DNA from: Streptomyces leeuwenhoekii
GTDB taxonomy: Bacteria > Actinomycetota > Actinomycetes > Streptomycetales > Streptomycetaceae
Direction of reading: 5' to 3'
Length of the DNA: 64,000 bases
Assembly (NCBI RefSeq): GCF_001013905.1
Contig: NZ_LN831790.1
Span: forward strand, 7,330,001-7,394,000
Shown here piece after piece: positions 1 to 64,000 of the stretch (positions within the stretch are counted from its first letter, which is position 1; every line of letters starts with the position of its first letter). Under the pieces are notes generated by a model, which saw only the letters and a list, made by a program, of their open reading frames with translations, ran no database searches and was not told the origin of the DNA. The translations under genes and the position numbers were made by a program.

Positions 1-1
1 C

Positions 2-934
2 ACGCGCATCGCGCCCACCCGCGACCCGGACGGCCCGATCGTGGCCCTGTCCGGGTCGCAGCGCCGCCCCGGCGTGTGGTGGCTGCCGCAGGGCACGCCC
101 CTGCGCACCCCGTGGTCCTCCCGCGACGAGGACGTGGCCCCGGGCACCCGCACACCCGTCCGGCCCGTGGCGATGCGCCCCGTCGCCCGGGACGGCCTCA
201 CCCTCGGCGGCTGGTACTACCGTGCGCCGGGCCGCTCTCCCGGCGATCCCGCGCCCTGCGTCATCCACCTGCACGGCGGACCGGAGGAACAGGAGCGCCC
301 CGAGTTCAGCCCCGTGTACCACGAGTTGCTGGGCCGGGGGCTGGACGTCTTCGCGCCCGACGTGCGCGGCTCGTCCGGCTACGGGCGCTCCTACGTCGAC
401 GCGGACCTCGGCAGGGGCCGGTTCGCCGCCATCGAGGACGTCGCCGACTGCGCGGCCCACGTGGTCCTGGCCGGACTGGCCGACCCGCGGCGGCTGGCCG
501 TGATGGGCCGCTCCTACGGCGGCTACCTCACGATGGCCTCCCTGGTCTGGCACCCGGAGCTGTTCCGCACCGGCGTGGCGGTCTGCGGGATGTCGGACTT
601 CGCGACCTTCTTCGCCGGCACCGAGCCGTGGATCGCCCAGTCCGCGGCCCACAAGTACGGCCATCCGGAGCGCGACCGCGACCTGCTGCGCGCCCTGTCG
701 CCGATGAGCCGGGTCGACGAGCTGCGGGCCCCGGTGCTGGCCGTTCACGGCGAGCACGACACCAATGTGCCGCCCGGCGAGTCGGAGCAGTTCGTCCGCG
801 CGGCCAGGGAGCGCGGGGTGGAGGCGGAACTCCTCGTCCTGCACCACGAGGGCCACGACTTCCGGCGGGCCGACAACCGCCGCCTGTTCCGCCGGGCGGC
901 GGCGGACTGGATCGAACGGCACCTGGCGGTCTGA
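2..934 (+). CDS. S9-family peptidase / alpha-beta hydrolase, C-terminal part
   Basis: This is the 3' part of a gene that begins before the window; the frame is open from base 2, so any internal ATG is not its start. The visible part is a prolyl-oligopeptidase-like serine hydrolase domain: nucleophile elbow GRSYGGY, acid loop HGEHDTNVP and catalytic His in HHEGHDF. The stretch VIHLHGGPE is the usual oxyanion-side strand of the family. These place it in the acylaminoacyl-peptidase/dipeptidyl-peptidase group (S9), whose members cleave short peptides or acylated residues, normally in the cytoplasm. The N-terminal beta-propeller expected for the family would lie upstream. The substrate cannot be told from sequence. 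Confidence 0.85.
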   Translation, partial: TRIAPTRDPDGPIVALSGSQRRPGVWWLPQGTPLRTPWSSRDEDVAPGTRTPVRPVAMRPVARDGLTLGGWYYRAPGRSPGDPAPCVIHLHGGPEEQERPEFSPVYHELLGRGLDVFAPDVRGSSGYGRSYVDADLGRGRFAAIEDVADCAAHVVLAGLADPRRLAVMGRSYGGYLTMASLVWHPELFRTGVAVCGMSDFATFFAGTEPWIAQSAAHKYGHPERDRDLLRALSPMSRVDELRAPVLAVHGEHDTNVPPGESEQFVRAARERGVEAELLVLHHEGHDFRRADNRRLFRRAAADWIERHLAV

Positions 935-1178
935 CAGGCACGGCGGTCCGGCACCCGCGCGGCGCGGAAGCGGGCGGACGCGGGCGATCCGCCCTCCTCC
1001 GTCGCCCCGCCCTCCTCCGGCGTGGCCGCGCCCATACCGGGTACCCCCTCGGCATGACCCGCCCGCCGCGACCCGTGACACCGCCGCACCGGCGGCGGCC
1101 CCGGCGCGCCGCGGGCGACTCGCGAGGGGCGAGGTTTCCGGCGTGTGCCCCGCCCGCCCCCGAGCCGCGGAGGACGGG

Positions 1179-1910
1179 ATGACGCCCGATGTGACGAAGG
1201 CGGCGCGGATGGTCGCGGAGGCCGCGGCCGACGTGCCCGTCGAAGAGATCCCCCGGCGGGTGTGCGCGGCGGTGGGCGAGGGGCTCGGGATGGACGGAGC
1301 CACCCTGTCGCTGCTCACCGACACCCCCTCCCGCCAACTGCTCGCCGCCTCGAACGACGCCGCGCTGCTGCTGGAGGAGATCCAGTTCACGGTGGTGGAG
1401 GGGCCCTGCATCGCCGCCGCCCACCGGGGCGAGCCCGTGGCGGTGGACGACCTGCGCGCCGGGGTGTCGTCCTGGCCCCTGTTCGGCGCGAGCATGCGGG
1501 AGAAACTGCCGCAGGTCGAGTCGGTCTACGCGCTGCCCGTCTTTTTCGGCGACTACGTCCTCGGCTCCATCGACCTGTTCGCCCTGCGCACGCACGCCCT
1601 GGAGGAGGAGGCGCTGGAAGAGGCGTCCCTCGTCGCCGACGCGGTGACCGCGGCCCTGCTGTCCACCCGCGACATGATCCTCACCGGAGCCCGGGCCCCG
1701 GCCTGGGAGCCGGAGGAGGTGGTCCGCGCCCACTGGTTCGACACCGCCCGTGCCGTCGGCGCCGTGGCGGCGACACGGGGACTGACCCCCGAGAACGCGC
1801 TCGCCCTGATGCGCGCCGAAGCCTTCCGCACCGGCGGAACGCTGGCCGACATCACCCGGGACATCCTGCGGCAGCCGCCCGGCGCACCGTGGCCGCCCGG
1901 CACGGGGTGA
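1179..1910 (+). CDS. GAF-ANTAR domain regulator
   Basis: A 243-residue protein with an N-terminal GAF domain (about residues 20-150) and a C-terminal ANTAR-type helical segment (about 175-232, containing ARAVGAVAATRG and ending ADITRDIL). ANTAR domains bind paired RNA hairpins and act as antiterminators; GAF-ANTAR proteins are common in actinomycetes and presumably sense a small ligand. The ATG at 1179 is chosen because GGAGGA precedes it and the GAF domain begins just after; the same frame stays open further upstream, but that extension is arginine/proline-rich and overlaps the previous gene. No RNA target or ligand is visible. Confidence 0.8.
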   Translation: MTPDVTKAARMVAEAAADVPVEEIPRRVCAAVGEGLGMDGATLSLLTDTPSRQLLAASNDAALLLEEIQFTVVEGPCIAAAHRGEPVAVDDLRAGVSSWPLFGASMREKLPQVESVYALPVFFGDYVLGSIDLFALRTHALEEEALEEASLVADAVTAALLSTRDMILTGARAPAWEPEEVVRAHWFDTARAVGAVAATRGLTPENALALMRAEAFRTGGTLADITRDILRQPPGAPWPPGTG

Positions 1911-2025
1911 CGCGTCGTCGGACGGGGGCCGTCCCCGTACGGCGGGCACGCGGGCCACGGCGCCCGCCGCCGGTCCACCGGCTGCGTGCGAAAGGGCCGT
2001 GGGGCGACGAGCGCGAGGTGGCGAG

Positions 2026-2682
2026 ATGACGTATCCCCCGGAGCCGTGGTACCTCGAGGGCCGGCTGTACCTGTCCGTATGGCTGACGCCCCGGCATGAG
2101 AGCGCCGGCATACTGCCGCCGGGAGTGCGGCCGGTCACCCTGGCGGGGCGGGCCCTGGTGGGCACCGCCTGGGCCGTGTACGAGGGGGACGGCGTCCTGC
2201 GTTACCGGGAGGTGCTGCGGGCAATCCTCGTGCGGCGGCGCTGCCGTCCGCTGGTCACGATCACCGGCATTTGGGTGGACAGCGAGGAATCGCGGGCCGG
2301 GGGCCGCGCGCTGTGGGGCGTTCCGAAGGAGCCCGCCGTCTTCACGGTCACCGGCCGGGACAGGTTCTCGGCACGGGCACGGGCCGCGCACGGGCGGGAG
2401 TGCGCGGCGCGGTTCCGTGCCCTCACACGGACCTCCCTGCGTCTGCCCGTGGCGTTCCGCGTGGCGCAGATCCGGGAGGGCCGGCTCCACATCACCCCGG
2501 TCCGGTGCCGGGGCCGCATCCGCCCGGCACGCGCCTCCTGGGATCTCGGGGCGCTCGGCCAGGGCGGCGGACCGCGGCGGCCCCGCCCGCTGCTGAGCCT
2601 CCTCTACGAGGACGCCCGCATGCTGTTCGGCGACGTCCCGCCCCATCCGGTGCCCGGGAACCGAGCCCGCGGCGACGGGTGA
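2026..2682 (+). CDS. Acetoacetate decarboxylase-like protein
   Basis: A 218-residue protein of the acetoacetate decarboxylase superfamily. The key signature is GRALWGVPKEPA, where Lys101 matches the Schiff-base lysine of acetoacetate decarboxylase; family enzymes decarboxylate or hydrate/dehydrate beta-keto acids. The ATG at 2026 is preceded by GAGG seven bases upstream; an in-frame codon at 1999 is less likely. Many actinobacterial homologues are uncharacterised and some are aldolase-dehydratases, so the actual reaction is open. It stands alone between the GAF-ANTAR gene and a gene-free stretch. Confidence 0.7.
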   Translation: MTYPPEPWYLEGRLYLSVWLTPRHESAGILPPGVRPVTLAGRALVGTAWAVYEGDGVLRYREVLRAILVRRRCRPLVTITGIWVDSEESRAGGRALWGVPKEPAVFTVTGRDRFSARARAAHGRECAARFRALTRTSLRLPVAFRVAQIREGRLHITPVRCRGRIRPARASWDLGALGQGGGPRRPRPLLSLLYEDARMLFGDVPPHPVPGNRARGDG

Positions 2683-3139
2683 CGGACCTGGGCGGCGGGT
2701 GAGGCGCCACGCCCCGACCGTCGACGGTGAAACCGGTGCCGTCCGGCCGGAGAGGCGGTGGCGGACGCAGGTCGGCACCGGCAGTCCGGGGCCGCGCGGC
2801 GCGTATCCGGCCACCGGCCGCACCGGCCGGCCCACGGCAGGGGCCGGGCCGGGCACGGACCCGGCCCGGGCAGCCGCGGCCAGGGGATCCGCGGTGGCCG
2901 GGATCGTCCCCACGCACCGGCGGACCGGGGCCCGCCGCGCCACCCCGGCAGGGGTCTCGCCGACCGCCCGGGAAACCTCGGCCGACCACGGCCGACGCAC
3001 GTCACGGCAGCGGGCGGGGCCCGGCCCGGGCCGCGCCGCACGCATGCGGCGTTGTGATTTCCCCTTGGCCTGAATGACTCTGCCCGACCGTGCCGGTCCC
3101 GGATTAGGATTCTGCACGAATGATCATGGGAGGTCACTG
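2683..3139 (+). other. Gene-free stretch before the truncated radical-SAM gene
   Basis: About 460 bases without a convincing gene; the open frames on both strands are low-complexity Arg/Pro/Gly translations typical of GC-rich spacer. A short perfect palindrome (ACCGTCGACGGT, 2717-2728) follows the preceding gene and might contribute to a terminator. The last 90 bases become less GC-rich and end in GGGAGG just before the TTG start at 3140, so a promoter probably lies there. Confidence 0.5.
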
Positions 3140-4090
3140 TTGCTGCGCATCGCGCTGGTCAACATGCCTTTTGCCGACTGGAACCGTCCATCATTCGCCT
3201 TGGGGCAATTGTCGACTCTGGTGAGCCGCGAGTTCGACGGCCGGGCGCGAGCGCGCGTGTGCTATCTGAACCAGGACATGGCCGAATACTTCGGAACACG
3301 TCTCTACGAATCCCTGTCGGTGAGTCACGACCACGTCGACACGGGAATCGGGGACTGGCTCTTCCGGCATCTCGCCTTTCCGGACGCGCCCGACACCGCC
3401 GCGGAATACTTCCAGCGGTATTACCGGGGCGCCCGCTGGGAGGACTTCCGCGACCGGATCCTGCGGGCCCGCGACGGGCTGCGCGGGTTCTGTGCGGAGC
3501 TGATCGGCCGCTACCGGCTCGACGAGGCCGCCATCGTGGGCTTCAGCTCCATGTTCGCCCAGCATGTGCCCAGTATGGCCCTGACCCGGATGATCAAGGA
3601 GCGCAACCCGCGGACCCTCGTCGTGCTCGGCGGCGCCAACTGCGAGGCGCCCATGGGCGCGGTGGTGGCCGAGCACGTCCCGGCGGTCGACTTCGTCTTC
3701 TCCGGGCCCGCGCTGCACACGTTCGGGCAATTCGTCCAGTGCGTCCTGGACGGTGAACCCGCCCGCGCCGACACCATTCCCGGAATCATATCCAGCCGGA
3801 ACTGCCGAGATCCCCGATTCCGTACGGCCATCGGCGCGGAACGGGACATCGACGACTACTTCCTGCCCGATTACGCCGGTTTCTCCGACGCCCTGGACAG
3901 TCATCCGGAACTGCGCCGCACCGGCACCAGCGAGCCCATGCTGTTCTTCGAGACATCCCGCGGCTGCTGGTGGGGACAGCGTTCCCACTGCACCTTCTGC
4001 GGGCTGAACGGAGAAAGCATGGCTTTCCGCGCCATGGCTCCCGAGCTGGCCGTCCGGCAGTTCGAGTGGTTATTGGACCCCGCCGGATAG
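3140..4090 (+). pseudogene. B12-binding radical SAM protein (RiPP-maturation type), C-terminally truncated
   Basis: A 316-residue open frame starting at TTG 3140, chosen because GGGAGG lies six bases upstream and the family begins with a short strand such as LRIALVNMPF. Residues 1-240 form a cobalamin-binding-like Rossmann region; then comes a cluster-binding motif with Cys276, Cys284 and Cys287 (CX7CX2C, in GCWWGQRSHCTFCGLNG), typical of RiPP-maturation radical-SAM proteins. Full-length relatives continue for some 300 residues with the SAM barrel. This frame stops 29 residues after the last cysteine, and no continuation exists in any frame before the next gene at 4153. The end of the frame carries a rare TTA codon (4070). 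It is therefore probably a deletion relic with no radical-SAM activity. Confidence 0.75.
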
Positions 4091-4152
4091 CGGTCGCCAT
4101 GGCGGAGCCGTACCCCGCACCCCGATGAGCCCCGAGGACGGAAGACCCTCCC

Positions 4153-5472
4153 ATGCCCGCGCGTTCGCTCTGGTCCAACCGGGACTTCTCCGTCTTCTGG
4201 GCGGTACAGGCACTGTCCGAGGTCGGCAACGCCTTCTCGCTGGTGGCCGTACCGCTGCTGGTGCTGCACACCACCGGCTCGGCGGCCCAGATGGGGCTGC
4301 TGACCGCCGTGGCCGGCGCCGCCTCGCTGCTCACCGGACTGGTGGGCGGCGCCTGGGCCGACCGCTACGACCGGCGGCGACTGCTGATGCTGTGCGACGC
4401 CGCCCGCCTGGTGCTCTACGGGGCGATCCCGCTCTGCTGGGCGCTGAACCCGCAGATCTGGCTGCTGTACGTGGTGATGGGCCTGGCGTCGGCCTTCGAG
4501 ATGCTGTTCAAGATCACCTACGTCACCGCCGTGCCCAACCTCGTCGACAAGGACCAGATCGTCGCGGCCAACGGCCGCCTGGAGGCGACCAACGCGATCG
4601 CCTACATCGCCGGACCCGCCCTGGCCGGCGTGGTGTCCGGCTTCTTCGGGCCCACGGCCGCGGTGGCGATCAACGCGGGCAGCTTCGGCATCTCCCTCAT
4701 CGGCCTGGCCCTCATCAGGCTCAGGCCCACCGGGCGGCCCCCGGGCGACGATCCGCACGGCGCCGCCACCCGCGCACACGACCTGCGCTCCGGTTTCCGC
4801 ACCGGCGCCGCCTTCCTGTGGCGTACACCGGTGCTGCGGGCGCTGACCGCCCTGCTGACGGTCACCACCTTCCTCAGCCTGGGCATGACCGACGTGTTCA
4901 TCTATCACCTGCGGCACGGCCTGGGGCAGGACGAGCGCACCGTCGGCTACGTCCTGGCCCTGGCCGGCGTGGGCACCTGCGTGGCCGCCGCCGCCACCGC
5001 CGGGCTGCGCCGCTCCTGGGGCTTCGGCCGCTGCTGGATCGGGTCCATGACCCTGTGCGCGGTGGCGACGCTGGCCCTCGGCACCTTCGGGCAGGTGCCG
5101 GTGGCAGCCGTGACGATCTTCCTGTACTCCTTCGGCATGGCGCTGGCGGGCGTCTGCTCGATGTCCCTGCGCCAGGAGGTCACCCCGGACCACCTGCTCG
5201 GGCGCGTCACCTCCGCCTTCTGGACGATCCACAGCAGCCTGGCGCCCCTCGGCGCGGCCCTGCTGACCGCCCTGGCCGGACGGCTGGGCACCCGCGGCCC
5301 CCTGACCGGCGTGGCCGTCGTCTTCCTGGCCGTGGCCGCCGCGGCCGCCTTCACCCCCATCCGGCAGCGCCACCCCGAGCGCACCGCCGTACCGCCCGCG
5401 CATCCGCCCCGGACCGAGCCGGCACCAGCGAGAGAGGAGAGACACGGGGATGACGCCGAAGCCCGGCGATGA
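4153..5472 (+). CDS. MFS exporter (DHA3/macrolide-efflux type)
   Basis: A 439-residue integral membrane protein with about 12 hydrophobic segments. The N-terminus [17 protein letters not shown] and the loop [13 protein letters not shown] (motif A between helices 2 and 3) fit the major-facilitator family of drug/macrolide exporters. It probably pumps a small hydrophobic compound out of the cell by proton antiport. Its 3' end overlaps the MbtH-like gene by 23 bases, so the two are co-transcribed. In context it may be the self-resistance exporter of a peptide cluster whose synthetase has since been lost. Confidence 0.85.
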
Positions 5473-5704
5473 CGACCGGCTGTACGAGGTCGTGGTCAAC
5501 CACGAGGAGCAGTACTCCCTCTGGCCCGCCGACCGGGACGACCCGGCCGGCTGGTCGGACGCGGGCAGGACCGGCCCCAGGAGCGACTGCCTCGCCCCCA
5601 TCAAGGAGGTGTGGACCGCCATGCGCCCGCCGCGTCCGCGCCACCGCCCGGAAGCCTGCGGGCAGCCCGGGCCGGCCGCACCGGACACCGGCGGCGCGGG
5701 CTGA
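5450..5704 (+). CDS. MbtH-like NRPS accessory protein
   Basis: An 84-residue protein with the whole MbtH signature in order: [16 protein letters not shown], then PAGW, then [14 protein letters not shown], including the family's conserved tryptophans. MbtH-like proteins bind and activate adenylation domains of nonribosomal peptide synthetases (NRPS). The start overlaps the upstream exporter gene. A poorly conserved, Pro/Gly-rich tail of about 25 residues follows. No adenylation domain occurs anywhere in the window, so this looks like an intact helper left behind, though it might serve an NRPS elsewhere in the genome. Confidence 0.88.
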
Positions 5705-5761
5705 GTCCCGGTCCGTCACCGCACCGCCCCACCGCCGCATCGCGAAGCAGGGAAGGCAATC

Positions 5762-5974
5762 GTGCACGACGACCTGGAAACACCACCGGCGGCGCCGCCG
5801 GGGGAGGTCCGGCAGGCGCTCTCCCCGGGCCAGGTACGACTGTGGTACCTGGAACAGATCTCCGCCGGCGACTCGCAGCTCACCCACCACGTCCTGCCGG
5901 GCGGCCACCTGACCCTCTTCCAGCCCCCGCACGTCACCGGACTCGCCCGCCTGATCGACCGGAAGACGCGCTAG
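5762..5974 (+). pseudogene. NRPS remnant: condensation-domain start joined to thioesterase end
   Basis: A 70-residue open frame starting at GTG 5762 behind GGGAAGG. Residues 20-36 (LSPGQVRLWYLEQISAG) read like the first conserved motif of an NRPS condensation domain. Residues 43-68 (VLPGGHLTLFQPPHVTG and following) read like the last strand and helix of a type I thioesterase domain, with the catalytic His environment GGH. The simplest explanation is an internal in-frame deletion that removed everything between the beginning and end of a synthetase. Its place directly behind the MbtH-like gene, where an NRPS is expected, supports this. Both matches are short, so confidence is moderate. Confidence 0.6.
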
Positions 5975-5995
5975 CGGACGGCACGGGGACCGGGG

Positions 5996-6016
5996 GGCCG
6001 GGCCCGGTGCCCGGCC
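5996..6016. terminator. Hairpin between convergent genes
   Basis: GGCCGGGC and GCCCGGCC form a perfect 8-bp stem around a 5-base loop, placed between the NRPS remnant (plus) and the MFS gene (minus), which converge here. No T-run follows, as is usual in high-GC actinomycetes. It may serve both directions. Confidence 0.5.
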
Positions 6017-6030
6017 GCCTCGTCGCCGGA

Positions 6031-7482
6031 TCAGCGAGAGACGGGGACCTCGGCGGGGTGGTCGGCGGATCCGCCCGACGCCACCACCGTGGCAGCCGGC
6101 CGGCCGCGCAGACCGAAGGCACCGATCAGCGAGGCGAGCAGCGCCGCGGCGAGCGGGACCCACAGGGCCGCCCGGTAGCCGTCGAGCAGCGCGGCGGGCG
6201 AAGTCGAGGCGGTGGCCGCGACGTTGACGGCGCTGACGGTGGACAGGCCGATCGCGGCGCCGAACTGGAAGGAGGTGTAGAGCAGTCCGCCGGCCAGGCC
6301 CTGCTCCTCCTCCCGTACGCCCTCGGTGGCGACGATGGTGAGCGGGCCGTAGGCAAGGGAGAAGGCGACCCCGAGGACGATCAGACTGGGGAACATCGCC
6401 AGGTAGGTCCAGTCGGCGCCGACCGGCAGGAACAGGGCGTACGACAGCGAGGCCAGAAGCAGCCCGCCGAGGATCACCCGGGCGTTGCCGAAGCGGTTCA
6501 CCAGCCGCGGCGTCAGGAGCGGGGAGAGGACCGCGTCGACACCGACGACGATCATCGCGAAACTGGTCTGCAGGGTCGACCAGTCGCGCAGCTCCTGGAG
6601 GTAGAGCACGACCAGGAACTGGAAGCCGAAGAAGCCCGCCGCGAAGAGCAGCCCGGCCAGATTGGCGCGGACCAGGGCACCGTTGCGGAAGAGACCGAGG
6701 CGGACCAGTGGGGACGCCGCGCGCCGTTCCGTGACGACGAACGCGACGAGGAAGGCGAGACCCGCGCCGAGGGTGCCGGCGGTCCAGGCGGGACTGGTGT
6801 GCGTGGCGCGCTCCACGCCGAGGACCAGCAGGACGACGGCGGCGGTGATGGTGAGGCCGCCGGTCAGGTCGATGCTCCGGCCAGCGCGGCCGGCACGCGG
6901 CTGCCGGGGCACGAAGGCGAGCGCCGCGGGCAGGATCAGCGCGGACAGCGCGACCGGGGCGAAGAACACCCAGCGCCATCCGACCGAGGTGAGCAGCCCG
7001 CCGACGACCAGGCCGATCGAGAAGCCGCCGGCCGCCGTGCCGGAGTAGAACAGCAGGGCCTTGTTGCGCCGGGGGCCCTCTTCGAAGCTCGTGGTGATGA
7101 GGGACAGGCCGGCCGGTGTCATGAAGGCGGCGGCCACTCCGGTGACGAACCGGGCGACGATCAGCATCCACTCCTCGGTGGCGAAACCGCCCAGTCCCGA
7201 GAAGAGCAGGAAGACCAGGAGCCAGCAGACGAACATCCGCCGCCGCCCGAACAGGTCGGCGGCGCGCCCGCCGACCAGCATGAAGCCGCCGTATCCGAGG
7301 ACGTAGGCGCTCATCACCCACTGCAGGGAGCCGGTGGACAGGCCGAGGTCGGCGCGGATGGACGGCAGGGCCACGTTGAGCATGGCCACATCGATGCCCT
7401 CCAGGAAGATCGCGCCGCACAGGACGAGCAGCACGCCCCGTTCGCGTGCGCTCAGGGCACCCGCCGCTTTCTGTGGACTCAT
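6031..7482 (-). CDS. MFS transporter, DHA2 (14-helix) family
   Basis: A 483-residue polytopic membrane protein. Motifs include IDVAMLNVALPSI in helix 1 (motif D1), GRAADLFGRRRM (motif A) and GVAAAFMTPAGLSLI in helix 5 (motif C region), which together indicate an EmrB/QacA-type proton-driven multidrug exporter. The ATG at 7482 is used because GAGGA lies eight bases upstream; an earlier in-frame start would add a non-membrane, basic leader. It is transcribed divergently from the LysR gene at 7615, which probably controls it. Confidence 0.88.
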   Translation of the reverse strand: MSPQKAAGALSARERGVLLVLCGAIFLEGIDVAMLNVALPSIRADLGLSTGSLQWVMSAYVLGYGGFMLVGGRAADLFGRRRMFVCWLLVFLLFSGLGGFATEEWMLIVARFVTGVAAAFMTPAGLSLITTSFEEGPRRNKALLFYSGTAAGGFSIGLVVGGLLTSVGWRWVFFAPVALSALILPAALAFVPRQPRAGRAGRSIDLTGGLTITAAVVLLVLGVERATHTSPAWTAGTLGAGLAFLVAFVVTERRAASPLVRLGLFRNGALVRANLAGLLFAAGFFGFQFLVVLYLQELRDWSTLQTSFAMIVVGVDAVLSPLLTPRLVNRFGNARVILGGLLLASLSYALFLPVGADWTYLAMFPSLIVLGVAFSLAYGPLTIVATEGVREEEQGLAGGLLYTSFQFGAAIGLSTVSAVNVAATASTSPAALLDGYRAALWVPLAAALLASLIGAFGLRGRPAATVVASGGSADHPAEVPVSR

Positions 7483-7517
7483 CACAATTCCTCGATGGTG
7501 TGGGGACGTTGTCGGTG

Positions 7518-7561
7518 TCTTCACCTTCGGTCGGCGGGTGAGGGGGGAACAACGGTGAAGA
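7518..7561. promoter_or_regulatory. Inverted repeat in the MFS/LysR divergent promoter region
   Basis: TCTTCACC (7518-7525) and GGTGAAGA (7554-7561) are exact inverted repeats 28 bases apart in the 132-bp spacer between the divergent exporter and LysR genes. LysR regulators typically bind such dyads in the shared promoter. Whether this is the real site is inference. Confidence 0.35.
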
Positions 7562-7614
7562 GCGCAACGTTCGGTCAACCGGGCTTACCGATCCGATGGA
7601 CCCGGGGGACGTCG

Positions 7615-8562
7615 ATGGAACGCGATGAACTGGAGTGCTTCCTCATCCTCGCCGAGGAGTTGCACTTCGGTCGTACGGCCGACCGGATGCGGCTGTCCCG
7701 GGCCCGGGTCAGCCAGCTCGTGCAACGGCTCGAACGCCGCGTGGGCGCCCCGCTGTTCACGCGCACCAGCCGCCGAGTCGCCCTCACCTCGCTCGGCCGG
7801 CGGCTGCGCGCCGACCTCGAACCGCACCACCGCGCCATCGAGGCAGCCCTGGAGCGGGCCGCCGCCACCGCGCGCGGCATCGACACCGTGCTGCACGTCG
7901 GCTTCTCCAACCCGCTGACCGGCGAGATCGTCATGAAGGCGACGGAGGCGCTGCGCCTCAGCCACCCGGGACTCGCCGTGGAGATCTGCGAGGTGCCGCT
8001 CGCCGATCCTTACGGGCAGCTCCGCAAGGGGGAGTTCGACGTCCAGGTCACGGAACTGCCCGTACGGGAGAAGGATCTGGGCGAGGGGCCCACGCTGCTC
8101 GCGGAGGACCGCGTCCTCGCGATCGGCTCGGCCCATCCGCTCGCCGCCCGGTCGTCGGTGTCCCTGGAGGACCTGGCTGGCGTGCCGCTGCTCACGATCG
8201 CCGGGCAGGTGCCCGACTACTGGCTGGAGCATCACGTCCCGGCCCGCACACCCAGCGGCCGGCCGATCGCCCGCGGGCCCGGCGTGACCAACATGCAGGA
8301 GGCGCTGACGCTGGTCGCCGGCGGCAAGGGCGCGCTGCTCGCGCCCGCGCACACGGCGACGTACTACGCGCGCCCCGGTGTGGCCTACCTCCCCTTCGCG
8401 GACGCGGAGCCGACCGGCTACGGCCTGGTGTGGCGGGCCGGGGACGCCACCGGCGCGGTGCGGACCTTCGCCGGAGCCGTCCGCGAGGCGGCGAGGGAGC
8501 TGGCGCGGAAGGATACCCGCGCGGTGGCATCGGCGGGCCGCGCCGCGGCTCCAGGAGGGTGA
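7615..8562 (+). CDS. LysR-family transcriptional regulator
   Basis: A 315-residue protein with an N-terminal winged helix-turn-helix (residues 1-60; FGRTADRMRLSRARVSQLV is the recognition region) and a C-terminal substrate-binding domain (about 90-295). The start ATG 7615 has GGGGGA six bases upstream. LysR proteins usually regulate the divergent neighbour in response to a small ligand, so the exporter at 6031-7482 is the likely target. The last 20 residues are a disordered, Ala/Gly-rich tail. The effector is unknown. Confidence 0.88.
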   Translation: MERDELECFLILAEELHFGRTADRMRLSRARVSQLVQRLERRVGAPLFTRTSRRVALTSLGRRLRADLEPHHRAIEAALERAAATARGIDTVLHVGFSNPLTGEIVMKATEALRLSHPGLAVEICEVPLADPYGQLRKGEFDVQVTELPVREKDLGEGPTLLAEDRVLAIGSAHPLAARSSVSLEDLAGVPLLTIAGQVPDYWLEHHVPARTPSGRPIARGPGVTNMQEALTLVAGGKGALLAPAHTATYYARPGVAYLPFADAEPTGYGLVWRAGDATGAVRTFAGAVREAARELARKDTRAVASAGRAAAPGG

Positions 8563-8911
8563 CGCAGGGTGAGCACCGCCGCCGCGCGCGGGCCCGGGGG
8601 GCGGGTGGCCGGTTTAGAACGGCACGGAAGGGGTAGGTCCGGGCGGACCGGGTCGCCCGGCTGGTCCGGTCAGGTGACGGCATAGACGGTGTCGGGGGGG
8701 ACGAGGCGCGCGGCGGCCTGGGGCCGGGAGGGCGCGGCGGCGTGTGAGGCGCCGCCGATCTGGGCGAACGGGGCCGCGGTGGCGACCGCGGGACGGTGCT
8801 TGCCGGCCGCCACGTGACTTGCTCCCCGCCGACGCGGGCCACAGCATGGAACCGACTCCGGCGGAAAGCGGCGGCTGAGCTCCTTGCGGCCCTCGACGAT
8901 GGAGGACCCGA
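8563..8911. other. Intergenic region between LysR and dhaK
   Basis: About 350 bases without a supported gene. CCGGGCG / CGCCCGG (8639-8645 and 8654-8660) can form a 7-bp hairpin about 75 bases after the LysR stop, a possible terminator. The dhaK ribosome-binding site (GGAGG near 8901) ends the region, so its promoter should lie between about 8750 and 8880. Confidence 0.4.
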
Positions 8912-9910
8912 ATGGCCTCGTACTTCGAGAACGGCAGCGATGCCCTGGTACCCGACGCACTGCAGGGCTTCGCCCTGGCCCATGCCGACCTGGTCGCCCT
9001 CGACCCCGGCCACGGCTTTCTCCTCGCCCGCGACACCGCTCCCGCCCGGCGGGTGGCCCTGCTCTCCGGCGGCGGAGCGGGACACGAGCCGATGCACGCC
9101 GGATACGTCGGCCGGGGCATGCTGGACGCCGCCTGCCCGGGCCGCGTCTTCGCCTCCCCGCACAACCGCCAGATCTACGAGGCGTCCCTCGCCGCCGCCC
9201 GGCCCGGCGGAGTCCTGCACATCGTCAAGAACTACACCGGCGACCGCATCAACTTCGGCATCGCCGCCGAACGCCTCGCCCACCGCGGCGTCCCCTGCGC
9301 CCGCGTCCTGGTCGACGACGACCTCGCCTCCGACTCCGGCGAGGTCGGCACCGGGCGCCGGGGCACCGGCGGCACCGTCCTGGTGGAGAAGATCCTCGGC
9401 GCCGCGGCCGACACCGGCGCCGGACTCGACGACCTCCAGCGGCTCGGCAGCCGCCTCGCCGCCCGCTGCCGCACACTCGCCGTCGCCTCCGCAGCGCACA
9501 CCTCTCCCACCCTGGGGGAGCCCGCCTTCCGCCTCGGCCCCGACGAGATCGAGTACGGGGTCGGCATCCACGGGGAACGGGCCCGGCGCACCGCCGAGAA
9601 GGGCCCCCTCGGTCCGCTCGTGGAGCGCATGACCGGCGAGCTCCTCGCCGCGCTCGCCCCCGAGCCGGGCTGCGCCCTCCTCACCCTGGTCAACGGTCTG
9701 GGCGCCGTGACCCCCCTGGAGCTGTACGCGGTCCACGGCGAACTCGTGCGGGTCCTCGGCGCGCACGGCCTCGCCCCCGCCCGCTGCCTCGTCGGCAACT
9801 ACGCGACCGCCCTCGACATGCGGGGCTTCTCGCTCACCCTGCTCGTCGCGGAGCCGTCCGACCTCGCCCACTACGACGCGCCCGTCCACACCGCCGCCCT
9901 GCGCTGGTGA
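8912..9910 (+). CDS. dhaK: Dihydroxyacetone kinase, DhaK subunit
   Basis: A 332-residue protein matching the substrate-binding subunit of dihydroxyacetone kinase over its whole length. Visible signatures are LLSGGGAGHEPMHAGYVG near the N-terminus, VKNYTGDRINFG (about 106-116) and EYGVGIHGE, where His220 corresponds to the histidine that binds dihydroxyacetone as a hemiaminal. With DhaL it phosphorylates dihydroxyacetone in the cytoplasm to the glycolytic intermediate dihydroxyacetone phosphate. It is followed 53 bases later by dhaL. No dhaM phosphoryl donor or PTS gene is nearby, so whether the pair uses ATP or a distant PTS protein cannot be decided here. Confidence 0.92.
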   Translation: MASYFENGSDALVPDALQGFALAHADLVALDPGHGFLLARDTAPARRVALLSGGGAGHEPMHAGYVGRGMLDAACPGRVFASPHNRQIYEASLAAARPGGVLHIVKNYTGDRINFGIAAERLAHRGVPCARVLVDDDLASDSGEVGTGRRGTGGTVLVEKILGAAADTGAGLDDLQRLGSRLAARCRTLAVASAAHTSPTLGEPAFRLGPDEIEYGVGIHGERARRTAEKGPLGPLVERMTGELLAALAPEPGCALLTLVNGLGAVTPLELYAVHGELVRVLGAHGLAPARCLVGNYATALDMRGFSLTLLVAEPSDLAHYDAPVHTAALRW

Positions 9911-9963
9911 CCTCGCCCGCAGACCCCGGCACCACCCCGGCCACCGAGAGGGGCAGTCCCACC

Positions 9964-10617
9964 ATGACGACCACCGCCCGCGACACCCTGTCCGCCGATG
10001 CCTGGATACGGCGGTTCGCCGCATCGGTCCGCGCCACCGAAGCCCAGCTCACCGCCTTGGACCAGCAGGTCGGCGACGGCGACTTCGGCAGCAACCTCGC
10101 GGCCGGCACCACCGCCGCCCTCGCCCGCCTCGACTCCCTGTCCTCTCCGGACGACGCCGCCTGCCTGGAGGCCGCCGCGGACGCCTTCCTCGACGAGATA
10201 GGCGGCACCAGCGGACCCCTGTTCGGCCTGCTGCTCCAGTCGCTGGCCGCCACGCTGAAGTCCTCGGGCGCCACCACCGCGGCCCTGGCCGAGGGGGTTG
10301 CCGACGGGCTCGCCGCCATCCGGCGCGTCGGCGGCGCCGCCCCCGGCGACAAGACCCTCGTCGACGCCCTCGCCCCCGCCGCCGAGGCCCTGCGCTCGGC
10401 TTCCGGTACCGCCCCGCCCGCCCGCGCGCTGGCCGACGCCGCCGAGTCCGCCTGGCGGGGCGTACGCGAGACCGCCAGGCTGCGGGCGAGGATGGGCCGG
10501 TCCAGCTATCTGGGCGAGCGCGCCGAGGGCGTTCCCGACCCGGGTGCGGTCGGGGTGGGCCTGTTCTTCGCGTCGGCCGGCGGCGTCGTGCGGGACCTGG
10601 ACCCGCACCTCGGGTGA
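9964..10617 (+). CDS. dhaL: Dihydroxyacetone kinase, DhaL (nucleotide-binding) subunit
   Basis: A 217-residue DhaL protein, the ADP/ATP-binding partner of DhaK. The Mg-nucleotide loop reads LDQQVGDGDFGSN: the three metal-binding aspartates are kept, but the His that follows them in E. coli DhaL (GDADHG) is Phe. GGTSGPLFG, PGDKTLVDAL and GRSSYLGERAEGVPDPGA are the other family blocks. ATG 9964 follows GAGAGGGG. It forms a two-gene operon with dhaK. Confidence 0.9.
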   Translation: MTTTARDTLSADAWIRRFAASVRATEAQLTALDQQVGDGDFGSNLAAGTTAALARLDSLSSPDDAACLEAAADAFLDEIGGTSGPLFGLLLQSLAATLKSSGATTAALAEGVADGLAAIRRVGGAAPGDKTLVDALAPAAEALRSASGTAPPARALADAAESAWRGVRETARLRARMGRSSYLGERAEGVPDPGAVGVGLFFASAGGVVRDLDPHLG

Positions 10618-10674
10618 CCGCGGCCCGCACCGCCCCCGGACCCGGCGAGCCCTGCATGATCCGGACGAGGGGCC

Positions 10675-11415
10675 CTAGTCCTGTCCGAGCACCCGCGCCC
10701 GGATCCACGTGAGCAGGTCCGGCGCGCGCAGTGTCTCCACCCACAGGTCGGCCCGCGCGGCGTCCACCTCGGCGGGCCGGGGGCCCACGCCGACCACCCG
10801 CAGCCCCGCCCGGCACGCGGAGTCGACGCCGGTCAGGGAGTCCTCGAACGCCAGCGCCGCCCCCGGCCGGACGCCGCAGAGGCGTGCCGCGGTCGCGTAG
10901 ACGTCCGGCCAGGGCTTGGGGCGCACGATGCCCGCCCCGTTGACCGGCGGGAACCCCCCGCCGGGGTCCAGCGAGGTGCCGGAGGGCACGACGACGTGCT
11001 GGAAGTGCCGGAGCAGACCCGCCTGGGCGAGGCTCTCCTCCACCACCTCCAGGGGGCAGTTGCTGGCCACCGCGAGCGGCACCCGGCCGGAGAGCAGCCG
11101 TACCAGCTCGCCGGCGCCGGGCATCGTCACGGGATCGTCGGCGACGAGCGCCAGGAAGTGTTCCAGCAACGCCCTCGTGAGGTCGGCGGCCAGCTCCGGT
11201 TTCTGGGTCTCCTCGGCCATCAGCCGCCCGCAGTCGGCGTAGTGCACCCCCTTGGCCCGCTCGGCGAATCCGGGCGGGGGCGTCAGCCCGAAGGCGCCGA
11301 ACGCCCGGCGCCGGGCCTCCTGCCAGTGACGTTCGTTGTCCACCAGGGTGCCGTCGCAGTCGAAGACGACGGCCTCGGGGGACCAGCCGGAGAGGGAAAG
11401 CGCTTGTGTGATCAC
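10675..11415 (-). CDS. HAD-superfamily phosphatase / phosphomutase-like
   Basis: A 246-residue haloacid-dehalogenase-type protein. Motif I is VVFDCDGTLVDN (both catalytic Asp present), motif II VASNC, motif III around RPKPWPDVY, and motif IV FEDSLTGV. The cap lies between motifs I and II (subclass I). The closest group by motif is beta-phosphoglucomutase/phosphoglycolate-phosphatase-like enzymes acting on small sugar phosphates. It converges with dhaL, separated by 57 bases; a role in trimming sugar phosphates around dihydroxyacetone metabolism is possible but unproven. Confidence 0.82.
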   Translation of the reverse strand: MITQALSLSGWSPEAVVFDCDGTLVDNERHWQEARRRAFGAFGLTPPPGFAERAKGVHYADCGRLMAEETQKPELAADLTRALLEHFLALVADDPVTMPGAGELVRLLSGRVPLAVASNCPLEVVEESLAQAGLLRHFQHVVVPSGTSLDPGGGFPPVNGAGIVRPKPWPDVYATAARLCGVRPGAALAFEDSLTGVDSACRAGLRVVGVGPRPAEVDAARADLWVETLRAPDLLTWIRARVLGQD

Positions 11416-11949
11416 GGTGGGCCTCGCGGGGGGAGGGGCGGTCGTGCTCGTGGCGGGACCGCGGATCGGGTGGGTGACGCGGCTTCCCGGTGCCGGACGC
11501 TCGGGGACCGTATGTCCCTCCGGCGTCGCGCCTGACGACGGCCGCCCGCAGTTCGGGCATTCCGCCTCAAACGGGAAACATCGCGATCACTACGTTATTT
11601 TCGCTACGCATCGTCAGGCAATCATCACTTCGAGTGCTCGACAGGAGGTGGTGGCGGGTGTAGGGAGCGGTCGGCCGACGGCGGGTGCCCGCTGCTTCGG
11701 CGGCCCGTCAACAGTGCGTGACCGACGGTAAGTTGAGGGAGGTGCGGGAGGTCGCCCGGAATGGTCCATTCCGGGCGGCGCGAGGGCGGGTCGAATCCAG
11801 GGACCACGCCGAAAATGGGCGTCAAATCACCTGTAAGCGTTCATATTCGAGGAAATGTGCCCCTGATACGCGCGTAAGCCGTCTATCTGTCCCCGGCGTA
11901 CGCGGGCGCACTACATTTTCCGGACGTCAGGCCGCAACGCTGAACGAAG
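11416..11949. other. Divergent regulatory region between HAD and TetR genes
   Basis: About 530 bases without a gene. It contains a stretch less GC-rich than its surroundings (about 11570-11640) and a second one (11820-11930), the likely promoters for the HAD gene (minus) and the TetR gene (plus). The 25-bp palindrome at 11753-11777 is listed separately. Confidence 0.55.
11753..11777. promoter_or_regulatory. Perfect 11-bp inverted repeat, candidate operator
   Basis: CGCCCGGAATG, three bases, CATTCCGGGCG: a perfect dyad about 170 bases upstream of the TetR gene, in the divergent region where neither flanking gene ends. TetR repressors bind palindromes of this size, so autoregulation is a fair guess. 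It does not resemble the AC-rich gamma-butyrolactone receptor element I would expect for ScbR-type proteins. A factor-independent terminator is less likely from its position. Confidence 0.45.
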
Positions 11950-12615
11950 GTGGACAGCACGGTGCAGGAACGGGCGAGGGCAACCCGCAGGTCTCTTCTG
12001 GAGGCAGCCGCCTGCCTCTTCGCCGAACAGGGGTACGCCGGAACCAGCGTCAACGACGTCAGTGCCAGATCGGGCCGGACCAGCGGCTCCGTCTACTTCC
12101 ACTACGCCAGCAAGGAGGGGCTCGCCCTCGCCGTGGTCCGGGACCGGTTCGCCACCTGGCCGGGTCTCGCCGCACGGTACGCGAATCCCGCCGTGCCACC
12201 CCTGGAGCGCCTGGTCGCCCTCAGCTACGAGATCGCCCGTGCCCTCGCCGAGGACACCCTCACGCGCGCGGGGGCACGCCTGTGGGCGGAACGCGACATC
12301 ATCGACGCCCCGCTTCCCGATCCCTTCGCCCTGTGGACCACCGCCACCACCCGGCTCCTCGCGCAGGCCCGGACCACCGGGCACCTCGCCCGCCAGGTCC
12401 GCCCCGCCCCCACCGCCCGAACCCTGGTCCGTGCCTTCTTCGGCCTGTGCACCCTCACCGAGGCCCTGGAAGGCCCCCAGAACATCAGCCACCGCCTCAC
12501 CGACTGGTGGCTCCTGACCCTGCCCTGCCTCCAGCGGGGGGCCGATCCGGCGGAGACGGTGGGGCGGGCACGGGCGCAGGTGATGACCGGGATCGCCTCC
12601 GGAGCCACCGCCTGA
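11950..12615 (+). CDS. TetR-family regulator, gamma-butyrolactone-receptor-like
   Basis: A protein of about 221 residues with an N-terminal TetR helix-turn-helix (RATRRSLLEAAACLF, then TSVNDVSARSGRTSGSVYFHY, residues about 10-60) and an all-helical ligand domain. The VYFHYASKEGLALAVV segment and the C-terminal layout resemble the ArpA/ScbR autoregulator-receptor branch, which responds to gamma-butyrolactones and controls antibiotic production in Streptomyces. GTG 11950 is used; GTG 11962 has a better-spaced GAAGG and may be the true start. It converges with the polysaccharide operon. No butyrolactone synthase (AfsA) gene is nearby, so the ligand is uncertain. Confidence 0.75.
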   Translation: MDSTVQERARATRRSLLEAAACLFAEQGYAGTSVNDVSARSGRTSGSVYFHYASKEGLALAVVRDRFATWPGLAARYANPAVPPLERLVALSYEIARALAEDTLTRAGARLWAERDIIDAPLPDPFALWTTATTRLLAQARTTGHLARQVRPAPTARTLVRAFFGLCTLTEALEGPQNISHRLTDWWLLTLPCLQRGADPAETVGRARAQVMTGIASGATA

Positions 12616-12633
12616 CGGCCGCGGCCGCACGAC

Positions 12634-12670
12634 CCTGCCGCCGAACCGGATCCGGTCCGCCCCCGGCAGG
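12634..12670. terminator. Stem-loop between convergent TetR gene and polysaccharide operon
   Basis: CCTGCCG (12634-12640) pairs with CGGCAGG (12664-12670) around an inner palindrome ACCGGATCCGGT (12645-12656). It fills the 55-base space between two converging stop codons, so it probably terminates both transcripts. Confidence 0.55.
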
Positions 12671-13462
12671 TCAGCAGGGCTTGCGCCAGGCGTCCAGTTC
12701 CGGCTTCTTGAGCATCGACGACAGCCGCAGCTTCCGGGCCAGGGGGCAGAAGTCGGCGGTGGGCCGCGCGTACTCCACGTGGAAGACCGCCTTGCCCGCC
12801 GCGACGAACGGCTCGAGCAGGGCGCACTCGCCGTACTGCGCGCACTCTTCGTTGACCGCGAAGTCGAAGTCGTCCACCAGCTCCGGGATCTGGGGCAGGT
12901 CGTTCTTCAGGCCCACCGCCAGCCCGCGCTCGTGCGCGATCTCCGCGATCATGCGGTTGTAGCGGATCTGGTCGCGGGCCGTGAGAGGGAAGCCGGTGTC
13001 ATGGGAGTAGCCCTCGACCAGATCCGGTTCCACCGCGTCGAATCCCTTGTCCCGGCACATGTCGAACCGGCGTTCCATGACGGGACGCAGCGCCCGGGTC
13101 TGACGGATGTCCAGCCAGCGCTCGCCCCGCCAGCCGTTGGGCCCGCCCAGCACCGAGCGGGGGAAGGCGTCCCGGTCGGGGCGGAAGTCCTCCCAGGCGC
13201 CCACGTTGACGTAGCAGATCACCTTGCGTCCGTCCCGGTGCAGGCGGGCGACGTCCGAGGCGCTGCTCTCGAAGCCGTCGATGTCGTAGACGGGCACGTC
13301 GACGGACGGGTCGACCTTGCCGTCGAGCTGCCACTGCCAGGCCAGCCCGGGGCGCGGCCGCCACCATGTGCCGCCGGGGTCGGAATCCTCGCCGCCGGAG
13401 CACCCGGCGAGGGCCGCCACCAGGGACAGGGCGACCACCACGGCCACCGCGAGCCGCCTCAC
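12671..13462 (-). CDS. GH114-type endo-galactosaminidase-like lipoprotein
   Basis: A 263-residue lipoprotein: a short basic, hydrophobic signal ends in the lipobox LAGC (Cys21), so it should be anchored outside the membrane. The mature part has the GH114/TM1410 barrel signatures VICYVNVGAWEDF (81-93), GFDAVEPDLVEGY (140-152) and FAVNEECAQYG (201-211), with Asp/Glu residues at the expected catalytic positions (around Asp147 and Glu205). GH114 enzymes, such as fungal Ega3 and the hydrolase part of PelA, cleave alpha-1,4-linked galactosamine polymers. The GTG start overlaps the stop of the upstream gene (GTGA). As the last gene of the operon it probably trims or releases the polymer made by its partners. 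Confidence 0.8.
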   Translation of the reverse strand: MRRLAVAVVVALSLVAALAGCSGGEDSDPGGTWWRPRPGLAWQWQLDGKVDPSVDVPVYDIDGFESSASDVARLHRDGRKVICYVNVGAWEDFRPDRDAFPRSVLGGPNGWRGERWLDIRQTRALRPVMERRFDMCRDKGFDAVEPDLVEGYSHDTGFPLTARDQIRYNRMIAEIAHERGLAVGLKNDLPQIPELVDDFDFAVNEECAQYGECALLEPFVAAGKAVFHVEYARPTADFCPLARKLRLSSMLKKPELDAWRKPC

Positions 13463-14121
13463 CGCTCCGCCTCGGCCAGCGCGGGGGTCAGCCGGGACCA
13501 GGGGTTGGGCGGTTCGCCCGTCACCGGCCCGCACACGGCCGCGCCCCGCTCGCGCGCGGTGCGCACGGCGAGCGGCACCAGCAGCTCGGGCACCCCGTAG
13601 ACCAGATGGCACAGCCGCTCGGGCGGCTGCCGGGCGGCCCACGGGGGCCGGCTGAACGCCGCCACGTACTGGGACCAGTGGCCCTCGAAGGTGACGGTCA
13701 GATCGGCGAGCCGCGCATAGCCTGGAGCGGGGTGTACCCCCGGGTTGAGGACGACGGGCGCGGCACCGAGCCGGCGCACGGACCGCACCAGGCGGCGGCA
13801 GGCCGGCAGCCCGTCCGGCGCGGCGGTCACCCGGTCCAGGAAGCAGCCGTCCACGCCGTACCACTCCCGGTGCCTGCGCAGATCGGCGACGACGTCGGCC
13901 GGGTCCCGCGCGCCGTAGTCCGTGTCGACGTAACCGAGCAGCCGGGCGCCCGCCGAGCGCAGCGCTTCGGCGGCGGCGGCGAAGGCCGGGTCCGGGCTGT
14001 CGCCGGGCCCGCTGGCGGGGTTGAGCACGACGGCGTAGGTGTGCGCGGCACGGGTGATCAGCCGGTGCCACGCGGCGGGGTCCTCGGCCGGATGGACGTA
14101 CAGCGGAATCAGCAGGCTCAC
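13459..14121 (-). CDS. GH135 / spherulin-4-like glycoside hydrolase
   Basis: A 220-residue protein of the spherulation-specific family 4 (GH135, the family of fungal Sph3, which cuts N-acetylgalactosamine stretches of galactosaminogalactan). Diagnostic blocks are LLIPLYVHPA (3-12), VVLNPASGPGDSPD (31-44), LLGYVDTDYGARD (61-73), DGCFLDRV (91-98) and TVTFEGHWSQY. Asp96 and Glu146 match acidic residues considered catalytic in Sph3, but the residue after Asp96 is Arg where the family usually has Glu. There is no signal peptide, unlike the fungal enzyme. The GTG start and the stop both overlap neighbouring genes, showing tight operon packing. Confidence 0.78.
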   Translation of the reverse strand: MSLLIPLYVHPAEDPAAWHRLITRAAHTYAVVLNPASGPGDSPDPAFAAAAEALRSAGARLLGYVDTDYGARDPADVVADLRRHREWYGVDGCFLDRVTAAPDGLPACRRLVRSVRRLGAAPVVLNPGVHPAPGYARLADLTVTFEGHWSQYVAAFSRPPWAARQPPERLCHLVYGVPELLVPLAVRTARERGAAVCGPVTGEPPNPWSRLTPALAEAER

Positions 14122-15044
14122 CGGGCCGCTACCCCTTCGGCGCTGCGGGACCGTGCGCCCGCGGCCGCCCACAGCGCCTCCAGCGACGCGCCGAGGGAGC
14201 GCGAGGGCCGCCAGCCGAGCGCGGCGCGGGCGGCGGTGATGTCCGAGCACTGCCAGGAGACGTCGGCGGACCGCGTGGAGCCGCCCGCCCCCTCCTCCAC
14301 GATCCGGCCCCGGAACCCGGCCGCGTCCGCCAGCGTCCGCACCAGGTCCCGGACCGGGACCGCGTCGCCGCCGCCGATGTTGAGGACCGGCGGCAGCGGC
14401 CCCGGCGCGGTGACCGCCAGCGCCACCGCCTCCGCCACGTCGCGTACGTCCACGAAGTCGCGATACGCGGACAGGTCCCCGAGCCGCAGCGTCGCCTCCG
14501 GACCGCGCCCGGCGTCCGCGAGCAGCGCGGCGACCCGGCCGGGCAGGCCCGTGGGCGGGGCCCCGGGACCCACCGGGTTGCCCACCCTCAGCACCACCGC
14601 GTCCAGCCCCGACGCGGTCACCGCCACCGTGCCCGCCAGCTTGGTCGCGCCGTACGGGCCGGCCGGACCGGTGGCCCCGGACTCGGTCACCGGCCTGCCG
14701 GGGGTGCCGGGCCCGTACTCGGCGGCCGAGCCCAGGTGCACCAGGCGGGCCCGGGGAGCGGCCTCGCGCAGGGCCGCGCACAGCACGGCGGGCCCCCGGG
14801 CGTTCACCTCCGCCAGGGTGACGGCGTCACCGCCGGTCGCGCCCGCGCAGTTGACGACGGCGTCCGGCGCGACCCGGGCCAGCGCGGCCGCGAGCTCCCG
14901 GGGACGGCCGGAGGCCAGGTCGGCGGTGACGTCGGCGGCGGGGGAGCGGCCGCCGAGGAACACCCGCGCGCCCGGCAGGGCCCGCAGCCGTTCGACGACA
15001 TGGCCGCCCAGGTAACCGGTGGCACCGAGGACGAGGATGTGCAT
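14118..15044 (-). CDS. NAD(P)-dependent sugar-nucleotide epimerase/reductase (extended SDR)
   Basis: A 308-residue extended short-chain dehydrogenase: Rossmann motif GATGYLGGHV at residues 7-16, active-site YGATK with the Ser in HLGSAAEYG, and a typical sugar-nucleotide C-terminal domain (DFVDVRDVAEAVALAV). It acts on a nucleotide sugar in the cytoplasm, either as a C4 epimerase (like Uge3 or PelX in related polymer systems) or as a 4-keto reductase finishing the product of the 4,6-dehydratase two genes upstream. The nearby dehydratase favours the reductase role; sequence alone does not settle it. It lies 6 bases after the nucleotidyltransferase gene. Confidence 0.8.
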   Translation of the reverse strand: MHILVLGATGYLGGHVVERLRALPGARVFLGGRSPAADVTADLASGRPRELAAALARVAPDAVVNCAGATGGDAVTLAEVNARGPAVLCAALREAAPRARLVHLGSAAEYGPGTPGRPVTESGATGPAGPYGATKLAGTVAVTASGLDAVVLRVGNPVGPGAPPTGLPGRVAALLADAGRGPEATLRLGDLSAYRDFVDVRDVAEAVALAVTAPGPLPPVLNIGGGDAVPVRDLVRTLADAAGFRGRIVEEGAGGSTRSADVSWQCSDITAARAALGWRPSRSLGASLEALWAAAGARSRSAEGVAAR

Positions 15045-15050
15045 GAAAGG

Positions 15051-15764
15051 TCAGGCTCCCTTGAGCAGCAGCGACTTGCGGCTGGTGAACTCCGCGTTGG
15101 CCCGGTCGTAGTCGTCGGGACGGCCGATGTCCAGCCAGTATCCGTCGAACTCGTAGGCGTGCGGCGGACGCTGGGCGGCGAGCAGGTCGAGCACCAGCTC
15201 GTCGAAGCCCAGCGGCAGTCCGGGCGTGTAGCCGTCGAGGGTGGAGCGGGAGACGCCGTAGACGCCCATGGAGACCCGGTAGTCGATGCTGGGCTTCTCG
15301 GTGAAGGCGACGACCCGGCTCTGGTCGGTGGTCAGCACCCCGAAGTCGATGTGCACCTTGCGGGCGTAGGTCGCGATGGTCAGCGGCGCGCCCGACGCCT
15401 CGTGCCGGCGCAGCACATCGGCGTAGTCCAGGTCGGTGAGCACGTCGCCGTTCATCACGAGGAATTTCTCCGGCAGGCGCTCGCGCAGGGTGAGCAGCGG
15501 GCCCATGGTGCCCAGCGGGTTCTCCTCGGTGGCGTAGTCGATGTTCATGCCCCACTGCGAGCCGTCGCCGACGTAGGCGCGGATGATCTCGCCGAGGTGG
15601 CCGATGGCGATGGTGCAGTGGGTGAAGCCGGCCGTGGACAACTGCCGCAGCACGATCTCCAGGATGGCGTGCTGGTCGCCGATGGGCACCAGCGGCTTGG
15701 GCAGCGCGGTGGTGTACGGCCGCAGCCGGACGCCTTTTCCTCCGGCAAGGATGACTGCGTGCAT
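15051..15764 (-). CDS. Sugar-1-phosphate nucleotidyltransferase
   Basis: A 237-residue nucleotidyltransferase of the RfbA/GlmU-N/mannose-1-phosphate guanylyltransferase type. The start MHAVILAGGKGVRLRP is the nucleotide-binding signature, LPKPLVPIG holds the conserved Lys, FLVMNGDVLTDLD carries the metal-binding Asp, and FTEKP and GYWLDIGRPDDY complete the family set. It charges a sugar phosphate with a nucleotide to feed the adjacent dehydratase and epimerase. Length matches stand-alone enzymes with no left-handed helix domain. Base and sugar specificity are unknown. Confidence 0.85.
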   Translation of the reverse strand: MHAVILAGGKGVRLRPYTTALPKPLVPIGDQHAILEIVLRQLSTAGFTHCTIAIGHLGEIIRAYVGDGSQWGMNIDYATEENPLGTMGPLLTLRERLPEKFLVMNGDVLTDLDYADVLRRHEASGAPLTIATYARKVHIDFGVLTTDQSRVVAFTEKPSIDYRVSMGVYGVSRSTLDGYTPGLPLGFDELVLDLLAAQRPPHAYEFDGYWLDIGRPDDYDRANAEFTSRKSLLLKGA

Positions 15765-15796
15765 GGCTTACCTCCAGCGGGTGCGTGCCGGTCGGG

Positions 15797-16798
15797 TCAG
15801 ATGTTGTAGATGCCGGTCTTGTAGCGGGCCAGGTTGGCCGGATCGCCGAACCACTCCACGGTCCGCGCGAGCCCCTCCTCCAGCGTGTGGCCCGGGCGCC
15901 AGCCGGTCGCCTCGGTCAGCCGGGTGGCGTCGGCGACGAGCCGCATCACCTCGGAGTTGGCGGGCCGCAGACGCGCGGGGTCCTCACGGACGTCGAGGGG
16001 CGCGTCCATCACCTTGCCGATCAGCGCGACGAGGTCGCCGACGGAGATCTCCCCGCCCGTCCCGGCGTTGAAGGTGCGGCCCACCACCCGCTGCGCCGGT
16101 GCCGTGCCCACCGCCAGGAACGCCTGCGCGGTGTCCGCCACGAAGGTGAAGTCCCGGGTGGGGCGCAGATCGCCGAGGGTGATGGTGCGTTCCCCGGCCG
16201 CCACCTGCCCGATGACGGTGGGGATCACCGCGCGCATCGACTGCCGCGGCCCAAAGGTGTTGAACGGCCGCAGCGTCACCACGGGCGTGTCGAAGCTGGC
16301 GTGGTAGCTGTCGGCCAGCCGGTCGCCGCCGGCCTTGGAAGCGGCGTAGGGCGACTGGGTGTTGATGGGGTGGTCCTCGGTGATCGGCACGGTCTGCGCG
16401 GTGCCGTAGGTCTCGCTGGTGGAGGTGTGCACCAGGCGCGGGGTGCCCAGCGCCCGCACCGCCTCCAGCACGTTGAGCGTGCCGGTGACGTTGGTGTCCA
16501 CGTAGCTGTGCGGGGCCTGGTAGGAGTACGGGATCGCGATGAGCGCGGCCAGGTGGTAGGCGCAGTCGGCGCCGTCGAGCAGACCGCGCACCGAGCCGGG
16601 GTCGCGGACGTCGCCGAGGACGATCTCCACCTGGTCCAGGACGTCGGCGGGCAGTGTCTCCAGCCAGCCGTAGGAGGAGAACGAGTTGTACTGGGCCATG
16701 GCCCGGACCCGGTGGCCGGAGGCGACGAGCGCCTCGGTGAGATGGGAGCCGATGAACCCTTCGGCTCCGGTGACGGCGGCGAGCGGTGCGGAGGTCAC
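15797..16798 (-). CDS. LegB-like NDP-hexosamine 4,6-dehydratase
   Basis: A 333-residue extended SDR with TGAEGFIGSHLTEAL, the YNSFSSYGWL block, HLAALIAIPYSYQAP, TSTSETYG and the active-site YAASK. The YNS..GWL and IAIPYSY blocks are distinctive for the LegB/NAD-dependent 4,6-dehydratase group acting on NDP-N-acetylhexosamines, for example in legionaminic acid synthesis. It would yield a 4-keto-6-deoxy-HexNAc nucleotide. The neighbouring nucleotidyltransferase and SDR complete a plausible three-step path to a 6-deoxy amino sugar. No synthase for a nonulosonic acid is present, so the sugar is probably used directly in the polymer. Confidence 0.8.
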   Translation of the reverse strand: MTSAPLAAVTGAEGFIGSHLTEALVASGHRVRAMAQYNSFSSYGWLETLPADVLDQVEIVLGDVRDPGSVRGLLDGADCAYHLAALIAIPYSYQAPHSYVDTNVTGTLNVLEAVRALGTPRLVHTSTSETYGTAQTVPITEDHPINTQSPYAASKAGGDRLADSYHASFDTPVVTLRPFNTFGPRQSMRAVIPTVIGQVAAGERTITLGDLRPTRDFTFVADTAQAFLAVGTAPAQRVVGRTFNAGTGGEISVGDLVALIGKVMDAPLDVREDPARLRPANSEVMRLVADATRLTEATGWRPGHTLEEGLARTVEWFGDPANLARYKTGIYNI

Positions 16799-16879
16799 TC
16801 TCGGTTCCTTTCGTCGGGTGGTGCGGTGGGGAAGGACAAGGGGCCCCCGGGGGCGGAGCCCGGGGCGGCGGTCCGGTGG

Positions 16880-18295
16880 TCAGGAGTGCGGGGAGGGCCT
16901 GCCGAGCAGATGGATCGCGCAGGCCGCCAGGCAGGCCGCCGCCGCCCCGCAGACCGACGGCAGTACGGCCGGGCCCGGCGGCAGGTCCAGCCAGGTGACC
17001 GCCCCGGCTCCGGCGGCGGCCGCCAGACAGAGCACGGCCGGCGGCCAGGCCGCCCCGAACGCCTGGAGCAGCAGGGCGGTCCACAGGGCGGCCGCCAGCA
17101 GCAGGAGCGCGGCCGGGTCGGAGGCGGTCAGCAGGGCCGGGGGGAGCAGCAGCAGGAGATACCCGGACACGCACAGTGCGAGGACCGCGGCCGAGCGGAG
17201 CAGGAATCCCCGGGGTGTCGCGCTGACCCGCAGCGCGGCGACCGACCAGCCGCGGTAGCGGTACAGCAGCCATTCGGCCGGGCCCATGCTCACGGTCAGG
17301 GCGATCACCGCGTACGGCTCCCGCCGACCCTCCAGCATCACCAGGACCGCGGCGGCCAGTCCGAACAGACCGTAGGGGAGCGAGGAGAGCAGGCGCGGCC
17401 GGGGCCCGTCGGCGGCGGCCGGGGCGGCGAGGCCCGCCCGCAGGACGCCACCGGCGGCGGCGAGCGTGGCCAGCAGCGCCAGCAGCGGCAGTCCCGCCCG
17501 CAGCAGCGGGCCCGGCTCCCACCACGGCAGCACCGCACCGCCGGCGATCAGCGGGCCGAGCGCGGCCAGCAGCAACCGCTCCCGGCCGAGCACCAGCAGT
17601 ACCCCCGCCGCGGCGAGATACAGCGACTGAGCCGCCGCCACCGCGGTGACCCGGCCGCCCCCGGCGGGCAGTGCGGCCAGGCCCGTCGCCACCGCCGCGC
17701 CGAGCAGCGAACCGGTCAGCAGGGTGCGGGCGGCTTCCCGGCGCCCCGTCACCAGCCGCAGGTGCGCCCGGTGGCCGAGCGCCTGCCCCCACGCCCAGGA
17801 GACGACGCCCGCCACGATCAGGACGGCGGCGTGCCGGTCGACCCGCCACAACGGGGCGGTGAGCAGATAGGCCAGGGCGGGCAGCGCGAACAGCACTCCG
17901 CGCAGCAGGCAGCGCACTGTGTCGGGCCGCCACGGGTCGGCCGCGGGCGGCGGCTCGGGAAACGTCCGGGGCACCTGCGCGTACAGTGCGGACGCCAGCG
18001 AGAACAGGTTCGGATGGCCGTAGCGCTCCTTGATCACGGAGGCGGTCATGCCCTCCGACTCCAGCAGCGCGGCCACCTCGTACGGGTGGACGGCGGGGCC
18101 GATGCGGTCGGCCAGTTCGGCGGCGAGCGCGCTGACGGCCTCCTCGTCGGGCCCCTGCCGGGGCAGCCGGATCGTGAGAGTGGTGTCGTCCAGGGCCCAG
18201 CGGGGCCGGCGGCGGGGCCGGGGCGGCCGGGCCAGCCGCAGCGCCAGCGTCTCCTGCTCGGCGCCGCCGGGTTCCAGGGATATCGGCCCGCTCAT
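16880..18295 (-). CDS. Polytopic membrane protein, putative polysaccharide export/synthesis partner
   Basis: A 471-residue protein. Residues 1-130 are soluble and probably cytoplasmic; the rest carries about ten to twelve hydrophobic segments rich in Leu/Ala. ATG 18295 overlaps the stop of the PelF-like gene (ATGA), so translation is coupled. I do not recognise a family with confidence. In Pel systems PelF works with PelG, a 12-helix flippase-like protein, and this gene sits where PelG would, but the soluble N-terminal region differs from PelG. A role in moving the growing polymer across the membrane is inference from position and topology. Confidence 0.6.
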   Translation of the reverse strand: MSGPISLEPGGAEQETLALRLARPPRPRRRPRWALDDTTLTIRLPRQGPDEEAVSALAAELADRIGPAVHPYEVAALLESEGMTASVIKERYGHPNLFSLASALYAQVPRTFPEPPPAADPWRPDTVRCLLRGVLFALPALAYLLTAPLWRVDRHAAVLIVAGVVSWAWGQALGHRAHLRLVTGRREAARTLLTGSLLGAAVATGLAALPAGGGRVTAVAAAQSLYLAAAGVLLVLGRERLLLAALGPLIAGGAVLPWWEPGPLLRAGLPLLALLATLAAAGGVLRAGLAAPAAADGPRPRLLSSLPYGLFGLAAAVLVMLEGRREPYAVIALTVSMGPAEWLLYRYRGWSVAALRVSATPRGFLLRSAAVLALCVSGYLLLLLPPALLTASDPAALLLLAAALWTALLLQAFGAAWPPAVLCLAAAAGAGAVTWLDLPPGPAVLPSVCGAAAACLAACAIHLLGRPSPHS

Positions 18296-19803
18296 CCGGT
18301 CAGGCTCCCCAGGCTGGTGACCGCCGGGGCGGGCAGGACGATCCGGGCGGGCATCTCCCGCGGGCCCGCGGCCAGTTCGTGGTAGATGGAGCGGAAGGTG
18401 TCGATGGTCTGGCGCAGGGTGAACTGCTCGATGACCCGCAGCCGGGCCGCCTCGCCCATGGCCTGGCGCCGGGCCGGGTCGCGCAGCAGCTCCAGCGCGG
18501 CGGCGGCCATCGCGTCCGGGTCGCGCGGCGGCACCACGAGACCGGTGTCGCCCACGGCCTCCCGCACCCCGCCCACGTCGGTGGAGACGGTGGCCCGTCC
18601 GCACGACATCGCCTCGATCAGCGTGAACGGGAAGCCCTCGCTGATGCTGGAGAGCATCACGACGTTCCCGGCGGCGTAGGCGTCCTTGATGTCCTCGACG
18701 CGCCCCTCGAACGTCACGGCGTCGGCGTGCCCCAGCTCGGCGGCCAGTGCCTCGCAGCGTTCCCGGTAGCCCTCTCCGCCCCGGGGCGTCCCGCCGAACA
18801 ACCGCAGCCGGACCTCGGGCAGTCGGGCCCGGACCAGGGCGAAGGCGCGGATCAGGGTCTCCAGGTCCTTGATGGGGTCGACCCGCCCGGCCCAGCTGAG
18901 GGTGAGGTTCTCCGGCTCGGGCCCGGCCGGGGGGAAGGCGGCGGGGTCGACGCCGTTGTAGACCGTGCGGATCGACGCCGGGTCGGCCCCGCCCTGCTCC
19001 TCCCACAGCCGGTTGTAGCGGTTGCCGGGGGTGATGAGCGCCGCGCGGCGGTAGCTCTCCTCCGCCAGCAGCCGGAAGAAGCCCAGGACCACCGCCTTGA
19101 CCGGCCAGCGGTATGGCGCGGTCCGGTAGCCGAGGTAGCGCTCGCGCAGGTAGACGCCGTGCTCGGTGAGCAGCAGCGGAACCCCGTGCCGCTCCAGTGC
19201 CGCCAGCCCCGGCAGCACGGCGACACCGCCGCTGACCGCGTGGGCCACGCCCTCCTCGGGCGGCGAAGCGGCCAGCGGGCGCAGCGCGTGTTCCAGCAGG
19301 GCGGTCGCGGTGAGCGCGTCGTGCAGCGTCGGCCCCGCCTCCCGCACCACCAGGCCCGGCCGCGTCCACACCTGCGTCAGGACCGTGATGGCCGTGTCGT
19401 CCCGCAGGAAGGGGCTGAGCAGGCCGTCCGCCGCCGCCCCGGCCAGCGCGTACAGCGCGGGCGCGAAACCGTCCTCGGCGCACGGGTCGACCAGCGCGGT
19501 CAGGAACCGCTCGTAGGCTTCGGCGAGCCGGCGGCGGGCACGGCCGCGGGGCGGGCGGCCCGGGGGAGCGGCACCCCACATCGGCACGGATACGACACGC
19601 GACACGTGTCCGGGCAGGTCCCACACGATCGGCTCGCGCCCGGTGCCGGTGACGGCGATGACGTCGAAGTCGAGGTCGGGCATGCCGGTGACGAGCTGGT
19701 CGCACCAGACGCTCACACCGCCGTGACTGTGCGGGTAGGTGCCTTCGGTGAGCAGGGTGACGCGCGGTGCGCCGGAGCGCCGCGCGCCGTGGTGAACGTG
19801 CAT
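18292..19803 (-). CDS. PelF-like GT4 glycosyltransferase
   Basis: A 503-residue GT-B-fold glycosyltransferase. The N-terminal block LLTEGTYPHSHGGVSVW (residues 17-33) is the hallmark of PelF, the cytoplasmic polymerase of Pel polysaccharide. TEHGVYLRERYLG and ITPGNRYNRLW follow in the first Rossmann domain, and the donor-binding EX7E motif lies in SEGFPFTLIEAMSCGRATVS. It should polymerise a UDP- or NDP-HexNAc. ATG 19803 is chosen for GGAG seven bases upstream. It is 85 bases downstream of the deacetylase gene and overlaps the membrane-protein gene. Gram-negative PelD/PelE partners are not present. Confidence 0.83.
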   Translation of the reverse strand: MHVHHGARRSGAPRVTLLTEGTYPHSHGGVSVWCDQLVTGMPDLDFDVIAVTGTGREPIVWDLPGHVSRVVSVPMWGAAPPGRPPRGRARRRLAEAYERFLTALVDPCAEDGFAPALYALAGAAADGLLSPFLRDDTAITVLTQVWTRPGLVVREAGPTLHDALTATALLEHALRPLAASPPEEGVAHAVSGGVAVLPGLAALERHGVPLLLTEHGVYLRERYLGYRTAPYRWPVKAVVLGFFRLLAEESYRRAALITPGNRYNRLWEEQGGADPASIRTVYNGVDPAAFPPAGPEPENLTLSWAGRVDPIKDLETLIRAFALVRARLPEVRLRLFGGTPRGGEGYRERCEALAAELGHADAVTFEGRVEDIKDAYAAGNVVMLSSISEGFPFTLIEAMSCGRATVSTDVGGVREAVGDTGLVVPPRDPDAMAAAALELLRDPARRQAMGEAARLRVIEQFTLRQTIDTFRSIYHELAAGPREMPARIVLPAPAVTSLGSLTG

Positions 19804-19888
19804 CGTTGTGCTCCACGGCCGATGTGTGGGGTGGTCGTGCGGGCCCCCGCCGCCGGTGGGCGGCCGGGGCCCCGGTGCCGTACGCCGG

Positions 19889-22027
19889 TCAGCTCGGCGC
19901 GCCGGGCAGGACCGGCTCGGCCACGCCCTGGGGCACCCGGGTGTCGGGGGCCGGGGCCGTGGCCGGTGTGGAGCCGTTCGCGTCGGTGGCCGTGGGAGTG
20001 GAAGGTGACGCGGACGACGGCAGAGTGAGAGTGAGCGGTGTGATCCCGGCACCGGTCCAGCCGGACCGCTGGCCGGCGTACGCCTCGCCGAAGGCCGTTC
20101 CGGCGCGTGTGGTGCCCTGCGGCATGGTCGCGGGCACCGCCACGCCGGCCGGGCCGTCGACGGTGACGGTGTCGCCGACGCGGTAGGCCGTGACCTGCCC
20201 GCTCTGCACGGCCGCCCGCCACGCGCCGCGTCGCTGGAGTTCCTTGCCGATCTCCTTCATCCGCAGGTTGACCACCGGGGTGTTCTCCGCGAACAGCGTG
20301 TCGTAGGTGTTCAGCACACCGTCCAGGACCGGGTAGGCGATGCGGTCCTCGGCCAGGTTCGACTGGTGGATGAAGTGCGGCTTCGGGTCGTTGGCGAGCA
20401 CGTGACCGAGGGCGATCTGCCGCTCCAGGGGCACGATGTGCCCGGTGTAGCCGGTGGCCGGGTCGAGCGGCGCGGGCAGGCAGGTGGTGGTGGCCGGGTT
20501 GTCCTCGCAGATGCCGCTGCCGCCCTGGGCGCGGCTGGTGTAGATCCAGTTGTACTCGTCGACCTGCTCGGCGGCCCGCCCGGCGTTGTAGAAGATGTTC
20601 ATCGGGTAGCGGGGGACCGTCGTGGCGGGGCCGACCTTGCGCTGCTGCGGCTCGCGGGAGTTGTCCGCGGCCAGCCAGGTGACGCCGTTGTCGGCCAGGG
20701 CGAGCGCCAGGTTGGGGTTGTCGGCGGGCTGCTGGGGCAGTACCCGCAGTCCGGAGTGCTCACCGGTGACCAGCTCGTCGTTGTCCAGGGGGAGTCCGGC
20801 GAGCTGTCCCCAGACGCGGTTGTGGGCGATCTCGTCGGCGACATCGAAGCGGCTGACCCACTTGGTGCTGCCGTCGGCGTTGGTGGCGCACCGCCAGGGC
20901 ACTACCGAGGTGTCCTGCTCGCAGCCGAGGAAAGCGTGCGTGTACGTGTGGTTGATCCAGCGGAACTCGTTGCGCTGGGCGAGGAGCCTGTCGGCCAGCG
21001 GGTCGGCGCCGTTGTTGTCCTCGCGGTGGTCGGCGCTGCCGGCGCCGTTGTAGGCGAAGTCCAGGGTGAAGTCGCGCTCCCGCTGCCAGGCGACGGCGTG
21101 GTCGACGTCCGCGGGCGACATGCGGATCGGGTCCGGGGTGACGTTCGGGTCCGTGCAGTCCACGTCGCCGGGCGTGCAGTTGAGCGTGGCGTTCCAGCGG
21201 TCGTCCGCCGCGAACACGTCGTCGACGTGGACGGCGAAGTAGTTGCGGGAGGTGCCCAGGTGCACACCGCCGGTCATCCACTGCACGATGCCGCGGGCCA
21301 GCAGCCGGAACTGCTGCTGGTACCGGTTGTAGACGAAGGTGACGACCAGCTCGCGCCGCCCGTCGTGCCGGTACTCGCCGACCAGGGAGCCCCGCTTCGT
21401 GGTGCCCGGGATCGGCGCCTGGACGTACGGGGTGAAGTCGGCACCCGCCACCGGCGTCGACAGATAGGCGTAACTCTCGCCCACCGTAGGGGAGTTGTCT
21501 TCGAACGGCACCGGGCCGTCGAGGTAGCCGAACGGGCCCGCCCGGCCGGCGTCCGTCACCTCGGCCCGCACCCCGTCGACGCTGCCGGAGTAGCCGCCGT
21601 AGATCGGGTACTGGAGCCCGGCCTCGGGGCGGGCGTAGGTGTACGCGTCGACCTGCGGGATGCCGTAGGTCTTCTCGTAGGTCACGAGCGCGGCCATCTC
21701 CGCGGAGTTCGCCGGGAACGGATTGTCGTTGGGCAGGACGACGGCCTGGAACTTCGCGCGTTCCCGTCCACCGACGGTGTCCGCGAGGTAGCCGGCGTCG
21801 ATCACCGGCCGGTCGGACCGGGTGAGGTCGATCTCGGTGTACGGCGTTCCGGCGGCGTCCAGTTCGGCCGCGATGGCCTCGGTGGACGGGCCGCCGTCGC
21901 TCACGATCAGCACCCGCAGATCGACGCGGGGTGCCGAGGCGTCGGCGGAGGCCGCCGTGGTCGGCACACCTAGGGCGGCTATGAGTGCGCCCGACGTGAG
22001 CAGGGCAGTGCGTATGGTCCGCTTCAT
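19889..22027 (-). CDS. Secreted Agd3/CE18-like polysaccharide deacetylase
   Basis: A 712-residue exported protein: a Sec signal with KRTIRTALLTSGAL ends near Ala30. Residues 35-255 form a beta-rich module at the position of the CBM87 carbohydrate-binding domain of Agd3. The catalytic domain starts near HVDDVF (His267, Asp269, Asp270) and includes WINHTYTH (358-364), the metal-binding motifs of the deacetylase fold. A C-terminal beta domain and a Ser/Thr/Pro tail follow. Fungal Agd3 deacetylates galactosaminogalactan outside the cell; this protein probably does the same to the polymer of this operon. It is the first gene of the minus-strand block, and its ribosome-binding site lies in a hairpin (22038-22055). 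Confidence 0.8.
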   Translation of the reverse strand: MKRTIRTALLTSGALIAALGVPTTAASADASAPRVDLRVLIVSDGGPSTEAIAAELDAAGTPYTEIDLTRSDRPVIDAGYLADTVGGRERAKFQAVVLPNDNPFPANSAEMAALVTYEKTYGIPQVDAYTYARPEAGLQYPIYGGYSGSVDGVRAEVTDAGRAGPFGYLDGPVPFEDNSPTVGESYAYLSTPVAGADFTPYVQAPIPGTTKRGSLVGEYRHDGRRELVVTFVYNRYQQQFRLLARGIVQWMTGGVHLGTSRNYFAVHVDDVFAADDRWNATLNCTPGDVDCTDPNVTPDPIRMSPADVDHAVAWQRERDFTLDFAYNGAGSADHREDNNGADPLADRLLAQRNEFRWINHTYTHAFLGCEQDTSVVPWRCATNADGSTKWVSRFDVADEIAHNRVWGQLAGLPLDNDELVTGEHSGLRVLPQQPADNPNLALALADNGVTWLAADNSREPQQRKVGPATTVPRYPMNIFYNAGRAAEQVDEYNWIYTSRAQGGSGICEDNPATTTCLPAPLDPATGYTGHIVPLERQIALGHVLANDPKPHFIHQSNLAEDRIAYPVLDGVLNTYDTLFAENTPVVNLRMKEIGKELQRRGAWRAAVQSGQVTAYRVGDTVTVDGPAGVAVPATMPQGTTRAGTAFGEAYAGQRSGWTGAGITPLTLTLPSSASPSTPTATDANGSTPATAPAPDTRVPQGVAEPVLPGAPS

Positions 22028-22037
22028 GCGGTGATGT

Positions 22038-22144
22038 CCCCTCCCAGGGCAGGGGTGAACATCGCTCCGCGGAGCGGACGCACCCCCTCGCGTGACGCCG
22101 GCTTCCCCCTCAGAGGCCGGTCGCCAACACGTCCGTCGCGTCAC
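22038..22144 (-). promoter_or_regulatory. Structured 5' leader of the polysaccharide operon, RBS in a hairpin
   Basis: Read on the minus strand, the leader holds three nested or stacked inverted repeats. GTGACGC (22144-22138) pairs with GCGTCAC (22098-22092) and encloses CCGGC/GCCGG. CGCTCCGCGGAGCG (22076-22063) is a perfect palindrome. CCCCT (22055-22051) pairs with AGGGG (22042-22038), the latter being part of the Shine-Dalgarno sequence of the deacetylase gene. This layout resembles a cis-regulatory RNA acting on translation. I could not match it to a known riboswitch consensus. Confidence 0.4.
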
Positions 22145-22416
22145 ATGGTGAGGTCTCTGTGGAAATTTTGTGCCCCTGCTGCGAAACCTGACTGAAAACT
22201 GTAGGGGTGCGGCAGGTGGCTGTCGTGGGGCGAGAGTGGGGCCGGCGGCCTGTCGTGCAGGCCGGTCCTGCTCTGCTCCGGGGGTGCCGTGCAGGTGGGG
22301 GGAGTGCGACTCACCGGCGGGCCGGTGGCCCGCCGGTGGAGAGACCGTTGGTGAGGTCCGCGCCGCGCCGGGAAGCGTTGGCCGATTTTCGGTCAACGCT
22401 TCACCCGGTGTGTGCG
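22145..22416. other. Spacer upstream of the polysaccharide operon leader
   Basis: Together with the leader this makes a gene-free gap of about 390 bases. A locally AT-richer stretch (about 22155-22200) is the best candidate for the operon promoter on the minus strand. No gene is supported. Confidence 0.4.
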
Positions 22417-22944
22417 TCAGGCGCAGAGAACGCGCGTCTCGGGCGTGTAGACCGGGCCGCCGCTGTAGTTCGTGCTGTCGCTGAACTCGGCGTAGAAGTA
22501 CGAGTAGAAGCCGATGTTCCCGTTGCAGCCGGAGTCGGCGGCGATCTGCAGCGTCAGCGTCACCGTCCGGCTCTGGCCGGGCGGGATGGGGGCGTTGTAG
22601 TTGGTGCCGAGGTTGGAGGGGCCGGTGCCCGAACAGGGGGTGCTGCCGTTGGCGGTGGCGAGGCTGCAGCCGGTGATCGAGTACTTCAGGTCGGGGCGCT
22701 GCGTGGTCAGCCAGGTGGGGTCGATCGTCTGGTAGACGAACCAGAGGTCGTAGGTCTTGTTGTTGGTGAGGGTCATCGTCAGGTTCACCGTGCCGCCCGG
22801 AGTGGTGGTGGCGGCGTCGGTGGTGAACTTCAGGTCGGCGGGGTTCGGGTCGGCCGCGCTCGCGGAGGGGGCCAGGCCGAACAGGGCGAGGGCGAGGGCG
22901 AGGACGGCGCTGAGGCCGAGGCGTCTCATCAAGGGTGATCGCAT
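22417..22944 (-). CDS. Small secreted beta-sandwich protein
   Basis: A 175-residue exported protein: MRSPLMRRLGLSAVLALALA leads to a signal cleavage near PSASAA. The mature part of about 140 residues reads like an immunoglobulin/DUF11-type beta-sandwich (PGGTVNLTMTLTNNKTYDLW, then PPGQSRTVTLTLQIAA), with four cysteines that could form two disulfides. Such domains often mediate surface adhesion or carbohydrate contact. ATG 22944 and ATG 22929 are both possible starts; neither has a good ribosome-binding site. It precedes the polysaccharide operon in the same direction, but the 390-base gap with its own leader argues for separate transcription. Confidence 0.7.
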   Translation of the reverse strand: MRSPLMRRLGLSAVLALALALFGLAPSASAADPNPADLKFTTDAATTTPGGTVNLTMTLTNNKTYDLWFVYQTIDPTWLTTQRPDLKYSITGCSLATANGSTPCSGTGPSNLGTNYNAPIPPGQSRTVTLTLQIAADSGCNGNIGFYSYFYAEFSDSTNYSGGPVYTPETRVLCA

Positions 22945-23411
22945 GGCCCGGGAGGCTAGACACGGGGTGTGCGCGCCGTCTGCCCCCGCGCCGGCGTTCC
23001 TGGGGGGAGACGGCCGAAAGTAGGTGTTCCACGAACCAGATGTGGAAGAAGTGTGTGGGCGGGGTGGAGGATGCATAGGTGCACGGTGGAGGCGGTGCGG
23101 CGGGGGGAGCCGGTGACGAGACCGGACCCGGCGCCCCGAGGGGACGGTGGCGGCGGTATTGGCCGGTACTCGTCGTGCCGCCTTCCGCCCGGAAGGACCG
23201 CGCCCGGGGCCGGCCGTGTACGTCCGGCCAGCGGGCCGTCGCCCGGCGGTCCTCCGGACCGGCGCCCGGAGCCCCGCGCTGAGCCGGGCGGTCACGTCCT
23301 TCCGTAATCGGCCGGAAGTCGCCGGTGGTCACTTCGCGCCCATTGATGTGGCGGCCCGCCACCGCTTCGATGGCCCCTGCCGGTGCGCCTCGCCACCGGC
23401 ACCGACGACAC
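22945..23411. other. Divergent intergenic region
   Basis: About 470 bases between the small secreted protein (minus) and the metalloprotease (plus), so it must contain both promoters. TTCCAC (23027-23032) and GTGGAA (23042-23047) form an inverted repeat with a 9-base spacer, a possible operator near the minus-strand promoter. No gene is supported. Confidence 0.45.
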
Positions 23412-26291
23412 ATGGGGGGTTGGGGAACCTTGCGTCACTTCAGAGGGGGAAGAGCTCGCGGAGGCGGCCGCAGACGGCGGCTGAGCGGTATAGCGGGTGC
23501 GGCGGCGCTGACGGGCGTCGCCGCACTCGTCGTTCCGGCGGTGCCAGCGGGTGCCGCGACCGGAACGGAGGCGCCACCGCCCAGTCCGGGGCAGGTGGTC
23601 CCCGGACAGCGGACCGAGACACCGGCCCTGGTCCGGGGCATCCGGGAACAGGCACCCGACGCGGGCAGCGCGGCGGGCGCGGCCCGCGCTTACCTGGAGG
23701 CGGAAGAGGGGCGGTACCGGATCGCGCACGCCGAACGCGACCTCGTGCCCGCCGGGACCACCGCCTCGGGGGCCCGGGAGGCCGTACGGCTCCAGCAGCG
23801 GCACCACGGTGTGCCCGTCCTGGGCGGCCAGTACATCGTCCGCATGGAGAACAAGGGCGGCGAGCGGGTCGTCACCGGCACCTCCGGCAAGTACTTCACC
23901 GGGCTGACCACCGGTACGACCGCCGAGGTCGGGGAGGAACTCGCCGTCGAACGAGCCGTGGACCGGGTCCTGGCCGATCTGGGCGCCGAGAACTTCGCGA
24001 CGGCGCCGCCCGAGGGCGAGGAGGAGCAGCTGCCGCTCCAGGGCATCGCCCGCGGCCTCGTCGTACTGCCCATGGGAACGGGTGTCCTGACCCAGCACGT
24101 CACCGTGCGCGGCACCGACCCCGCCGACGGCGAGCCCGTGCTGCGAGAGGTGTACGTCGACGCCCGCGCCGGCTACCCGGTCCTCGGCTACAGCGGCATC
24201 AAGACGTTCCGGGCGCCGGCCGCGGCCTCCGGGCAGCCCGCGCCGGAGGCGACCGCGCAGCGTGCCACCGCCGTGCTGGAGACGGGCAGCGGCGTCCGGC
24301 TCGACGGCACGTCCGTCGGCCTGGACGTGTCCCGCGACGAGGAGCGCGGCCTGTACGTGCTGCGGGACCGCACCCGCATACCGGACGACGACTACGCCGA
24401 CCGGGCCCTGACGACCTGGGACGCCCGCGGCCTGAACGTCGGAGACGTGAGCGGGCAGTGGCCCGAGGGGGTCCGTGAATTCGGCTCGCCCACCCCGGAG
24501 TTCGGCGCCGAGGCCACCGAAGCGGGAGCCGTCGACGCGCACTGGGCCGCCGCCCGGGTCTACGACTACTACCGGGACAAGCACGGCCGCAACAGCCTCG
24601 ACGGCCGCGGCATGAGCATCGACTCCCTGGTGGGTGTCACCGAGTTCGGCCAGCCCTACGTCAACGCCTTCTGGGACGGGCGGAAGATGGTGTACGGCAC
24701 CGGCGACGCGGAGTACCGGCCGCTGTCCGCGGCCCTGGACGTCGTCGGCCACGAGATGACGCACGGCGTGATCGAGCACTCGGCGAACCTCGTCTACGCG
24801 GGCCAGTCCGGTGCCCTGAACGAGGCCATCGCCGACTACTTCGGCAACGCCGTCGAGACGGACGTGCTGGGCATCCCGGTGACGGACCCCGACTCCGGCC
24901 TCCTCGGCGAGCGGCTCTGCCGCACGAAGTCCCCCCGCGAGTGCGCCCTGCGCGATCTGAACGACGGGCGGACCACCACCAAGTCCTTCCTCGGCCTGGA
25001 CTTCCTCAACGACAACGGCGGGGTCCACCTGAACTCCACCATCTTCGGCGGCGCGCTGTGGGACGCCCGCGAGGAACTGGGCGCGGACCTCGCCGACGAG
25101 GTCGTCTACAGGGCGCTGACCGAATACCTCACACCCCTGGACGGCTTCACCGAGGGACGGGCCGCCGTACTCGCCGCCGCCCAGGACCTCGGGGTCGCCG
25201 GGGACGGGCTGAAGGCGCTGCGCCGTGCCTTCACCGCCCACGGCATCGTGCCCGGCTGGGAACTGGCCCTCGGCGTCGACTCCGAGCCGCTCCTGGACCG
25301 GATCAACACGACCGGCACGGGCCTGGGAGCGGGCGGCGGCTGGTGGGCGGCGTCGAAGTCGAACGAGGACGGCTCGGAACCGTACTCCGTCTGGGCCGGG
25401 CGCGCCGACGGCAAGGGGCAGCTCAAGCTGATGAGCCCCAACGACGGCCGCTACCACGTCAACCCCGCCACCGACGGCACGACGGTGGTGTGGCAGGCGT
25501 ACAGCCCGGGCGCCGTCGAGATCCTGGCCCGGCCGCTCGCGGGCGGTCCCGTGAAGAAGCTGTGGGCAGGCCGCAGCGGCGGCAGCGTGACGGACGTCGA
25601 CGGCGACCTCGTCGCCTTCAGCTACGCGAACGTCGGCGGGCGCTCGGGCGTGGCCTATCTCAGCCTGAAGAACCCGGCGGACGTCAGCACCGTCGGCGGA
25701 GGCACCTACCGCCGGGCGTACTCGCCCTCGGTCGACGACGGCAAGATCGCCTACCAGGAGTGGCGGAGGGTGGCGCTGGCGGCCCGCGCCGTGTACGAGT
25801 GGAGGACGCTCGTGGTCGATGCCGCCACCGGTGAGACCACGGTGGTCCACGAGGCCCCGAGCACCACGAGTCACGGCCCGACCGCCCTCGACGGCGCCCG
25901 TGTCTTCTGGCTCGCCGAGCGGGACACGGGCGAGAACGGGACGGCCTTGTTCCGCGCCCCGCTCGACGGCTCCGGCGTGGTGGAACTCGCCCCGGAGGCC
26001 GGGTGGGGCCCGCTGCGGGTCTACGACCTGACCGCGTCCGAGGACAGTGTGACGGTCGCCGCCTACGACCCCGACGCTCCCCTCGACAACGAGACGACCC
26101 CCAAGCTCCACCAGTTCGAGGCCGCCGGCACCCCCGGCGCGCAGGGCACCTACAAGGGCCGCGTCTCCTGCAACCGCGGCGGCCAGACCCACCCCGCGGC
26201 CGTCGGCGGCAGCCAGGTGGTGTGGCTGGACGCGACGACGGGCACCACCGACGTGGTGACCCGCGTCCGGCCGACGGGCAGGTGCGGCTGA
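23412..26291 (+). CDS. Secreted thermolysin-type (M4) metalloprotease with C-terminal extension
   Basis: A 959-residue exported prepro-protease. The signal region is very basic and then hydrophobic. A propeptide with FTP/PepSY-like segments occupies about residues 60-330. The catalytic domain has VVGHEMTHGVIEH (HEXXH, His447), GALNEAIADYFG with the third zinc ligand Glu, and DNGGVHLNSTIF with the transition-state His. After about residue 620 come some 340 residues of repeated beta-strand patterns (TTVVWQAYSP, DGDLVAFSY, GKIAYQEW, GARVFWLAE, SQVVWLDA) that look like a TolB-type beta-propeller, unusual for M4 enzymes. ATG 23412 is used; TTG 23430 is an alternative. It presumably degrades extracellular protein. 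Confidence 0.9.
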   Translation: MGGWGTLRHFRGGRARGGGRRRRLSGIAGAAALTGVAALVVPAVPAGAATGTEAPPPSPGQVVPGQRTETPALVRGIREQAPDAGSAAGAARAYLEAEEGRYRIAHAERDLVPAGTTASGAREAVRLQQRHHGVPVLGGQYIVRMENKGGERVVTGTSGKYFTGLTTGTTAEVGEELAVERAVDRVLADLGAENFATAPPEGEEEQLPLQGIARGLVVLPMGTGVLTQHVTVRGTDPADGEPVLREVYVDARAGYPVLGYSGIKTFRAPAAASGQPAPEATAQRATAVLETGSGVRLDGTSVGLDVSRDEERGLYVLRDRTRIPDDDYADRALTTWDARGLNVGDVSGQWPEGVREFGSPTPEFGAEATEAGAVDAHWAAARVYDYYRDKHGRNSLDGRGMSIDSLVGVTEFGQPYVNAFWDGRKMVYGTGDAEYRPLSAALDVVGHEMTHGVIEHSANLVYAGQSGALNEAIADYFGNAVETDVLGIPVTDPDSGLLGERLCRTKSPRECALRDLNDGRTTTKSFLGLDFLNDNGGVHLNSTIFGGALWDAREELGADLADEVVYRALTEYLTPLDGFTEGRAAVLAAAQDLGVAGDGLKALRRAFTAHGIVPGWELALGVDSEPLLDRINTTGTGLGAGGGWWAASKSNEDGSEPYSVWAGRADGKGQLKLMSPNDGRYHVNPATDGTTVVWQAYSPGAVEILARPLAGGPVKKLWAGRSGGSVTDVDGDLVAFSYANVGGRSGVAYLSLKNPADVSTVGGGTYRRAYSPSVDDGKIAYQEWRRVALAARAVYEWRTLVVDAATGETTVVHEAPSTTSHGPTALDGARVFWLAERDTGENGTALFRAPLDGSGVVELAPEAGWGPLRVYDLTASEDSVTVAAYDPDAPLDNETTPKLHQFEAAGTPGAQGTYKGRVSCNRGGQTHPAAVGGSQVVWLDATTGTTDVVTRVRPTGRCG

Positions 26292-26642
26292 CCTGATCCA
26301 GCCGGGTGCGGGGAGCCTCGTCACGGCAGGTGACCCGCGCCCGGCCGGAGGACCGGGCCGCCGAACCCGTTAGCGGCACGGCCCTCCTGGGAGGGCACCC
26401 GGGGCCGGTGTCCCGCCCGCCGTGGCACGCGCCGGGTGAACGGGACAGGCGCGAGGTCCCGGGGCCCGCCGGGTTCCGGACGGCTCCCGTGGGCGGGACG
26501 GGGTCCCGGCGAACGCGTCGCCGAGCGGGCGCACCTGTGCGCAGTCCTGGCCGTGTCGGACCGGACGCCGAACGGATGCGCTACATTTTGCTTGCCGCGA
26601 CCGCGATCTTTCACACGCCTCATGCCTGGAGCCGGCGAACAC
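26292..26642. other. Intergenic region upstream of the DUF350 gene
   Basis: About 350 GC-rich bases with no supported gene. The last 75 bases (from about 26570) are less GC-rich and end in GGAG before ATG 26643; the promoter of the membrane-protein gene is probably here. No clear terminator for the protease gene was seen. Confidence 0.4.
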
Positions 26643-27065
26643 ATGACCGACATCGTTGACGGACTGGGGCGGGCCGCCGCTTACGGCGCCCTGGGCCTCG
26701 TTCTGCTGGTCCTCGGAATCGTCCTGGTCGATGTGCTGACCCCGGGCAAACTAGGCCGGCAGATATGGGAACAGCGCAACCGCAACGCAGCCCTGGTCCT
26801 GAGTTCCGCACTGCTCGGCATCGGCGGCATCGTCTTCACCTCGATCTGGACGACGTACGAGGACTTCGGCAAGGGGTTGGCGTCGACCGCGGCCTTCGGA
26901 GTGCTGGGCCTGGTGATGATGGCGGTGGCCTTCCTCGTGGTGGACCTGATCACACCTGGGCGCCTGGGCGCGACACTCGTCGACCCGGAGCCTCACCCGG
27001 CGGTGTGGGTGACCGCGTGCTGCAACCTCGCCGTGTCCGCGGTCGTCGCCGCCTCCATCGCCTGA
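26643..27065 (+). CDS. DUF350-family membrane protein
   Basis: A 140-residue protein with four hydrophobic segments arranged as two similar halves (GLVLLVLGIVLVDVLTPGKL and LVMMAVAFLVVDLITPGRL are the matching stretches). This internal duplication and the repeated VD-TPG motif are characteristic of DUF350 proteins, small inner-membrane proteins of unknown function. ATG 26643 has GGAG about ten bases upstream. It is a single-gene unit; no neighbour hints at its role. Confidence 0.75.
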   Translation: MTDIVDGLGRAAAYGALGLVLLVLGIVLVDVLTPGKLGRQIWEQRNRNAALVLSSALLGIGGIVFTSIWTTYEDFGKGLASTAAFGVLGLVMMAVAFLVVDLITPGRLGATLVDPEPHPAVWVTACCNLAVSAVVAASIA

Positions 27066-27292
27066 CCTCCTGCACCCGTCCCCACTGGCAGGCGGTGCCG
27101 CCCGAGCCGTGCCGGCCACCAGCCGTGCACGCCGGCCCGCCCTGCGGTCGTCCTCTCCGCCGTGTCCTGCCCGGGCGGCGCGTCCGGCCGACGACCACGG
27201 CACCGGAACCCGCCCGTGGCCCTGCTGCGCTCGCGCGTGACCCGCACGCAGGCGCTCCGGCATGGGACCGCCGACGTGCGAGCCACGGTCTC

Positions 27293-27589
27293 TCAGGGGG
27301 CGTCGACGCGGTGCACCGTGACCAGGTCGGCGAGCCCGGAGATGCTCAGGACGGGGGCGAGCAGCGAGGAGGCGATGACCTCGATGCGATCGCTGTGACT
27401 GAACAGCACGCTGAGGCCGGCGCTGTCGAGGTACTCGACGGCGGTGAGGTCGACGACGACAGGGCCGTCGGTGGTCTCGATGGCCGTGGCGAAGGCGTCG
27501 GTGTTGCTCATGTCGATCTCCCCGACAACCGTCAGAAGAGTGGCGCCGTCAGACCTTCGGCTGGGGGTCAGGCTCAGGGGAGTAGTCAT
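27293..27589 (-). CDS. STAS-domain anti-sigma-factor antagonist
   Basis: A 98-residue single STAS domain. The phosphorylation loop reads VEYLDSAGLSVLF, with the Ser expected in RsbV/SpoIIAA-type antagonists. Such proteins release a sigma factor by binding its RsbW-type anti-sigma partner and are turned on by dephosphorylation. Its ATG overlaps the stop of the large kinase/phosphatase gene by one base (TGATG), so the two are made together. The phosphatase and ATPase domains of that protein are its most likely partners. Confidence 0.88.
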   Translation of the reverse strand: MTTPLSLTPSRRSDGATLLTVVGEIDMSNTDAFATAIETTDGPVVVDLTAVEYLDSAGLSVLFSHSDRIEVIASSLLAPVLSISGLADLVTVHRVDAP

Positions 27590-30500
27590 CAGGCGATCCT
27601 CGCGTGCATGTCGACGGTGGTGCCGGCAGGGCCAGGGGTGATAGTGACGTTCTGCATCAGGGCCCGCATGAGTGTCATGCCGCGGCCGCGGTGCCCGTTC
27701 CGGTCGGGCTGCGGCGTCTTCCACCTGCCGGTGTCCGCGATGGTCAGACGCAAGTCGTCGACGAATGCCTCGGCCCGCAGATGCACGGTGTCCCCAGGGG
27801 TGTCGCGGTGGCCGTGCTCGATGGCGTTGGCACAGGCTTCTCCGGCGGCGACGAGGACGTTCTGCACCATCTGGGGCGGAAGCTGACACTGGTTCAGCCA
27901 ACTGCGCAGCGTCTGGCGGACGTGCGCGAGCTGGGACGACTCCGCCCGGAACGCCATCTCCAGAGGAGCCGGGTGCCGGTAGAGCAACAGGGCGACGTCG
28001 TCGTCATAGCCGCCGACGGGTGCCAGACGCGTCATGACCTCGGTGGCGAGATCGTCCACCGTCGCCTCACGGCCGGCCTGGACGGCCTCGCTCGCCTGGT
28101 CTATGCCTGCGGTCAGGGGGCGGCGCCGCCGTTCCACCAGACCATCGGTGTAGAGCAGGAGCGTGGCGCGCGCGGGCACCGTACAGCTGCCCTCGGGGCG
28201 GGGCCTGCCGGGCTGGACCGCCAGCGGGACCGAACGTCCTTCCTCGAGCAGGCTGGTGGTGCCGTCGGGGTGGGTGAGGATGCCCGGTGGGTGCCCCGCG
28301 CTGGAGTAGATCAGGTGCCCCGTGCCAGGGTCGAGGACCCCGCAGAAGACCGTGGTGCACTTGGCGCCGGGAACGTCGGCGGCGAAACGGTCCAGGGCCA
28401 TGAGGGTATGGGCGGGGCTCGGGTCCTGCAGCAGCAGGGCGCGGCAGGCACTGCGCAGTTGCCCCATGACCGTCGCGGCCTGCAGGCCGCGACCGACACA
28501 GTCCCCGACGACGATGCCGATGCGTCCGTCCGGCAGCGTGACCGTGTCGTACCAGTCCCCTCCGACTTCCAGCGGGCGGGTGGCGGGCTCGTAGCGGACC
28601 GCGAAGCCGTCGGGAAGGTCGGACGGGCCGAGGATGGCCCGTTGCAGGGCGATGGCCGTCTCCCGCTGCTGGTCGATCTGGTCGGCACGGGCCAGGCCCT
28701 GGGCGAGTTGCCCGACCAGGAGGGACAGCAACAGCTGGTCCTCACCGGTGAAGGGCCGACGGACGCCCAGGTCGAGCCACACCACCATGGGCCCCCGAGG
28801 GTGGCTGGTGGCGATGGCCACCCCGCTGCCGTCGTCGATCGGGGTGAGCAGCGGCTCGTCGAGCCAGTCGAGCAGCCGCTTGCGACGCGCGGCGGGCAGG
28901 TCCTCCCAGCGCACACCGTCCTCGGTCGCGGTCACGAGCGGTTCCCGGCCGCCGTCCGCCACCACGGCCACGACCCGCCGGGCGCGCCACAGGTTCTTCA
29001 ACTCTGCCAGCGCTCCCGCCAGCGCCTCGGGCAGGCTGGTGGCCTGGGTGAGCCGCATGCCCAAGGACGCCTGGGCGTCCTTGCGCTGGATCGCGTAGTG
29101 CTCGGCGGTGACGTCCCGCAGGGTGCCGACGGTGACCCGCTTGCCGGTGTCGGGGTCCTGCGCCTCGTTGAAGGTGGCGTGCACCCACAACCGGTGCCCG
29201 TCACGGTGGGTGAGCGGGATCGTGTAGGAGCCCCGGGAGTGGTTCAGCAGATGTGCGAAGACGTCGGCGACCTCGCGGTGTGCCTCCGGGTCCTCGTCGC
29301 CGTCCGGCCACCAGGGGTGGATCGGCCGGTAGGGCAGGCCCTCGGGGCCGTACCCGAGGATGTCGGTGAAGGCGGTGTTGATCTCGACGACCGCGCCGTC
29401 CTCGTCGCAGACGAAGAACGCTTCCTGGAGGGAGTCGACGAGGGCGGTACGCCAGCGTGCCTGATGGTTGCGCAGGCGGGCCAGCTCCACATTGGCCCTG
29501 ACCCGTGCGAGCAGCTCGGCGGCGGCGAAGGGCTTGACGAGGTAGTCGTCCGCGCCGGCCTGCAGGCCCTCGATGGACGCCTCCTCTCCCGCCCGCGCGG
29601 ACAGCAGCAGTACCGGCACCGAGGCGGTGCGGGAGTCGGAACGCAGCGCCGCGACCAGTTCCAGGCCGTCCATGCCCGGCATCATGACGTCGCTGATCAC
29701 CAGATCGGGTCCGTCCGCGCGGATGGCGCGCCAGGCCGCCCGGCCGTCGTCGACGGTCTCGACGTCGTAGCCTGCGGCGCGCAGGATGCGCGACAGGTAG
29801 TCGCGCATGTCGGCGTTGTCGTCGGCGACGAGGATGCGCGTCGGGGCGACCGGACGGGCGGCGTAGTCCGACGCCTTCCTGTCACCCGGCGCCTCCGTGG
29901 CGCCCGTGGCGCCCGCGCCGGGCAGCCACCGCAGTGCTTCCTGCAGATACGGCTCGGCGGCGACGGAGACGCCGCGGCCGTCGTCGGCGTCCGCGAGCGC
30001 GTCGGCGGGAAGATGGGCGGACCCGAAGGGCACGCGGACGGTGAAGCGGGTGCCCTTGCCCTCGACACTGTCGGCGGTGATGGTGCCGCCGTGCAGCCCG
30101 ACCAGCTCCTTGACCAGGGCCAGCCCGATCCCACTGCCCTCGTGCGAACGAGACCGGGCGTTCTCGATGCGGTGGAACCGCTGGAACAGCCTGGGCATCT
30201 CCTCGGCCGGCACACCGACGCCGGTGTCCGCTACGGTGACCACCGCGTGAGGGCCGTCGGCGCGCACGGCGACTCGGATCGACCCCTCGAAAGTGAACTT
30301 CAGGGCGTTGCTGAGCAGATTCAGCACCACCTTTTCCCACATGCCGCGGTCGACGTACACCTGCTGTCCCAGCGGTGGGCACGTGATGTCGAAGTCCAGT
30401 CCCGCCCGGTTCACAGCCGACCGGAACACGCTGGCCAGCTCGGCGGTGACCGTGGCCAGGTCGACCGGCTCGTAGCGGGCCTGCATACGGCCGGCCTCGA

Positions 30501-31749
30501 TACGGGAGAAGTCCAGCAGCGAGTTGACCAGTTTGCCCAGCCGCAAGCCGTTGCGGTGGATGGCGTCCAGTTCCTCGCGCACCCGGGGATCGGCGGACGC
30601 CAGCCGGGTGCGGAGTTCCTCCACCGGTCCCAGGATGAGGGTCAGCGGCGTGCGGAACTCATGGCTGATGTTGGAGAAGAAGGTGGTCTTGGCACGGTCC
30701 AGTTCGGCCAGTTCTTCGGCCCGCCGCTCCTGTGCCTCGTAACTGCGGGCGCTGGCGATGCCCGCCGCGAGATGGCCGGCCACCAGTTCCACGAAGCCCC
30801 GGTAGCCGTCGTCCAGCATCCGGTAGCGGTTCAGCCCCGCCACGAGGAAGCCGTAGGGATCGCTGCCCCGCTGCAGCAGCGGAACGACCAGCGCCTGTGT
30901 GGGCGGCTCGGGCCAGTCACCGGCCGGGAGCCGGGCGAAGCGCGGGCCGTCGAGAGGCACCAGCACGGACTCGCCGTGGGCGAGGGCCGATACGGGCCAC
31001 ACCGTGTCGTCTCCGTCGGCCGGCAGTCCGGCGGGGGCGGCCGGGTGCCCGGCGGGTACGGCGGTGGAGCTCGCCAGACGGGCGGAACCGTCGGGTTGCA
31101 ACAGGTACGTCAGGGTGAAGGGCAGATCCCGCCCGTTCCGGCCGAGCTGCTGGGCCGCGAAGGTCAGCACCTCCTGCTCGGTGCGGACGACACTGGGGTC
31201 GGAGCCCAGATCACGCAGCGTCGTCATGCGCCGCTCGCCGATCACCCGCTCCGTTTCCTCGCTGACCACGCACAGCATGCCGACGACCGCTCCGGCGTCG
31301 TCGCGCAACGGGCTGTAGGAGAAGGTGTGGTAGGTCTCCTCGACGTATCCCGAACGCTCGAGGAACAGCAGCAGTCCCTCGTCCCAGGTCGCCTTCCCCG
31401 TGCTGATCACCCGGTCGATCCGGGGACCGATGTCACCCCAGATCTCCGCCCACACCTGGCTGGCCGGGCGGCCCAGTGCCCAGGGGTACTTGCGCCCCAG
31501 GGTGTCCCTCCGGTAGGCGGCGTTGCAGAAGAACGTCAGGTCGGGCCCCCACGCCATCCACATGGAGAAGCGGGACGACAGCAGGATGCTCACCGCCGTC
31601 TGCAGGCTCTGCGGCCACTGAGCCGGCGGCCCCAGCGGAGTCGACGCCCAGTCGACCCTGGCCAGATCCCGGCCGACCTCCTCGTCGGCGGCGAAGACCT
31701 CCGTCCAGTCCGCCCCGTTCCCGTGGCCGGCGTCTTGCGAACGCGTCAC
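27589..31749 (-). CDS. Giant hybrid sensor: kinase, receiver, SpoIIE phosphatase and RsbW-type ATPase
   Basis: A 1386-residue soluble signalling protein with, in order: a PAS-like domain (about 30-175), GAF (190-360), histidine kinase HisKA with His in FFSNISHEFRTPL, its HATPase (NLLSNALKF; GSGIGLALVKELVG), a receiver domain with phospho-acceptor Asp in LVISDVMMPGMDG and Lys in YLVKPF, a second PAS, a second GAF, a PP2C/SpoIIE phosphatase (VGGDWYDT, VVGDCVGRGL, YSSAGHPPG, LLYTDGLVE, DDDVALLL) and a C-terminal anti-sigma-type ATPase (AAGEACANAIEHGH; GRGMTLMRAL). It could sense a signal, phosphorylate its own receiver and set the phosphorylation of the STAS protein encoded next. GTG 31749 follows GAGAGGG. 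Confidence 0.9.
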   Translation of the reverse strand: MTRSQDAGHGNGADWTEVFAADEEVGRDLARVDWASTPLGPPAQWPQSLQTAVSILLSSRFSMWMAWGPDLTFFCNAAYRRDTLGRKYPWALGRPASQVWAEIWGDIGPRIDRVISTGKATWDEGLLLFLERSGYVEETYHTFSYSPLRDDAGAVVGMLCVVSEETERVIGERRMTTLRDLGSDPSVVRTEQEVLTFAAQQLGRNGRDLPFTLTYLLQPDGSARLASSTAVPAGHPAAPAGLPADGDDTVWPVSALAHGESVLVPLDGPRFARLPAGDWPEPPTQALVVPLLQRGSDPYGFLVAGLNRYRMLDDGYRGFVELVAGHLAAGIASARSYEAQERRAEELAELDRAKTTFFSNISHEFRTPLTLILGPVEELRTRLASADPRVREELDAIHRNGLRLGKLVNSLLDFSRIEAGRMQARYEPVDLATVTAELASVFRSAVNRAGLDFDITCPPLGQQVYVDRGMWEKVVLNLLSNALKFTFEGSIRVAVRADGPHAVVTVADTGVGVPAEEMPRLFQRFHRIENARSRSHEGSGIGLALVKELVGLHGGTITADSVEGKGTRFTVRVPFGSAHLPADALADADDGRGVSVAAEPYLQEALRWLPGAGATGATEAPGDRKASDYAARPVAPTRILVADDNADMRDYLSRILRAAGYDVETVDDGRAAWRAIRADGPDLVISDVMMPGMDGLELVAALRSDSRTASVPVLLLSARAGEEASIEGLQAGADDYLVKPFAAAELLARVRANVELARLRNHQARWRTALVDSLQEAFFVCDEDGAVVEINTAFTDILGYGPEGLPYRPIHPWWPDGDEDPEAHREVADVFAHLLNHSRGSYTIPLTHRDGHRLWVHATFNEAQDPDTGKRVTVGTLRDVTAEHYAIQRKDAQASLGMRLTQATSLPEALAGALAELKNLWRARRVVAVVADGGREPLVTATEDGVRWEDLPAARRKRLLDWLDEPLLTPIDDGSGVAIATSHPRGPMVVWLDLGVRRPFTGEDQLLLSLLVGQLAQGLARADQIDQQRETAIALQRAILGPSDLPDGFAVRYEPATRPLEVGGDWYDTVTLPDGRIGIVVGDCVGRGLQAATVMGQLRSACRALLLQDPSPAHTLMALDRFAADVPGAKCTTVFCGVLDPGTGHLIYSSAGHPPGILTHPDGTTSLLEEGRSVPLAVQPGRPRPEGSCTVPARATLLLYTDGLVERRRRPLTAGIDQASEAVQAGREATVDDLATEVMTRLAPVGGYDDDVALLLYRHPAPLEMAFRAESSQLAHVRQTLRSWLNQCQLPPQMVQNVLVAAGEACANAIEHGHRDTPGDTVHLRAEAFVDDLRLTIADTGRWKTPQPDRNGHRGRGMTLMRALMQNVTITPGPAGTTVDMHARIA

Positions 31750-31921
31750 TGCACACCCTCTCGCTCGGCACCCGCCCCGCCACGCGGCCGCCGTTCCCGT
31801 CCGTGCAGGCCGGCACGCGGACCCCGGCCGAGGGCGATGGTGGCCGCCCTGCCGGTGGCCGACGTCACCGGCACCGATGGCTTCGTAGGATAAGGCAGTC
31901 GGCATCGGGCATCTGACCTGG

Positions 31922-33277
31922 GTGGCCTTCACGTCGGACACGGAGGAACAGGGATTGAGAGCGACGGCGAGTCCCGCGCAGGATTCCGCGGCACGCCCGG
32001 CCGACGAGGAGGCCCGCTTGGCGGCGGTGCGCCGGTACCAGATCCTGGACACCCCGCCCGACGGCGCGTTCGACAGGATCGCGGCCCTGGCCGCCCGCAT
32101 CTTCGAGGTACCCATGGCCACGGTGGCGATCGTGGACACCGACCGGGTGTGGTTCAAGGCGACCCACGGCCTCGGCGGCATGGCACAGGTCGGCCGTGAG
32201 CCGGGGCTGTGCGCCTCGGCCATCCTGCACGGTGAGCCCTACGTCGTCACGGACGCGGTCGCCGACGGGCGGGCCCTGGCCAACCCGCTCGTCCAGGGCG
32301 AGCTGGGCATCCGGTTCTACGCCGCCGCCCCGATCACGACCTCCGACGGGCAGCGCCTGGGCACCGTGAACGTTCTGGACACCCGCCCGCGCCGGCCGAC
32401 CGAGGCCCAGCTCGACGCGCTTCAGGACCTGGCCGCGCTGGTCATGGACGAGCTCGAACTGCGCCTGTCGGCCATACGCACCGTCACCGCCGAGCGTGAC
32501 CGGCGCGCCGAGGCCGAACATCTGGCCCGCACGCTGCAGCGCACACTGCTGCCCCCGGCGCTGCCCCTGGTCCCCGGACTGCGCACCGCGGCGGCGTACC
32601 ACACGGCCACCGCACAGGAGGTGGGCGGTGACTTCTACGACCTCTTCCCGCTCAACGACGGCCGCTGGGCCTTCTTCCTGGGGGACGTGTGCGGGAAGGG
32701 CGCCGACGCCGCCGCGCTGACCTCACTGACGCGTTACACCCTGCGGGCCGCCGCCATCTACGACCCGGATCCCTGCGCGGCCCTGGCCAATCTCGACACC
32801 GTCCTCAAAGGTGAGTACCAGGGCAGCAGTCCCCGCTACTGCACGGCGGTGTTCGGGGTGCTCACGCCCCTGCTCGACGGTTCGTTCGACATCACCCTGG
32901 CCGGGGGAGGGCACCCGCCCGCCCTGGCCGTGCGCGCGGACGGCGCGATCCACCCCCTCTCCACCGCCGGGGGCCAGCTGATCGGCATGCTTCCCCGTCC
33001 GCGGTTCGTGCAGACCACCACCCGGCTGTTCCCCGGTGACGGACTGCTGCTGTACACCGACGGCCTGACCGAAGCCCGCACACCGGAAGGCACCATGCTG
33101 GGTGAGGAGAACCTGATCCGGCACCTGGCGGCCGCCGCCGTACGCACGGCGGACGACCTGCTGGAGACCGTCGAAGTGCTCTTGAAACGCTTGGGCGAGG
33201 GAGTCAGCGACGACACCGCATTGCTCGCCCTGTCCGTACCCGCAGACTCCGACAACCGTACTCAGGAGAACCGGTGA
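31922..33277 (+). CDS. GAF-SpoIIE (PP2C) serine phosphatase
   Basis: A 451-residue protein: an N-terminal GAF domain (about 30-185, from EARLAAVRRYQILDTPPD) and a C-terminal SpoIIE/RsbU-type PP2C phosphatase (VGGDFYDLFP, FFLGDVCGKGADA, LAGGGHPPAL, LLLYTDGLTEAR, SDDTALLAL) with the metal-binding Asp residues. It would dephosphorylate a STAS antagonist, most simply the one encoded immediately downstream, whose GTG overlaps this stop codon. Start GTG 31922 is taken as the earliest reasonable start. It is divergent from the giant hybrid sensor across a 172-base spacer. Confidence 0.88.
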   Translation: MAFTSDTEEQGLRATASPAQDSAARPADEEARLAAVRRYQILDTPPDGAFDRIAALAARIFEVPMATVAIVDTDRVWFKATHGLGGMAQVGREPGLCASAILHGEPYVVTDAVADGRALANPLVQGELGIRFYAAAPITTSDGQRLGTVNVLDTRPRRPTEAQLDALQDLAALVMDELELRLSAIRTVTAERDRRAEAEHLARTLQRTLLPPALPLVPGLRTAAAYHTATAQEVGGDFYDLFPLNDGRWAFFLGDVCGKGADAAALTSLTRYTLRAAAIYDPDPCAALANLDTVLKGEYQGSSPRYCTAVFGVLTPLLDGSFDITLAGGGHPPALAVRADGAIHPLSTAGGQLIGMLPRPRFVQTTTRLFPGDGLLLYTDGLTEARTPEGTMLGEENLIRHLAAAAVRTADDLLETVEVLLKRLGEGVSDDTALLALSVPADSDNRTQENR

Positions 33278-33639
33278 CCGCACCCGAACCCCTCTTGACC
33301 GTCGATCCACGACAGGACCCGTCCGGTCCCTGCGTCATCGAGGTGGCAGGTGAACTGGACCACCACACGGCACACGTCCTGAGCGAAGCCGTCGACGCGG
33401 CCCCGTTCGGCACCAGCGCGGTGATCATCGACCTGTCGGGCGTGACCTATTGCGACTCCACCGGCATCACGGTGCTGATCACCGCCTACCGCCGGGCCCA
33501 GGCCACCGGCTCCTCCCTGAGCCTGGCCGGTGTGAACCCGGACCAGATGCGTGTGTTCAGTGTCGTCGGCCTCGATCAGGTCTTCACCTTCCATCCCTCG
33601 GTGCAGGCGGCGCTCTCCGCGCTGCATGCGCGCCGATGA
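33274..33639 (+). CDS. STAS-domain anti-sigma-factor antagonist
   Basis: A 121-residue STAS protein with VIIDLSGVTYCDSTGITVLI, whose Ser is the expected phosphorylation site. It overlaps the GAF-phosphatase gene by four bases (GTGA), so phosphatase and substrate are probably made at matched levels. Typical role: capture of an RsbW-type ATPase to free a sigma factor. The sigma factor is not encoded in this window. Confidence 0.88.
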   Translation: MTAPEPLLTVDPRQDPSGPCVIEVAGELDHHTAHVLSEAVDAAPFGTSAVIIDLSGVTYCDSTGITVLITAYRRAQATGSSLSLAGVNPDQMRVFSVVGLDQVFTFHPSVQAALSALHARR

Positions 33640-33807
33640 GCGGCGGCGGACCCGGCACGGCCCACCGCGTACGAGGCGCAGGCCGGTAACCGCCGTACTG
33701 GCCGGGGCCCACTGCGGATTAGAGTGTCCGGTACACATGCGCGGGCTCGCGGAACGACGGACTGGGCACCGTGAGCCGGGATGCCGGGGGAGGGGCTGGA
33801 GGCCGGG

Positions 33808-34701
33808 GTGAGCACGTACGGGCGAACAGAGCGCCGTATCGAGGACGTGCAGTACGGGGATCACTTGTGTCTGGCGTTCGACGACGACGCCGAGCAGCGC
33901 CGTGTGGTGACCGCCTACCTGGCGGCCGGCCTGCGCCGCGGGGAACGAGTCATGTACTTCGCCGACCGGAGCACCCCGCGAGAGGTCCTCGGCTGGCTGT
34001 CGGCGTCCGGCACCGACCCGGAACTCGCGCTGGGCAAGGGGCAGCTCGTGGTGACGACGGCCGACGCGACGTATCTCGCCTCGGGCTCGTTCGATCCCGG
34101 TGCCATGGTGGCCTCCCTGCGCAAGGAGGTCGCCGACTCCCTCGGCGCCGGCTACACCGGTTTCCGCGTCAGCGGGGAGATGGGCTGGGCACTGCGTGAC
34201 GTCCCGGGCGCCGAGCGGCTCAGGGAGTACGAGACCGAGGTCAACGAGGTCTTCGCCGGTCAGCGGGCCTCGGCCGTCTGCCAGTACGACGCACGTCGTT
34301 TCGACACCGGGCAGCTTGACGCGTTCGACCGCTGCCACCCGGGCGCGGTCGCCGGAGAGCCGCTGTACAGCGACAGCACCCTGCGGCTGGTTCCGGCGTT
34401 CCACCGTGGACAGCGCGTGCTGCGTGTGGCGGGCAGCGTGGACCACCGCACCACCGGCGTGTTCGCCACCGCCCTGCAAGCGGTGCTGCACGGGCCGGGC
34501 GACGTCCTGGTGGACATGGCGGAACTGGAGTTCATCGATCTGGCCGGGGTGCGGGTCCTCGCTCACGCAGCGGCCGGCCTGGACCGCGGAAGGCGCCTGC
34601 TGGTGAGGGAGCTGGCGCCGCTGCTGTGCCAGGTGGTGCGCATGGTCGGATTCGACGAGACGCCGGCTCTGGTCGTCAGTGCCCGGGAGGTCTCCCGATG
34701 A
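33808..34701 (+). CDS. MEDS-STAS protein
   Basis: A 297-residue fusion of an N-terminal MEDS sensory domain (about 15-185: QYGDHLCLAFDDD, GERVMYFAD, GYTGFRVSGEMGW, SAVCQYDARRFD) and a C-terminal STAS domain (about 200-295, with VDMAELEFIDLAGVRVLAH). MEDS domains are ligand-sensing modules named after methanogen/methylotroph DcmR regulators. In the STAS loop the usual phospho-Ser position is Leu (EFIDLAGV), so control by phosphorylation is doubtful and the MEDS domain may do the switching. GTG 33808 is preferred over ATG 33781 for its GGAGG. It overlaps the next gene by four bases. Confidence 0.82.
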   Translation: MSTYGRTERRIEDVQYGDHLCLAFDDDAEQRRVVTAYLAAGLRRGERVMYFADRSTPREVLGWLSASGTDPELALGKGQLVVTTADATYLASGSFDPGAMVASLRKEVADSLGAGYTGFRVSGEMGWALRDVPGAERLREYETEVNEVFAGQRASAVCQYDARRFDTGQLDAFDRCHPGAVAGEPLYSDSTLRLVPAFHRGQRVLRVAGSVDHRTTGVFATALQAVLHGPGDVLVDMAELEFIDLAGVRVLAHAAAGLDRGRRLLVRELAPLLCQVVRMVGFDETPALVVSAREVSR

Positions 34702-35666
34702 GCGACGGTTCCGCCTGCCCACCGCCCGGCCAGGACCGCGGACTGGTCCACCAGGCCCTCGTCTACGGGAGCAGCCGGGAGTTCCTCGACGTCACCGTTC
34801 CCTTCTGCCTAGAGGGACTGGCGCGCGACGAAGCGGTGCTGGCGGTGACCACTCCGGCCAACGCCGGCCTGCTGCGTGAGGCGATGGGGGGCGCGGCCGA
34901 GCGGGTGGAGTTCGCCGACTCGGCACACTGGTATCGCACGCCGGGGCGGACCCTGGCCGCCTACCACCGTTATGTCGGCCAGCGCACGGGCAACGGCCGG
35001 CACCGGAGGGTGCGCATCATCGGCGAGCCGGTGTGGCACGGTCGGGACCCCTTGGAGACCGCCGAGTGGACGCGGTACGAGTCGGCGATCAACATCGCCT
35101 TCGCCGGCTGCGCGGCCTCCATCGTCTGCCCGTACGACACGAGGGTCCTGCCCCGAAGCATCGTGGCCGACGCCCGCCGCACCCACCCCCAGATCGCCGC
35201 GACGGCATCACCGCGTCCGAGCGGGTGCTACACCCCCCCGGCCACCGACGACGGCTGGCGGCACCCGCCGGCCCCCCTGGAGAAGGGAAGGAAGGCTCTC
35301 CACATGCGCTTCGAGGCCGACCTTTCGGCAGTGCGGCGCCAGGTGGCCGATACCGCGGCACGGCTGGGTCTGCCGCAGGACCGCATCGAACGTCTGGTCT
35401 TCGCGGTGAACGAGCTAGCCACCAACGCCGTCCAGCACGGCCGCGGCTCCGGTACCGTGACGGTCCGCCGCGCCGGCCGCCGTGTCGTGTGCGACGTCAC
35501 CAGCACGGGCGGCGGGGACGCCGCCTGGTATCTGGGCTACCTGCCGCCGTCCCCGGACCAGACGCGAGGGCATGGCATGTGGGTCGTCCGTCAGCTCTGC
35601 GATCTGCTGGAAGTGCACACCGACGAGGAGTCGACGACCGTGCGCGTCCACGTCGCCCTCTCCTGA
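34698..35666 (+). CDS. MEDS-ATPase (anti-sigma-type kinase) protein
   Basis: A 322-residue fusion: MEDS domain (about 12-180: FCLEGLARDEAVLAVTTP, RVRIIGEPVW, ASIVCPYDTRVLP) and a GHKL/HATPase domain of the RsbW type (about 220-322) with N-box FAVNELATNAVQHG and G-box GHGMWVVRQL. It starts at ATG 34698 inside the stop of the MEDS-STAS gene (ATGA). The pair looks like a ready-made switch in which antagonist and anti-sigma-type kinase each carry the same kind of sensor. Its 3' end overlaps the convergent RsbW-type gene by 76 bases. Confidence 0.82.
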   Translation: MSDGSACPPPGQDRGLVHQALVYGSSREFLDVTVPFCLEGLARDEAVLAVTTPANAGLLREAMGGAAERVEFADSAHWYRTPGRTLAAYHRYVGQRTGNGRHRRVRIIGEPVWHGRDPLETAEWTRYESAINIAFAGCAASIVCPYDTRVLPRSIVADARRTHPQIAATASPRPSGCYTPPATDDGWRHPPAPLEKGRKALHMRFEADLSAVRRQVADTAARLGLPQDRIERLVFAVNELATNAVQHGRGSGTVTVRRAGRRVVCDVTSTGGGDAAWYLGYLPPSPDQTRGHGMWVVRQLCDLLEVHTDEESTTVRVHVALS

Positions 35667-36163
35667 GGGGGTGCTCCGCTCACCGGACCGGTCGCGCCAG
35701 GCCGGTCCCCCCGCGAAGACGCCAGGGGGATACGCGCGGTGATGCGCTTCCCGGACGGCTCGCGCCGGACGTCGACGTCCCGGCTCAGGGCCGCCACGAT
35801 CTCCAGGCCGTGCTGGCCGACCCGGACCGGGTCGGCCCGGCGAGGCGCCGGCAGGGTGGGATCGCCGTCCCGCACCGTGATCGACAAGCAGTCTCCGGCG
35901 AACGCCAGTGTCAGCTCCACGGGGTCGGAACCGTACTTCACCGCATTGGTGACCAATTCGCTCACCACGAGCTGAGCCGCCTCGACGACCTGGTCCGGCA
36001 GCGGCCGGCCCCTGTCGTCCCGCGCCTCGGCCAGGCGCCCGACGGTCCAGCGGCGCGCTTCCGCGATGCGTACCGACCCCCGCTCCAGCGTCACCGACGC
36101 CTGTACCGGTCGGCCGGTCCGCGAGCGGTCCGCCGGGCCATTCATCACTTCCAGATCATCCAT
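35591..36163 (-). CDS. RsbW-type ATP-binding protein
   Basis: A 190-residue GHKL ATPase: N-box VVSELVTNAVKYGS and G-box region GQHGLEIVAALS, with conserved DGDP. Such stand-alone ATPases are anti-sigma factors/serine kinases partnered with STAS proteins. The last 25 residues are encoded opposite the 3' end of the MEDS-ATPase gene and look poorly constrained. ATG 36163 is used; ATG 36145 with GGAAG upstream is also possible. It closes the partner-switching island. Confidence 0.82.
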   Translation of the reverse strand: MDDLEVMNGPADRSRTGRPVQASVTLERGSVRIAEARRWTVGRLAEARDDRGRPLPDQVVEAAQLVVSELVTNAVKYGSDPVELTLAFAGDCLSITVRDGDPTLPAPRRADPVRVGQHGLEIVAALSRDVDVRREPSGKRITARIPLASSRGDRPGATGPVSGAPPQERATWTRTVVDSSSVCTSSRSQS

Positions 36164-36540
36164 TCCACGCAACCGCCGATGACTCCCCCATGGTGCGCCG
36201 GGTGCCGGGACACCTGACACGGCCAGAACATCTGTCGGCCTCACGATAGTCCGACCGCTTCCGCTGGGCCGAGGCCCCGTCGGTCCCGCGGCAGGCCGAA
36301 GTCCCCGCCCTTCCCCGAGGTACCCGTTGGCAGGCCGACGAGGCCACAGGGATTCGCCGGAGATGAGCGGTCGTCCGCCGGGCCGCGCCCAGTGCGGGGC
36401 GCCGCCCCCGCCTCGACCAGGCCCGCCGTCCGGCCCGGGGGCCGACGGCCGAACGATCCGCCGCAAGAGGGCAGAGCTGTTTCCCGGTGCGGTGAACGCG
36501 ATACCCCCAAGGAGAAGACGGCGAGCCATGGAGGACGCAT
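36164..36540. other. Intergenic region with no supported gene
   Basis: About 380 bases between the RsbW-type gene and the dehydrogenase remnant. The frames here are Pro/Arg-rich and unlike known proteins. Degenerated sequence of the missing dehydrogenase 5' part may be included (a PGAVN-like stretch near 36490 in another frame), but this is weak. Confidence 0.35.
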
Positions 36541-36927
36541 GAAGGCCGGGCGGCACAGCCGGAGGTCGCCGCCCGTGCCGTGCTGCGCGCGGCCGACCAC
36601 CCCGGCCGGCGCGAGTACCGGGTCGGCGCCTCCACGGTGGCCACCCTGCTGGCGAACGCGGTCGCCCCCGGACTCCTCGACCGGTACCTCGCCCGCACCG
36701 GATTCGATTCCCAGCAGACCCGTGCCCATCCGCCCGCGGAAGGCCGGGGCAACCTCTGGGAACCGGCCGACGAGACCGAGGACTACGGCGCGCACGGCGT
36801 GTTCGACGACCAGGCGCACGCCTCCAGCCCACAGGCGTGGGCCGGCCGCCACCGCGTCGGCCGGGCCCTGGCCGCGGCGGGACTCGCCGGCGCGGGATAC
36901 GCCGTGCTGCGCCGCGTCCGGTCGTGA
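36541..36927 (+). pseudogene. C-terminal remnant of a short-chain dehydrogenase
   Basis: The frame from 36541 encodes QPEVAARAVLRAADHP, REYRVGASTVATLLANAV, PGLLDRYLARTGFDSQQT and NLWEPADE, which read like the C-terminal third of the approximately 340-residue SDR oxidoreductases common in Streptomyces. The Rossmann motif and active-site YXXXK that should precede are absent, and no proper start or ribosome-binding site is found; GTG 36580 would be the first start codon. A hydrophobic C-terminal helix (LAAAGLAGAGYAVL) is kept. This is a decayed fragment rather than a working enzyme. Confidence 0.65.
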
Positions 36928-37108
36928 CGAGCGTCGCCGGTGCGCCGCGTGCGGTCATGGCGGTGCCGCCGGTGCCCCGCGTCCACCCCGGCTCCGGCCG
37001 TTGCGCCGGAGGCCCAATCGCGCTCCGGGGGCTTGGTGACCGGTCCCAGGCGGTGTCCGTCGCGCGGCCCCTACGCTGTGCGAGGACGGGCCAGTGGAGG
37101 AGTCGGTG

Positions 37109-37699
37109 ATGGTAGCTCCGTTCGACGCGACGGATTTCCGGCGCACCCTCGGATGTCTGCCGACCGGGGTGACGGTCATCACGGCCGCGACGCCGTCCGG
37201 CCGGCCCGTGGGCATGGCGTGCAATTCCTTCGTGTCGGTGTCGCTGGAACCGCCGCTGGTCATGTTCTGCGCCGGTGACGCGTCGTCGACACTGACCGAT
37301 CTGCGGAGCAGCGGCACCTTCTGCGTCAACATCCTCGGCAGCGCCCAGGGCGCGCTGTGCCGGCAGTTCTCCGTCAAGGGCATCGACCGGTTCGCCGGGG
37401 TCCGCTGGACCGAGTCGGCGGCCGGTCCCGAACTGTGCGACGCGCTCGCCTGGATGTCGTGCGCCATCGACACCGAACACGTCGCCGGCGACCACGTCAT
37501 CATCATCGCCCGGGTGACCGGGCTGCGGGTGAACCAGGACGAGCCCGAGCCGCTGGTGTTCCACCGCGGCAGATTCGGGTCCTTCCGTGAGAGCACCGAA
37601 CCGCTCGCGGTGACCGGGGCACTGCCCCGGCAGACCCCGGGCGGCGGTACGCGGGCTCCCTCCGCCACCCCCTCCGCCACGCCGGGAGCCGCCGGCTAG
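37109..37699 (+). CDS. Flavin reductase family protein
   Basis: A 196-residue protein of the FMN-binding flavin reductase-like family: FRRTLGCLPTGVTVITA at the start, PVGMACNSFVSVSLEPPLV in the flavin-binding part and NILGSAQGALCRQFS further on. Such proteins supply reduced flavin to two-component monooxygenases. ATG 37109 follows GGAGGAG by six bases. A disordered Pro/Ser/Thr-rich tail of about 25 residues is unusual. No matching monooxygenase is in the window; it may serve the downstream polyketide pathway, but this is speculation. Confidence 0.82.
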   Translation: MVAPFDATDFRRTLGCLPTGVTVITAATPSGRPVGMACNSFVSVSLEPPLVMFCAGDASSTLTDLRSSGTFCVNILGSAQGALCRQFSVKGIDRFAGVRWTESAAGPELCDALAWMSCAIDTEHVAGDHVIIIARVTGLRVNQDEPEPLVFHRGRFGSFRESTEPLAVTGALPRQTPGGGTRAPSATPSATPGAAG

Positions 37700-38226
37700 A
37701 CCGGCCCGCGCCCGCTCTCCGCGGTCGTCTCGTTCTTCGCGGTCCTCTCGTTCTTCGCGGTCCTCTCGTTCTTCCCCCGGGCGCGTCCGCCGGCCGGGGA
37801 CGCCGCCTGCCCGGACGCGGGCGACCGCCGCCGTCCCCTGGGCGACGGAACCGCGGAATCGACTCTTCCTCCCTCATACTGCTCACCGTGGCAGAGACAG
37901 GGCGTCTCCCGGCGGCTCGCCGGGCTCCCCGTGCGCGCTATGACGGTCGCGCGCCGAGCCGGTCCTTCCGGTGCCCGCGGCGCCAGGCCCTCGCCCGTCG
38001 CTGCCCCCACCACCGCCGCGTCCGAGGCCACGAGCCCTTCCCGGCCGACACCGCGTCGTCCCCAGGACGTTCCACGAGAAACTCCCGGCCGGCGGCCAGC
38101 GCACCACGACGGGGCCGTCGGAGGGACCCCGCACGTCGGCGGATCGGCGAAAGCAGCGCACAGCAGTCGGTCGGAACATTCCTTCCCGGGGCAGGCGGAA
38201 GGAATCCCAGTGAACTTGGAGCGTCG
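37700..38226. other. Intergenic region upstream of the LuxR-type regulator
   Basis: About 530 bases. Open frames exist but are Arg/Pro-rich and lack family resemblance. It contains the 18-bp tandem repeat at 37723-37776. The composition becomes more balanced after about 38150, where the regulator promoter and leader probably lie. Confidence 0.45.
37723..37776. repeat. Three tandem copies of an 18-bp unit
   Basis: The unit GGTCCTCTCGTTCTTCGC occurs at 37723 (one mismatch), 37741 (exact) and 37759 (last bases changed). It is directly repeated just after the flavin reductase stop. A pyrimidine-rich, low-complexity repeat of this kind may be a slippage product or a protein-binding array; I see no coding role. 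Confidence 0.8.
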
Positions 38227-39210
38227 TTGTTTCCCAAACCACTCACCGGAAGTCTCGAAGTTTATGAATGGTGCTTAGACAGGGACGGATTCGCCGTCGA
38301 CGACATCGCGCACGAATTCGGCTTCGCCCCGGACACGAGCGCGGAGATCGTCGCCAACCTCCTGGAGCTCCAGCTCATACGGACATCCCGTGACCGCCAC
38401 GCCTGGTTCGTCCCGGTGGACCCGGGTATCGCCTACTCGCAGGTGCTGACACCCAGTGAACTCGACCTCATCGAACGGACCCTGGCCGTAGGCCAGCTCC
38501 GGAACGACCTCGCGCGCCTCTCCCTGGTCTTCCGGTCGAGCAAGTTCGCCAGCCAGTACAGCAACTCCTTCGAGATCGTGAAAGTCCCCGCGGTGGTCAG
38601 ATCGCTGCTGTCCGAGGCGGCGGCCGGCTGTTCCCACGAGGTGGTCTGCATGCGCCCCGACAGCGGGCAGTCGGCCGGCGACTGGGTCGAGACGCAGGCC
38701 CGGGACTTCCAGATGCTGAGCCGGGGCGTGCGTCTGCGGGCCCTCTACCAGCACACCGCGCGGTTCGACACCCCGATCCGTGAGCACGCCGAGAAGCTGA
38801 TCGACTCCGGTGCCGAGATACGCACGGCGGGGGCACTCCTCGGCAAGATAATCATCTTCGACCGCACATCGGCGTTCATCCCGTCGAGCGGCGAGGACGG
38901 CGGTGCCGTGGTCGTCCAGGAGCGCTCGCTCATCGACTTCCTCTACTCCTGCTTCGAGCACGTCTGGGCGACCGCCAAGAAGTTCGACACCGGGCGGGCC
39001 GAGATCGACGCCGTCAGCGAGGACATGAAGAAGGAGATCGTCAAGATGCTGATCTCCGGAGCCAAGGACGAGGCCATCGCCCGGCGCCTCGGCATGTCGG
39101 TCCGCACCTGCCGCAAGCACATCGGCCAGGTCATGCAGATGTTCGGTGCGACGAGCCGGTTCCAGTTCGGCTACCTGGTCAAGGAGGCCGACCTGGAGGA
39201 GGACGTGTAG
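38227..39210 (+). CDS. LuxR-type helix-turn-helix transcriptional regulator
   Basis: A 327-residue regulator. Residues 5-70 form an N-terminal winged-helix/TrmB-like part (GFAVDDIAHEFGFAPDTSAEIV), the middle resembles a ligand or effector domain (VRLRALYQHTARFDTPI, IIIFDRTSAFIP), and the C-terminus is a LuxR/GerE helix-turn-helix (DEAIARRLGMSVRTCRKHIG). TTG 38227 is chosen because GGAG lies five bases upstream and homology-like sequence begins there; the open frame upstream is Arg-rich and unlikely to be coding. It stands directly upstream of the polyketide genes in the same direction and may be a pathway regulator. Confidence 0.75.
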   Translation: MFPKPLTGSLEVYEWCLDRDGFAVDDIAHEFGFAPDTSAEIVANLLELQLIRTSRDRHAWFVPVDPGIAYSQVLTPSELDLIERTLAVGQLRNDLARLSLVFRSSKFASQYSNSFEIVKVPAVVRSLLSEAAAGCSHEVVCMRPDSGQSAGDWVETQARDFQMLSRGVRLRALYQHTARFDTPIREHAEKLIDSGAEIRTAGALLGKIIIFDRTSAFIPSSGEDGGAVVVQERSLIDFLYSCFEHVWATAKKFDTGRAEIDAVSEDMKKEIVKMLISGAKDEAIARRLGMSVRTCRKHIGQVMQMFGATSRFQFGYLVKEADLEEDV

Positions 39211-39856
39211 CGCCGGCCGGCACCGGTGCCCCGGCAGGCCGCCGGGGGGCGGCGCCCGCCCCCGGCCCTTCGGCGCGCGTCCGCTCCGAGGGCCGGCCGC
39301 CCCCTGCCAGTGTTCCCTCGAGCACCGGTCGAGCACGCCTGGAGCGAGCTTCCTCAAGTGGAAGTGCAGCTTGATGAGCGGATGGCGGGGTGGAGCCCGG
39401 CAGGCGTTCTGCTACATCCTCTGGGCTGTTGCCACAGAGCAACCGCGGAGTTGTTCACTGCACGCCATCGGGGGCCGCTTCCATGTTTTCTCACCTCGCA
39501 CTGCCGGTCGGCCGAAGTAGTGCGTGCCGCGTTCTCGGAGCCACGTCGGCGAGGTGAGCCGCGCCCGGAGTGAAGGCGCGCAGTTGTTTCCAGCTATTTC
39601 TTACCGATCGGACGTCCGGTAATTCATCACAGGCGATGCCTTACTGTCGACGTCACGGCACGTGTGACTCGGAATCGACGGTCCACCCTTTTCCTTCGCG
39701 CATATCCAGCGCGACTTTCTCGGTTCGGGCAACGTGCTTCCGGTGTCATTTCCAACGTAAAGCTGAGGTGGTCATGCGCGGTTCTGTGGTTGGTGCCGTC
39801 GGCCGGGGGCCGTACCCGCCCCTCGCCGTTCCGGGAGAGGCAGGTGCGGGGGACCG
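39211..39856. other. Promoter region of the methoxymalonyl-ACP operon
   Basis: About 650 bases without a gene. The stretch 39560-39780 is clearly less GC-rich than the surroundings, the best place for the promoter of the biosynthetic operon. It contains a perfect palindrome CGGACGTCCG (39609-39618). I found no convincing SARP-type direct heptamer repeats. Confidence 0.5.
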
Positions 39857-40717
39857 ATGACGGAGAACAGGGGGGCACCGGGGCTCGCGGTGTTCGGTGC
39901 GGGAGTGATGGGCATCGGCATCGCGGCCCTCGCCATCGGGCGAGGAGTGCCGGTCACGCTCGTGGACGTGGACCAGGCACGGCTGGGCACGGCACGCCGG
40001 CGGGTGCGGGACGAGCTCCGGCTCGCGCATCTGACGGGCGCCCTGCCGCGGACCGGTCCGGCCGGCGAGCTGCGGCTCGCCGAGTCCGCGGCGGCGGTGG
40101 CGGACGCCACCTCGGTGATCGAGGCGATCACCGAGGCCGCGGAGCTGAAGGCCAAGGTGCACCGCGAGATCGCCTCCGTGGTCGCGCCGGGGACGCTGCG
40201 CGTCACCAACACCTCGTCCATCCCCGTCGACGAGCTCGCCGGGCAGGTGCCCTGCCCCGAAGACCTGGTCGGCGTCCACTTCATGAACCCGCCCTACCTG
40301 ATCGGCACCCTGGAGGTGGTGCGCGGACCGCGCACCGGTGAGCGGGCGATGACGGCCGTCCAGGCCCTGCTGTCCACGCTGGGCAGGAAGGGGATCGTGG
40401 TCGGCGACGGCCCCGGCTTCGTCACCAGCCGGGTGCTGCACCGCATGATCAACGACGCGGCGAACGTCGTCGAGGAGGGCCGGGCCACCGTCGAGGACGT
40501 CGACGCCCTGATGGAGGGCTGCCTCGGGCATCCCACGGGTCCGCTGAGGACGGCCGACCTGATCGGGATCGACAATCTCGTCGACTCGCTGACGGTGCTG
40601 CACGAGCGCACCGGGGACGACAGCTACCGCCCGAGCGAACTGCTGCTGCGCAAGGTCGCCGAGGGCGACCACGGACGCAAGACCGGGCGCGGCTTCTACG
40701 ACTACGGCGTGCGCTGA
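39857..40717 (+). CDS. fkbK: 3-hydroxyacyl-CoA dehydrogenase-like enzyme of methoxymalonyl-ACP synthesis
   Basis: A 286-residue NAD-dependent dehydrogenase: [19 protein letters not shown] (NAD-binding), [26 protein letters not shown], and a C-terminal helical domain with [17 protein letters not shown]. It matches the FkbK/Asm13 group that oxidises glyceryl-ACP at C3 on the way to methoxymalonyl-ACP. It is the first of five tightly packed genes carrying the whole pathway, and its stop overlaps the methyltransferase start by one base. Assignment to this pathway rests on both family and gene order. Confidence 0.9.
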
Positions 40718-41409
40718 TGGCCGGCCAGGTGGAGCTGAACGAGCGGCTGCTCGACTACGTGCGGTCGGTGTCCCTGCGGGACGACGAGATCCTCCGCGAC
40801 CTGATCGCCGAGACGGCGTTCATGCCGGCGATGAACGCCATGGTGACCATGCCCGAGGAGGGACAACTGCTCGCCATGCTGGTCGGGCTGACCGGGGCCG
40901 CCCGGGTGCTGGAGATCGGCACGTTCACCGGCTACAGCACCCTGTGCATGGCGCGGGCGCTGCCGCCCGGCGGGCGGATCGTCACCTGTGACATCAGCGA
41001 GCGCTGGACGAGGGTGGCGCAGCGCTACTGGGAGCGCGCCGGGGTCCGCGACCGGATCGAGCTGCGGCTCGGAGACGGCGCGGAGACCATGGCCGACCTG
41101 CTCGCCGAGAACGGGGCGGAGACCTTCGACCTGGTCTTCATCGACGCCGACAAGGCCGGCTACGCGCGCTACTACGAGGCGGCGCTGACCCACCTGCGGC
41201 CCGGTGGCCTGGCCGTGCTGGACAACACGCTCTACTTCGGGCGGGTCGCGGACCCGGAGGCGAACGATCCCGACACCGAGGCCATCCGCGACCTCAACGC
41301 CTCGCTCCTGGCCGACAGCAGGGTGGAACTGTCCCTGCTCGTCATGGCGGACGGGATCACGCTGGTGCGCAAGAACGACAAGGTGCAGTCAGGAAGGGAC
41401 TTCTCATGA
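40717..41409 (+). CDS. fkbG: O-methyltransferase of methoxymalonyl-ACP synthesis
   Basis: A 230-residue SAM-dependent O-methyltransferase of the catechol/caffeoyl-CoA type: [20 protein letters not shown] (SAM motif I), [10 protein letters not shown] (motif II) and [19 protein letters not shown] (motif III with metal-binding Asp). In this pathway it methylates the 2-hydroxyl of hydroxymalonyl-ACP or its precursor. It overlaps genes on both sides. Confidence 0.9.
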
Positions 41410-41681
41410 CGGACTCGACAACCGAACTGCCGGTCGCCGCCATCGAGCAGCGCATCGGCGCGTTCCTCGAGGCGAAGACCAAGCTGACCTGGGAGCCGGA
41501 GGAGGACCTGTTCACCTCGGGCGCGGTCTCCTCGCTCTTCGCGATGGAGCTGGTGGTGTTCGTGGAGAGCACCTTCCAGGTCGCGGTGGAGGGCCCGGAC
41601 CTCGCCATGGACAACTTCCGCACGGTGCGCGCCATGAGCTCGCTGGTGACCCGGCTGCGCAGCGGCGGTGACGGTGCTTGA
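41406..41681 (+). CDS. fkbJ: Discrete acyl carrier protein for methoxymalonyl extender unit
   Basis: A 91-residue acyl carrier protein. The phosphopantetheine attachment Ser lies in [17 protein letters not shown], the variant GXVSS motif typical of FkbJ-type carriers rather than the DSL of PKS modules. It holds the three-carbon unit while it is oxidised and methylated and then presents it to an AT domain. ATG 41406 overlaps the methyltransferase stop (ATGA), and its own end overlaps the dehydrogenase gene by 14 bases. Confidence 0.9.
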
Positions 41682-42774
41682 GGACCTGACCGCGCTGGTG
41701 ACCGAGACGGTCGCCGACGCGGCCGGCGAGTGGGACGTGGCGGGCGAGATCCCCGCCGGCGTCCTGCGGGGGCTCGGCGCCAAGGGCGTGCTGTGCGCCG
41801 AGGCCGCCCCGCAGTTCGGCGGCCTGGGCCTGTCCGGGACGGACAACGGGGCGCTCACCGCGCACACCGGCACCCTGTGCAGCTCCCTGCGGAGCGTGAT
41901 GACCTCCCAGGGGATGGCCGCGTGGACGATCCAGCGGTTCGGCGACCCGGCGCAGCGGGCCCGGCACATCGGCCGGCTCACCGGCGGGGACCTGGCCGCG
42001 GTGGCGTTCAGCGAGCCGGGCGCCGGCAGCGACCTGGCCGCCATGGCCACCGAGATCCGGCGCGAGGGCGGTGGCATCGTCGTCGACGGCACCAAGACGT
42101 GGATCACCGTCGCCGGCTACGCCGACCTGCTCGTCGTCTTCGGCCGCCACGAGGGCGGCGGCGCCGTCGCCCTGGTGCCCGCGTCGGCTCCCGGCGTCCG
42201 GGTGACCCGGGTGCCCGAGCCGCTCGGCTGCCGCGCGGCCGGACACGCCACGGTCGTGCTCGACAACGTACGGCTGCCCGAGGAGAACCTGCTCGCGGTG
42301 GCCGGGCAGCCGCTGGCCATGCTGACCACCATCGCGCTGACCTACGGCCGGCTGTCGGTGGCCTGGGGATGCGTCGGCATCCTCCGCGCCTGTCTCACGG
42401 CCGTCGCCCGGCACGCCGCACAGCGCGAGCAGTTCGGCAAGCCCCTGCTGGGCCACCAGCTCGTCGCCCGGCACCTGGCCGAGCTGTACGCCGCGGAACG
42501 CACGGCGACGTTCGCCTGCGAGCGGGCGAGCCAGAGCTGGGACAGCGGTTCGCCGGAGCAGGTCCCGGCGTCGGTCCTCGCCAAGCACGTGGCGGCCGGG
42601 AACGCGGCGCGCGGCGCGGCGTCGGCGGTGCAGGTGCTCGCCTCCGCCGGGGCGGCGGGCGGACACGTGGTGGAGCGGGCGTACCGCGACGCGAAGTTGA
42701 TGGAAGTCATCGAGGGCAGCAACGAGATCTGCCAGCTGATGCTCGCCGAGCACGCCGCCTCGTCGGCGGGCTGA
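41668..42774 (+). CDS. fkbI: Acyl-CoA dehydrogenase-like enzyme of methoxymalonyl-ACP synthesis
   Basis: A 368-residue flavoprotein of the acyl-CoA dehydrogenase family: VAFSEPGAGSDLAAMATE (FAD-binding), VVDGTKTWITVAGYADLLV, and IEGSNEICQLML with the catalytic Glu position. FkbI/Asm15 proteins perform an oxidation on ACP-bound glycerate-derived units to give the dicarboxylic extender. GTG 41668 lies inside the acyl carrier protein gene, so translation is coupled. Confidence 0.9.
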   Translation: MTVLEDLTALVTETVADAAGEWDVAGEIPAGVLRGLGAKGVLCAEAAPQFGGLGLSGTDNGALTAHTGTLCSSLRSVMTSQGMAAWTIQRFGDPAQRARHIGRLTGGDLAAVAFSEPGAGSDLAAMATEIRREGGGIVVDGTKTWITVAGYADLLVVFGRHEGGGAVALVPASAPGVRVTRVPEPLGCRAAGHATVVLDNVRLPEENLLAVAGQPLAMLTTIALTYGRLSVAWGCVGILRACLTAVARHAAQREQFGKPLLGHQLVARHLAELYAAERTATFACERASQSWDSGSPEQVPASVLAKHVAAGNAARGAASAVQVLASAGAAGGHVVERAYRDAKLMEVIEGSNEICQLMLAEHAASSAG

Positions 42775-42798
42775 CGGCCGCACCAAGGGGGAGCTGAC

Positions 42799-43890
42799 AT
42801 GTCCGAAGCACAACCGATCGTGAAATGCCTGGTGTGGGACCTCGACAACACCCTGTGGCAGGGCACGCTCGTCGAGGACGGCCACGTCGAGGTCGACGAC
42901 GCGATCCGCAAGGTCGTCATGGAACTCGACGCGCGTGGCGTGCTGCAGGCCGTGGCGAGCCGCAACGACCACGACGAGGCGTGGGCGCGCCTGGAGGAGC
43001 TCGGCCTGGCCGAGTACGTCGTCCTGCCGCACATCGGCTGGGGCCCGAAGTCGGAGTCGGTGCGCCGGATCGCCGAGCGGCTGAACTTCTCGCTGAAGAC
43101 GATCGCGTTCATCGACGACCTGCCGACCGAACGCGCCGAGGTCGCGTACCACCTGCCGGACGTCCGCTGCTACCCGGCCGAGCAGGCCGGAACGCTGCTC
43201 GGCCTGCCCGAGTTCAGCCCGCCGGTGGTCACCGTCGACGCGCGGCGCCGCCGCCGGATGTACCAGGCCGGGTTCGAGCGGGACCAGGAGCGGGAGAAGT
43301 ACCAGGGCGCCGACGAGGACTTCCTGCGCTCGCTCGACCTGGAGATGCGCATCGGCAAGGCCCGGGACGAGGAGATCACGCGGGTCGAGGAACTCACCCT
43401 GCGGACCAGCCAGATGAACGCCACCGGCGTGCACTACTCCGACGCCGCGCTGCGCTCGCTGTTGTCCGACGAGGACCACGAGGTGCTGGTGGTCTCGATG
43501 ACCGACCGCTTCGGCCCGCACGGCGCGGTCGGGGTGATGCTGATCGAGAAGACCCCGCGCGCCTGGCGCATCAAGCTGCTGGCGACGTCCTGCCGGGTCG
43601 TCTCGTTCGGCGCGGGCGCGGTACTGCTGCGATGGCTCACCGACGCCGCCGCCCGGGCAGGTGTGCACCTGGCCGCCGACTTCCGGCGCACCGACCGCAA
43701 CCGGATGATGGAGGTGGCCTACCGGTTCGCGGGATTCACCACCGCGCGGTGCGCCTGTCTCGCCTCGTTCTCGCCGCCCGAGGGAACCGAGTGCCTGCAC
43801 CTGGAGCCGGTCCGGCAGGACCCGCCGGCGACCATGCGCGTCATGGCCCCCGAGCCGCTCGTCGGCGGGCCGGTGACGCGATGGCGGTAG
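42799..43890 (+). CDS. fkbH: FkbH-like glyceryl-ACP-forming HAD enzyme
   Basis: A 363-residue FkbH-family protein. The N-terminal HAD domain has CLVWDLDNTLWQGTL, with the nucleophile Asp and the DN variant typical of the family, then VASRNDH and TIAFIDDLPTERAEV. A C-terminal GNAT-like half follows. FkbH takes 1,3-bisphosphoglycerate, removes the phosphate and loads the glyceryl group onto the carrier protein, the committed first step. ATG 42799 follows GGGGGAG. It completes the five-enzyme set. Confidence 0.92.
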   Translation: MSEAQPIVKCLVWDLDNTLWQGTLVEDGHVEVDDAIRKVVMELDARGVLQAVASRNDHDEAWARLEELGLAEYVVLPHIGWGPKSESVRRIAERLNFSLKTIAFIDDLPTERAEVAYHLPDVRCYPAEQAGTLLGLPEFSPPVVTVDARRRRRMYQAGFERDQEREKYQGADEDFLRSLDLEMRIGKARDEEITRVEELTLRTSQMNATGVHYSDAALRSLLSDEDHEVLVVSMTDRFGPHGAVGVMLIEKTPRAWRIKLLATSCRVVSFGAGAVLLRWLTDAAARAGVHLAADFRRTDRNRMMEVAYRFAGFTTARCACLASFSPPEGTECLHLEPVRQDPPATMRVMAPEPLVGGPVTRWR

Positions 43891-43944
43891 GCGGGGGCCG
43901 GCCGCGCGGTTGACGCACCACACGAACGATCTTCGGGGGATTCC

Positions 43945-45846
43945 TTGCAGTTCTTGGTTCTTGGCCCACTGCGCCTGATGGACGACGAGAAACCGATCGC
44001 GCTCGGCGGCGACCGGCGGCGGGCCACACTCGGCCTGCTGCTGCTCAACGCCAACCGGGAGGTGGCGACCAGCAAACTCCTCGACGCACTGTGGGACATC
44101 GAGGAGACGCCGACGACGGCGCGCAAGATCCTGCAGAACGCGGTGCGCGGCCTGCGCGTCATGTTCGCCGAGCACACCCGCGGCGACACCCGCCCACCGG
44201 CCCTGCTGACCTGCACGCACGGCTACCAGCTCCAGGTCGACCCCGAACAGGTCGACATGTTCCGCTTCCACCGCCTGGCGCGGACCGGGCGCGCGGAACT
44301 GGCGGCCGGCCGTCCCGCCGCCGCGGCGGCCACCCTGCGCCAGGTGCTCTCGCTGTGGCGCGGGCGGGCCCTGGCCGACCTGGTGGAGAGCGGGCACTCC
44401 TGGTCGGAGCTGACCGCGCTGCAGAACGCCCGGCTGGACGTCATGGAGGACTACTACGAGGCCGAGCTGGCCAACGGCCGCCACCAGGCCGTCCTCGGCG
44501 AACTGGAGGCCATGGTCGCCGCCGAACCGCTGCGGGAAAGGGCGTGCCACCAGCTCATGCTCGCCCTCTACCGCAGCGGCCGGCAGGCGGACGCCCTCGC
44601 CGTCTACCGCCGGGTGCGGTCCAGGCTGGCCGAGCAGCTCGGCCTGGAACCCGGCCGGGAGCTGCGGCTGCTCCAGCACGCCATCCTGGTGCACGACCCG
44701 TCGATCGCGGCACCGGCCGGACCGGGACGACCGGTGGTGATCCTCGGGCGCCGCCCGGAGGCGGAGCACCGCGTGCGCCCGGTTCCCCGGCCGGTCCAGC
44801 TCGTCCCCCCGGCCGCCGCCGGTGGCCGGAGCAGGGTCAGCGCCGTACTGATCCGCGCCGACTTCGGCGGCGGCGGCCGGGGCAGCGACGTCGGCGAGGC
44901 CCTGGAACGCACCGCGACGACCGTGCGGGAGGAGGTGGAGCGGTTCGGCGGCATGGTCGCCGGATCCACCGGCTCGGTCACCCTGGCCCTGTTCCGGCCC
45001 GCCTCGCCGCGGGAGGACGGTGCCGACCGGACCGCGGAGCGGGCGGTCCACGCCGCGATGGCGCTGCGGCAGCGGATCTCCCCCGGCCTCCCGCACGGTG
45101 AGCGGCCGGCGCTGCGGATGGCCGTGACGACGGGGGAGATCCCCATTCGTCCCCGCGAGTCGTTCCTGGAGCCGCTGCCGGTCGACGGGGCGCTGCTCGC
45201 CGACTGCGAGTGGCTGCTCCAGCTCGCCGAGGACAGGGAGATAGTGGTCTGCGACCGCACCAGGACGCTGACCCGCTCGGCGATCCGGTACGGCCGGGAA
45301 GGCGGCCCGCGCCGCCGGTGGACCGTCGAGGGGCGCTGCCGCCGCCCGTCGGCGCCGGCCGGTCCCTTCGACCGCGGCCCCGAGCTGGACGTCCTGAGCA
45401 GTCTGCTGGAACGGGTCCGCCACCGGGCCCGGCCGCACCTGGTCCTGGTGCTGGGCGCCCCGGGGATCGGGAAGTCACCGCTGCTCGCGGAGTTCGAACG
45501 CCGGGTCGAGAACGCGGCCACCGTACGGCTGGGCCCCGGCGGGCCGGTGACCACACCGGACCTGGCCGGGCTCACCGAGCACCGCCCGCTCGTCGTCTTC
45601 GCCGACGACCTGCACCTGGCCGACAACGCGGTACTGGAGCTCGTCGAGGACCTGCTGGACCCACCGGCGCCGATGCCGCTGCTGGTGGTCGCCGCGGCCC
45701 GGCCCGAGCTGTTCCGCAGGCGCCCGGGGTGGGGCGCCGCCCAGCGGCACGCCAGCAGGATGACCCTCGAACCGGTGGCACTCGACCCGCTCGTCGAAGC
45801 GCCCGAGGGACCCGAGCTGCCCAGGCTCTGCCATGCCGCCGGCTGA
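43945..45846 (+). CDS. SARP-family regulator with cyclase-like domain and short ATPase
   Basis: A 633-residue regulator: an OmpR-like winged helix (residues 1-95, FLVLGPLRLMDDEKPIALGG) and bacterial transcriptional activation domain (96-245) define a Streptomyces antibiotic regulatory protein. A nucleotide-cyclase-like segment follows (about 290-430; GGMVAGSTGSVTLALF, RAVHAAMALRQRI), then a STAND/AAA-type region with Walker A LGAPGIGKSPLL (Lys510) and Walker B VVFADDLHLAD. The protein stops about 90 residues after Walker B, so most of the ATPase and the usual TPR repeats are missing. TTG 43945 is preceded by GGGGGA. It sits between extender and PKS genes and is probably the pathway activator. 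Confidence 0.87.
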   Translation: MQFLVLGPLRLMDDEKPIALGGDRRRATLGLLLLNANREVATSKLLDALWDIEETPTTARKILQNAVRGLRVMFAEHTRGDTRPPALLTCTHGYQLQVDPEQVDMFRFHRLARTGRAELAAGRPAAAAATLRQVLSLWRGRALADLVESGHSWSELTALQNARLDVMEDYYEAELANGRHQAVLGELEAMVAAEPLRERACHQLMLALYRSGRQADALAVYRRVRSRLAEQLGLEPGRELRLLQHAILVHDPSIAAPAGPGRPVVILGRRPEAEHRVRPVPRPVQLVPPAAAGGRSRVSAVLIRADFGGGGRGSDVGEALERTATTVREEVERFGGMVAGSTGSVTLALFRPASPREDGADRTAERAVHAAMALRQRISPGLPHGERPALRMAVTTGEIPIRPRESFLEPLPVDGALLADCEWLLQLAEDREIVVCDRTRTLTRSAIRYGREGGPRRRWTVEGRCRRPSAPAGPFDRGPELDVLSSLLERVRHRARPHLVLVLGAPGIGKSPLLAEFERRVENAATVRLGPGGPVTTPDLAGLTEHRPLVVFADDLHLADNAVLELVEDLLDPPAPMPLLVVAAARPELFRRRPGWGAAQRHASRMTLEPVALDPLVEAPEGPELPRLCHAAG

Positions 45847-45976
45847 GCCCTGGGCCCCCGGTTGGTCCGGGAGGCCAGATTCGCGGCCCGGTCTGGGGTT
45901 CTGGAACCCGGCTGCCCACCGCCCCTGCGACGTTAACTGGCCCCGTTGAGAACTCGGCCGGAGGAGTGACGAGACG

Positions 45977-48900
45977 ATGGAGAACGAAGGCCGACTGCGG
46001 AACTATCTCAAGCAGGCCGTCGGGGAGTTGCAGGACACGCGTGAGCGCCTGCGGGAGCTGGAGCGGGCGGCGGCCGAGCCGATCGCGATCGTCGGGATGG
46101 CCTGCCGCTTCCCGGGCGGGGTCGGCTCGCCCGACGGGCTGTGGGAGCTGGTGGCCGAAGGCCGCGACGCGGTCGGCGCGTTCCCCACCGACCGGGGCTG
46201 GGACATCGACGGCCGGTACGACCCCGAGCCGGGCGCGCCGGGCCGCTTCTACGCCCGTGGCGGCGGCTTCCTGTACGGCGCGGCCGAGTTCGACGCCGAG
46301 TTCTTCGGGATCTCGCCGCGGGAGGCGCTGGCGATGGACCCCCAGCAGCGGCTGCTGCTGGAGACGTCGTGGGAGGCGCTGGAGCGGACCGGCGTGGACC
46401 CGCAGTCGTTGCGGGGCAGCGACACCGGCGTGTACGTCGGGCTGATGGGCCACGGCGGCCAGCGCTACGGGCTCGGCGCACCGGAGTCCGGGCAGGGCGG
46501 CGAGGGGTTCGGCGGGACCGGCAGCGCCGCCAGCGTGGCCTCCGGCCGCATCGCGTACCTGCTCGGCCTGGAGGGGCCGACGCTGACCGTCGACACCGCG
46601 TGCTCCTCCTCCCTGGTGACGATGCACCTGGCGAGCCGGGCCCTGCGGGGCGGGGAGTGCTCGCTGGCGCTGGCCGGCGGAGCGGCGGTCATGGCCACCC
46701 TCGACACGTTCGTGGAGTTCTCCCGCCAGCGCGGGCTGGCCGAGGACGGCCGGTGCAAGGCGTTCTCCGCGGCGGCGGACGGCACCGGATGGTCCGAGGG
46801 CGCCGGCATGCTGGTGCTGGAGCGGCTCTCCGACGCCCAGCGGCTCGGGCACCCGGTGCTCGCCGTGCTGCGCGGCAGCGCGGTCAACTCCGACGGCGCC
46901 TCCAACGGCCTGACCGCCCCCAACGGGCCCTCCCAGCAGCGCGTCATCCGCCGGGCGCTGGCCGACGCGGGCCTCACCCCGGCCGAGGTGGACGCCGTCG
47001 ACGCGCACGGCACCGGCACCCGGCTCGGCGACCCGATCGAGGCGCAGGCGCTGCTGGCCACCTACGGCCGGGACCGGCCGACCGAGCGGCCGCTGTGGCT
47101 CGGGTCGCTCAAGTCCAACATCGGACACGCCCAGGCCGCCGCCGGAGTCGGTGGCGTGATCAAGATGGCGCTGGCGCTGCGCCACGGGACGTTGCCGAAG
47201 ACGCTGCACGTCGAGGAGCCGACGCCCGCCGTGGACTGGACGTCCGGCGCGGTGGAACTGCTGACCGAGGCACGCGCCTGGCCCGAGACCGGCCGGCCGC
47301 GCCGGGCCGCGGTCTCGGCCTTCGGCATCAGCGGCACCAACGCGCACGTCATCCTCGAGCAGGCCCCGCCCGGCCCGCCGCCCGAGCCGGAGCCGGTGCC
47401 CGGCCCCACGCCGCCGCTGCTGCTGTCCGCGTCCTCCGCGGCGGCCCTCGCCGCCCGGGCGGAGCAACTGCACGCCCACATCACGGCCCGCCCGGACGCG
47501 CCGGTGGCCCGCGCGCTGGCCACCCGGGCGCCCCGGCTGGCCCACCGCGCGGCCGTGACCGGAGAGGACCCGCTCCCGGGGCTGCGGGCCCTCGCCGAGG
47601 GACGGCCCAGCCCCGACGTGCTGCTCGGCACGGCGCAGCCACGCGGCAAGACGGTCTTCGTCTTCCCCGGCCAGGGATCGCAGTGGTCCGGCATGGCCCT
47701 GGAGCTGTACCACGCGTCGGACGTCTTCCGCGCCCAGTCGGACGCCTGCGCCGACGCCCTCTCGGCCCACGTCGACTGGAACCTGCTCGACGCGCTCGCC
47801 GGGCCGCTGGACAAGGTCGACGTGGTCCAGCCGGCCCTGTGGGCCGTCATGATCTCGCTCGCCGCGCTGTGGCGCCACCACGGCGTGGCCCCCGACGCGG
47901 TGATCGGCCACTCCCAGGGCGAGATCGCCGCCGCGTACGTCGCCGGCGCGCTGTCCCTCGCCGACTCCGCGGCCGTGGTCGCCCTGCGCAGCAAGGCCAT
48001 CACCCGGCTGTCCGGCACCGGCGGCATGGCGTCCGTCCAGCTCCCGGCGGCCGAGACGGCGCGCCGTATCGAGCGGTACGCCGGCGCGGTGGAGATCGCC
48101 GCGGTCAACGGGCCGAACGGCACGGTCGTCGCGGGCACGCCCGCCGAGCTGGCCGACCTCGTCGCCGCCTGCGAGGCCGACGGCATCCGCGCCCGGACCA
48201 TCCCCGTGGACTACGCCTCGCACGCGGCACCCGTCGAGGCCCTGCGGGAGGAGATCCGCACGGCACTGTCCGGCCTGCGGCCGCGGCCCGCCCGTATCCC
48301 CTTCCACTCCACGGTCACCGGCCAGGTGATGGCCGGTGAGGAACTGGACGCCGAGTACTGGTTCCGCAACCTGCGCCGGACCGTCGGCTTCGCCGCGGGC
48401 ACCCGCGCGCTGCTCGACCAGGGGCACCGGGTGTTCGTCGAGGTCAGCGCGCACCCCGTGCTCACGACCGCCATCGGCGAGACGGCCGAGGAGGCCGAGG
48501 CGCCCGACGCGCTGGTGGTGGAGTCGCTGCGCCGGGACGACGGCGGCCCGGCCCGGTTCCGCGCCGCGCTGGCCCGGGCCCAGGTGCACGGCGTCGACGT
48601 CGACTGGCGCGTCGCGCCCGCCGCTGCGGAGCTGCCGACCTACCCGTTCCAGCGCCGGCGCTACTGGCTCCGGGAAGCCGCCGGGGCCGGCGACACCGCG
48701 GCCCTCGGCCTGCGGCCGGCGGACCACCCGCTGCTCGGCGCGGCCCTGCGCACGGCGGACGCGGACACGCTCGTCCTCACCGGGCGGCTGTCCCGCACCG
48801 CCCACCCGTGGCTGGCCGATCACCGGCTCGGCGACACCGTACTGCTGCCCGGCGCGGCGCTGGCCGAACTCGCCCTGCACGCCGGGGACCAGGCCGGATG

Positions 48901-51900
48901 CGGTCATCTGGCCGAGCTGACCCTGCGGGAACCGGTCGTCCTCGACACCGACCTGGACGTGCAGGTACTGGTCGGACCGCAAGCCGGTGACCAGCGGCCG
49001 GTGAGCGTCCACACCAGCCCGAGCGGCCAGGACGACTGGACCCGGCACGCCGAGGGCCTGCTGACCGCCGAACACCCGGCCGACCCCGGCGACCTGGCCT
49101 CCTGGCCGCCGGCGGGCGCGGTCGCCGTGCCGGTGGCCGGGTTCTACGAGTCGCTGGCCGACCGCGGCTACGCCTACGGCCCGGCCTTCCGCGGCGTGCG
49201 GGCCGCCTGGCGGGACGGCGAGGTGCTGTACGCGTCGGTCGAACTGCCCGACGGACTCGACGTCGCGGGCTACGGGCTGCATCCCGCGCTGCTGGACGCG
49301 TCGCTGCACTTGGCCGGCCTGGCCGAGACGGACGGCGTACGCGTTCCGTTCGGCTGGACCGGCGTGCACATATATGCCACCGGTGCCCGGACGGCCCGGG
49401 TGCGCCTGTCCCCGGCCGGGCCCGGCTCGATCGCCCTGCTGGTGGCCGACGAGACCGGGCAGGCGGTGGCCTCGGTGCGCGAGCTGGCGCTGCGTCCGCT
49501 GGACGCGGCCACGCTCGGGCGGCCGCGCGTGGACGGCTCCGCCCTGTTCGGCCTGGACCTGACGCCGGTGGAACTGCCGGATACGCCCGTCGAGCCGGAC
49601 TGGGTCACCCTCCCGGCGGACGGCCGCCCCGGCCCGGCCGCGCCGCGGCCGGCGACGGCCGCCCTGTGGGCCTGCCCCACCGGCGAGGTCGAGGAGGTCG
49701 TCGCCCGGACGCTGGACGTGGTGCGCACCTGGCTCGCCACGCGGGAACTCGCCGACGTCCCGCTCGTCGTCCTCACCCGCACGGACGAGCTCGCCCACCG
49801 CGCGGTGGCCGGTCTGCTGCGCACCGCGCGCACCGAGCACCCCGGCCGGCTCCGCCACATCGACGCCGACGACCATCCGCACACCCGGCGCGCGCTGCCC
49901 GCCGCGATGGCCGCCGGACATCCGGAACTGACCGTGCGCGGCGGCCGGGGCGCCGTGCCGCGGCTCGTCCGCGCCTCCGCGTCCCCGCCGCTGACGGCGC
50001 CGCCGGACCAGCCCTGGCGGCTGTCCCTGACCTACCGCGGCGACCTCGACGGACTGTCGCTCACCCCCTGCCCCGAGATGCTGCGCCCGCTGGAGGCGGG
50101 CGAGGTCCGCGTCGCGGTGCGGGCGGGCGGCCTGAACTTCAAGGCCGTGCTGCTGGAACTCGGCATGGTGCCACCGGACGGCTGGTCCTCGCTGGGCGAG
50201 GGCGCGGGCATCGTGCTGGAGACCGGCGCGGAGGTCACCGGACTGGTCCCCGGCGACCGGGTGATGGGCCTGTTCACCGGAGGTCTGGGCTCGGTCACGA
50301 TCTCCGACGCCAGGCTCGTCGTCCCGATGCCGAAGCGCATGTCGTTCGCGCAGGCCGCCGGCGTGCCGGTGGTCTATCTGACGGCGTACTACGGTCTGGC
50401 GGACCTGGCCGGGCTCCGGGCGGGCGAGTCGCTGCTGCTGCACGCCGCGACCGGCGGTGTGGGGTTCGCGGCCTTCCAGCTCGCCCGGCACTGGGGCGCC
50501 GAGGTGTTCGCCACCGCCGGCTCCGGCAAACGGGAGGTGCTGCGCGCCTGGGGCTTCGACGACGACCACCTCGCCGACTCCCGCAGTCTCGGCTACGCCG
50601 CCCACTTCGGGAACGTCACCGGCGGCCGCGGTGTGGACGTGGTGCTCAACTCGCTGGCGCACGAGCACGTCGAGGAGTCGCTGGCCCTGCTGCCGCGCGG
50701 CGGGCGGTTCGTCGAGATGGGCAAGACCGACATCCGCGACGCGCAGGAGATCGCGGAGCGGCATCCCGGTGTGCGGTACCAGGCGTTCGACGTGATGGAG
50801 GCCGGATTCGAGCGCATCGGCGAGATGCTGGAGGAGATCCGGGTCCTGTTCGACGAGGGCGCGCTGCGTCCGACGCCGCTCACCACCTTCGCCGTGCACC
50901 GCGCGCCGGAGGCGTTCCGGTACCTCAGCCAGGCACGGCACATCGGCAAGATCGTCCTGACGCTGCCCGCGCCGCTCGACCCCGACGGCACCGTGCTGGT
51001 CACCGGCGGGACCGGCCTGCTCGGCGGGCTCGTCGCCCGCCACCTGGCCACCGAGCACGGCGTGCGGCGGCTGCTGCTGGCGAGCCGGCGCGGCCCGGCG
51101 GCCGAGGGAGCGGCCGAACTCGTCGCGGACCTGCGCGCGGCGGGCGCCGAGGTGACCGTGGCGGCGTGCGACGTCACCGACCGGGACTCCGTGGCGCGAC
51201 TGGTGGGCTCCGCCCACCGGCTGACCGGGGTGGTCCACGCCGCCGGGGTGCTCTCCGACGGCGTGCTGGAGGCCCTCACGCGCGAGGACCTCGACACCGC
51301 GCTGCGGACGAAGGCCCGGTCGGCGTGGCACCTGCACGAGCTGACGCGGGACCACGACCTCTCCCTGTTCGTGCTGTTCTCCTCGGCCGCCGGGGTGCTG
51401 GGCAACGCGGGCCAGGGCGGGTACGCCGCGGCCAACGCGTACCTCGACGGCCTCGCGGAACACCGGTGCGCACAGGGGCTGCCGGGCACGTCGATCGCCT
51501 GGGGGCTGTGGGCGCGGGAGAGCGCGATGACCGGCCACCTGAGCGAGACCGACCGGCAGCGGCTGGACGGGATGGGGCTGGGCGCCCTCACCGACGAGCA
51601 GGGACTGGCCCTGTTCGACGCCGCCCTCGGCCTGCACCGCCCGGTGGCGCTGGCGGTCCCCGTCGACGTGGACCGTCTGCGCCGGAGCGGCCGGCCGGTG
51701 CCCGAACTGCTGTCCGCCCTGGACGCGGCCGCACCGGCCCGGCGACGGGTCGCGGCGTCGGCCGCCGCCGCGACACAGGCGGACCGGCTGACCGGGCTGC
51801 CCGCGCCGCAGCGGCGCGCGGAGCTGCTGGAACTGGTCCGGGAGTCCGCCGCCGTCGTGCTCGGGCACACCACGGCCACGGCGGTCGACGCCGACAGCGC

Positions 51901-52267
51901 CTTCAAGGAGCTCGGCTTCGACTCGCTCACCGCGGTGGAACTGCGCAACCGGCTGGGCGGCGGCACGGGGCTGCGGCTGCCGCCGACGGTCGTGTTCGAC
52001 CATCCGACACCGGCCGAACTCGCCGGATTCCTCGACGAACTGCTCGTCCCCACCGAGGAGACGACCGTGCGGTCGGTGGTGACCGAACTCGAGCGGCTCG
52101 CCGTGGCGGAACTCGACGAGCACGAGCGCAGCACGCTCGCCCAGCGACTGCAGGAGGTGCTGCGCCGCCTCGGGGGGCCTGCCGGCGCAGGGGAGGAGCG
52201 GGATCTGACCGCGGCCTCCGACGACGAGCTTTTCGACTTCATCGACGGCGAACTCGACATCGCCTGA
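45977..52267 (+). CDS. Type I polyketide synthase, one module (KS-AT-DH-ER-KR-ACP)
   Basis: A 2096-residue modular PKS. N-terminal coiled-coil docking segment (1-32); KS 34-460 with Cys209 (DTACSSS), DAHGTGT and NIGHAQ; AT about 560-860 with Ser646 in GHSQG and YASH (746-749), the pattern of methylmalonyl- or methoxymalonyl-type ATs; DH from 917 with His949 and Asp1107; a structural pseudo-KR region; ER about 1360-1665 ([23 protein letters not shown]); KR about 1670-1850 with GGTGLLG and Tyr1816; ACP with Ser1983 (LGFDSL); C-terminal docking domain. It should add one branched or methoxylated unit and reduce it fully. It has no loading domain, so an earlier synthase is encoded elsewhere. In the DH motif the Gly is shifted by one ([10 protein letters not shown]). 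Confidence 0.93.
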
Positions 52268-52301
52268 TTTCGCCTGTCCGAACGAGCGGGGGTTGCCCGG
52301 G

Positions 52302-55300
52302 ATGTCCAACGAGCAGAAGCTGCGAGAGTATCTGAGGCGGGTCACGACGGACCTGCAGCGAGCACAGCGCGAGCTGCGCGACGCCGAGGCCGTCGCCCGG
52401 GAACCGATCGCGATCGTCGGCATGGCCGGCCGCTTCCCCGGCGGCGCCGGCACCCCCGAGGGACTGTGGGAACTGGTCCGCGACGGCCGGGAGGCCCTCA
52501 CGGACTTCCCCGCCGACCGCGGCTGGGACCTCGACCGGCTGTCCGACCCGGATCCCGCCACGCCGGGCACCACCTACCTCACACGCGGCGGCTTCCTGCC
52601 CGACGCCGGCCACTTCGACGCCGAGTTCTTCGGGATCTCGCCGCGGGAGGCGCTGGCGATGGACCCCCAGCAGCGGCTGCTGCTGGAAGCCTCCTGGGAG
52701 GCGCTGGAGAGCGCCCGCATCGACCCGGCCTCGCTGCGGGGCAGCTCGGCCGGCGTGTTCGTCGGCGTGATCCCGCAGGAGTACATGCCGCGGGCCGGGG
52801 AGACGCCCGAGGAGCTGGAAGGCTTCGTCCTCACCGGCGGCACCACCAGTGTCGCCTCGGGCCGGATCGCCTACGTGCTGGGACTGCTGGGACCGGCGGT
52901 GACCCTGGACACGGCGTGCTCGTCGTCGCTGGTCTCGGTCCACCTCGCGGAGCAGTCGCTGCGGAGCGGGGAGTGCGAGATCGCGCTGGCGGGCGGCGCC
53001 ACCGTGATGGCCGGCCCCAGCGTGTTCGTGGAGTTCTCCCGGCAGCGGGGCCTGGCCCGGGACGGCCGCTGCAAGGCGTTCGCCGCCGGCGCGGACGGCA
53101 CCGGCTTCTCGGAGGGCGTCGGCGTCCTGGTGCTGGCGCGGCTGTCGGAGGCGCGTCGCCGGGGGCTGCCGGTGCTGGCGGTGATCCGGGGCAGCGCGGT
53201 GAACTCCGACGGGGCGTCGAACGGGCTGACCGCGCCGAACGGGCCGTCGCAGCAGCGGGTGATCCGCCAGGCCCTCGCCAACGCGGCACTCGCGCCCGCG
53301 GACATCGACGTGGTGGAAGGACACGGCACGGGTACGCGGCTGGGTGACCCGATCGAGGCGCAGGCGCTGCTTGCGACGTACGGGCAGTCCCGGCCGGAGG
53401 GGCGGCCGCTGCTGCTGGGGTCGTTGAAGTCGAACATCGGGCACACGCAGGCCGCGGCGGGGGTGGCCGGTGTGATCAAGCTGGTGATGGCGATGCGGCA
53501 CGGGGTGGTTCCCCGGACGCTGCACGTGGACGAGCCGACGCCCGCCGTGGACTGGTCGGCGGGGTCGGTGGAGCTGGTGACCGAGGCGCGTCCCTGGCCG
53601 GAGACGGGCCGGCCGAGGCGGGCGGCGGTCTCCTCCTTCGGGATCAGCGGCACCAACGCCCATCTCATCCTCGAACAGGCACCCGAGGAGCAGGCATCCC
53701 AGTCCGGCCCCGGACCGGCCCGGGAGCCTGGCCCCGAACCGGCCCCGGAATCCGTCCCCGAACCGGCCGCGGTACCGGTGCCGGTGGTGGTGTCGGGGCG
53801 TTCGGTGGGGGCGTTGCGGGGGTTGGCGGGGCGGTTGGTGTCGTTGGTGGAGGGTGGGGTGCCGTTGGGGGATGTGGGGTTGTCGCTGGCGGTGTCGCGG
53901 TCGGTGTTCGAGCACCGTGGGGTGGTGGTGGCGGCCGGGCGTGAGGAGTTGGTGTCGGGTCTGCGGGTGCTGGCCGGTGGTGGTTCGGGTGCGGGTGTGG
54001 TGTCGGGGGTGGCGGGTGAGGGGCGTACGGCGTTCTTGTTCACCGGTCAGGGTGCGCAGCGGGCGGGGATGGGGCGGGAGCTGTATGAGGTGTTCCCGGT
54101 GTTCGCGTCGGCGTTCGATGAGGTGTGTGCGGGGTTCGGGGGGTTGTTGCCGGGGTCGTTGCGGGAGGTCGTCTTCGGTGGGCGGGGGCTGGATGAGACG
54201 GGGTGGACGCAGCCGGCGTTGTTCGCGGTGGAGGTGGCGTTGTTCCGGCTGGTGGAGTCGTGGGGGGTGCGGCCGGATTTCGTGACGGGGCATTCGGTGG
54301 GGGAGCTGGCGGCGGCGCATGTGGCGGGGGTGTTGTCGCTGGGGGATGCGTGCCGGGTGGTGGCGGCGCGGGGGCGGTTGATGCAGGCGTTGCCGTCGGG
54401 TGGGGTGATGGTGGCGGTGGAGGCCGGTGAGGCCGAGGTGGCTGAGGTGTTGCGGGGGCGGGAGTCGCGGGTGGGGATCGCGGCGGTGAACGGTCCGTCG
54501 TCGGTGGTGGTGTCGGGTGCTGCCGAGGTGGTGGCCGAGGTGGTGGCGGTGTTGCGCCGGCGGGGGTGCCGGACGCGGCGGTTGTCGGTCAGTCATGCGT
54601 TTCATTCGCCGTTGATGGATCCGGTGGTGGAGGAGTTCGCCTCGGTGGTGGGGGCGGTGGAGCTGGCGGAGCCGGTGATCGCGATGGCCGGTGGTGAGGG
54701 GGTGTGTTCGGCGCGGTACTGGGCGGAGCATGTGCGTCGGCCGGTGCGGTTCGCCGATCATGTGGCGTGGTTGCGTGAGCGGGGTGTGACGCGGTTCGTG
54801 GAGGTGGGGCCGGAGGGGGTGTTGAGCGCGCTGGGTCCGCAGAGTGCTCCGGACGCGGTGTTCGTGGCGTTGCAGCAGCGTGAGGGGTCGCAGGTCCGTG
54901 GGGTGCTGACGGGGCTGGCCCGGTTGCACGCGGTGGGGCACACGGTGGACTGGTCGCGTCTGTTCGCCGGGACGGGCGCGGCGCTGGTCGATCTGCCGAC
55001 CTATCCCTTCCAGCACCAGCCCTACTGGCTGCCCCAGGCGTCGTCGGGCGACGTGGTCGCGGCGGGGCAGACGGCCGCGAGCCACCCGATGCTGGACGCG
55101 GTGGTGCGCGTCGCCGGCGCCGACGAGGTGGTGTTCACCGGACGCCTCACCGCGCGGACGCACACCTGGATCACCGAACACGAACTGGGCGGCCGGGCCC
55201 TGGTCCCCGGCACCGCACTGATCGACATGGCCCTCTGGGCCGGCGACGAGACCGGCTGCGCCGGTGTGACCGAGATGGTCGTCACCGCGCCGCTGGTGAT

Positions 55301-58300
55301 CCCCGGGACGGGCGGCGTGCGGATCCAGCTCGTGGTCAAGGAGCCCGGGGACACCGGGCACCGGCCGTTCGCCATCCACTCCTGCCGGGACGACGACCAG
55401 GAGTGGACCTGCCACGCCACCGGCACGCTCGCCCCCTCCGCCCCGCAGCCGCGCTTCGACCTGAGCCAGTGGCCGCCGCCCGGCGCCCGGCCCGTGCCGA
55501 CGGACGGGTTCTACGACCGGCTCGCCGAGCACGGGTACGTCTACGGCCCGACGTTCCGCGGGCTGCGGACGCTGTGGCGCCGCGACGGCTCCGCCGGCGC
55601 CGAGTTCTTCGCCGAGGTGGCGCTGCCGGACGGCACCGACACGGCGCGCTTCGGGATCCACCCCGCCCTGTTCGACGCGGCCATCCATCCGCGCGTGGTC
55701 GCCGCGATCGCCGACGCGGGCGACGACTTCACCCTCCTGCTGCCGTTCGTGTGGAACGGCATCAGCCTCTACGCCACCGGTGCGTCCTCCCTGCGGGTAC
55801 GGGTGCTCATCGGCGACGAGAGCGAGGGCGGGACCTCCTGCGAGGTCCAGCTCGCCGACGACAGGGGCCGACCGGTCGCCGAGGTGCGGTCGGTGGAGGC
55901 GCGCCCGGTGTCGGCCGCACCGCAGGAGACGGCCGGATCGCTGTTCGCGGTGGACTGGACCCCCGTCGAGGTGGGCCCGCAGGGGCCGGCCGGGCGCTGG
56001 GCCCTGCTCGGCACCCACGATCCCGCGCTCGGCGAAGCGCTCGGCGCCGACCACCGCGAGACGCTCGCGGAGGCGGCCGGGGCCGACGTGCTGGTCGTTC
56101 TCCCCACCGCGGAACGGGACGGCGACGTCCTCGCGGCGGTGCACGACACGGCCGCCGAGACGCTGGACCTGGTGCGCGCCTGGCTGGCCGACGACCGGTT
56201 CCTGTCGAGCCGCCTCCTCGCGGTGACCCGGGGCGCGGTGGCGACGGGCGAGGAGGGCGCCGCCGACGCCGCCCCGGACCTCGCGGGCGCCGCCGTATGG
56301 GGTCTGCTGCGGTCCGCGCAGTCGGAGCACCCCGGCCGGATCGTGCTGGCCGACATCGACGACGACCCCGCCTCGCTCGCGGTCCTGCCCGCCGTGCCGG
56401 CGTCGGGCCACGACCAGGTCGCGGTCCGTGCCGGTGCGGTCCTCGTGCCGCGCCTGGCGCCGCTGCCCGCGTCGGACACCGCGGGGCCGGAGCCCGATCC
56501 GGACGGCACCGTCCTCGTCACCGGCGGCACCGGAGCGCTGGGCGCCCTGTTCGCCCGGCACCTGGTCGCCCACCACGGCGTCACCCGCCTGCTCCTGACC
56601 AGCCGCCGCGGCCCCGACGCCCCCGGCGCCCAGGACCTGGCCGCCGAACTCACCGCACTGGGCGCCACCGTACGGATCGCCGCCTGCGACGCCGCCGACC
56701 GCACCGCACTGGCCGCCCTGCTCGACACCGTCCCGCCACAGCACCCCCTCACCGGCGTCGTGCACACCGCCGGCGTCCTCGACGACGGCATCGTCACCGC
56801 CCTCACCCCCGACCGCCTCGCCACCGTCCTGCGCCCCAAAGCCGACGCCGCCTGGCACCTGCACGAACTCACCCGCGACCACCCCCTCACGATGTTCGTG
56901 CTCTTCTCCTCGCTCGCCGGCACGCTGGGCAACCCGGGGCAGGCCAACTACTCGGCCGCCAACCACGTCCTCGACGCGCTCGCCCAGCACCGCCACGCCC
57001 ACGGCCTGCCCGCCGTCTCGCTGGGCTGGGGGCTGTGGTCCGCGGAGGGTGGTATGCAGGCCGGGGCCACCGAAGCCGGTCACCTGCGGCACACGGGCAT
57101 GCGGCCGCTGGACGCGCGGGCCGGAACCGCGCTGTTCGACCGGGCGCTGGCACTGAACCGCCCCGTGACCCTGCCCGCGCGGCTCGACCTGAGGACGCTG
57201 CGGGCCGGGCCGGCACCGGTACCGGCGATGCTGCGCGGCCCGGCCGGCCGCCCGGCCCGCCGGGTGGTCCGGCCGGGCTCGGGCGATGCGGGCTCGCCGG
57301 CCGAGTGGCTGGCCGCGCTGCCCCGGCACGAGCGGCAGGAGCGGATCGCCGACCTGGTACGGACCGAGGTGGCCGCGGTGCTCGGCTTCGGCGCGGGGGA
57401 GCGGATCAGCGGGACCCTGCCGTTCCGGGAACTCGGCTTCGACTCGCTGACCGCCGTGGAACTGCGCAACCGGCTGGCCGAGACCACCGGCCTCCGGCTC
57501 TCGCCCGGGGTGGTCTTCGACCACCCGACGGTCCCCGCGCTCGCCGAGCACCTGCTGTCCGAACTGAGCGGTGACCTGCCGGACCCCGCCGCCGCGCCGG
57601 CCGCCGGGCCCGGCGGCGACGACGAGCCCGTCGCGATCGTCGGGATGGCGTGCCGCTTCCCCGGCGGTGCCGGCACGCCCGAGGCGCTGTGGCGGCTGGT
57701 CGCCGACGGGGTGGACGCGATATCGGAGATGCCGGACGACCGCGGCTGGGACATCGAGCGGCTCTGGGACCCGGACCCGGACAAGCCGGGCACGTTCTAT
57801 CCGCGGGCCGGCGGATTCGTCTACGACGCCGCCGAGTTCGACGCCGGCTTCTTCGGGATCTCGCCGCGGGAGGCGCTGGCGATGGACCCCCAGCAGCGGC
57901 TGCTGCTGGAGACCTCGTGGGAGGCGCTGGAGAACGGCGGCATCGACCCGCAGTCGCTGCGGGGCAGCGACACCGGCGTCTACACCGGCCTGACCGCGCA
58001 GGAGTACGGGACCGGCGCCGACGCCGCCGAGGCGGGCGCCGAAGGGTATCTGCTGACCGGCTCCACGACGTCCTTCGGGTCCGGCCGGATCTCCTACACC
58101 CTCGGCCTTGAAGGCCCGACGATGTCCATCGACACCGCCTGCTCGTCGGCTCTGGTGTCGGTGCACCTGGCCGCCGGCGCGCTGCGCGGCGGCGAGTGCT
58201 CCCTCGCACTGGCGGGCGGGGCGACGGTGATGGCGCAGCCCATCGGCTTCATCGAGTTCTCCCGGCAGCGGACCCTCGCCCCCGACAGCAGGTCCAAGGC

Positions 58301-61300
58301 GTTCGCCGAGTCCGCGGACGGCACCGGCTGGTCCGAGGGCGTGGGCGTGTTCGTGCTGGAGCGGCTCTCCGACGCCCGGCGCAACGGACACCCGGTGCTG
58401 GCCGTGCTGCGCGGCAGCGCCGTCAACTCCGACGGCGCCTCCAACGGCCTGACCGCGCCCAACGGCCCCTCGCAGCAACGGGTCATCCGGCAGGCGCTGG
58501 CCAACGCCGGGCTCGCACCGTCCGAGGTGGACCTGCTGGAGGCGCACGGGACCGGCACCCGGCTCGGCGACCCGATCGAGGCCGAGGCCCTGATGGCGAC
58601 CTACGGCCGGGACCGGCCGGCCGGCCGCCCGCTGTGGCTCGGATCGGTGAAGTCCAACATCGGGCACACCCAGCACGCCGCCGGGGCCGGCGGACTGATC
58701 AAGGCGGTCATGGCCCTCCGGCACGGCCTGATGCCGAAGACCCTCCACGTGGACAAGCCGACGTCCGCGGTGGACTGGTCGTCCGGCGCGGTCGAGCTGC
58801 TGACCGAGGCCCGCCCGTGGCCCGAGCTCGACCGGCCGCGCCGGGCCGCGGTGTCCGCCTTCGGGATGAGCGGCACCAACGCGCACGTCATCGTGGAAGA
58901 GGCACCCGACGAGCCGGCCCCGTCCCCGGCCGCGGTGTCCCTGCCGGTGGTGCCGTGGGTGCTGTCGGCCAAGTCCCCGCAGGCACTGCGCGCACAGGCC
59001 ACCCGCCTGCTCGCCCTGGTCGACTCCGGCACCGCGCCCGACCCGCTCGACATCGGCTACTCACTGGCCACCCGGACGGTGTTCGACCATCGCGCGGTGC
59101 TCGTCACCGGCGGCGGCGCCCAGGCGCTGACCGGGCTGCGGGCGATCGCCGAGGGCGAGGCACCCGCCGCCGCGGACGGCCGGACCGCGTACCTGTTCAC
59201 GGGCCGGCCCGCCGACGGGTTCCACCGAGACCTGTACGCGGCCTCGCCGGTGTACGCCGAGGCGTTCGACGACCTCCTGGCCGGGCTCGGCACGCAGGGC
59301 GAGGAGGTGACCGCGCTCGCCGCCGAGGTGGCCCTGTTCCGCCTGCTCGAATCCTGGGGCGTCGCCTTCGGCTGCGTCGCCGGGACCGGCATCGGCGAGG
59401 CCGCCGCCGCGTACGTCGCCGGGGCGCTCCCGGCGGCCGACGCCGGACGGCTGGTGACGGCCGGGGAGCGGGCCGGAGTGACGTGCGCCGCCCCGCGGAT
59501 CCCGGTGGTGTCGCTGCGCACCGGCCGCCCGCTCGCCGCCGGAGACCCGCTGGGCACGGGGGGCACCGAAGGGATCGCCGCCGCCGAGCGGTGGATGGCC
59601 GAGCACCGCGTGACCCGGTTCGCCGAGTCCGGCACCGGGCGGCTGCTCGAAGGTTCGGTGCTCCTGCGCCAGGACGGCCGGCCCGGACTGCACACCGTGC
59701 TCGACGGCGTGGGAGAGCTGTTCGTCGCCGGGGCGGCCGTCGACTGGGCGGCCGTGTTCACCGGCACGGGAGCCCGCCGCACGGCCCTGCCCACGTACCC
59801 CTTCCAGCGCGAGCGGTACTGGCCGGCCGGGCCCGGGGACACCGCGCACCGCGGCCCCGACGTCACGGAGCACGCCCTGCTCGGTGCCCCCGTCGTGGTG
59901 GCGGGCCGGGACGAGCTGGTGTTCACCAGCCACCTGTCGCTCGCCACCCACCCCTGGCTGGCCGAGCACGTCGTCGGCAATGTGCCGGTACTGTCCGGCC
60001 CGGCCCTGGTGGACCTGGCGATCCGGGCCGGTGACACGGCCGCCTGCCCGGAGCTGGCGGAGCTCACGATCACCGAGCCGCTCGTCCTGCCCGGCGAGGG
60101 CGGCGTGCGGCTGCAGGTGGTCACCGGCGCCCCCGGCGAGGCCGGGCGGCGAACGGTCGCGGTCTACACCCGGCCCGCCGACGGGCCGGACGACGGCCCG
60201 ACGGGGGAGTGGACCTGCCACGCCACCGGGACACTCGCCCCCGGCACCGGCCGGCCGGAGGCCGATCCGGCCGTGTGGCCACCGTCCGGAGCCACGCCGG
60301 TGGACTGGGCCTACGAGGACCTCGCCGACGCGGGGCACCGGTACGGCCCGCTCTTCCAGGGCCTGGAGTCCGTGCTGCGCCGGGGGGAGGAGCTGTTCGC
60401 CGAGGTCCGCCTGCCCGAACGGGCGGCCGTCGGCGCCGGTGGTTTCGGCATCCACCCGGCCCTGCTGGAGGCCGCCGTACAGCCGCTGCTGCTCGGCGCC
60501 GCCGACGTCGCGCCGGACGGCACGGCCCGCCTGCCGCTCGCCTGGGAAGGCGTCGCGCTGCACGCCGGTGAGGCGACGGTCCTGCGGGTGCGCCTGACCC
60601 CCGCCGGGCCGGACGCGTTCCGGCTCGACGCGGTCGACGAGGCCGGGCTGCCGGTGCTGACGGCCGAGTCGGTGCGCCCGGCCCCGGTGCGCCTCACCCG
60701 GCGGGAGGGCACGGCGCCCGCGTCGTTTGCGACGGCTTCGCTGTTCACCCTGCGGTGGACCCCTGTCGCGCCGGTGTCCGACGACGAGCCGGAGAGCCTG
60801 CTCGCCCTGCTCGGCGAGGACACCGGCGGCCTCGCCGCGCTCGCGCCGCTGCGGTTCGGCGACATCGAGGAGGCCGCGGCGTCCTACACCCCGTGGGACG
60901 TCCTGCTGGCCCAGCCGTCGCGGCCGGGCACGGCCGGTGACCAGGCGGCCGAGGTGCACCGGGCCGTCCACAGCGCGCTCGGCGCGGCGCAGTCCTGGCT
61001 GGCGCAGGAGAACCTGCCCGACAACCGCCTGGTCGTGGTGACCAGGGGAGCGATGGCCGTCGAGGCGGAGGACGACGTCCGCGACCCGGCGGGCGCCGCG
61101 GTGTGGGGCCTGCTGCGGTCGGCCCAGGCCGAGAACCCCGACCGGATCGTGCTGGTCGACCTGGACGACGACCCGGCCTCCGCCGAGCTGCTCTTCGTCG
61201 CGGCCCAGACCGGGGAGCCCCAACTGGCCGTCCGCGCCGGGCGCATGCTCGCCCCGCGGCTGGCGGCGGCGGCCGCGCCGGACCGGGAGCCGGCGGTGCC

Positions 61301-62618
61301 GGTGGTGGCCGGCGGGACCGTGGTGGTCACCGGCGCCGACGGGCCGCTGGGCGCGCTCTTCGCCCGGCATCTGGTCACCGCGTACGGGGTACGGCACCTG
61401 GTGCTCGCCTGCCCGCAGGGGACCGACTCGCCCGCCGCGCGGCTGGCGGAGGAACTGGCCGCTCTGGGCGCGACGGCCCGGGTGACGGCCTGCGACCCGG
61501 CCGACCGGGCGGCCGTGCGCGAGATGCTCGCGGACATCCCGCCCGGCCACCCGCTCACCGGGATCGTGCACACCGAGAACGCCCTGGACGACGGGGTCTT
61601 CACCGCGCTGACCGCCGACCGCGTCACCCGGGTGCTGCGGCCCAAGGCGGACGGCGCCTGGCACCTGCACGAACTCACCGCGGACGCCCCGCCCCCACTC
61701 TTCGTGCTGTTCTCCTCGGTGGTCGGCATGCTCGGCAGCGCCGGGCAGGCCAACTTCGCCGCGGCCAACGCCTTCCTGGACGCGCTGGCCGCCCATCGCC
61801 GGGCCCGGGGCCTGCCCGCGGTGTCGGTGGCCTGGGGGCGGATGGTCGACGGCGGGCAGTCCGGCCTGCGGATGATCGCCGGAGACGAGGCGTGCTCACT
61901 GTTCGACGCCGCGCTCGCCACCGGGCACGCCGTGGTGGCGCCGGCACCGCTGGACCTGGCGGCGCTGCGCCGCGACACCGCGCAGGTCCCCACCGTGCTG
62001 CGCGCACTGGTGCCGCGCGGTGAGCGCCGCCGGGCGAGCGCCGGCCGGCCCGCCGACCGGTTCGCGCAGCTGACCAGGGCCGAGGCCGAGTCCCGCCTGC
62101 GGGAGCTGGTGCGCGCGGAGGCGGCCGGGGTGCTCGGCCACGCGACGCCGGAGAACCTGCAATGGGAGGTGTCCTTCCGGGACTCCGGATTCGACTCGCT
62201 CTCCGCCGTGCAGTTCCGCAACCGGCTGAGCGAGCAGACCGGTCTGTCCCTGCCGACCACGCTGGTCTTCGACTACGCCTCGCCCGGTGTGCTCGTGGAC
62301 CACCTGCTGGAGCGGCTCGCCGTCACCGACGGCGTCAGCCACCGCTCGGCACTGGCCGAACTGGACAGGCTGGAGGCCGTCCTGATGGCCGTCCCGGCGG
62401 ACCGGGCGGGCCGGACGGACCAGGAGGACTCCGCGGACACGGAGATCGCCGCCCGGCTCACCGCGATCCTCTCCCGCTGGAACAAGGCCCGGACCCCCGC
62501 GCGGCCCGACACGGGCCCCGGCACCGGCGAGACCGACCTGGCCGACGCAACCGAGAGCGAGGTCCTGGACTTCATCGACCGGGAACTGGGCCGCTCTTCC
62601 GTACACCCGACCCGCTGA
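52302..62618 (+). CDS. Type I polyketide synthase, two modules; second module degenerate
   Basis: A 3438-residue bimodular PKS with N- and C-terminal docking domains. Module A: KS (Cys206), AT (Ser665 in GHSVG; HAFH 765-768, malonyl type), DH (His960, Asp1125), B-type KR (LDD; Tyr1550), ACP (Ser1715); it should leave a double bond. Module B: intact KS (Cys1947, EAHGTGT, NIGHTQ) and ACP (Ser3299), but everything between looks dead. The AT has AGTGIGE at 2360-2366 in place of GHSXGE, so Gly2363 replaces the catalytic Ser; the GQGXQ and HAFH blocks are gone and about 110 residues are missing. The DH has [10 protein letters not shown], with Ser for Pro, and Glu2723 for Asp. The KR has TGADGPLG and Phe3152 for the catalytic Tyr. 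Confidence 0.93.
53780..54980 (+). other. AT-domain block of divergent codon usage inside the bimodular PKS
   Basis: Across the AT of module A the sense strand changes from C-ending codons (CTG, GTC, GCC) to G- and T-rich ones (TTG, GTG, GGG, CGG). It changes back near LPTYPFQ, the normal end of the post-AT linker. The borders match the KS-AT linker and the post-AT linker, the classic breakpoints for AT exchange. A milder G bias begins near 53150 in the KS, and the KR around 56500-57000 is unusually C-ending. Confidence 0.75.
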
Positions 62619-62633
62619 ACACCAGGAGACACG

Positions 62634-64000
62634 GTGACCGCACCCACCCGATACGCCGAAGCCCTACTGACCGGCATGCTCGGCACCTTCGGCCTGGACG
62701 TCGAGTACGTCCGGGCGGAGAAGAACACCCTGTACCACCTGGACGACAGCGGCGCGGAGGTGCCGGTTCTCGATCTGGTGGGCGGCTGGGGCTCGCTGAT
62801 GCTCGGGCACAACCACCCGGAGATCACGGCCTACGCCAAGGAACTGCTGGACACCGGCTGGCCGGTGCACTCGCAGCACTCCGCGCACCCGGTCGCCGAC
62901 CGGGTCGGCGCGGTGCTGAACGGGATCCTCGCCCGGGAGTTCCCCGGCGCCGAGCCGTATTCGGTCATCTTCGCCAACAGCGGCGCCGAGGCGGTCGAGG
63001 CGGCGGTCAAGCACTGCGAGTTCGACCGCGCGCTGCGGGTGAAGAGCCTCTTCGAGGAGATCGAGTGGCATGCCGGCACGGCGCTGACCGCGGTGCGGGC
63101 GGGCACCGCGGCGCTGCCGGACGACACGTCCCTGCTGCCGGGTGACGTGCCGGCACCGGCGACCGCCGACGAGTTCGAGGCACTGCTCGGCGCGGTGGCC
63201 GCGCACAACATGGGCCGGGCGGCGACCAGTCCGGTGTTCTTCGCACTGGAGCGGGCGTTCCACGGCAAGCTGGTGGGCAGCACCCAGTTCACCTACAACC
63301 CGCTGTTCAGGGCGGCGTTCGCCACCCTCGGCCCGGACGTGATGTTCGTACCGCCGAACGACGCGGCGGCGTTCGAGAAGGCCGTCGCGGAACAGCGGGT
63401 CACCGTGCTCGACGTCGAGGTCGCCGACGGCAGGGTCACGCTGGTCGAACGCGCCTTCCCCGTCGTCGCCGGGCTGATCGTCGAGCCGATCCAGGGCGAG
63501 GGCGGCATCCAGGAGCTGACCGGCGAGTTCGCCGCGCGCGTCAGGCGGATCTGCGACGAAATCCGGTGCCCTGTCGTCGTCGACGAGATCCAGACCGGGA
63601 TGGGGCGCACCGGGAAGTTCTTCGCGAGCTCCCACATCGGTCTGCTCGGCGACTACTACCTGCTGGGCAAGTCGCTCGGCGGCGGCATCGGCAAGACCTC
63701 CGCGATGCTGGTCCGGCAGTCCCGCTACCGCCCCGAGTTCGAGCTCGTGCACAGCTCCACCTTCGCCAAGGACGGCTTCTCCACGGCCATCGCCCTGCGG
63801 ACGCTGGAACTCCTCGAGGCCGAGGACGGAGCCGCCTACGACCGGGCCGCGGAGCGCGGCGAGCGCATCCTCGCCATGCTGCGCGAGCTGGCCCGCGAGT
63901 TCCCCGACGTCGTGGCCGACGTGCGCGGCAAGGGGCTGCTCATCGGTTTCGAGTTCGCCGACCAGAGCCAGGCGTCCTCGCCGGTCATCCGGGAGAAGGC
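62634..64000 (+). CDS. Class III PLP-dependent aminotransferase, 5' part
   Basis: At least 455 residues, open to the window edge. GTG 62634 follows AGGAG by six bases, 15 bases after the PKS stop. Motifs: NSGAEAVEAAVKHC, ALERAFHGKLVGST, GLIVEPIQGEGGI, VVVDEIQTGMGRTGKF (PLP-contacting Asp) and LLGKSLGGGIGKTSA, whose Lys should form the Schiff base. Between the NSGAEA block and the FHG block there is an insertion of roughly 70 residues that common class III enzymes lack. It probably installs an amino group on a carbonyl during starter formation or tailoring of the polyketide. Confidence 0.88.
   Translation, partial: MTAPTRYAEALLTGMLGTFGLDVEYVRAEKNTLYHLDDSGAEVPVLDLVGGWGSLMLGHNHPEITAYAKELLDTGWPVHSQHSAHPVADRVGAVLNGILAREFPGAEPYSVIFANSGAEAVEAAVKHCEFDRALRVKSLFEEIEWHAGTALTAVRAGTAALPDDTSLLPGDVPAPATADEFEALLGAVAAHNMGRAATSPVFFALERAFHGKLVGSTQFTYNPLFRAAFATLGPDVMFVPPNDAAAFEKAVAEQRVTVLDVEVADGRVTLVERAFPVVAGLIVEPIQGEGGIQELTGEFAARVRRICDEIRCPVVVDEIQTGMGRTGKFFASSHIGLLGDYYLLGKSLGGGIGKTSAMLVRQSRYRPEFELVHSSTFAKDGFSTAIALRTLELLEAEDGAAYDRAAERGERILAMLRELAREFPDVVADVRGKGLLIGFEFADQSQASSPVIREK

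Follow-up and report, generated by a model that had tools for sequence, protein, structure and literature searches.

What does a tightly packed Streptomyces operon make when its genes recall the machinery for the exopolysaccharides of moulds and Pseudomonas? The operon studied here is related to the operons by which these organisms produce a sticky, positively charged biofilm sugar. It lies in a 64,000-nucleotide stretch of Streptomyces leeuwenhoekii DNA (contig NZ_LN831790.1, hereafter the window), where positions 12671-22027 hold eight genes, all on the minus strand. Bacterial agd3 operons with a glycosyltransferase, a membrane protein, GH114, and sometimes spherulin-4 have already been published (PMC7229062). 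An initial annotation proposed that the present operon contains a counterpart for every class of the Aspergillus galactosaminogalactan (GAG) cluster, resembles Pel operons, and produces a deacetylated amino-sugar exopolysaccharide. The features are:

22417-22929, minus strand: small secreted-looking protein upstream of the operon (~170 aa, length from the gene caller)
19889-22027, minus strand: CE18/Agd3-like enzyme for polysaccharide de-N-acetylation, its N-terminus resembling a leader (712 aa)
18292-19803, minus strand: PelF-type GT4 glycosyltransferase with DUF3492 (503 aa)
16880-18295, minus strand: polytopic membrane protein of MOP-superfamily (MATE/Wzx/MurJ) fold, with a helical domain at its N-terminus; an exporter role similar to that of PelG is proposed (471 aa)
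15797-16798, minus strand: LegB-like nucleotide-sugar 4,6-dehydratase (333 aa)
15051-15764, minus strand: sugar-1-phosphate nucleotidyltransferase (237 aa)
14118-15044, minus strand: SDR of the extended type, putative 4-keto reductase or else C4-epimerase (308 aa)
13459-14121, minus strand: hydrolase of the GH135 (Sph3/spherulin-4) family, lacking a signal sequence (220 aa)
12671-13462, minus strand: GH114 (Ega3 family) lipoprotein of the endo-galactosaminidase type (263 aa)

The coordinates confirm the initial description of eight minus-strand genes, several with four-base overlaps: from CE18 to GH114 the intergenic gaps are 85, -4, 81, 32, 6, -4, and -4 bp, and three gene pairs overlap by four bases. 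For CE18, the ATG at 22027 given in the initial annotation was used as the start, and it sits within a longer ORF (19889-23413).

The initial annotation had also called for a neighborhood survey, and this showed the operon to be conserved. The survey covered the best 80 of 191 confirmed loci, all recruited through a single membrane-protein peptide pattern, so that only operons with this pattern are counted; 77/80 locus titles say Streptomyces, several loci are cut by contig ends, and two pairs share a contig (L069 with L068, and L070 with L067). Within these best 80 of 191, the trio of nucleotidyltransferase, LegB-like, and SDR genes is all-or-none, with all three present in 48 loci, none in 31, and GalE found in the remaining one. 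Loci with any trio gene were designated type A, and those with neither a trio gene nor GalE type B. The trio loci are collinear on one strand in 47/48 cases, the exception being L069, in which CE18 has moved, and 34/48 contain all eight genes; given this, the gene grouping exceeds chance. Of the 48, 44 carry GH135 and 39 carry GH114, and among 12 further trio loci CE18 is absent from the stretch examined in two (L046 and L059) and a fragment in one (L053); the modifying enzymes thus vary more than the operon core. The small upstream protein goes with trio-bearing operons, with matches in 35/48 trio loci vs 0/31 trio-less loci; no Pfam or NCBIfam family was found for 22417-22911. Of the 13 Streptomyces genomes that were positive, 7 contain both operon types by a tally compiled by hand.

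Conservation of individual residues was assessed in alignments of proteins free of internal stops and 0.7-1.8 times as long as their window counterpart. Not counting the window, the rows used, out of the loci with a match, are 75/76 for CE18, 77/77 for GT4, 78/80 for the membrane protein, 48/48 for LegB, 47/48 for the nucleotidyltransferase, 48/48 for the SDR, 73/73 for GH135, and 66/66 for GH114. Genes in some loci were called by codon composition, while L068 was read from its ORF list, and the better of the two GH135 proteins of L070 was used.

The Agd3/CE18 label is supported for the 712-aa protein, even though its Agd3_CE Pfam score (24.3 bits) is under the curated cut-off of 27.6. This profile is matched at E 0.001 or better by 8/31 CE18 alignment members, and PF25115 is given by the source database for some of the 120 closest CE18 homologues listed, among which the named entries were Streptomyces. 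Searches against PDB sequences did not reach Agd3, as the single protein returned nothing at 0.001 and a profile of the 31 members returned, at E up to 1, only N-deacetylase/N-sulfotransferase 1 (E 0.15-0.19). The assignment was therefore settled by fold search, in which the predicted CE18 model matches Agd3, with its three-domain fold of CBM87, CE, and beta-rich C-terminus. Moreover, the window protein carries the CE18 motifs CM1-CM4, given as Asp-Asp, H-x3-H, Arg, and His (PMC7229062), and the corresponding residues D269, D270, H360, H364, R473, and H554 are kept in 76/76 rows, window included. A hydrophobic N-terminal start is found in 39/46 type A vs 0/28 type B proteins; the type B starts are probably too short, and their leaders were therefore not judged.

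The PelF-like label of the GT4 protein holds as well, with 169.3 bits for the PelF equivalog NF038011 (cut-off 100), 207.6 bits for DUF3492 in Pfam, and E389/E397 (E-x7-E), R307, and K312 conserved in 78/78 rows. The PelF of the Rubrobacter xylanophilus locus L050 scores 506.9 with NF038011, placing the window protein in a distant PelF branch. The membrane protein has the predicted MOP-superfamily (MATE/Wzx/MurJ) fold, and a Pfam scan matched no family in it or in any of 45/45 members. PelG itself is a MOP/Wzx-type exporter, but an identification of the membrane protein as PelG by sequence was rejected: it falls outside the PelG family (PF16933), and hhalign comparison with a 37-row PelG alignment gave a probability of 0.2%, with an Neff of only 3 for alignment A3. 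Thus, the GT4 and membrane protein pair resembles PelF-PelG by virtue of the MOP fold, without a sequence link to PelG.

Both hydrolase labels were likewise borne out. GH114 scores 286.6 bits with PF03537 (cut-off 27) and matches Ega3 (6oj1) at E 6.9e-55; its D147/E205, conserved in 67/67 rows, align with Ega3, for which Asp189/Glu247 is given as the catalytic pair (PMC12054363). A lipobox pattern in 59/67 rows agrees with its description as a lipoprotein. GH135 scores 118.5 bits with Spherulin4 (PF12138, cut-off 30.2) and matches the Sph3 structure 5d6t at E 7.1e-13, and its catalytic D96 and E146, present in 74/74 rows, correspond in the alignment to the FFDE Asp and the VFE Glu of Sph3. The Sph3 Glu adjoining the catalytic Asp, which we take to be E167, is replaced by Arg or Gln in 74/74 rows. 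GH135 was nonetheless not regarded as a dead enzyme on this account, because the catalytic pair given for Sph3 is Asp196/Glu222 (PMC12054363); we read Asp196 as the residue aligned with D96. An export signal was not found in the window GH135, and only 2/73 relatives have a hydrophobic N-terminus, whereas Sph3 is described as membrane-localized (PMC8647848). Leader-like starts are present in GH135 of the Rubrobacter-type loci L050 and L051 and in the second GH135 of a Frankiaceae locus.

With GH114, GH135, and CE18 all potentially able to attack fungal GAG, and moulds and Streptomyces both living in soil, the cluster could conceivably degrade foreign GAG or Pel rather than make a polymer. We consider this highly improbable, since the PelF-type GT4, MOP-fold membrane protein, and nucleotidyltransferase are biosynthetic, and the operon GH135 has no export signal.

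The operon also differs from its closest known relatives. It shares CE18, GH135, GH114, and a GT4-class polymerase with the Aspergillus GAG cluster (uge3, gtb3, sph3, ega3, and agd3), but adds the trio and has no Uge3-type epimerase at profile cut-off. Gtb3, also named Gt4c (PMC8224951), is described as a putative transmembrane glycosyltransferase (PMC4817252), whereas glycosyltransferase and membrane protein are encoded by separate genes here. With the Gram-positive Pel operon pelDEADAFG, as presented in PMC7112168, it has in common a PelF-type glycosyltransferase, a membrane partner, and a deacetylase, but it adds the trio, and its membrane protein is not PelG by sequence. The present operon is not a standard Pel operon, in which PelD/PelE-type genes accompany PelF and PelG: none of the nine window proteins scanned with Pfam is of the PelD/PelE type. 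By comparison, the Pel operon of R. xylanophilus (L050) has CE18 and CBM87 domains above cut-off, PelF, and a nearby GH135, but unlike the present operon it also has PelG (463.6 bits) together with PelD/PelE-like GAF/GGDEF and TPR genes, and it lacks a match to the trio. The absence of a PelD-type c-di-GMP receptor gene among the scanned proteins would fit a product attached to the Streptomyces hypha, as a glycopolymer bound to its wall or a sugar on its glycoproteins, in place of a free biofilm matrix. This alternative is improbable in light of the leader-bearing deacetylase, GAG-type lipoprotein endo-hydrolase, and synthase-type glycosyltransferase/exporter pair, and no wall- or protein-attachment domain was reported among the same proteins.

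The trio suggests a 6-deoxy-amino-sugar precursor. The 333-aa protein scores 445.8 bits with the LegB profile TIGR04180, below the cut-off of 475, and is therefore named LegB-like; its T-S-E motif is found in 49/49 rows. Among NCBIfam models, the nucleotidyltransferase (PF00483, 134.2 bits) comes closest to mannose-1-P guanylyltransferase, at 141.6 bits and below the cut-off of 440, and the SDR (PF01370, 134.1 bits) has S106, Y131, and K135 in 49/49 rows. The latter two are fused in one ORF in L068 (6805-8550). Orthologues of the nucleotidyltransferase (at least 80% identity) and LegB (at least 81%) were found, among 28 Streptomyces genomes, only in the 12 that bear the operon. The legionaminic-acid pathway also has a LegB-like 4,6-dehydratase and a nucleotidyltransferase, but the present operon has an SDR, and no aminotransferase or NeuB/NeuC-type domain was found among the scanned proteins.

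It is possible, although we think it rather unlikely, that the operon makes an ordinary GAG/Pel-like alpha-1,4-GalNAc/GalN polymer, with the SDR as a Uge3/PelX-type 4-epimerase and the nucleotidyltransferase and LegB-like protein supplying a minor decorating sugar. Among PDB sequences, the SDR (4.4e-20) and the LegB-like protein both come closest to the epimerase-family record 6wjb, which we take to be PelX, a UDP-GlcNAc 4-epimerase. However, neither the SDR (54.8 bits) nor the LegB-like protein (142.1 bits) reaches the GalE cut-off (TIGR01179, 262.3), and the LegB-like protein shares with the 1r66 dehydratase a Glu that is Ala at the aligned site of 6wjb. Uge3, a UDP-hexose/HexNAc 4-epimerase, is thus without a clear match, and the claim of a counterpart for every GAG-cluster class fails at this point, although a divergent epimerase is possible. 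Related SDRs occur without LegB and the nucleotidyltransferase in a third Streptomyces locus, so the SDR need not act after LegB, but Cys replaces the catalytic Ser in 8/8 of these, making them a poor functional guide. A distant operon (G204) has nucleotidyltransferase and SDR relatives and no LegB orthologue, and a trio-less Frankiaceae operon contains GalE above cut-off. Characterised GH114, GH135, and CE18 relatives are described as acting on GalN/GalNAc chains (PMC12054363 and PMC7229062). On the other hand, the 4-keto sugar expected from LegB would then be left with no other finishing enzyme among the eight genes.

The CE18, GH135, GH114, and PelF-like assignments hold, and a deacetylated amino-sugar exopolysaccharide, as initially proposed, is retained as the most likely product. 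We give about even chances to a Pel/GAG-type synthase route to an extracellular, partly de-N-acetylated (cationic) amino-sugar polysaccharide with a dedicated precursor. Under this proposal, the nucleotidyltransferase, LegB-like dehydratase, and SDR would make that precursor, most simply from GlcNAc-1-P (or GlcN-1-P) through NDP-GlcNAc and NDP-4-keto-6-deoxy-GlcNAc to an NDP-6-deoxy-HexNAc of the QuiNAc or FucNAc type. Campylobacter LegB is described as dehydrating GDP-GlcNAc (PMC7439481). The cytosolic PelF-type GT4 would polymerise an NDP-N-acetylhexosamine, and the chain would cross the membrane, presumably outward, via the MOP-fold protein. Outside the cell, CE18 would remove acetyl groups and the GH114 lipoprotein would trim the chain, while GH135, given its lack of an export signal, may have a cytosolic role, such as acting on chains whose export fails. 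A more specific version, which we hold as tentative and on balance doubtful, is a 6-deoxy counterpart of GAG/Pel, cationic, with a fucosamine- or quinovosamine-type sugar, possibly GDP-activated, in its backbone or repeat, and served by a PelF-type polymerase, a MOP exporter of a new branch, and tuned CE18, GH114, and GH135 enzymes.

The operons of Bamford et al. 2020 (PMC7229062) share with the present one CE18, a cytoplasmic glycosyltransferase, a multi-spanning membrane protein, and GH114, with spherulin-4 in some Actinobacteria. The text consulted from that study names no trio, leaderless GH135, MOP fold, or coexisting types, although the trio may be drawn in its Fig. 8c or supplements; relative to this text, the all-or-none trio, both operon types in one genome, and GH135 without an export signal are additions. 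The MOP fold points to a likely exporter role for the membrane protein of that earlier work. That GAG synthesis needs Sph3, a hydrolase, may become easier to understand from the leaderless GH135, as a relative of Sph3 may act on the synthesis side. Biofilm control might also benefit from new hydrolases of known catalytic type. More broadly, the operon connects the GAG machinery of fungi with the Pel machinery of bacteria in the best-known genus of antibiotic producers. The additional genes for sugar synthesis suggest a polymer building block possibly different from that of moulds and Pseudomonas, and the trio yields a testable prediction, namely a precursor sugar other than GalNAc, while the coexisting operon types allow comparison within one cell. 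If the 6-deoxy reading is true, paralogous operons would give many Streptomyces two distinct cationic matrix polymers.

The initial annotation had claimed an eight-gene operon here, and this was borne out, with all eight genes found where it had placed them on the minus strand. The features at and beside the operon are:

12671-22027, minus strand: operon encoding an Agd3-like CE18 protein, a PelF-type GT4 enzyme, a membrane protein of MOP fold, a LegB-like dehydratase, a nucleotidyltransferase, an SDR protein, a GH135 protein and a GH114 protein
11950-12615, plus strand: ORF with the look of a TetR-type regulator, convergent with the operon and ending just beyond it
22417-22929: small protein that looks secreted and has no family assignment, upstream of the operon

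From CE18 to GH114, the intergenic gaps are 85, -4, 81, 32, 6, -4 and -4 bp, three gene pairs thus overlapping by 4 bases. The host genome comprises 8.12 Mb in 3 contigs. Among the matches listed, the named homologues of the operon proteins are from Streptomyces, and a locus in Streptomyces harenosi (L094) carries eight genes 95-98% identical to those of the window.

Among 296 genomes drawn evenly from the phylum, the CE18 protein was matched in 9, and the membrane protein was matched in 17 of 296 drawn evenly from the class; 26 regions around these matches were retrieved and the eight window proteins mapped onto each. A profile scan of genome contigs gave 191 confirmed places, of which the best 80 were retained (77 titled Streptomyces). 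In these best 80 of 191, the dehydratase, nucleotidyltransferase and SDR genes behaved as a unit: the whole trio was present at 48 loci (type A) and none of it at 31 (type B), and no locus among the 80 held just one or two of the three. At the remaining locus, from a Frankiaceae MAG (L070), a GalE homologue stands instead (337 bits vs a cut-off of 262.3). Type A was collinear in 47/48 loci and complete in 34/48, while type B was collinear in 31/31, with all five genes in 22/31. The two types also differ in their surroundings. Type B is flanked on one side by a pyridine-nucleotide-disulphide oxidoreductase/M17 aminopeptidase pair (27/31 and 28/31) and on the other by cobS (29/31), and none of these neighbours was found at >50% identity in any of the 48 type A loci; the protein encoded at 22417-22929 had a match in 35/48 type A loci and 0/31 type B loci. 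Outside Streptomyces, type A was found at L075, from Goodfellowiella, and at L069/L068, from an uncultured bin in which the nucleotidyltransferase and SDR form a single ORF. On the contig shared by L069 and L068, the CE18 ORF of the L068 operon (2057-14406) runs to 1053 residues, its C-terminus being greatly extended, and a pair of GH114 genes lies around the operon.

Across the 48 type A loci among the best 80 of 191, in which the membrane protein is present throughout by construction, core genes vary less than modifying enzymes (CE18 in 47, GT4 in 47, GH135 in 44 and GH114 in 39). Among 12 type A regions of evenly drawn genomes, CE18 was missing from the retrieved stretch in L046 and L059 and fragmentary in L053. 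The genomes concerned (G182, G539 and G563, respectively) each also have a type B operon with CE18, which could act in trans for the type A operon.

The membrane protein was matched in 13 Streptomyces genomes; both operon types were present in 7 of these, type A alone in 5 and type B alone in 1. An orthologue of the nucleotidyltransferase (at least 80% identity) was found in 12 of 28 Streptomyces genomes, exactly those with type A, the best match in the other 16 reaching at most 39%. The LegB orthologue (at least 81%) was restricted to the same 12 of the 28; a paralogue (53-55%) lies elsewhere in five genomes, two of which are without type A. In a GT4 tree of 28 rows, every type A row was separated from every type B row by one branch (100/99). 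The rows from Goodfellowiella and from the uncultured bin branched outside the group that the Streptomyces type A and type B rows form together, and two Rubrobacter-type PelF rows lay far outside. This topology fits a duplication within Streptomyces with loss of the trio in type B, although the placement of deep rows is unsure, with long branches flagged and six rows in no group.

The trio itself points to a nucleotide-sugar route. The T-S-E active site of the LegB-like protein is kept in 49/49 aligned rows, and its Glu aligns with that of TDP-glucose 4,6-dehydratase (1r66), the equivalent position being Ala in an epimerase-family record (6wjb). Campylobacter LegB is described, in the portion of PMC7439481 available, as catalyzing C4/C6 dehydration of GDP-GlcNAc. 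For the nucleotidyltransferase, the top model was mannose-1-phosphate guanylyltransferase, scoring below that model's cut-off, and guanylyl-, uridylyl- and thymidylyltransferases are among its matches in the PDB. The SDR protein retains its S/Y/K triad in 49/49 rows and aligns both with epimerases and with GDP-6-deoxy-mannose reductase. Activation, 4,6-dehydration and 4-reduction would be the simplest chain, yielding an NDP-6-deoxy-HexNAc, whose base and stereochemistry lie beyond what the sequence tells. In contrast, the Aspergillus GAG cluster uses Uge3 where the Streptomyces operon has the trio, according to excerpts of PMC4817252. At a distant operon (L052, 7068-16575) with relatives of CE18, GT4, the membrane protein, the nucleotidyltransferase and SDR, a nucleotide-sugar dehydrogenase and another SDR stand where the LegB orthologue would, perhaps as a further precursor module.

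The operon GH135 starts straight at the barrel. The window protein is without a hydrophobic N-terminus, and one was seen in 2/73 relatives, although starts were picked close to that of the window protein, so an upstream start could escape notice. Catalytic Asp and Glu are intact in 74/74 rows. Leader-like starts occur in the second GH135 of the Frankiaceae locus and in the GH135 of two Rubrobacter-type Pel operons (L050, 3915-13024, and L051), in which a CE18/CBM87 enzyme adjoins PelF and PelG. Sph3 is reported as membrane-localized, its role being called unclear (PMC8647848, in part).

A third locus (L149, 7989-13233, at about 3.117-3.122 Mb of G000 contig C3, plus L150-L156) was also observed. 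GT4, membrane protein and SDR genes adjoin a ThiF-rhodanese gene in 8/8 Streptomyces regions retrieved (Pfam names being taken from L149 alone), with GH135 in 6/8, and GT4 of this type (46-59% identity) occurs in 27/28 genomes. The SDR catalytic Ser is Cys in 8/8, and the GH135 catalytic Glu is Arg or Ser in 5/6, the five readable by the motif script. Judged from these residues, the enzymes of this conserved operon are apparently disabled. Separately, at a distant locus (L048, 5360-12081), two GT4 matches adjoin a CE18 match with internal stops, with GH114 on the opposite strand.

A literature search of open-licence papers found no publication title on this operon in Streptomyces. The sections of PMC7229062 available describe bacterial operons in which a homologue of Agd3 is accompanied by GH114, a cytoplasmic GT and a multi-spanning membrane protein, note spherulin-4 in some Actinobacteria agd3 operons, and discuss transfer to fungi. 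Relative to that text, four points are added here, each computational: the trio, a GH135 that lacks a leader, the MOP fold of the membrane protein and the coexistence of two operon types.
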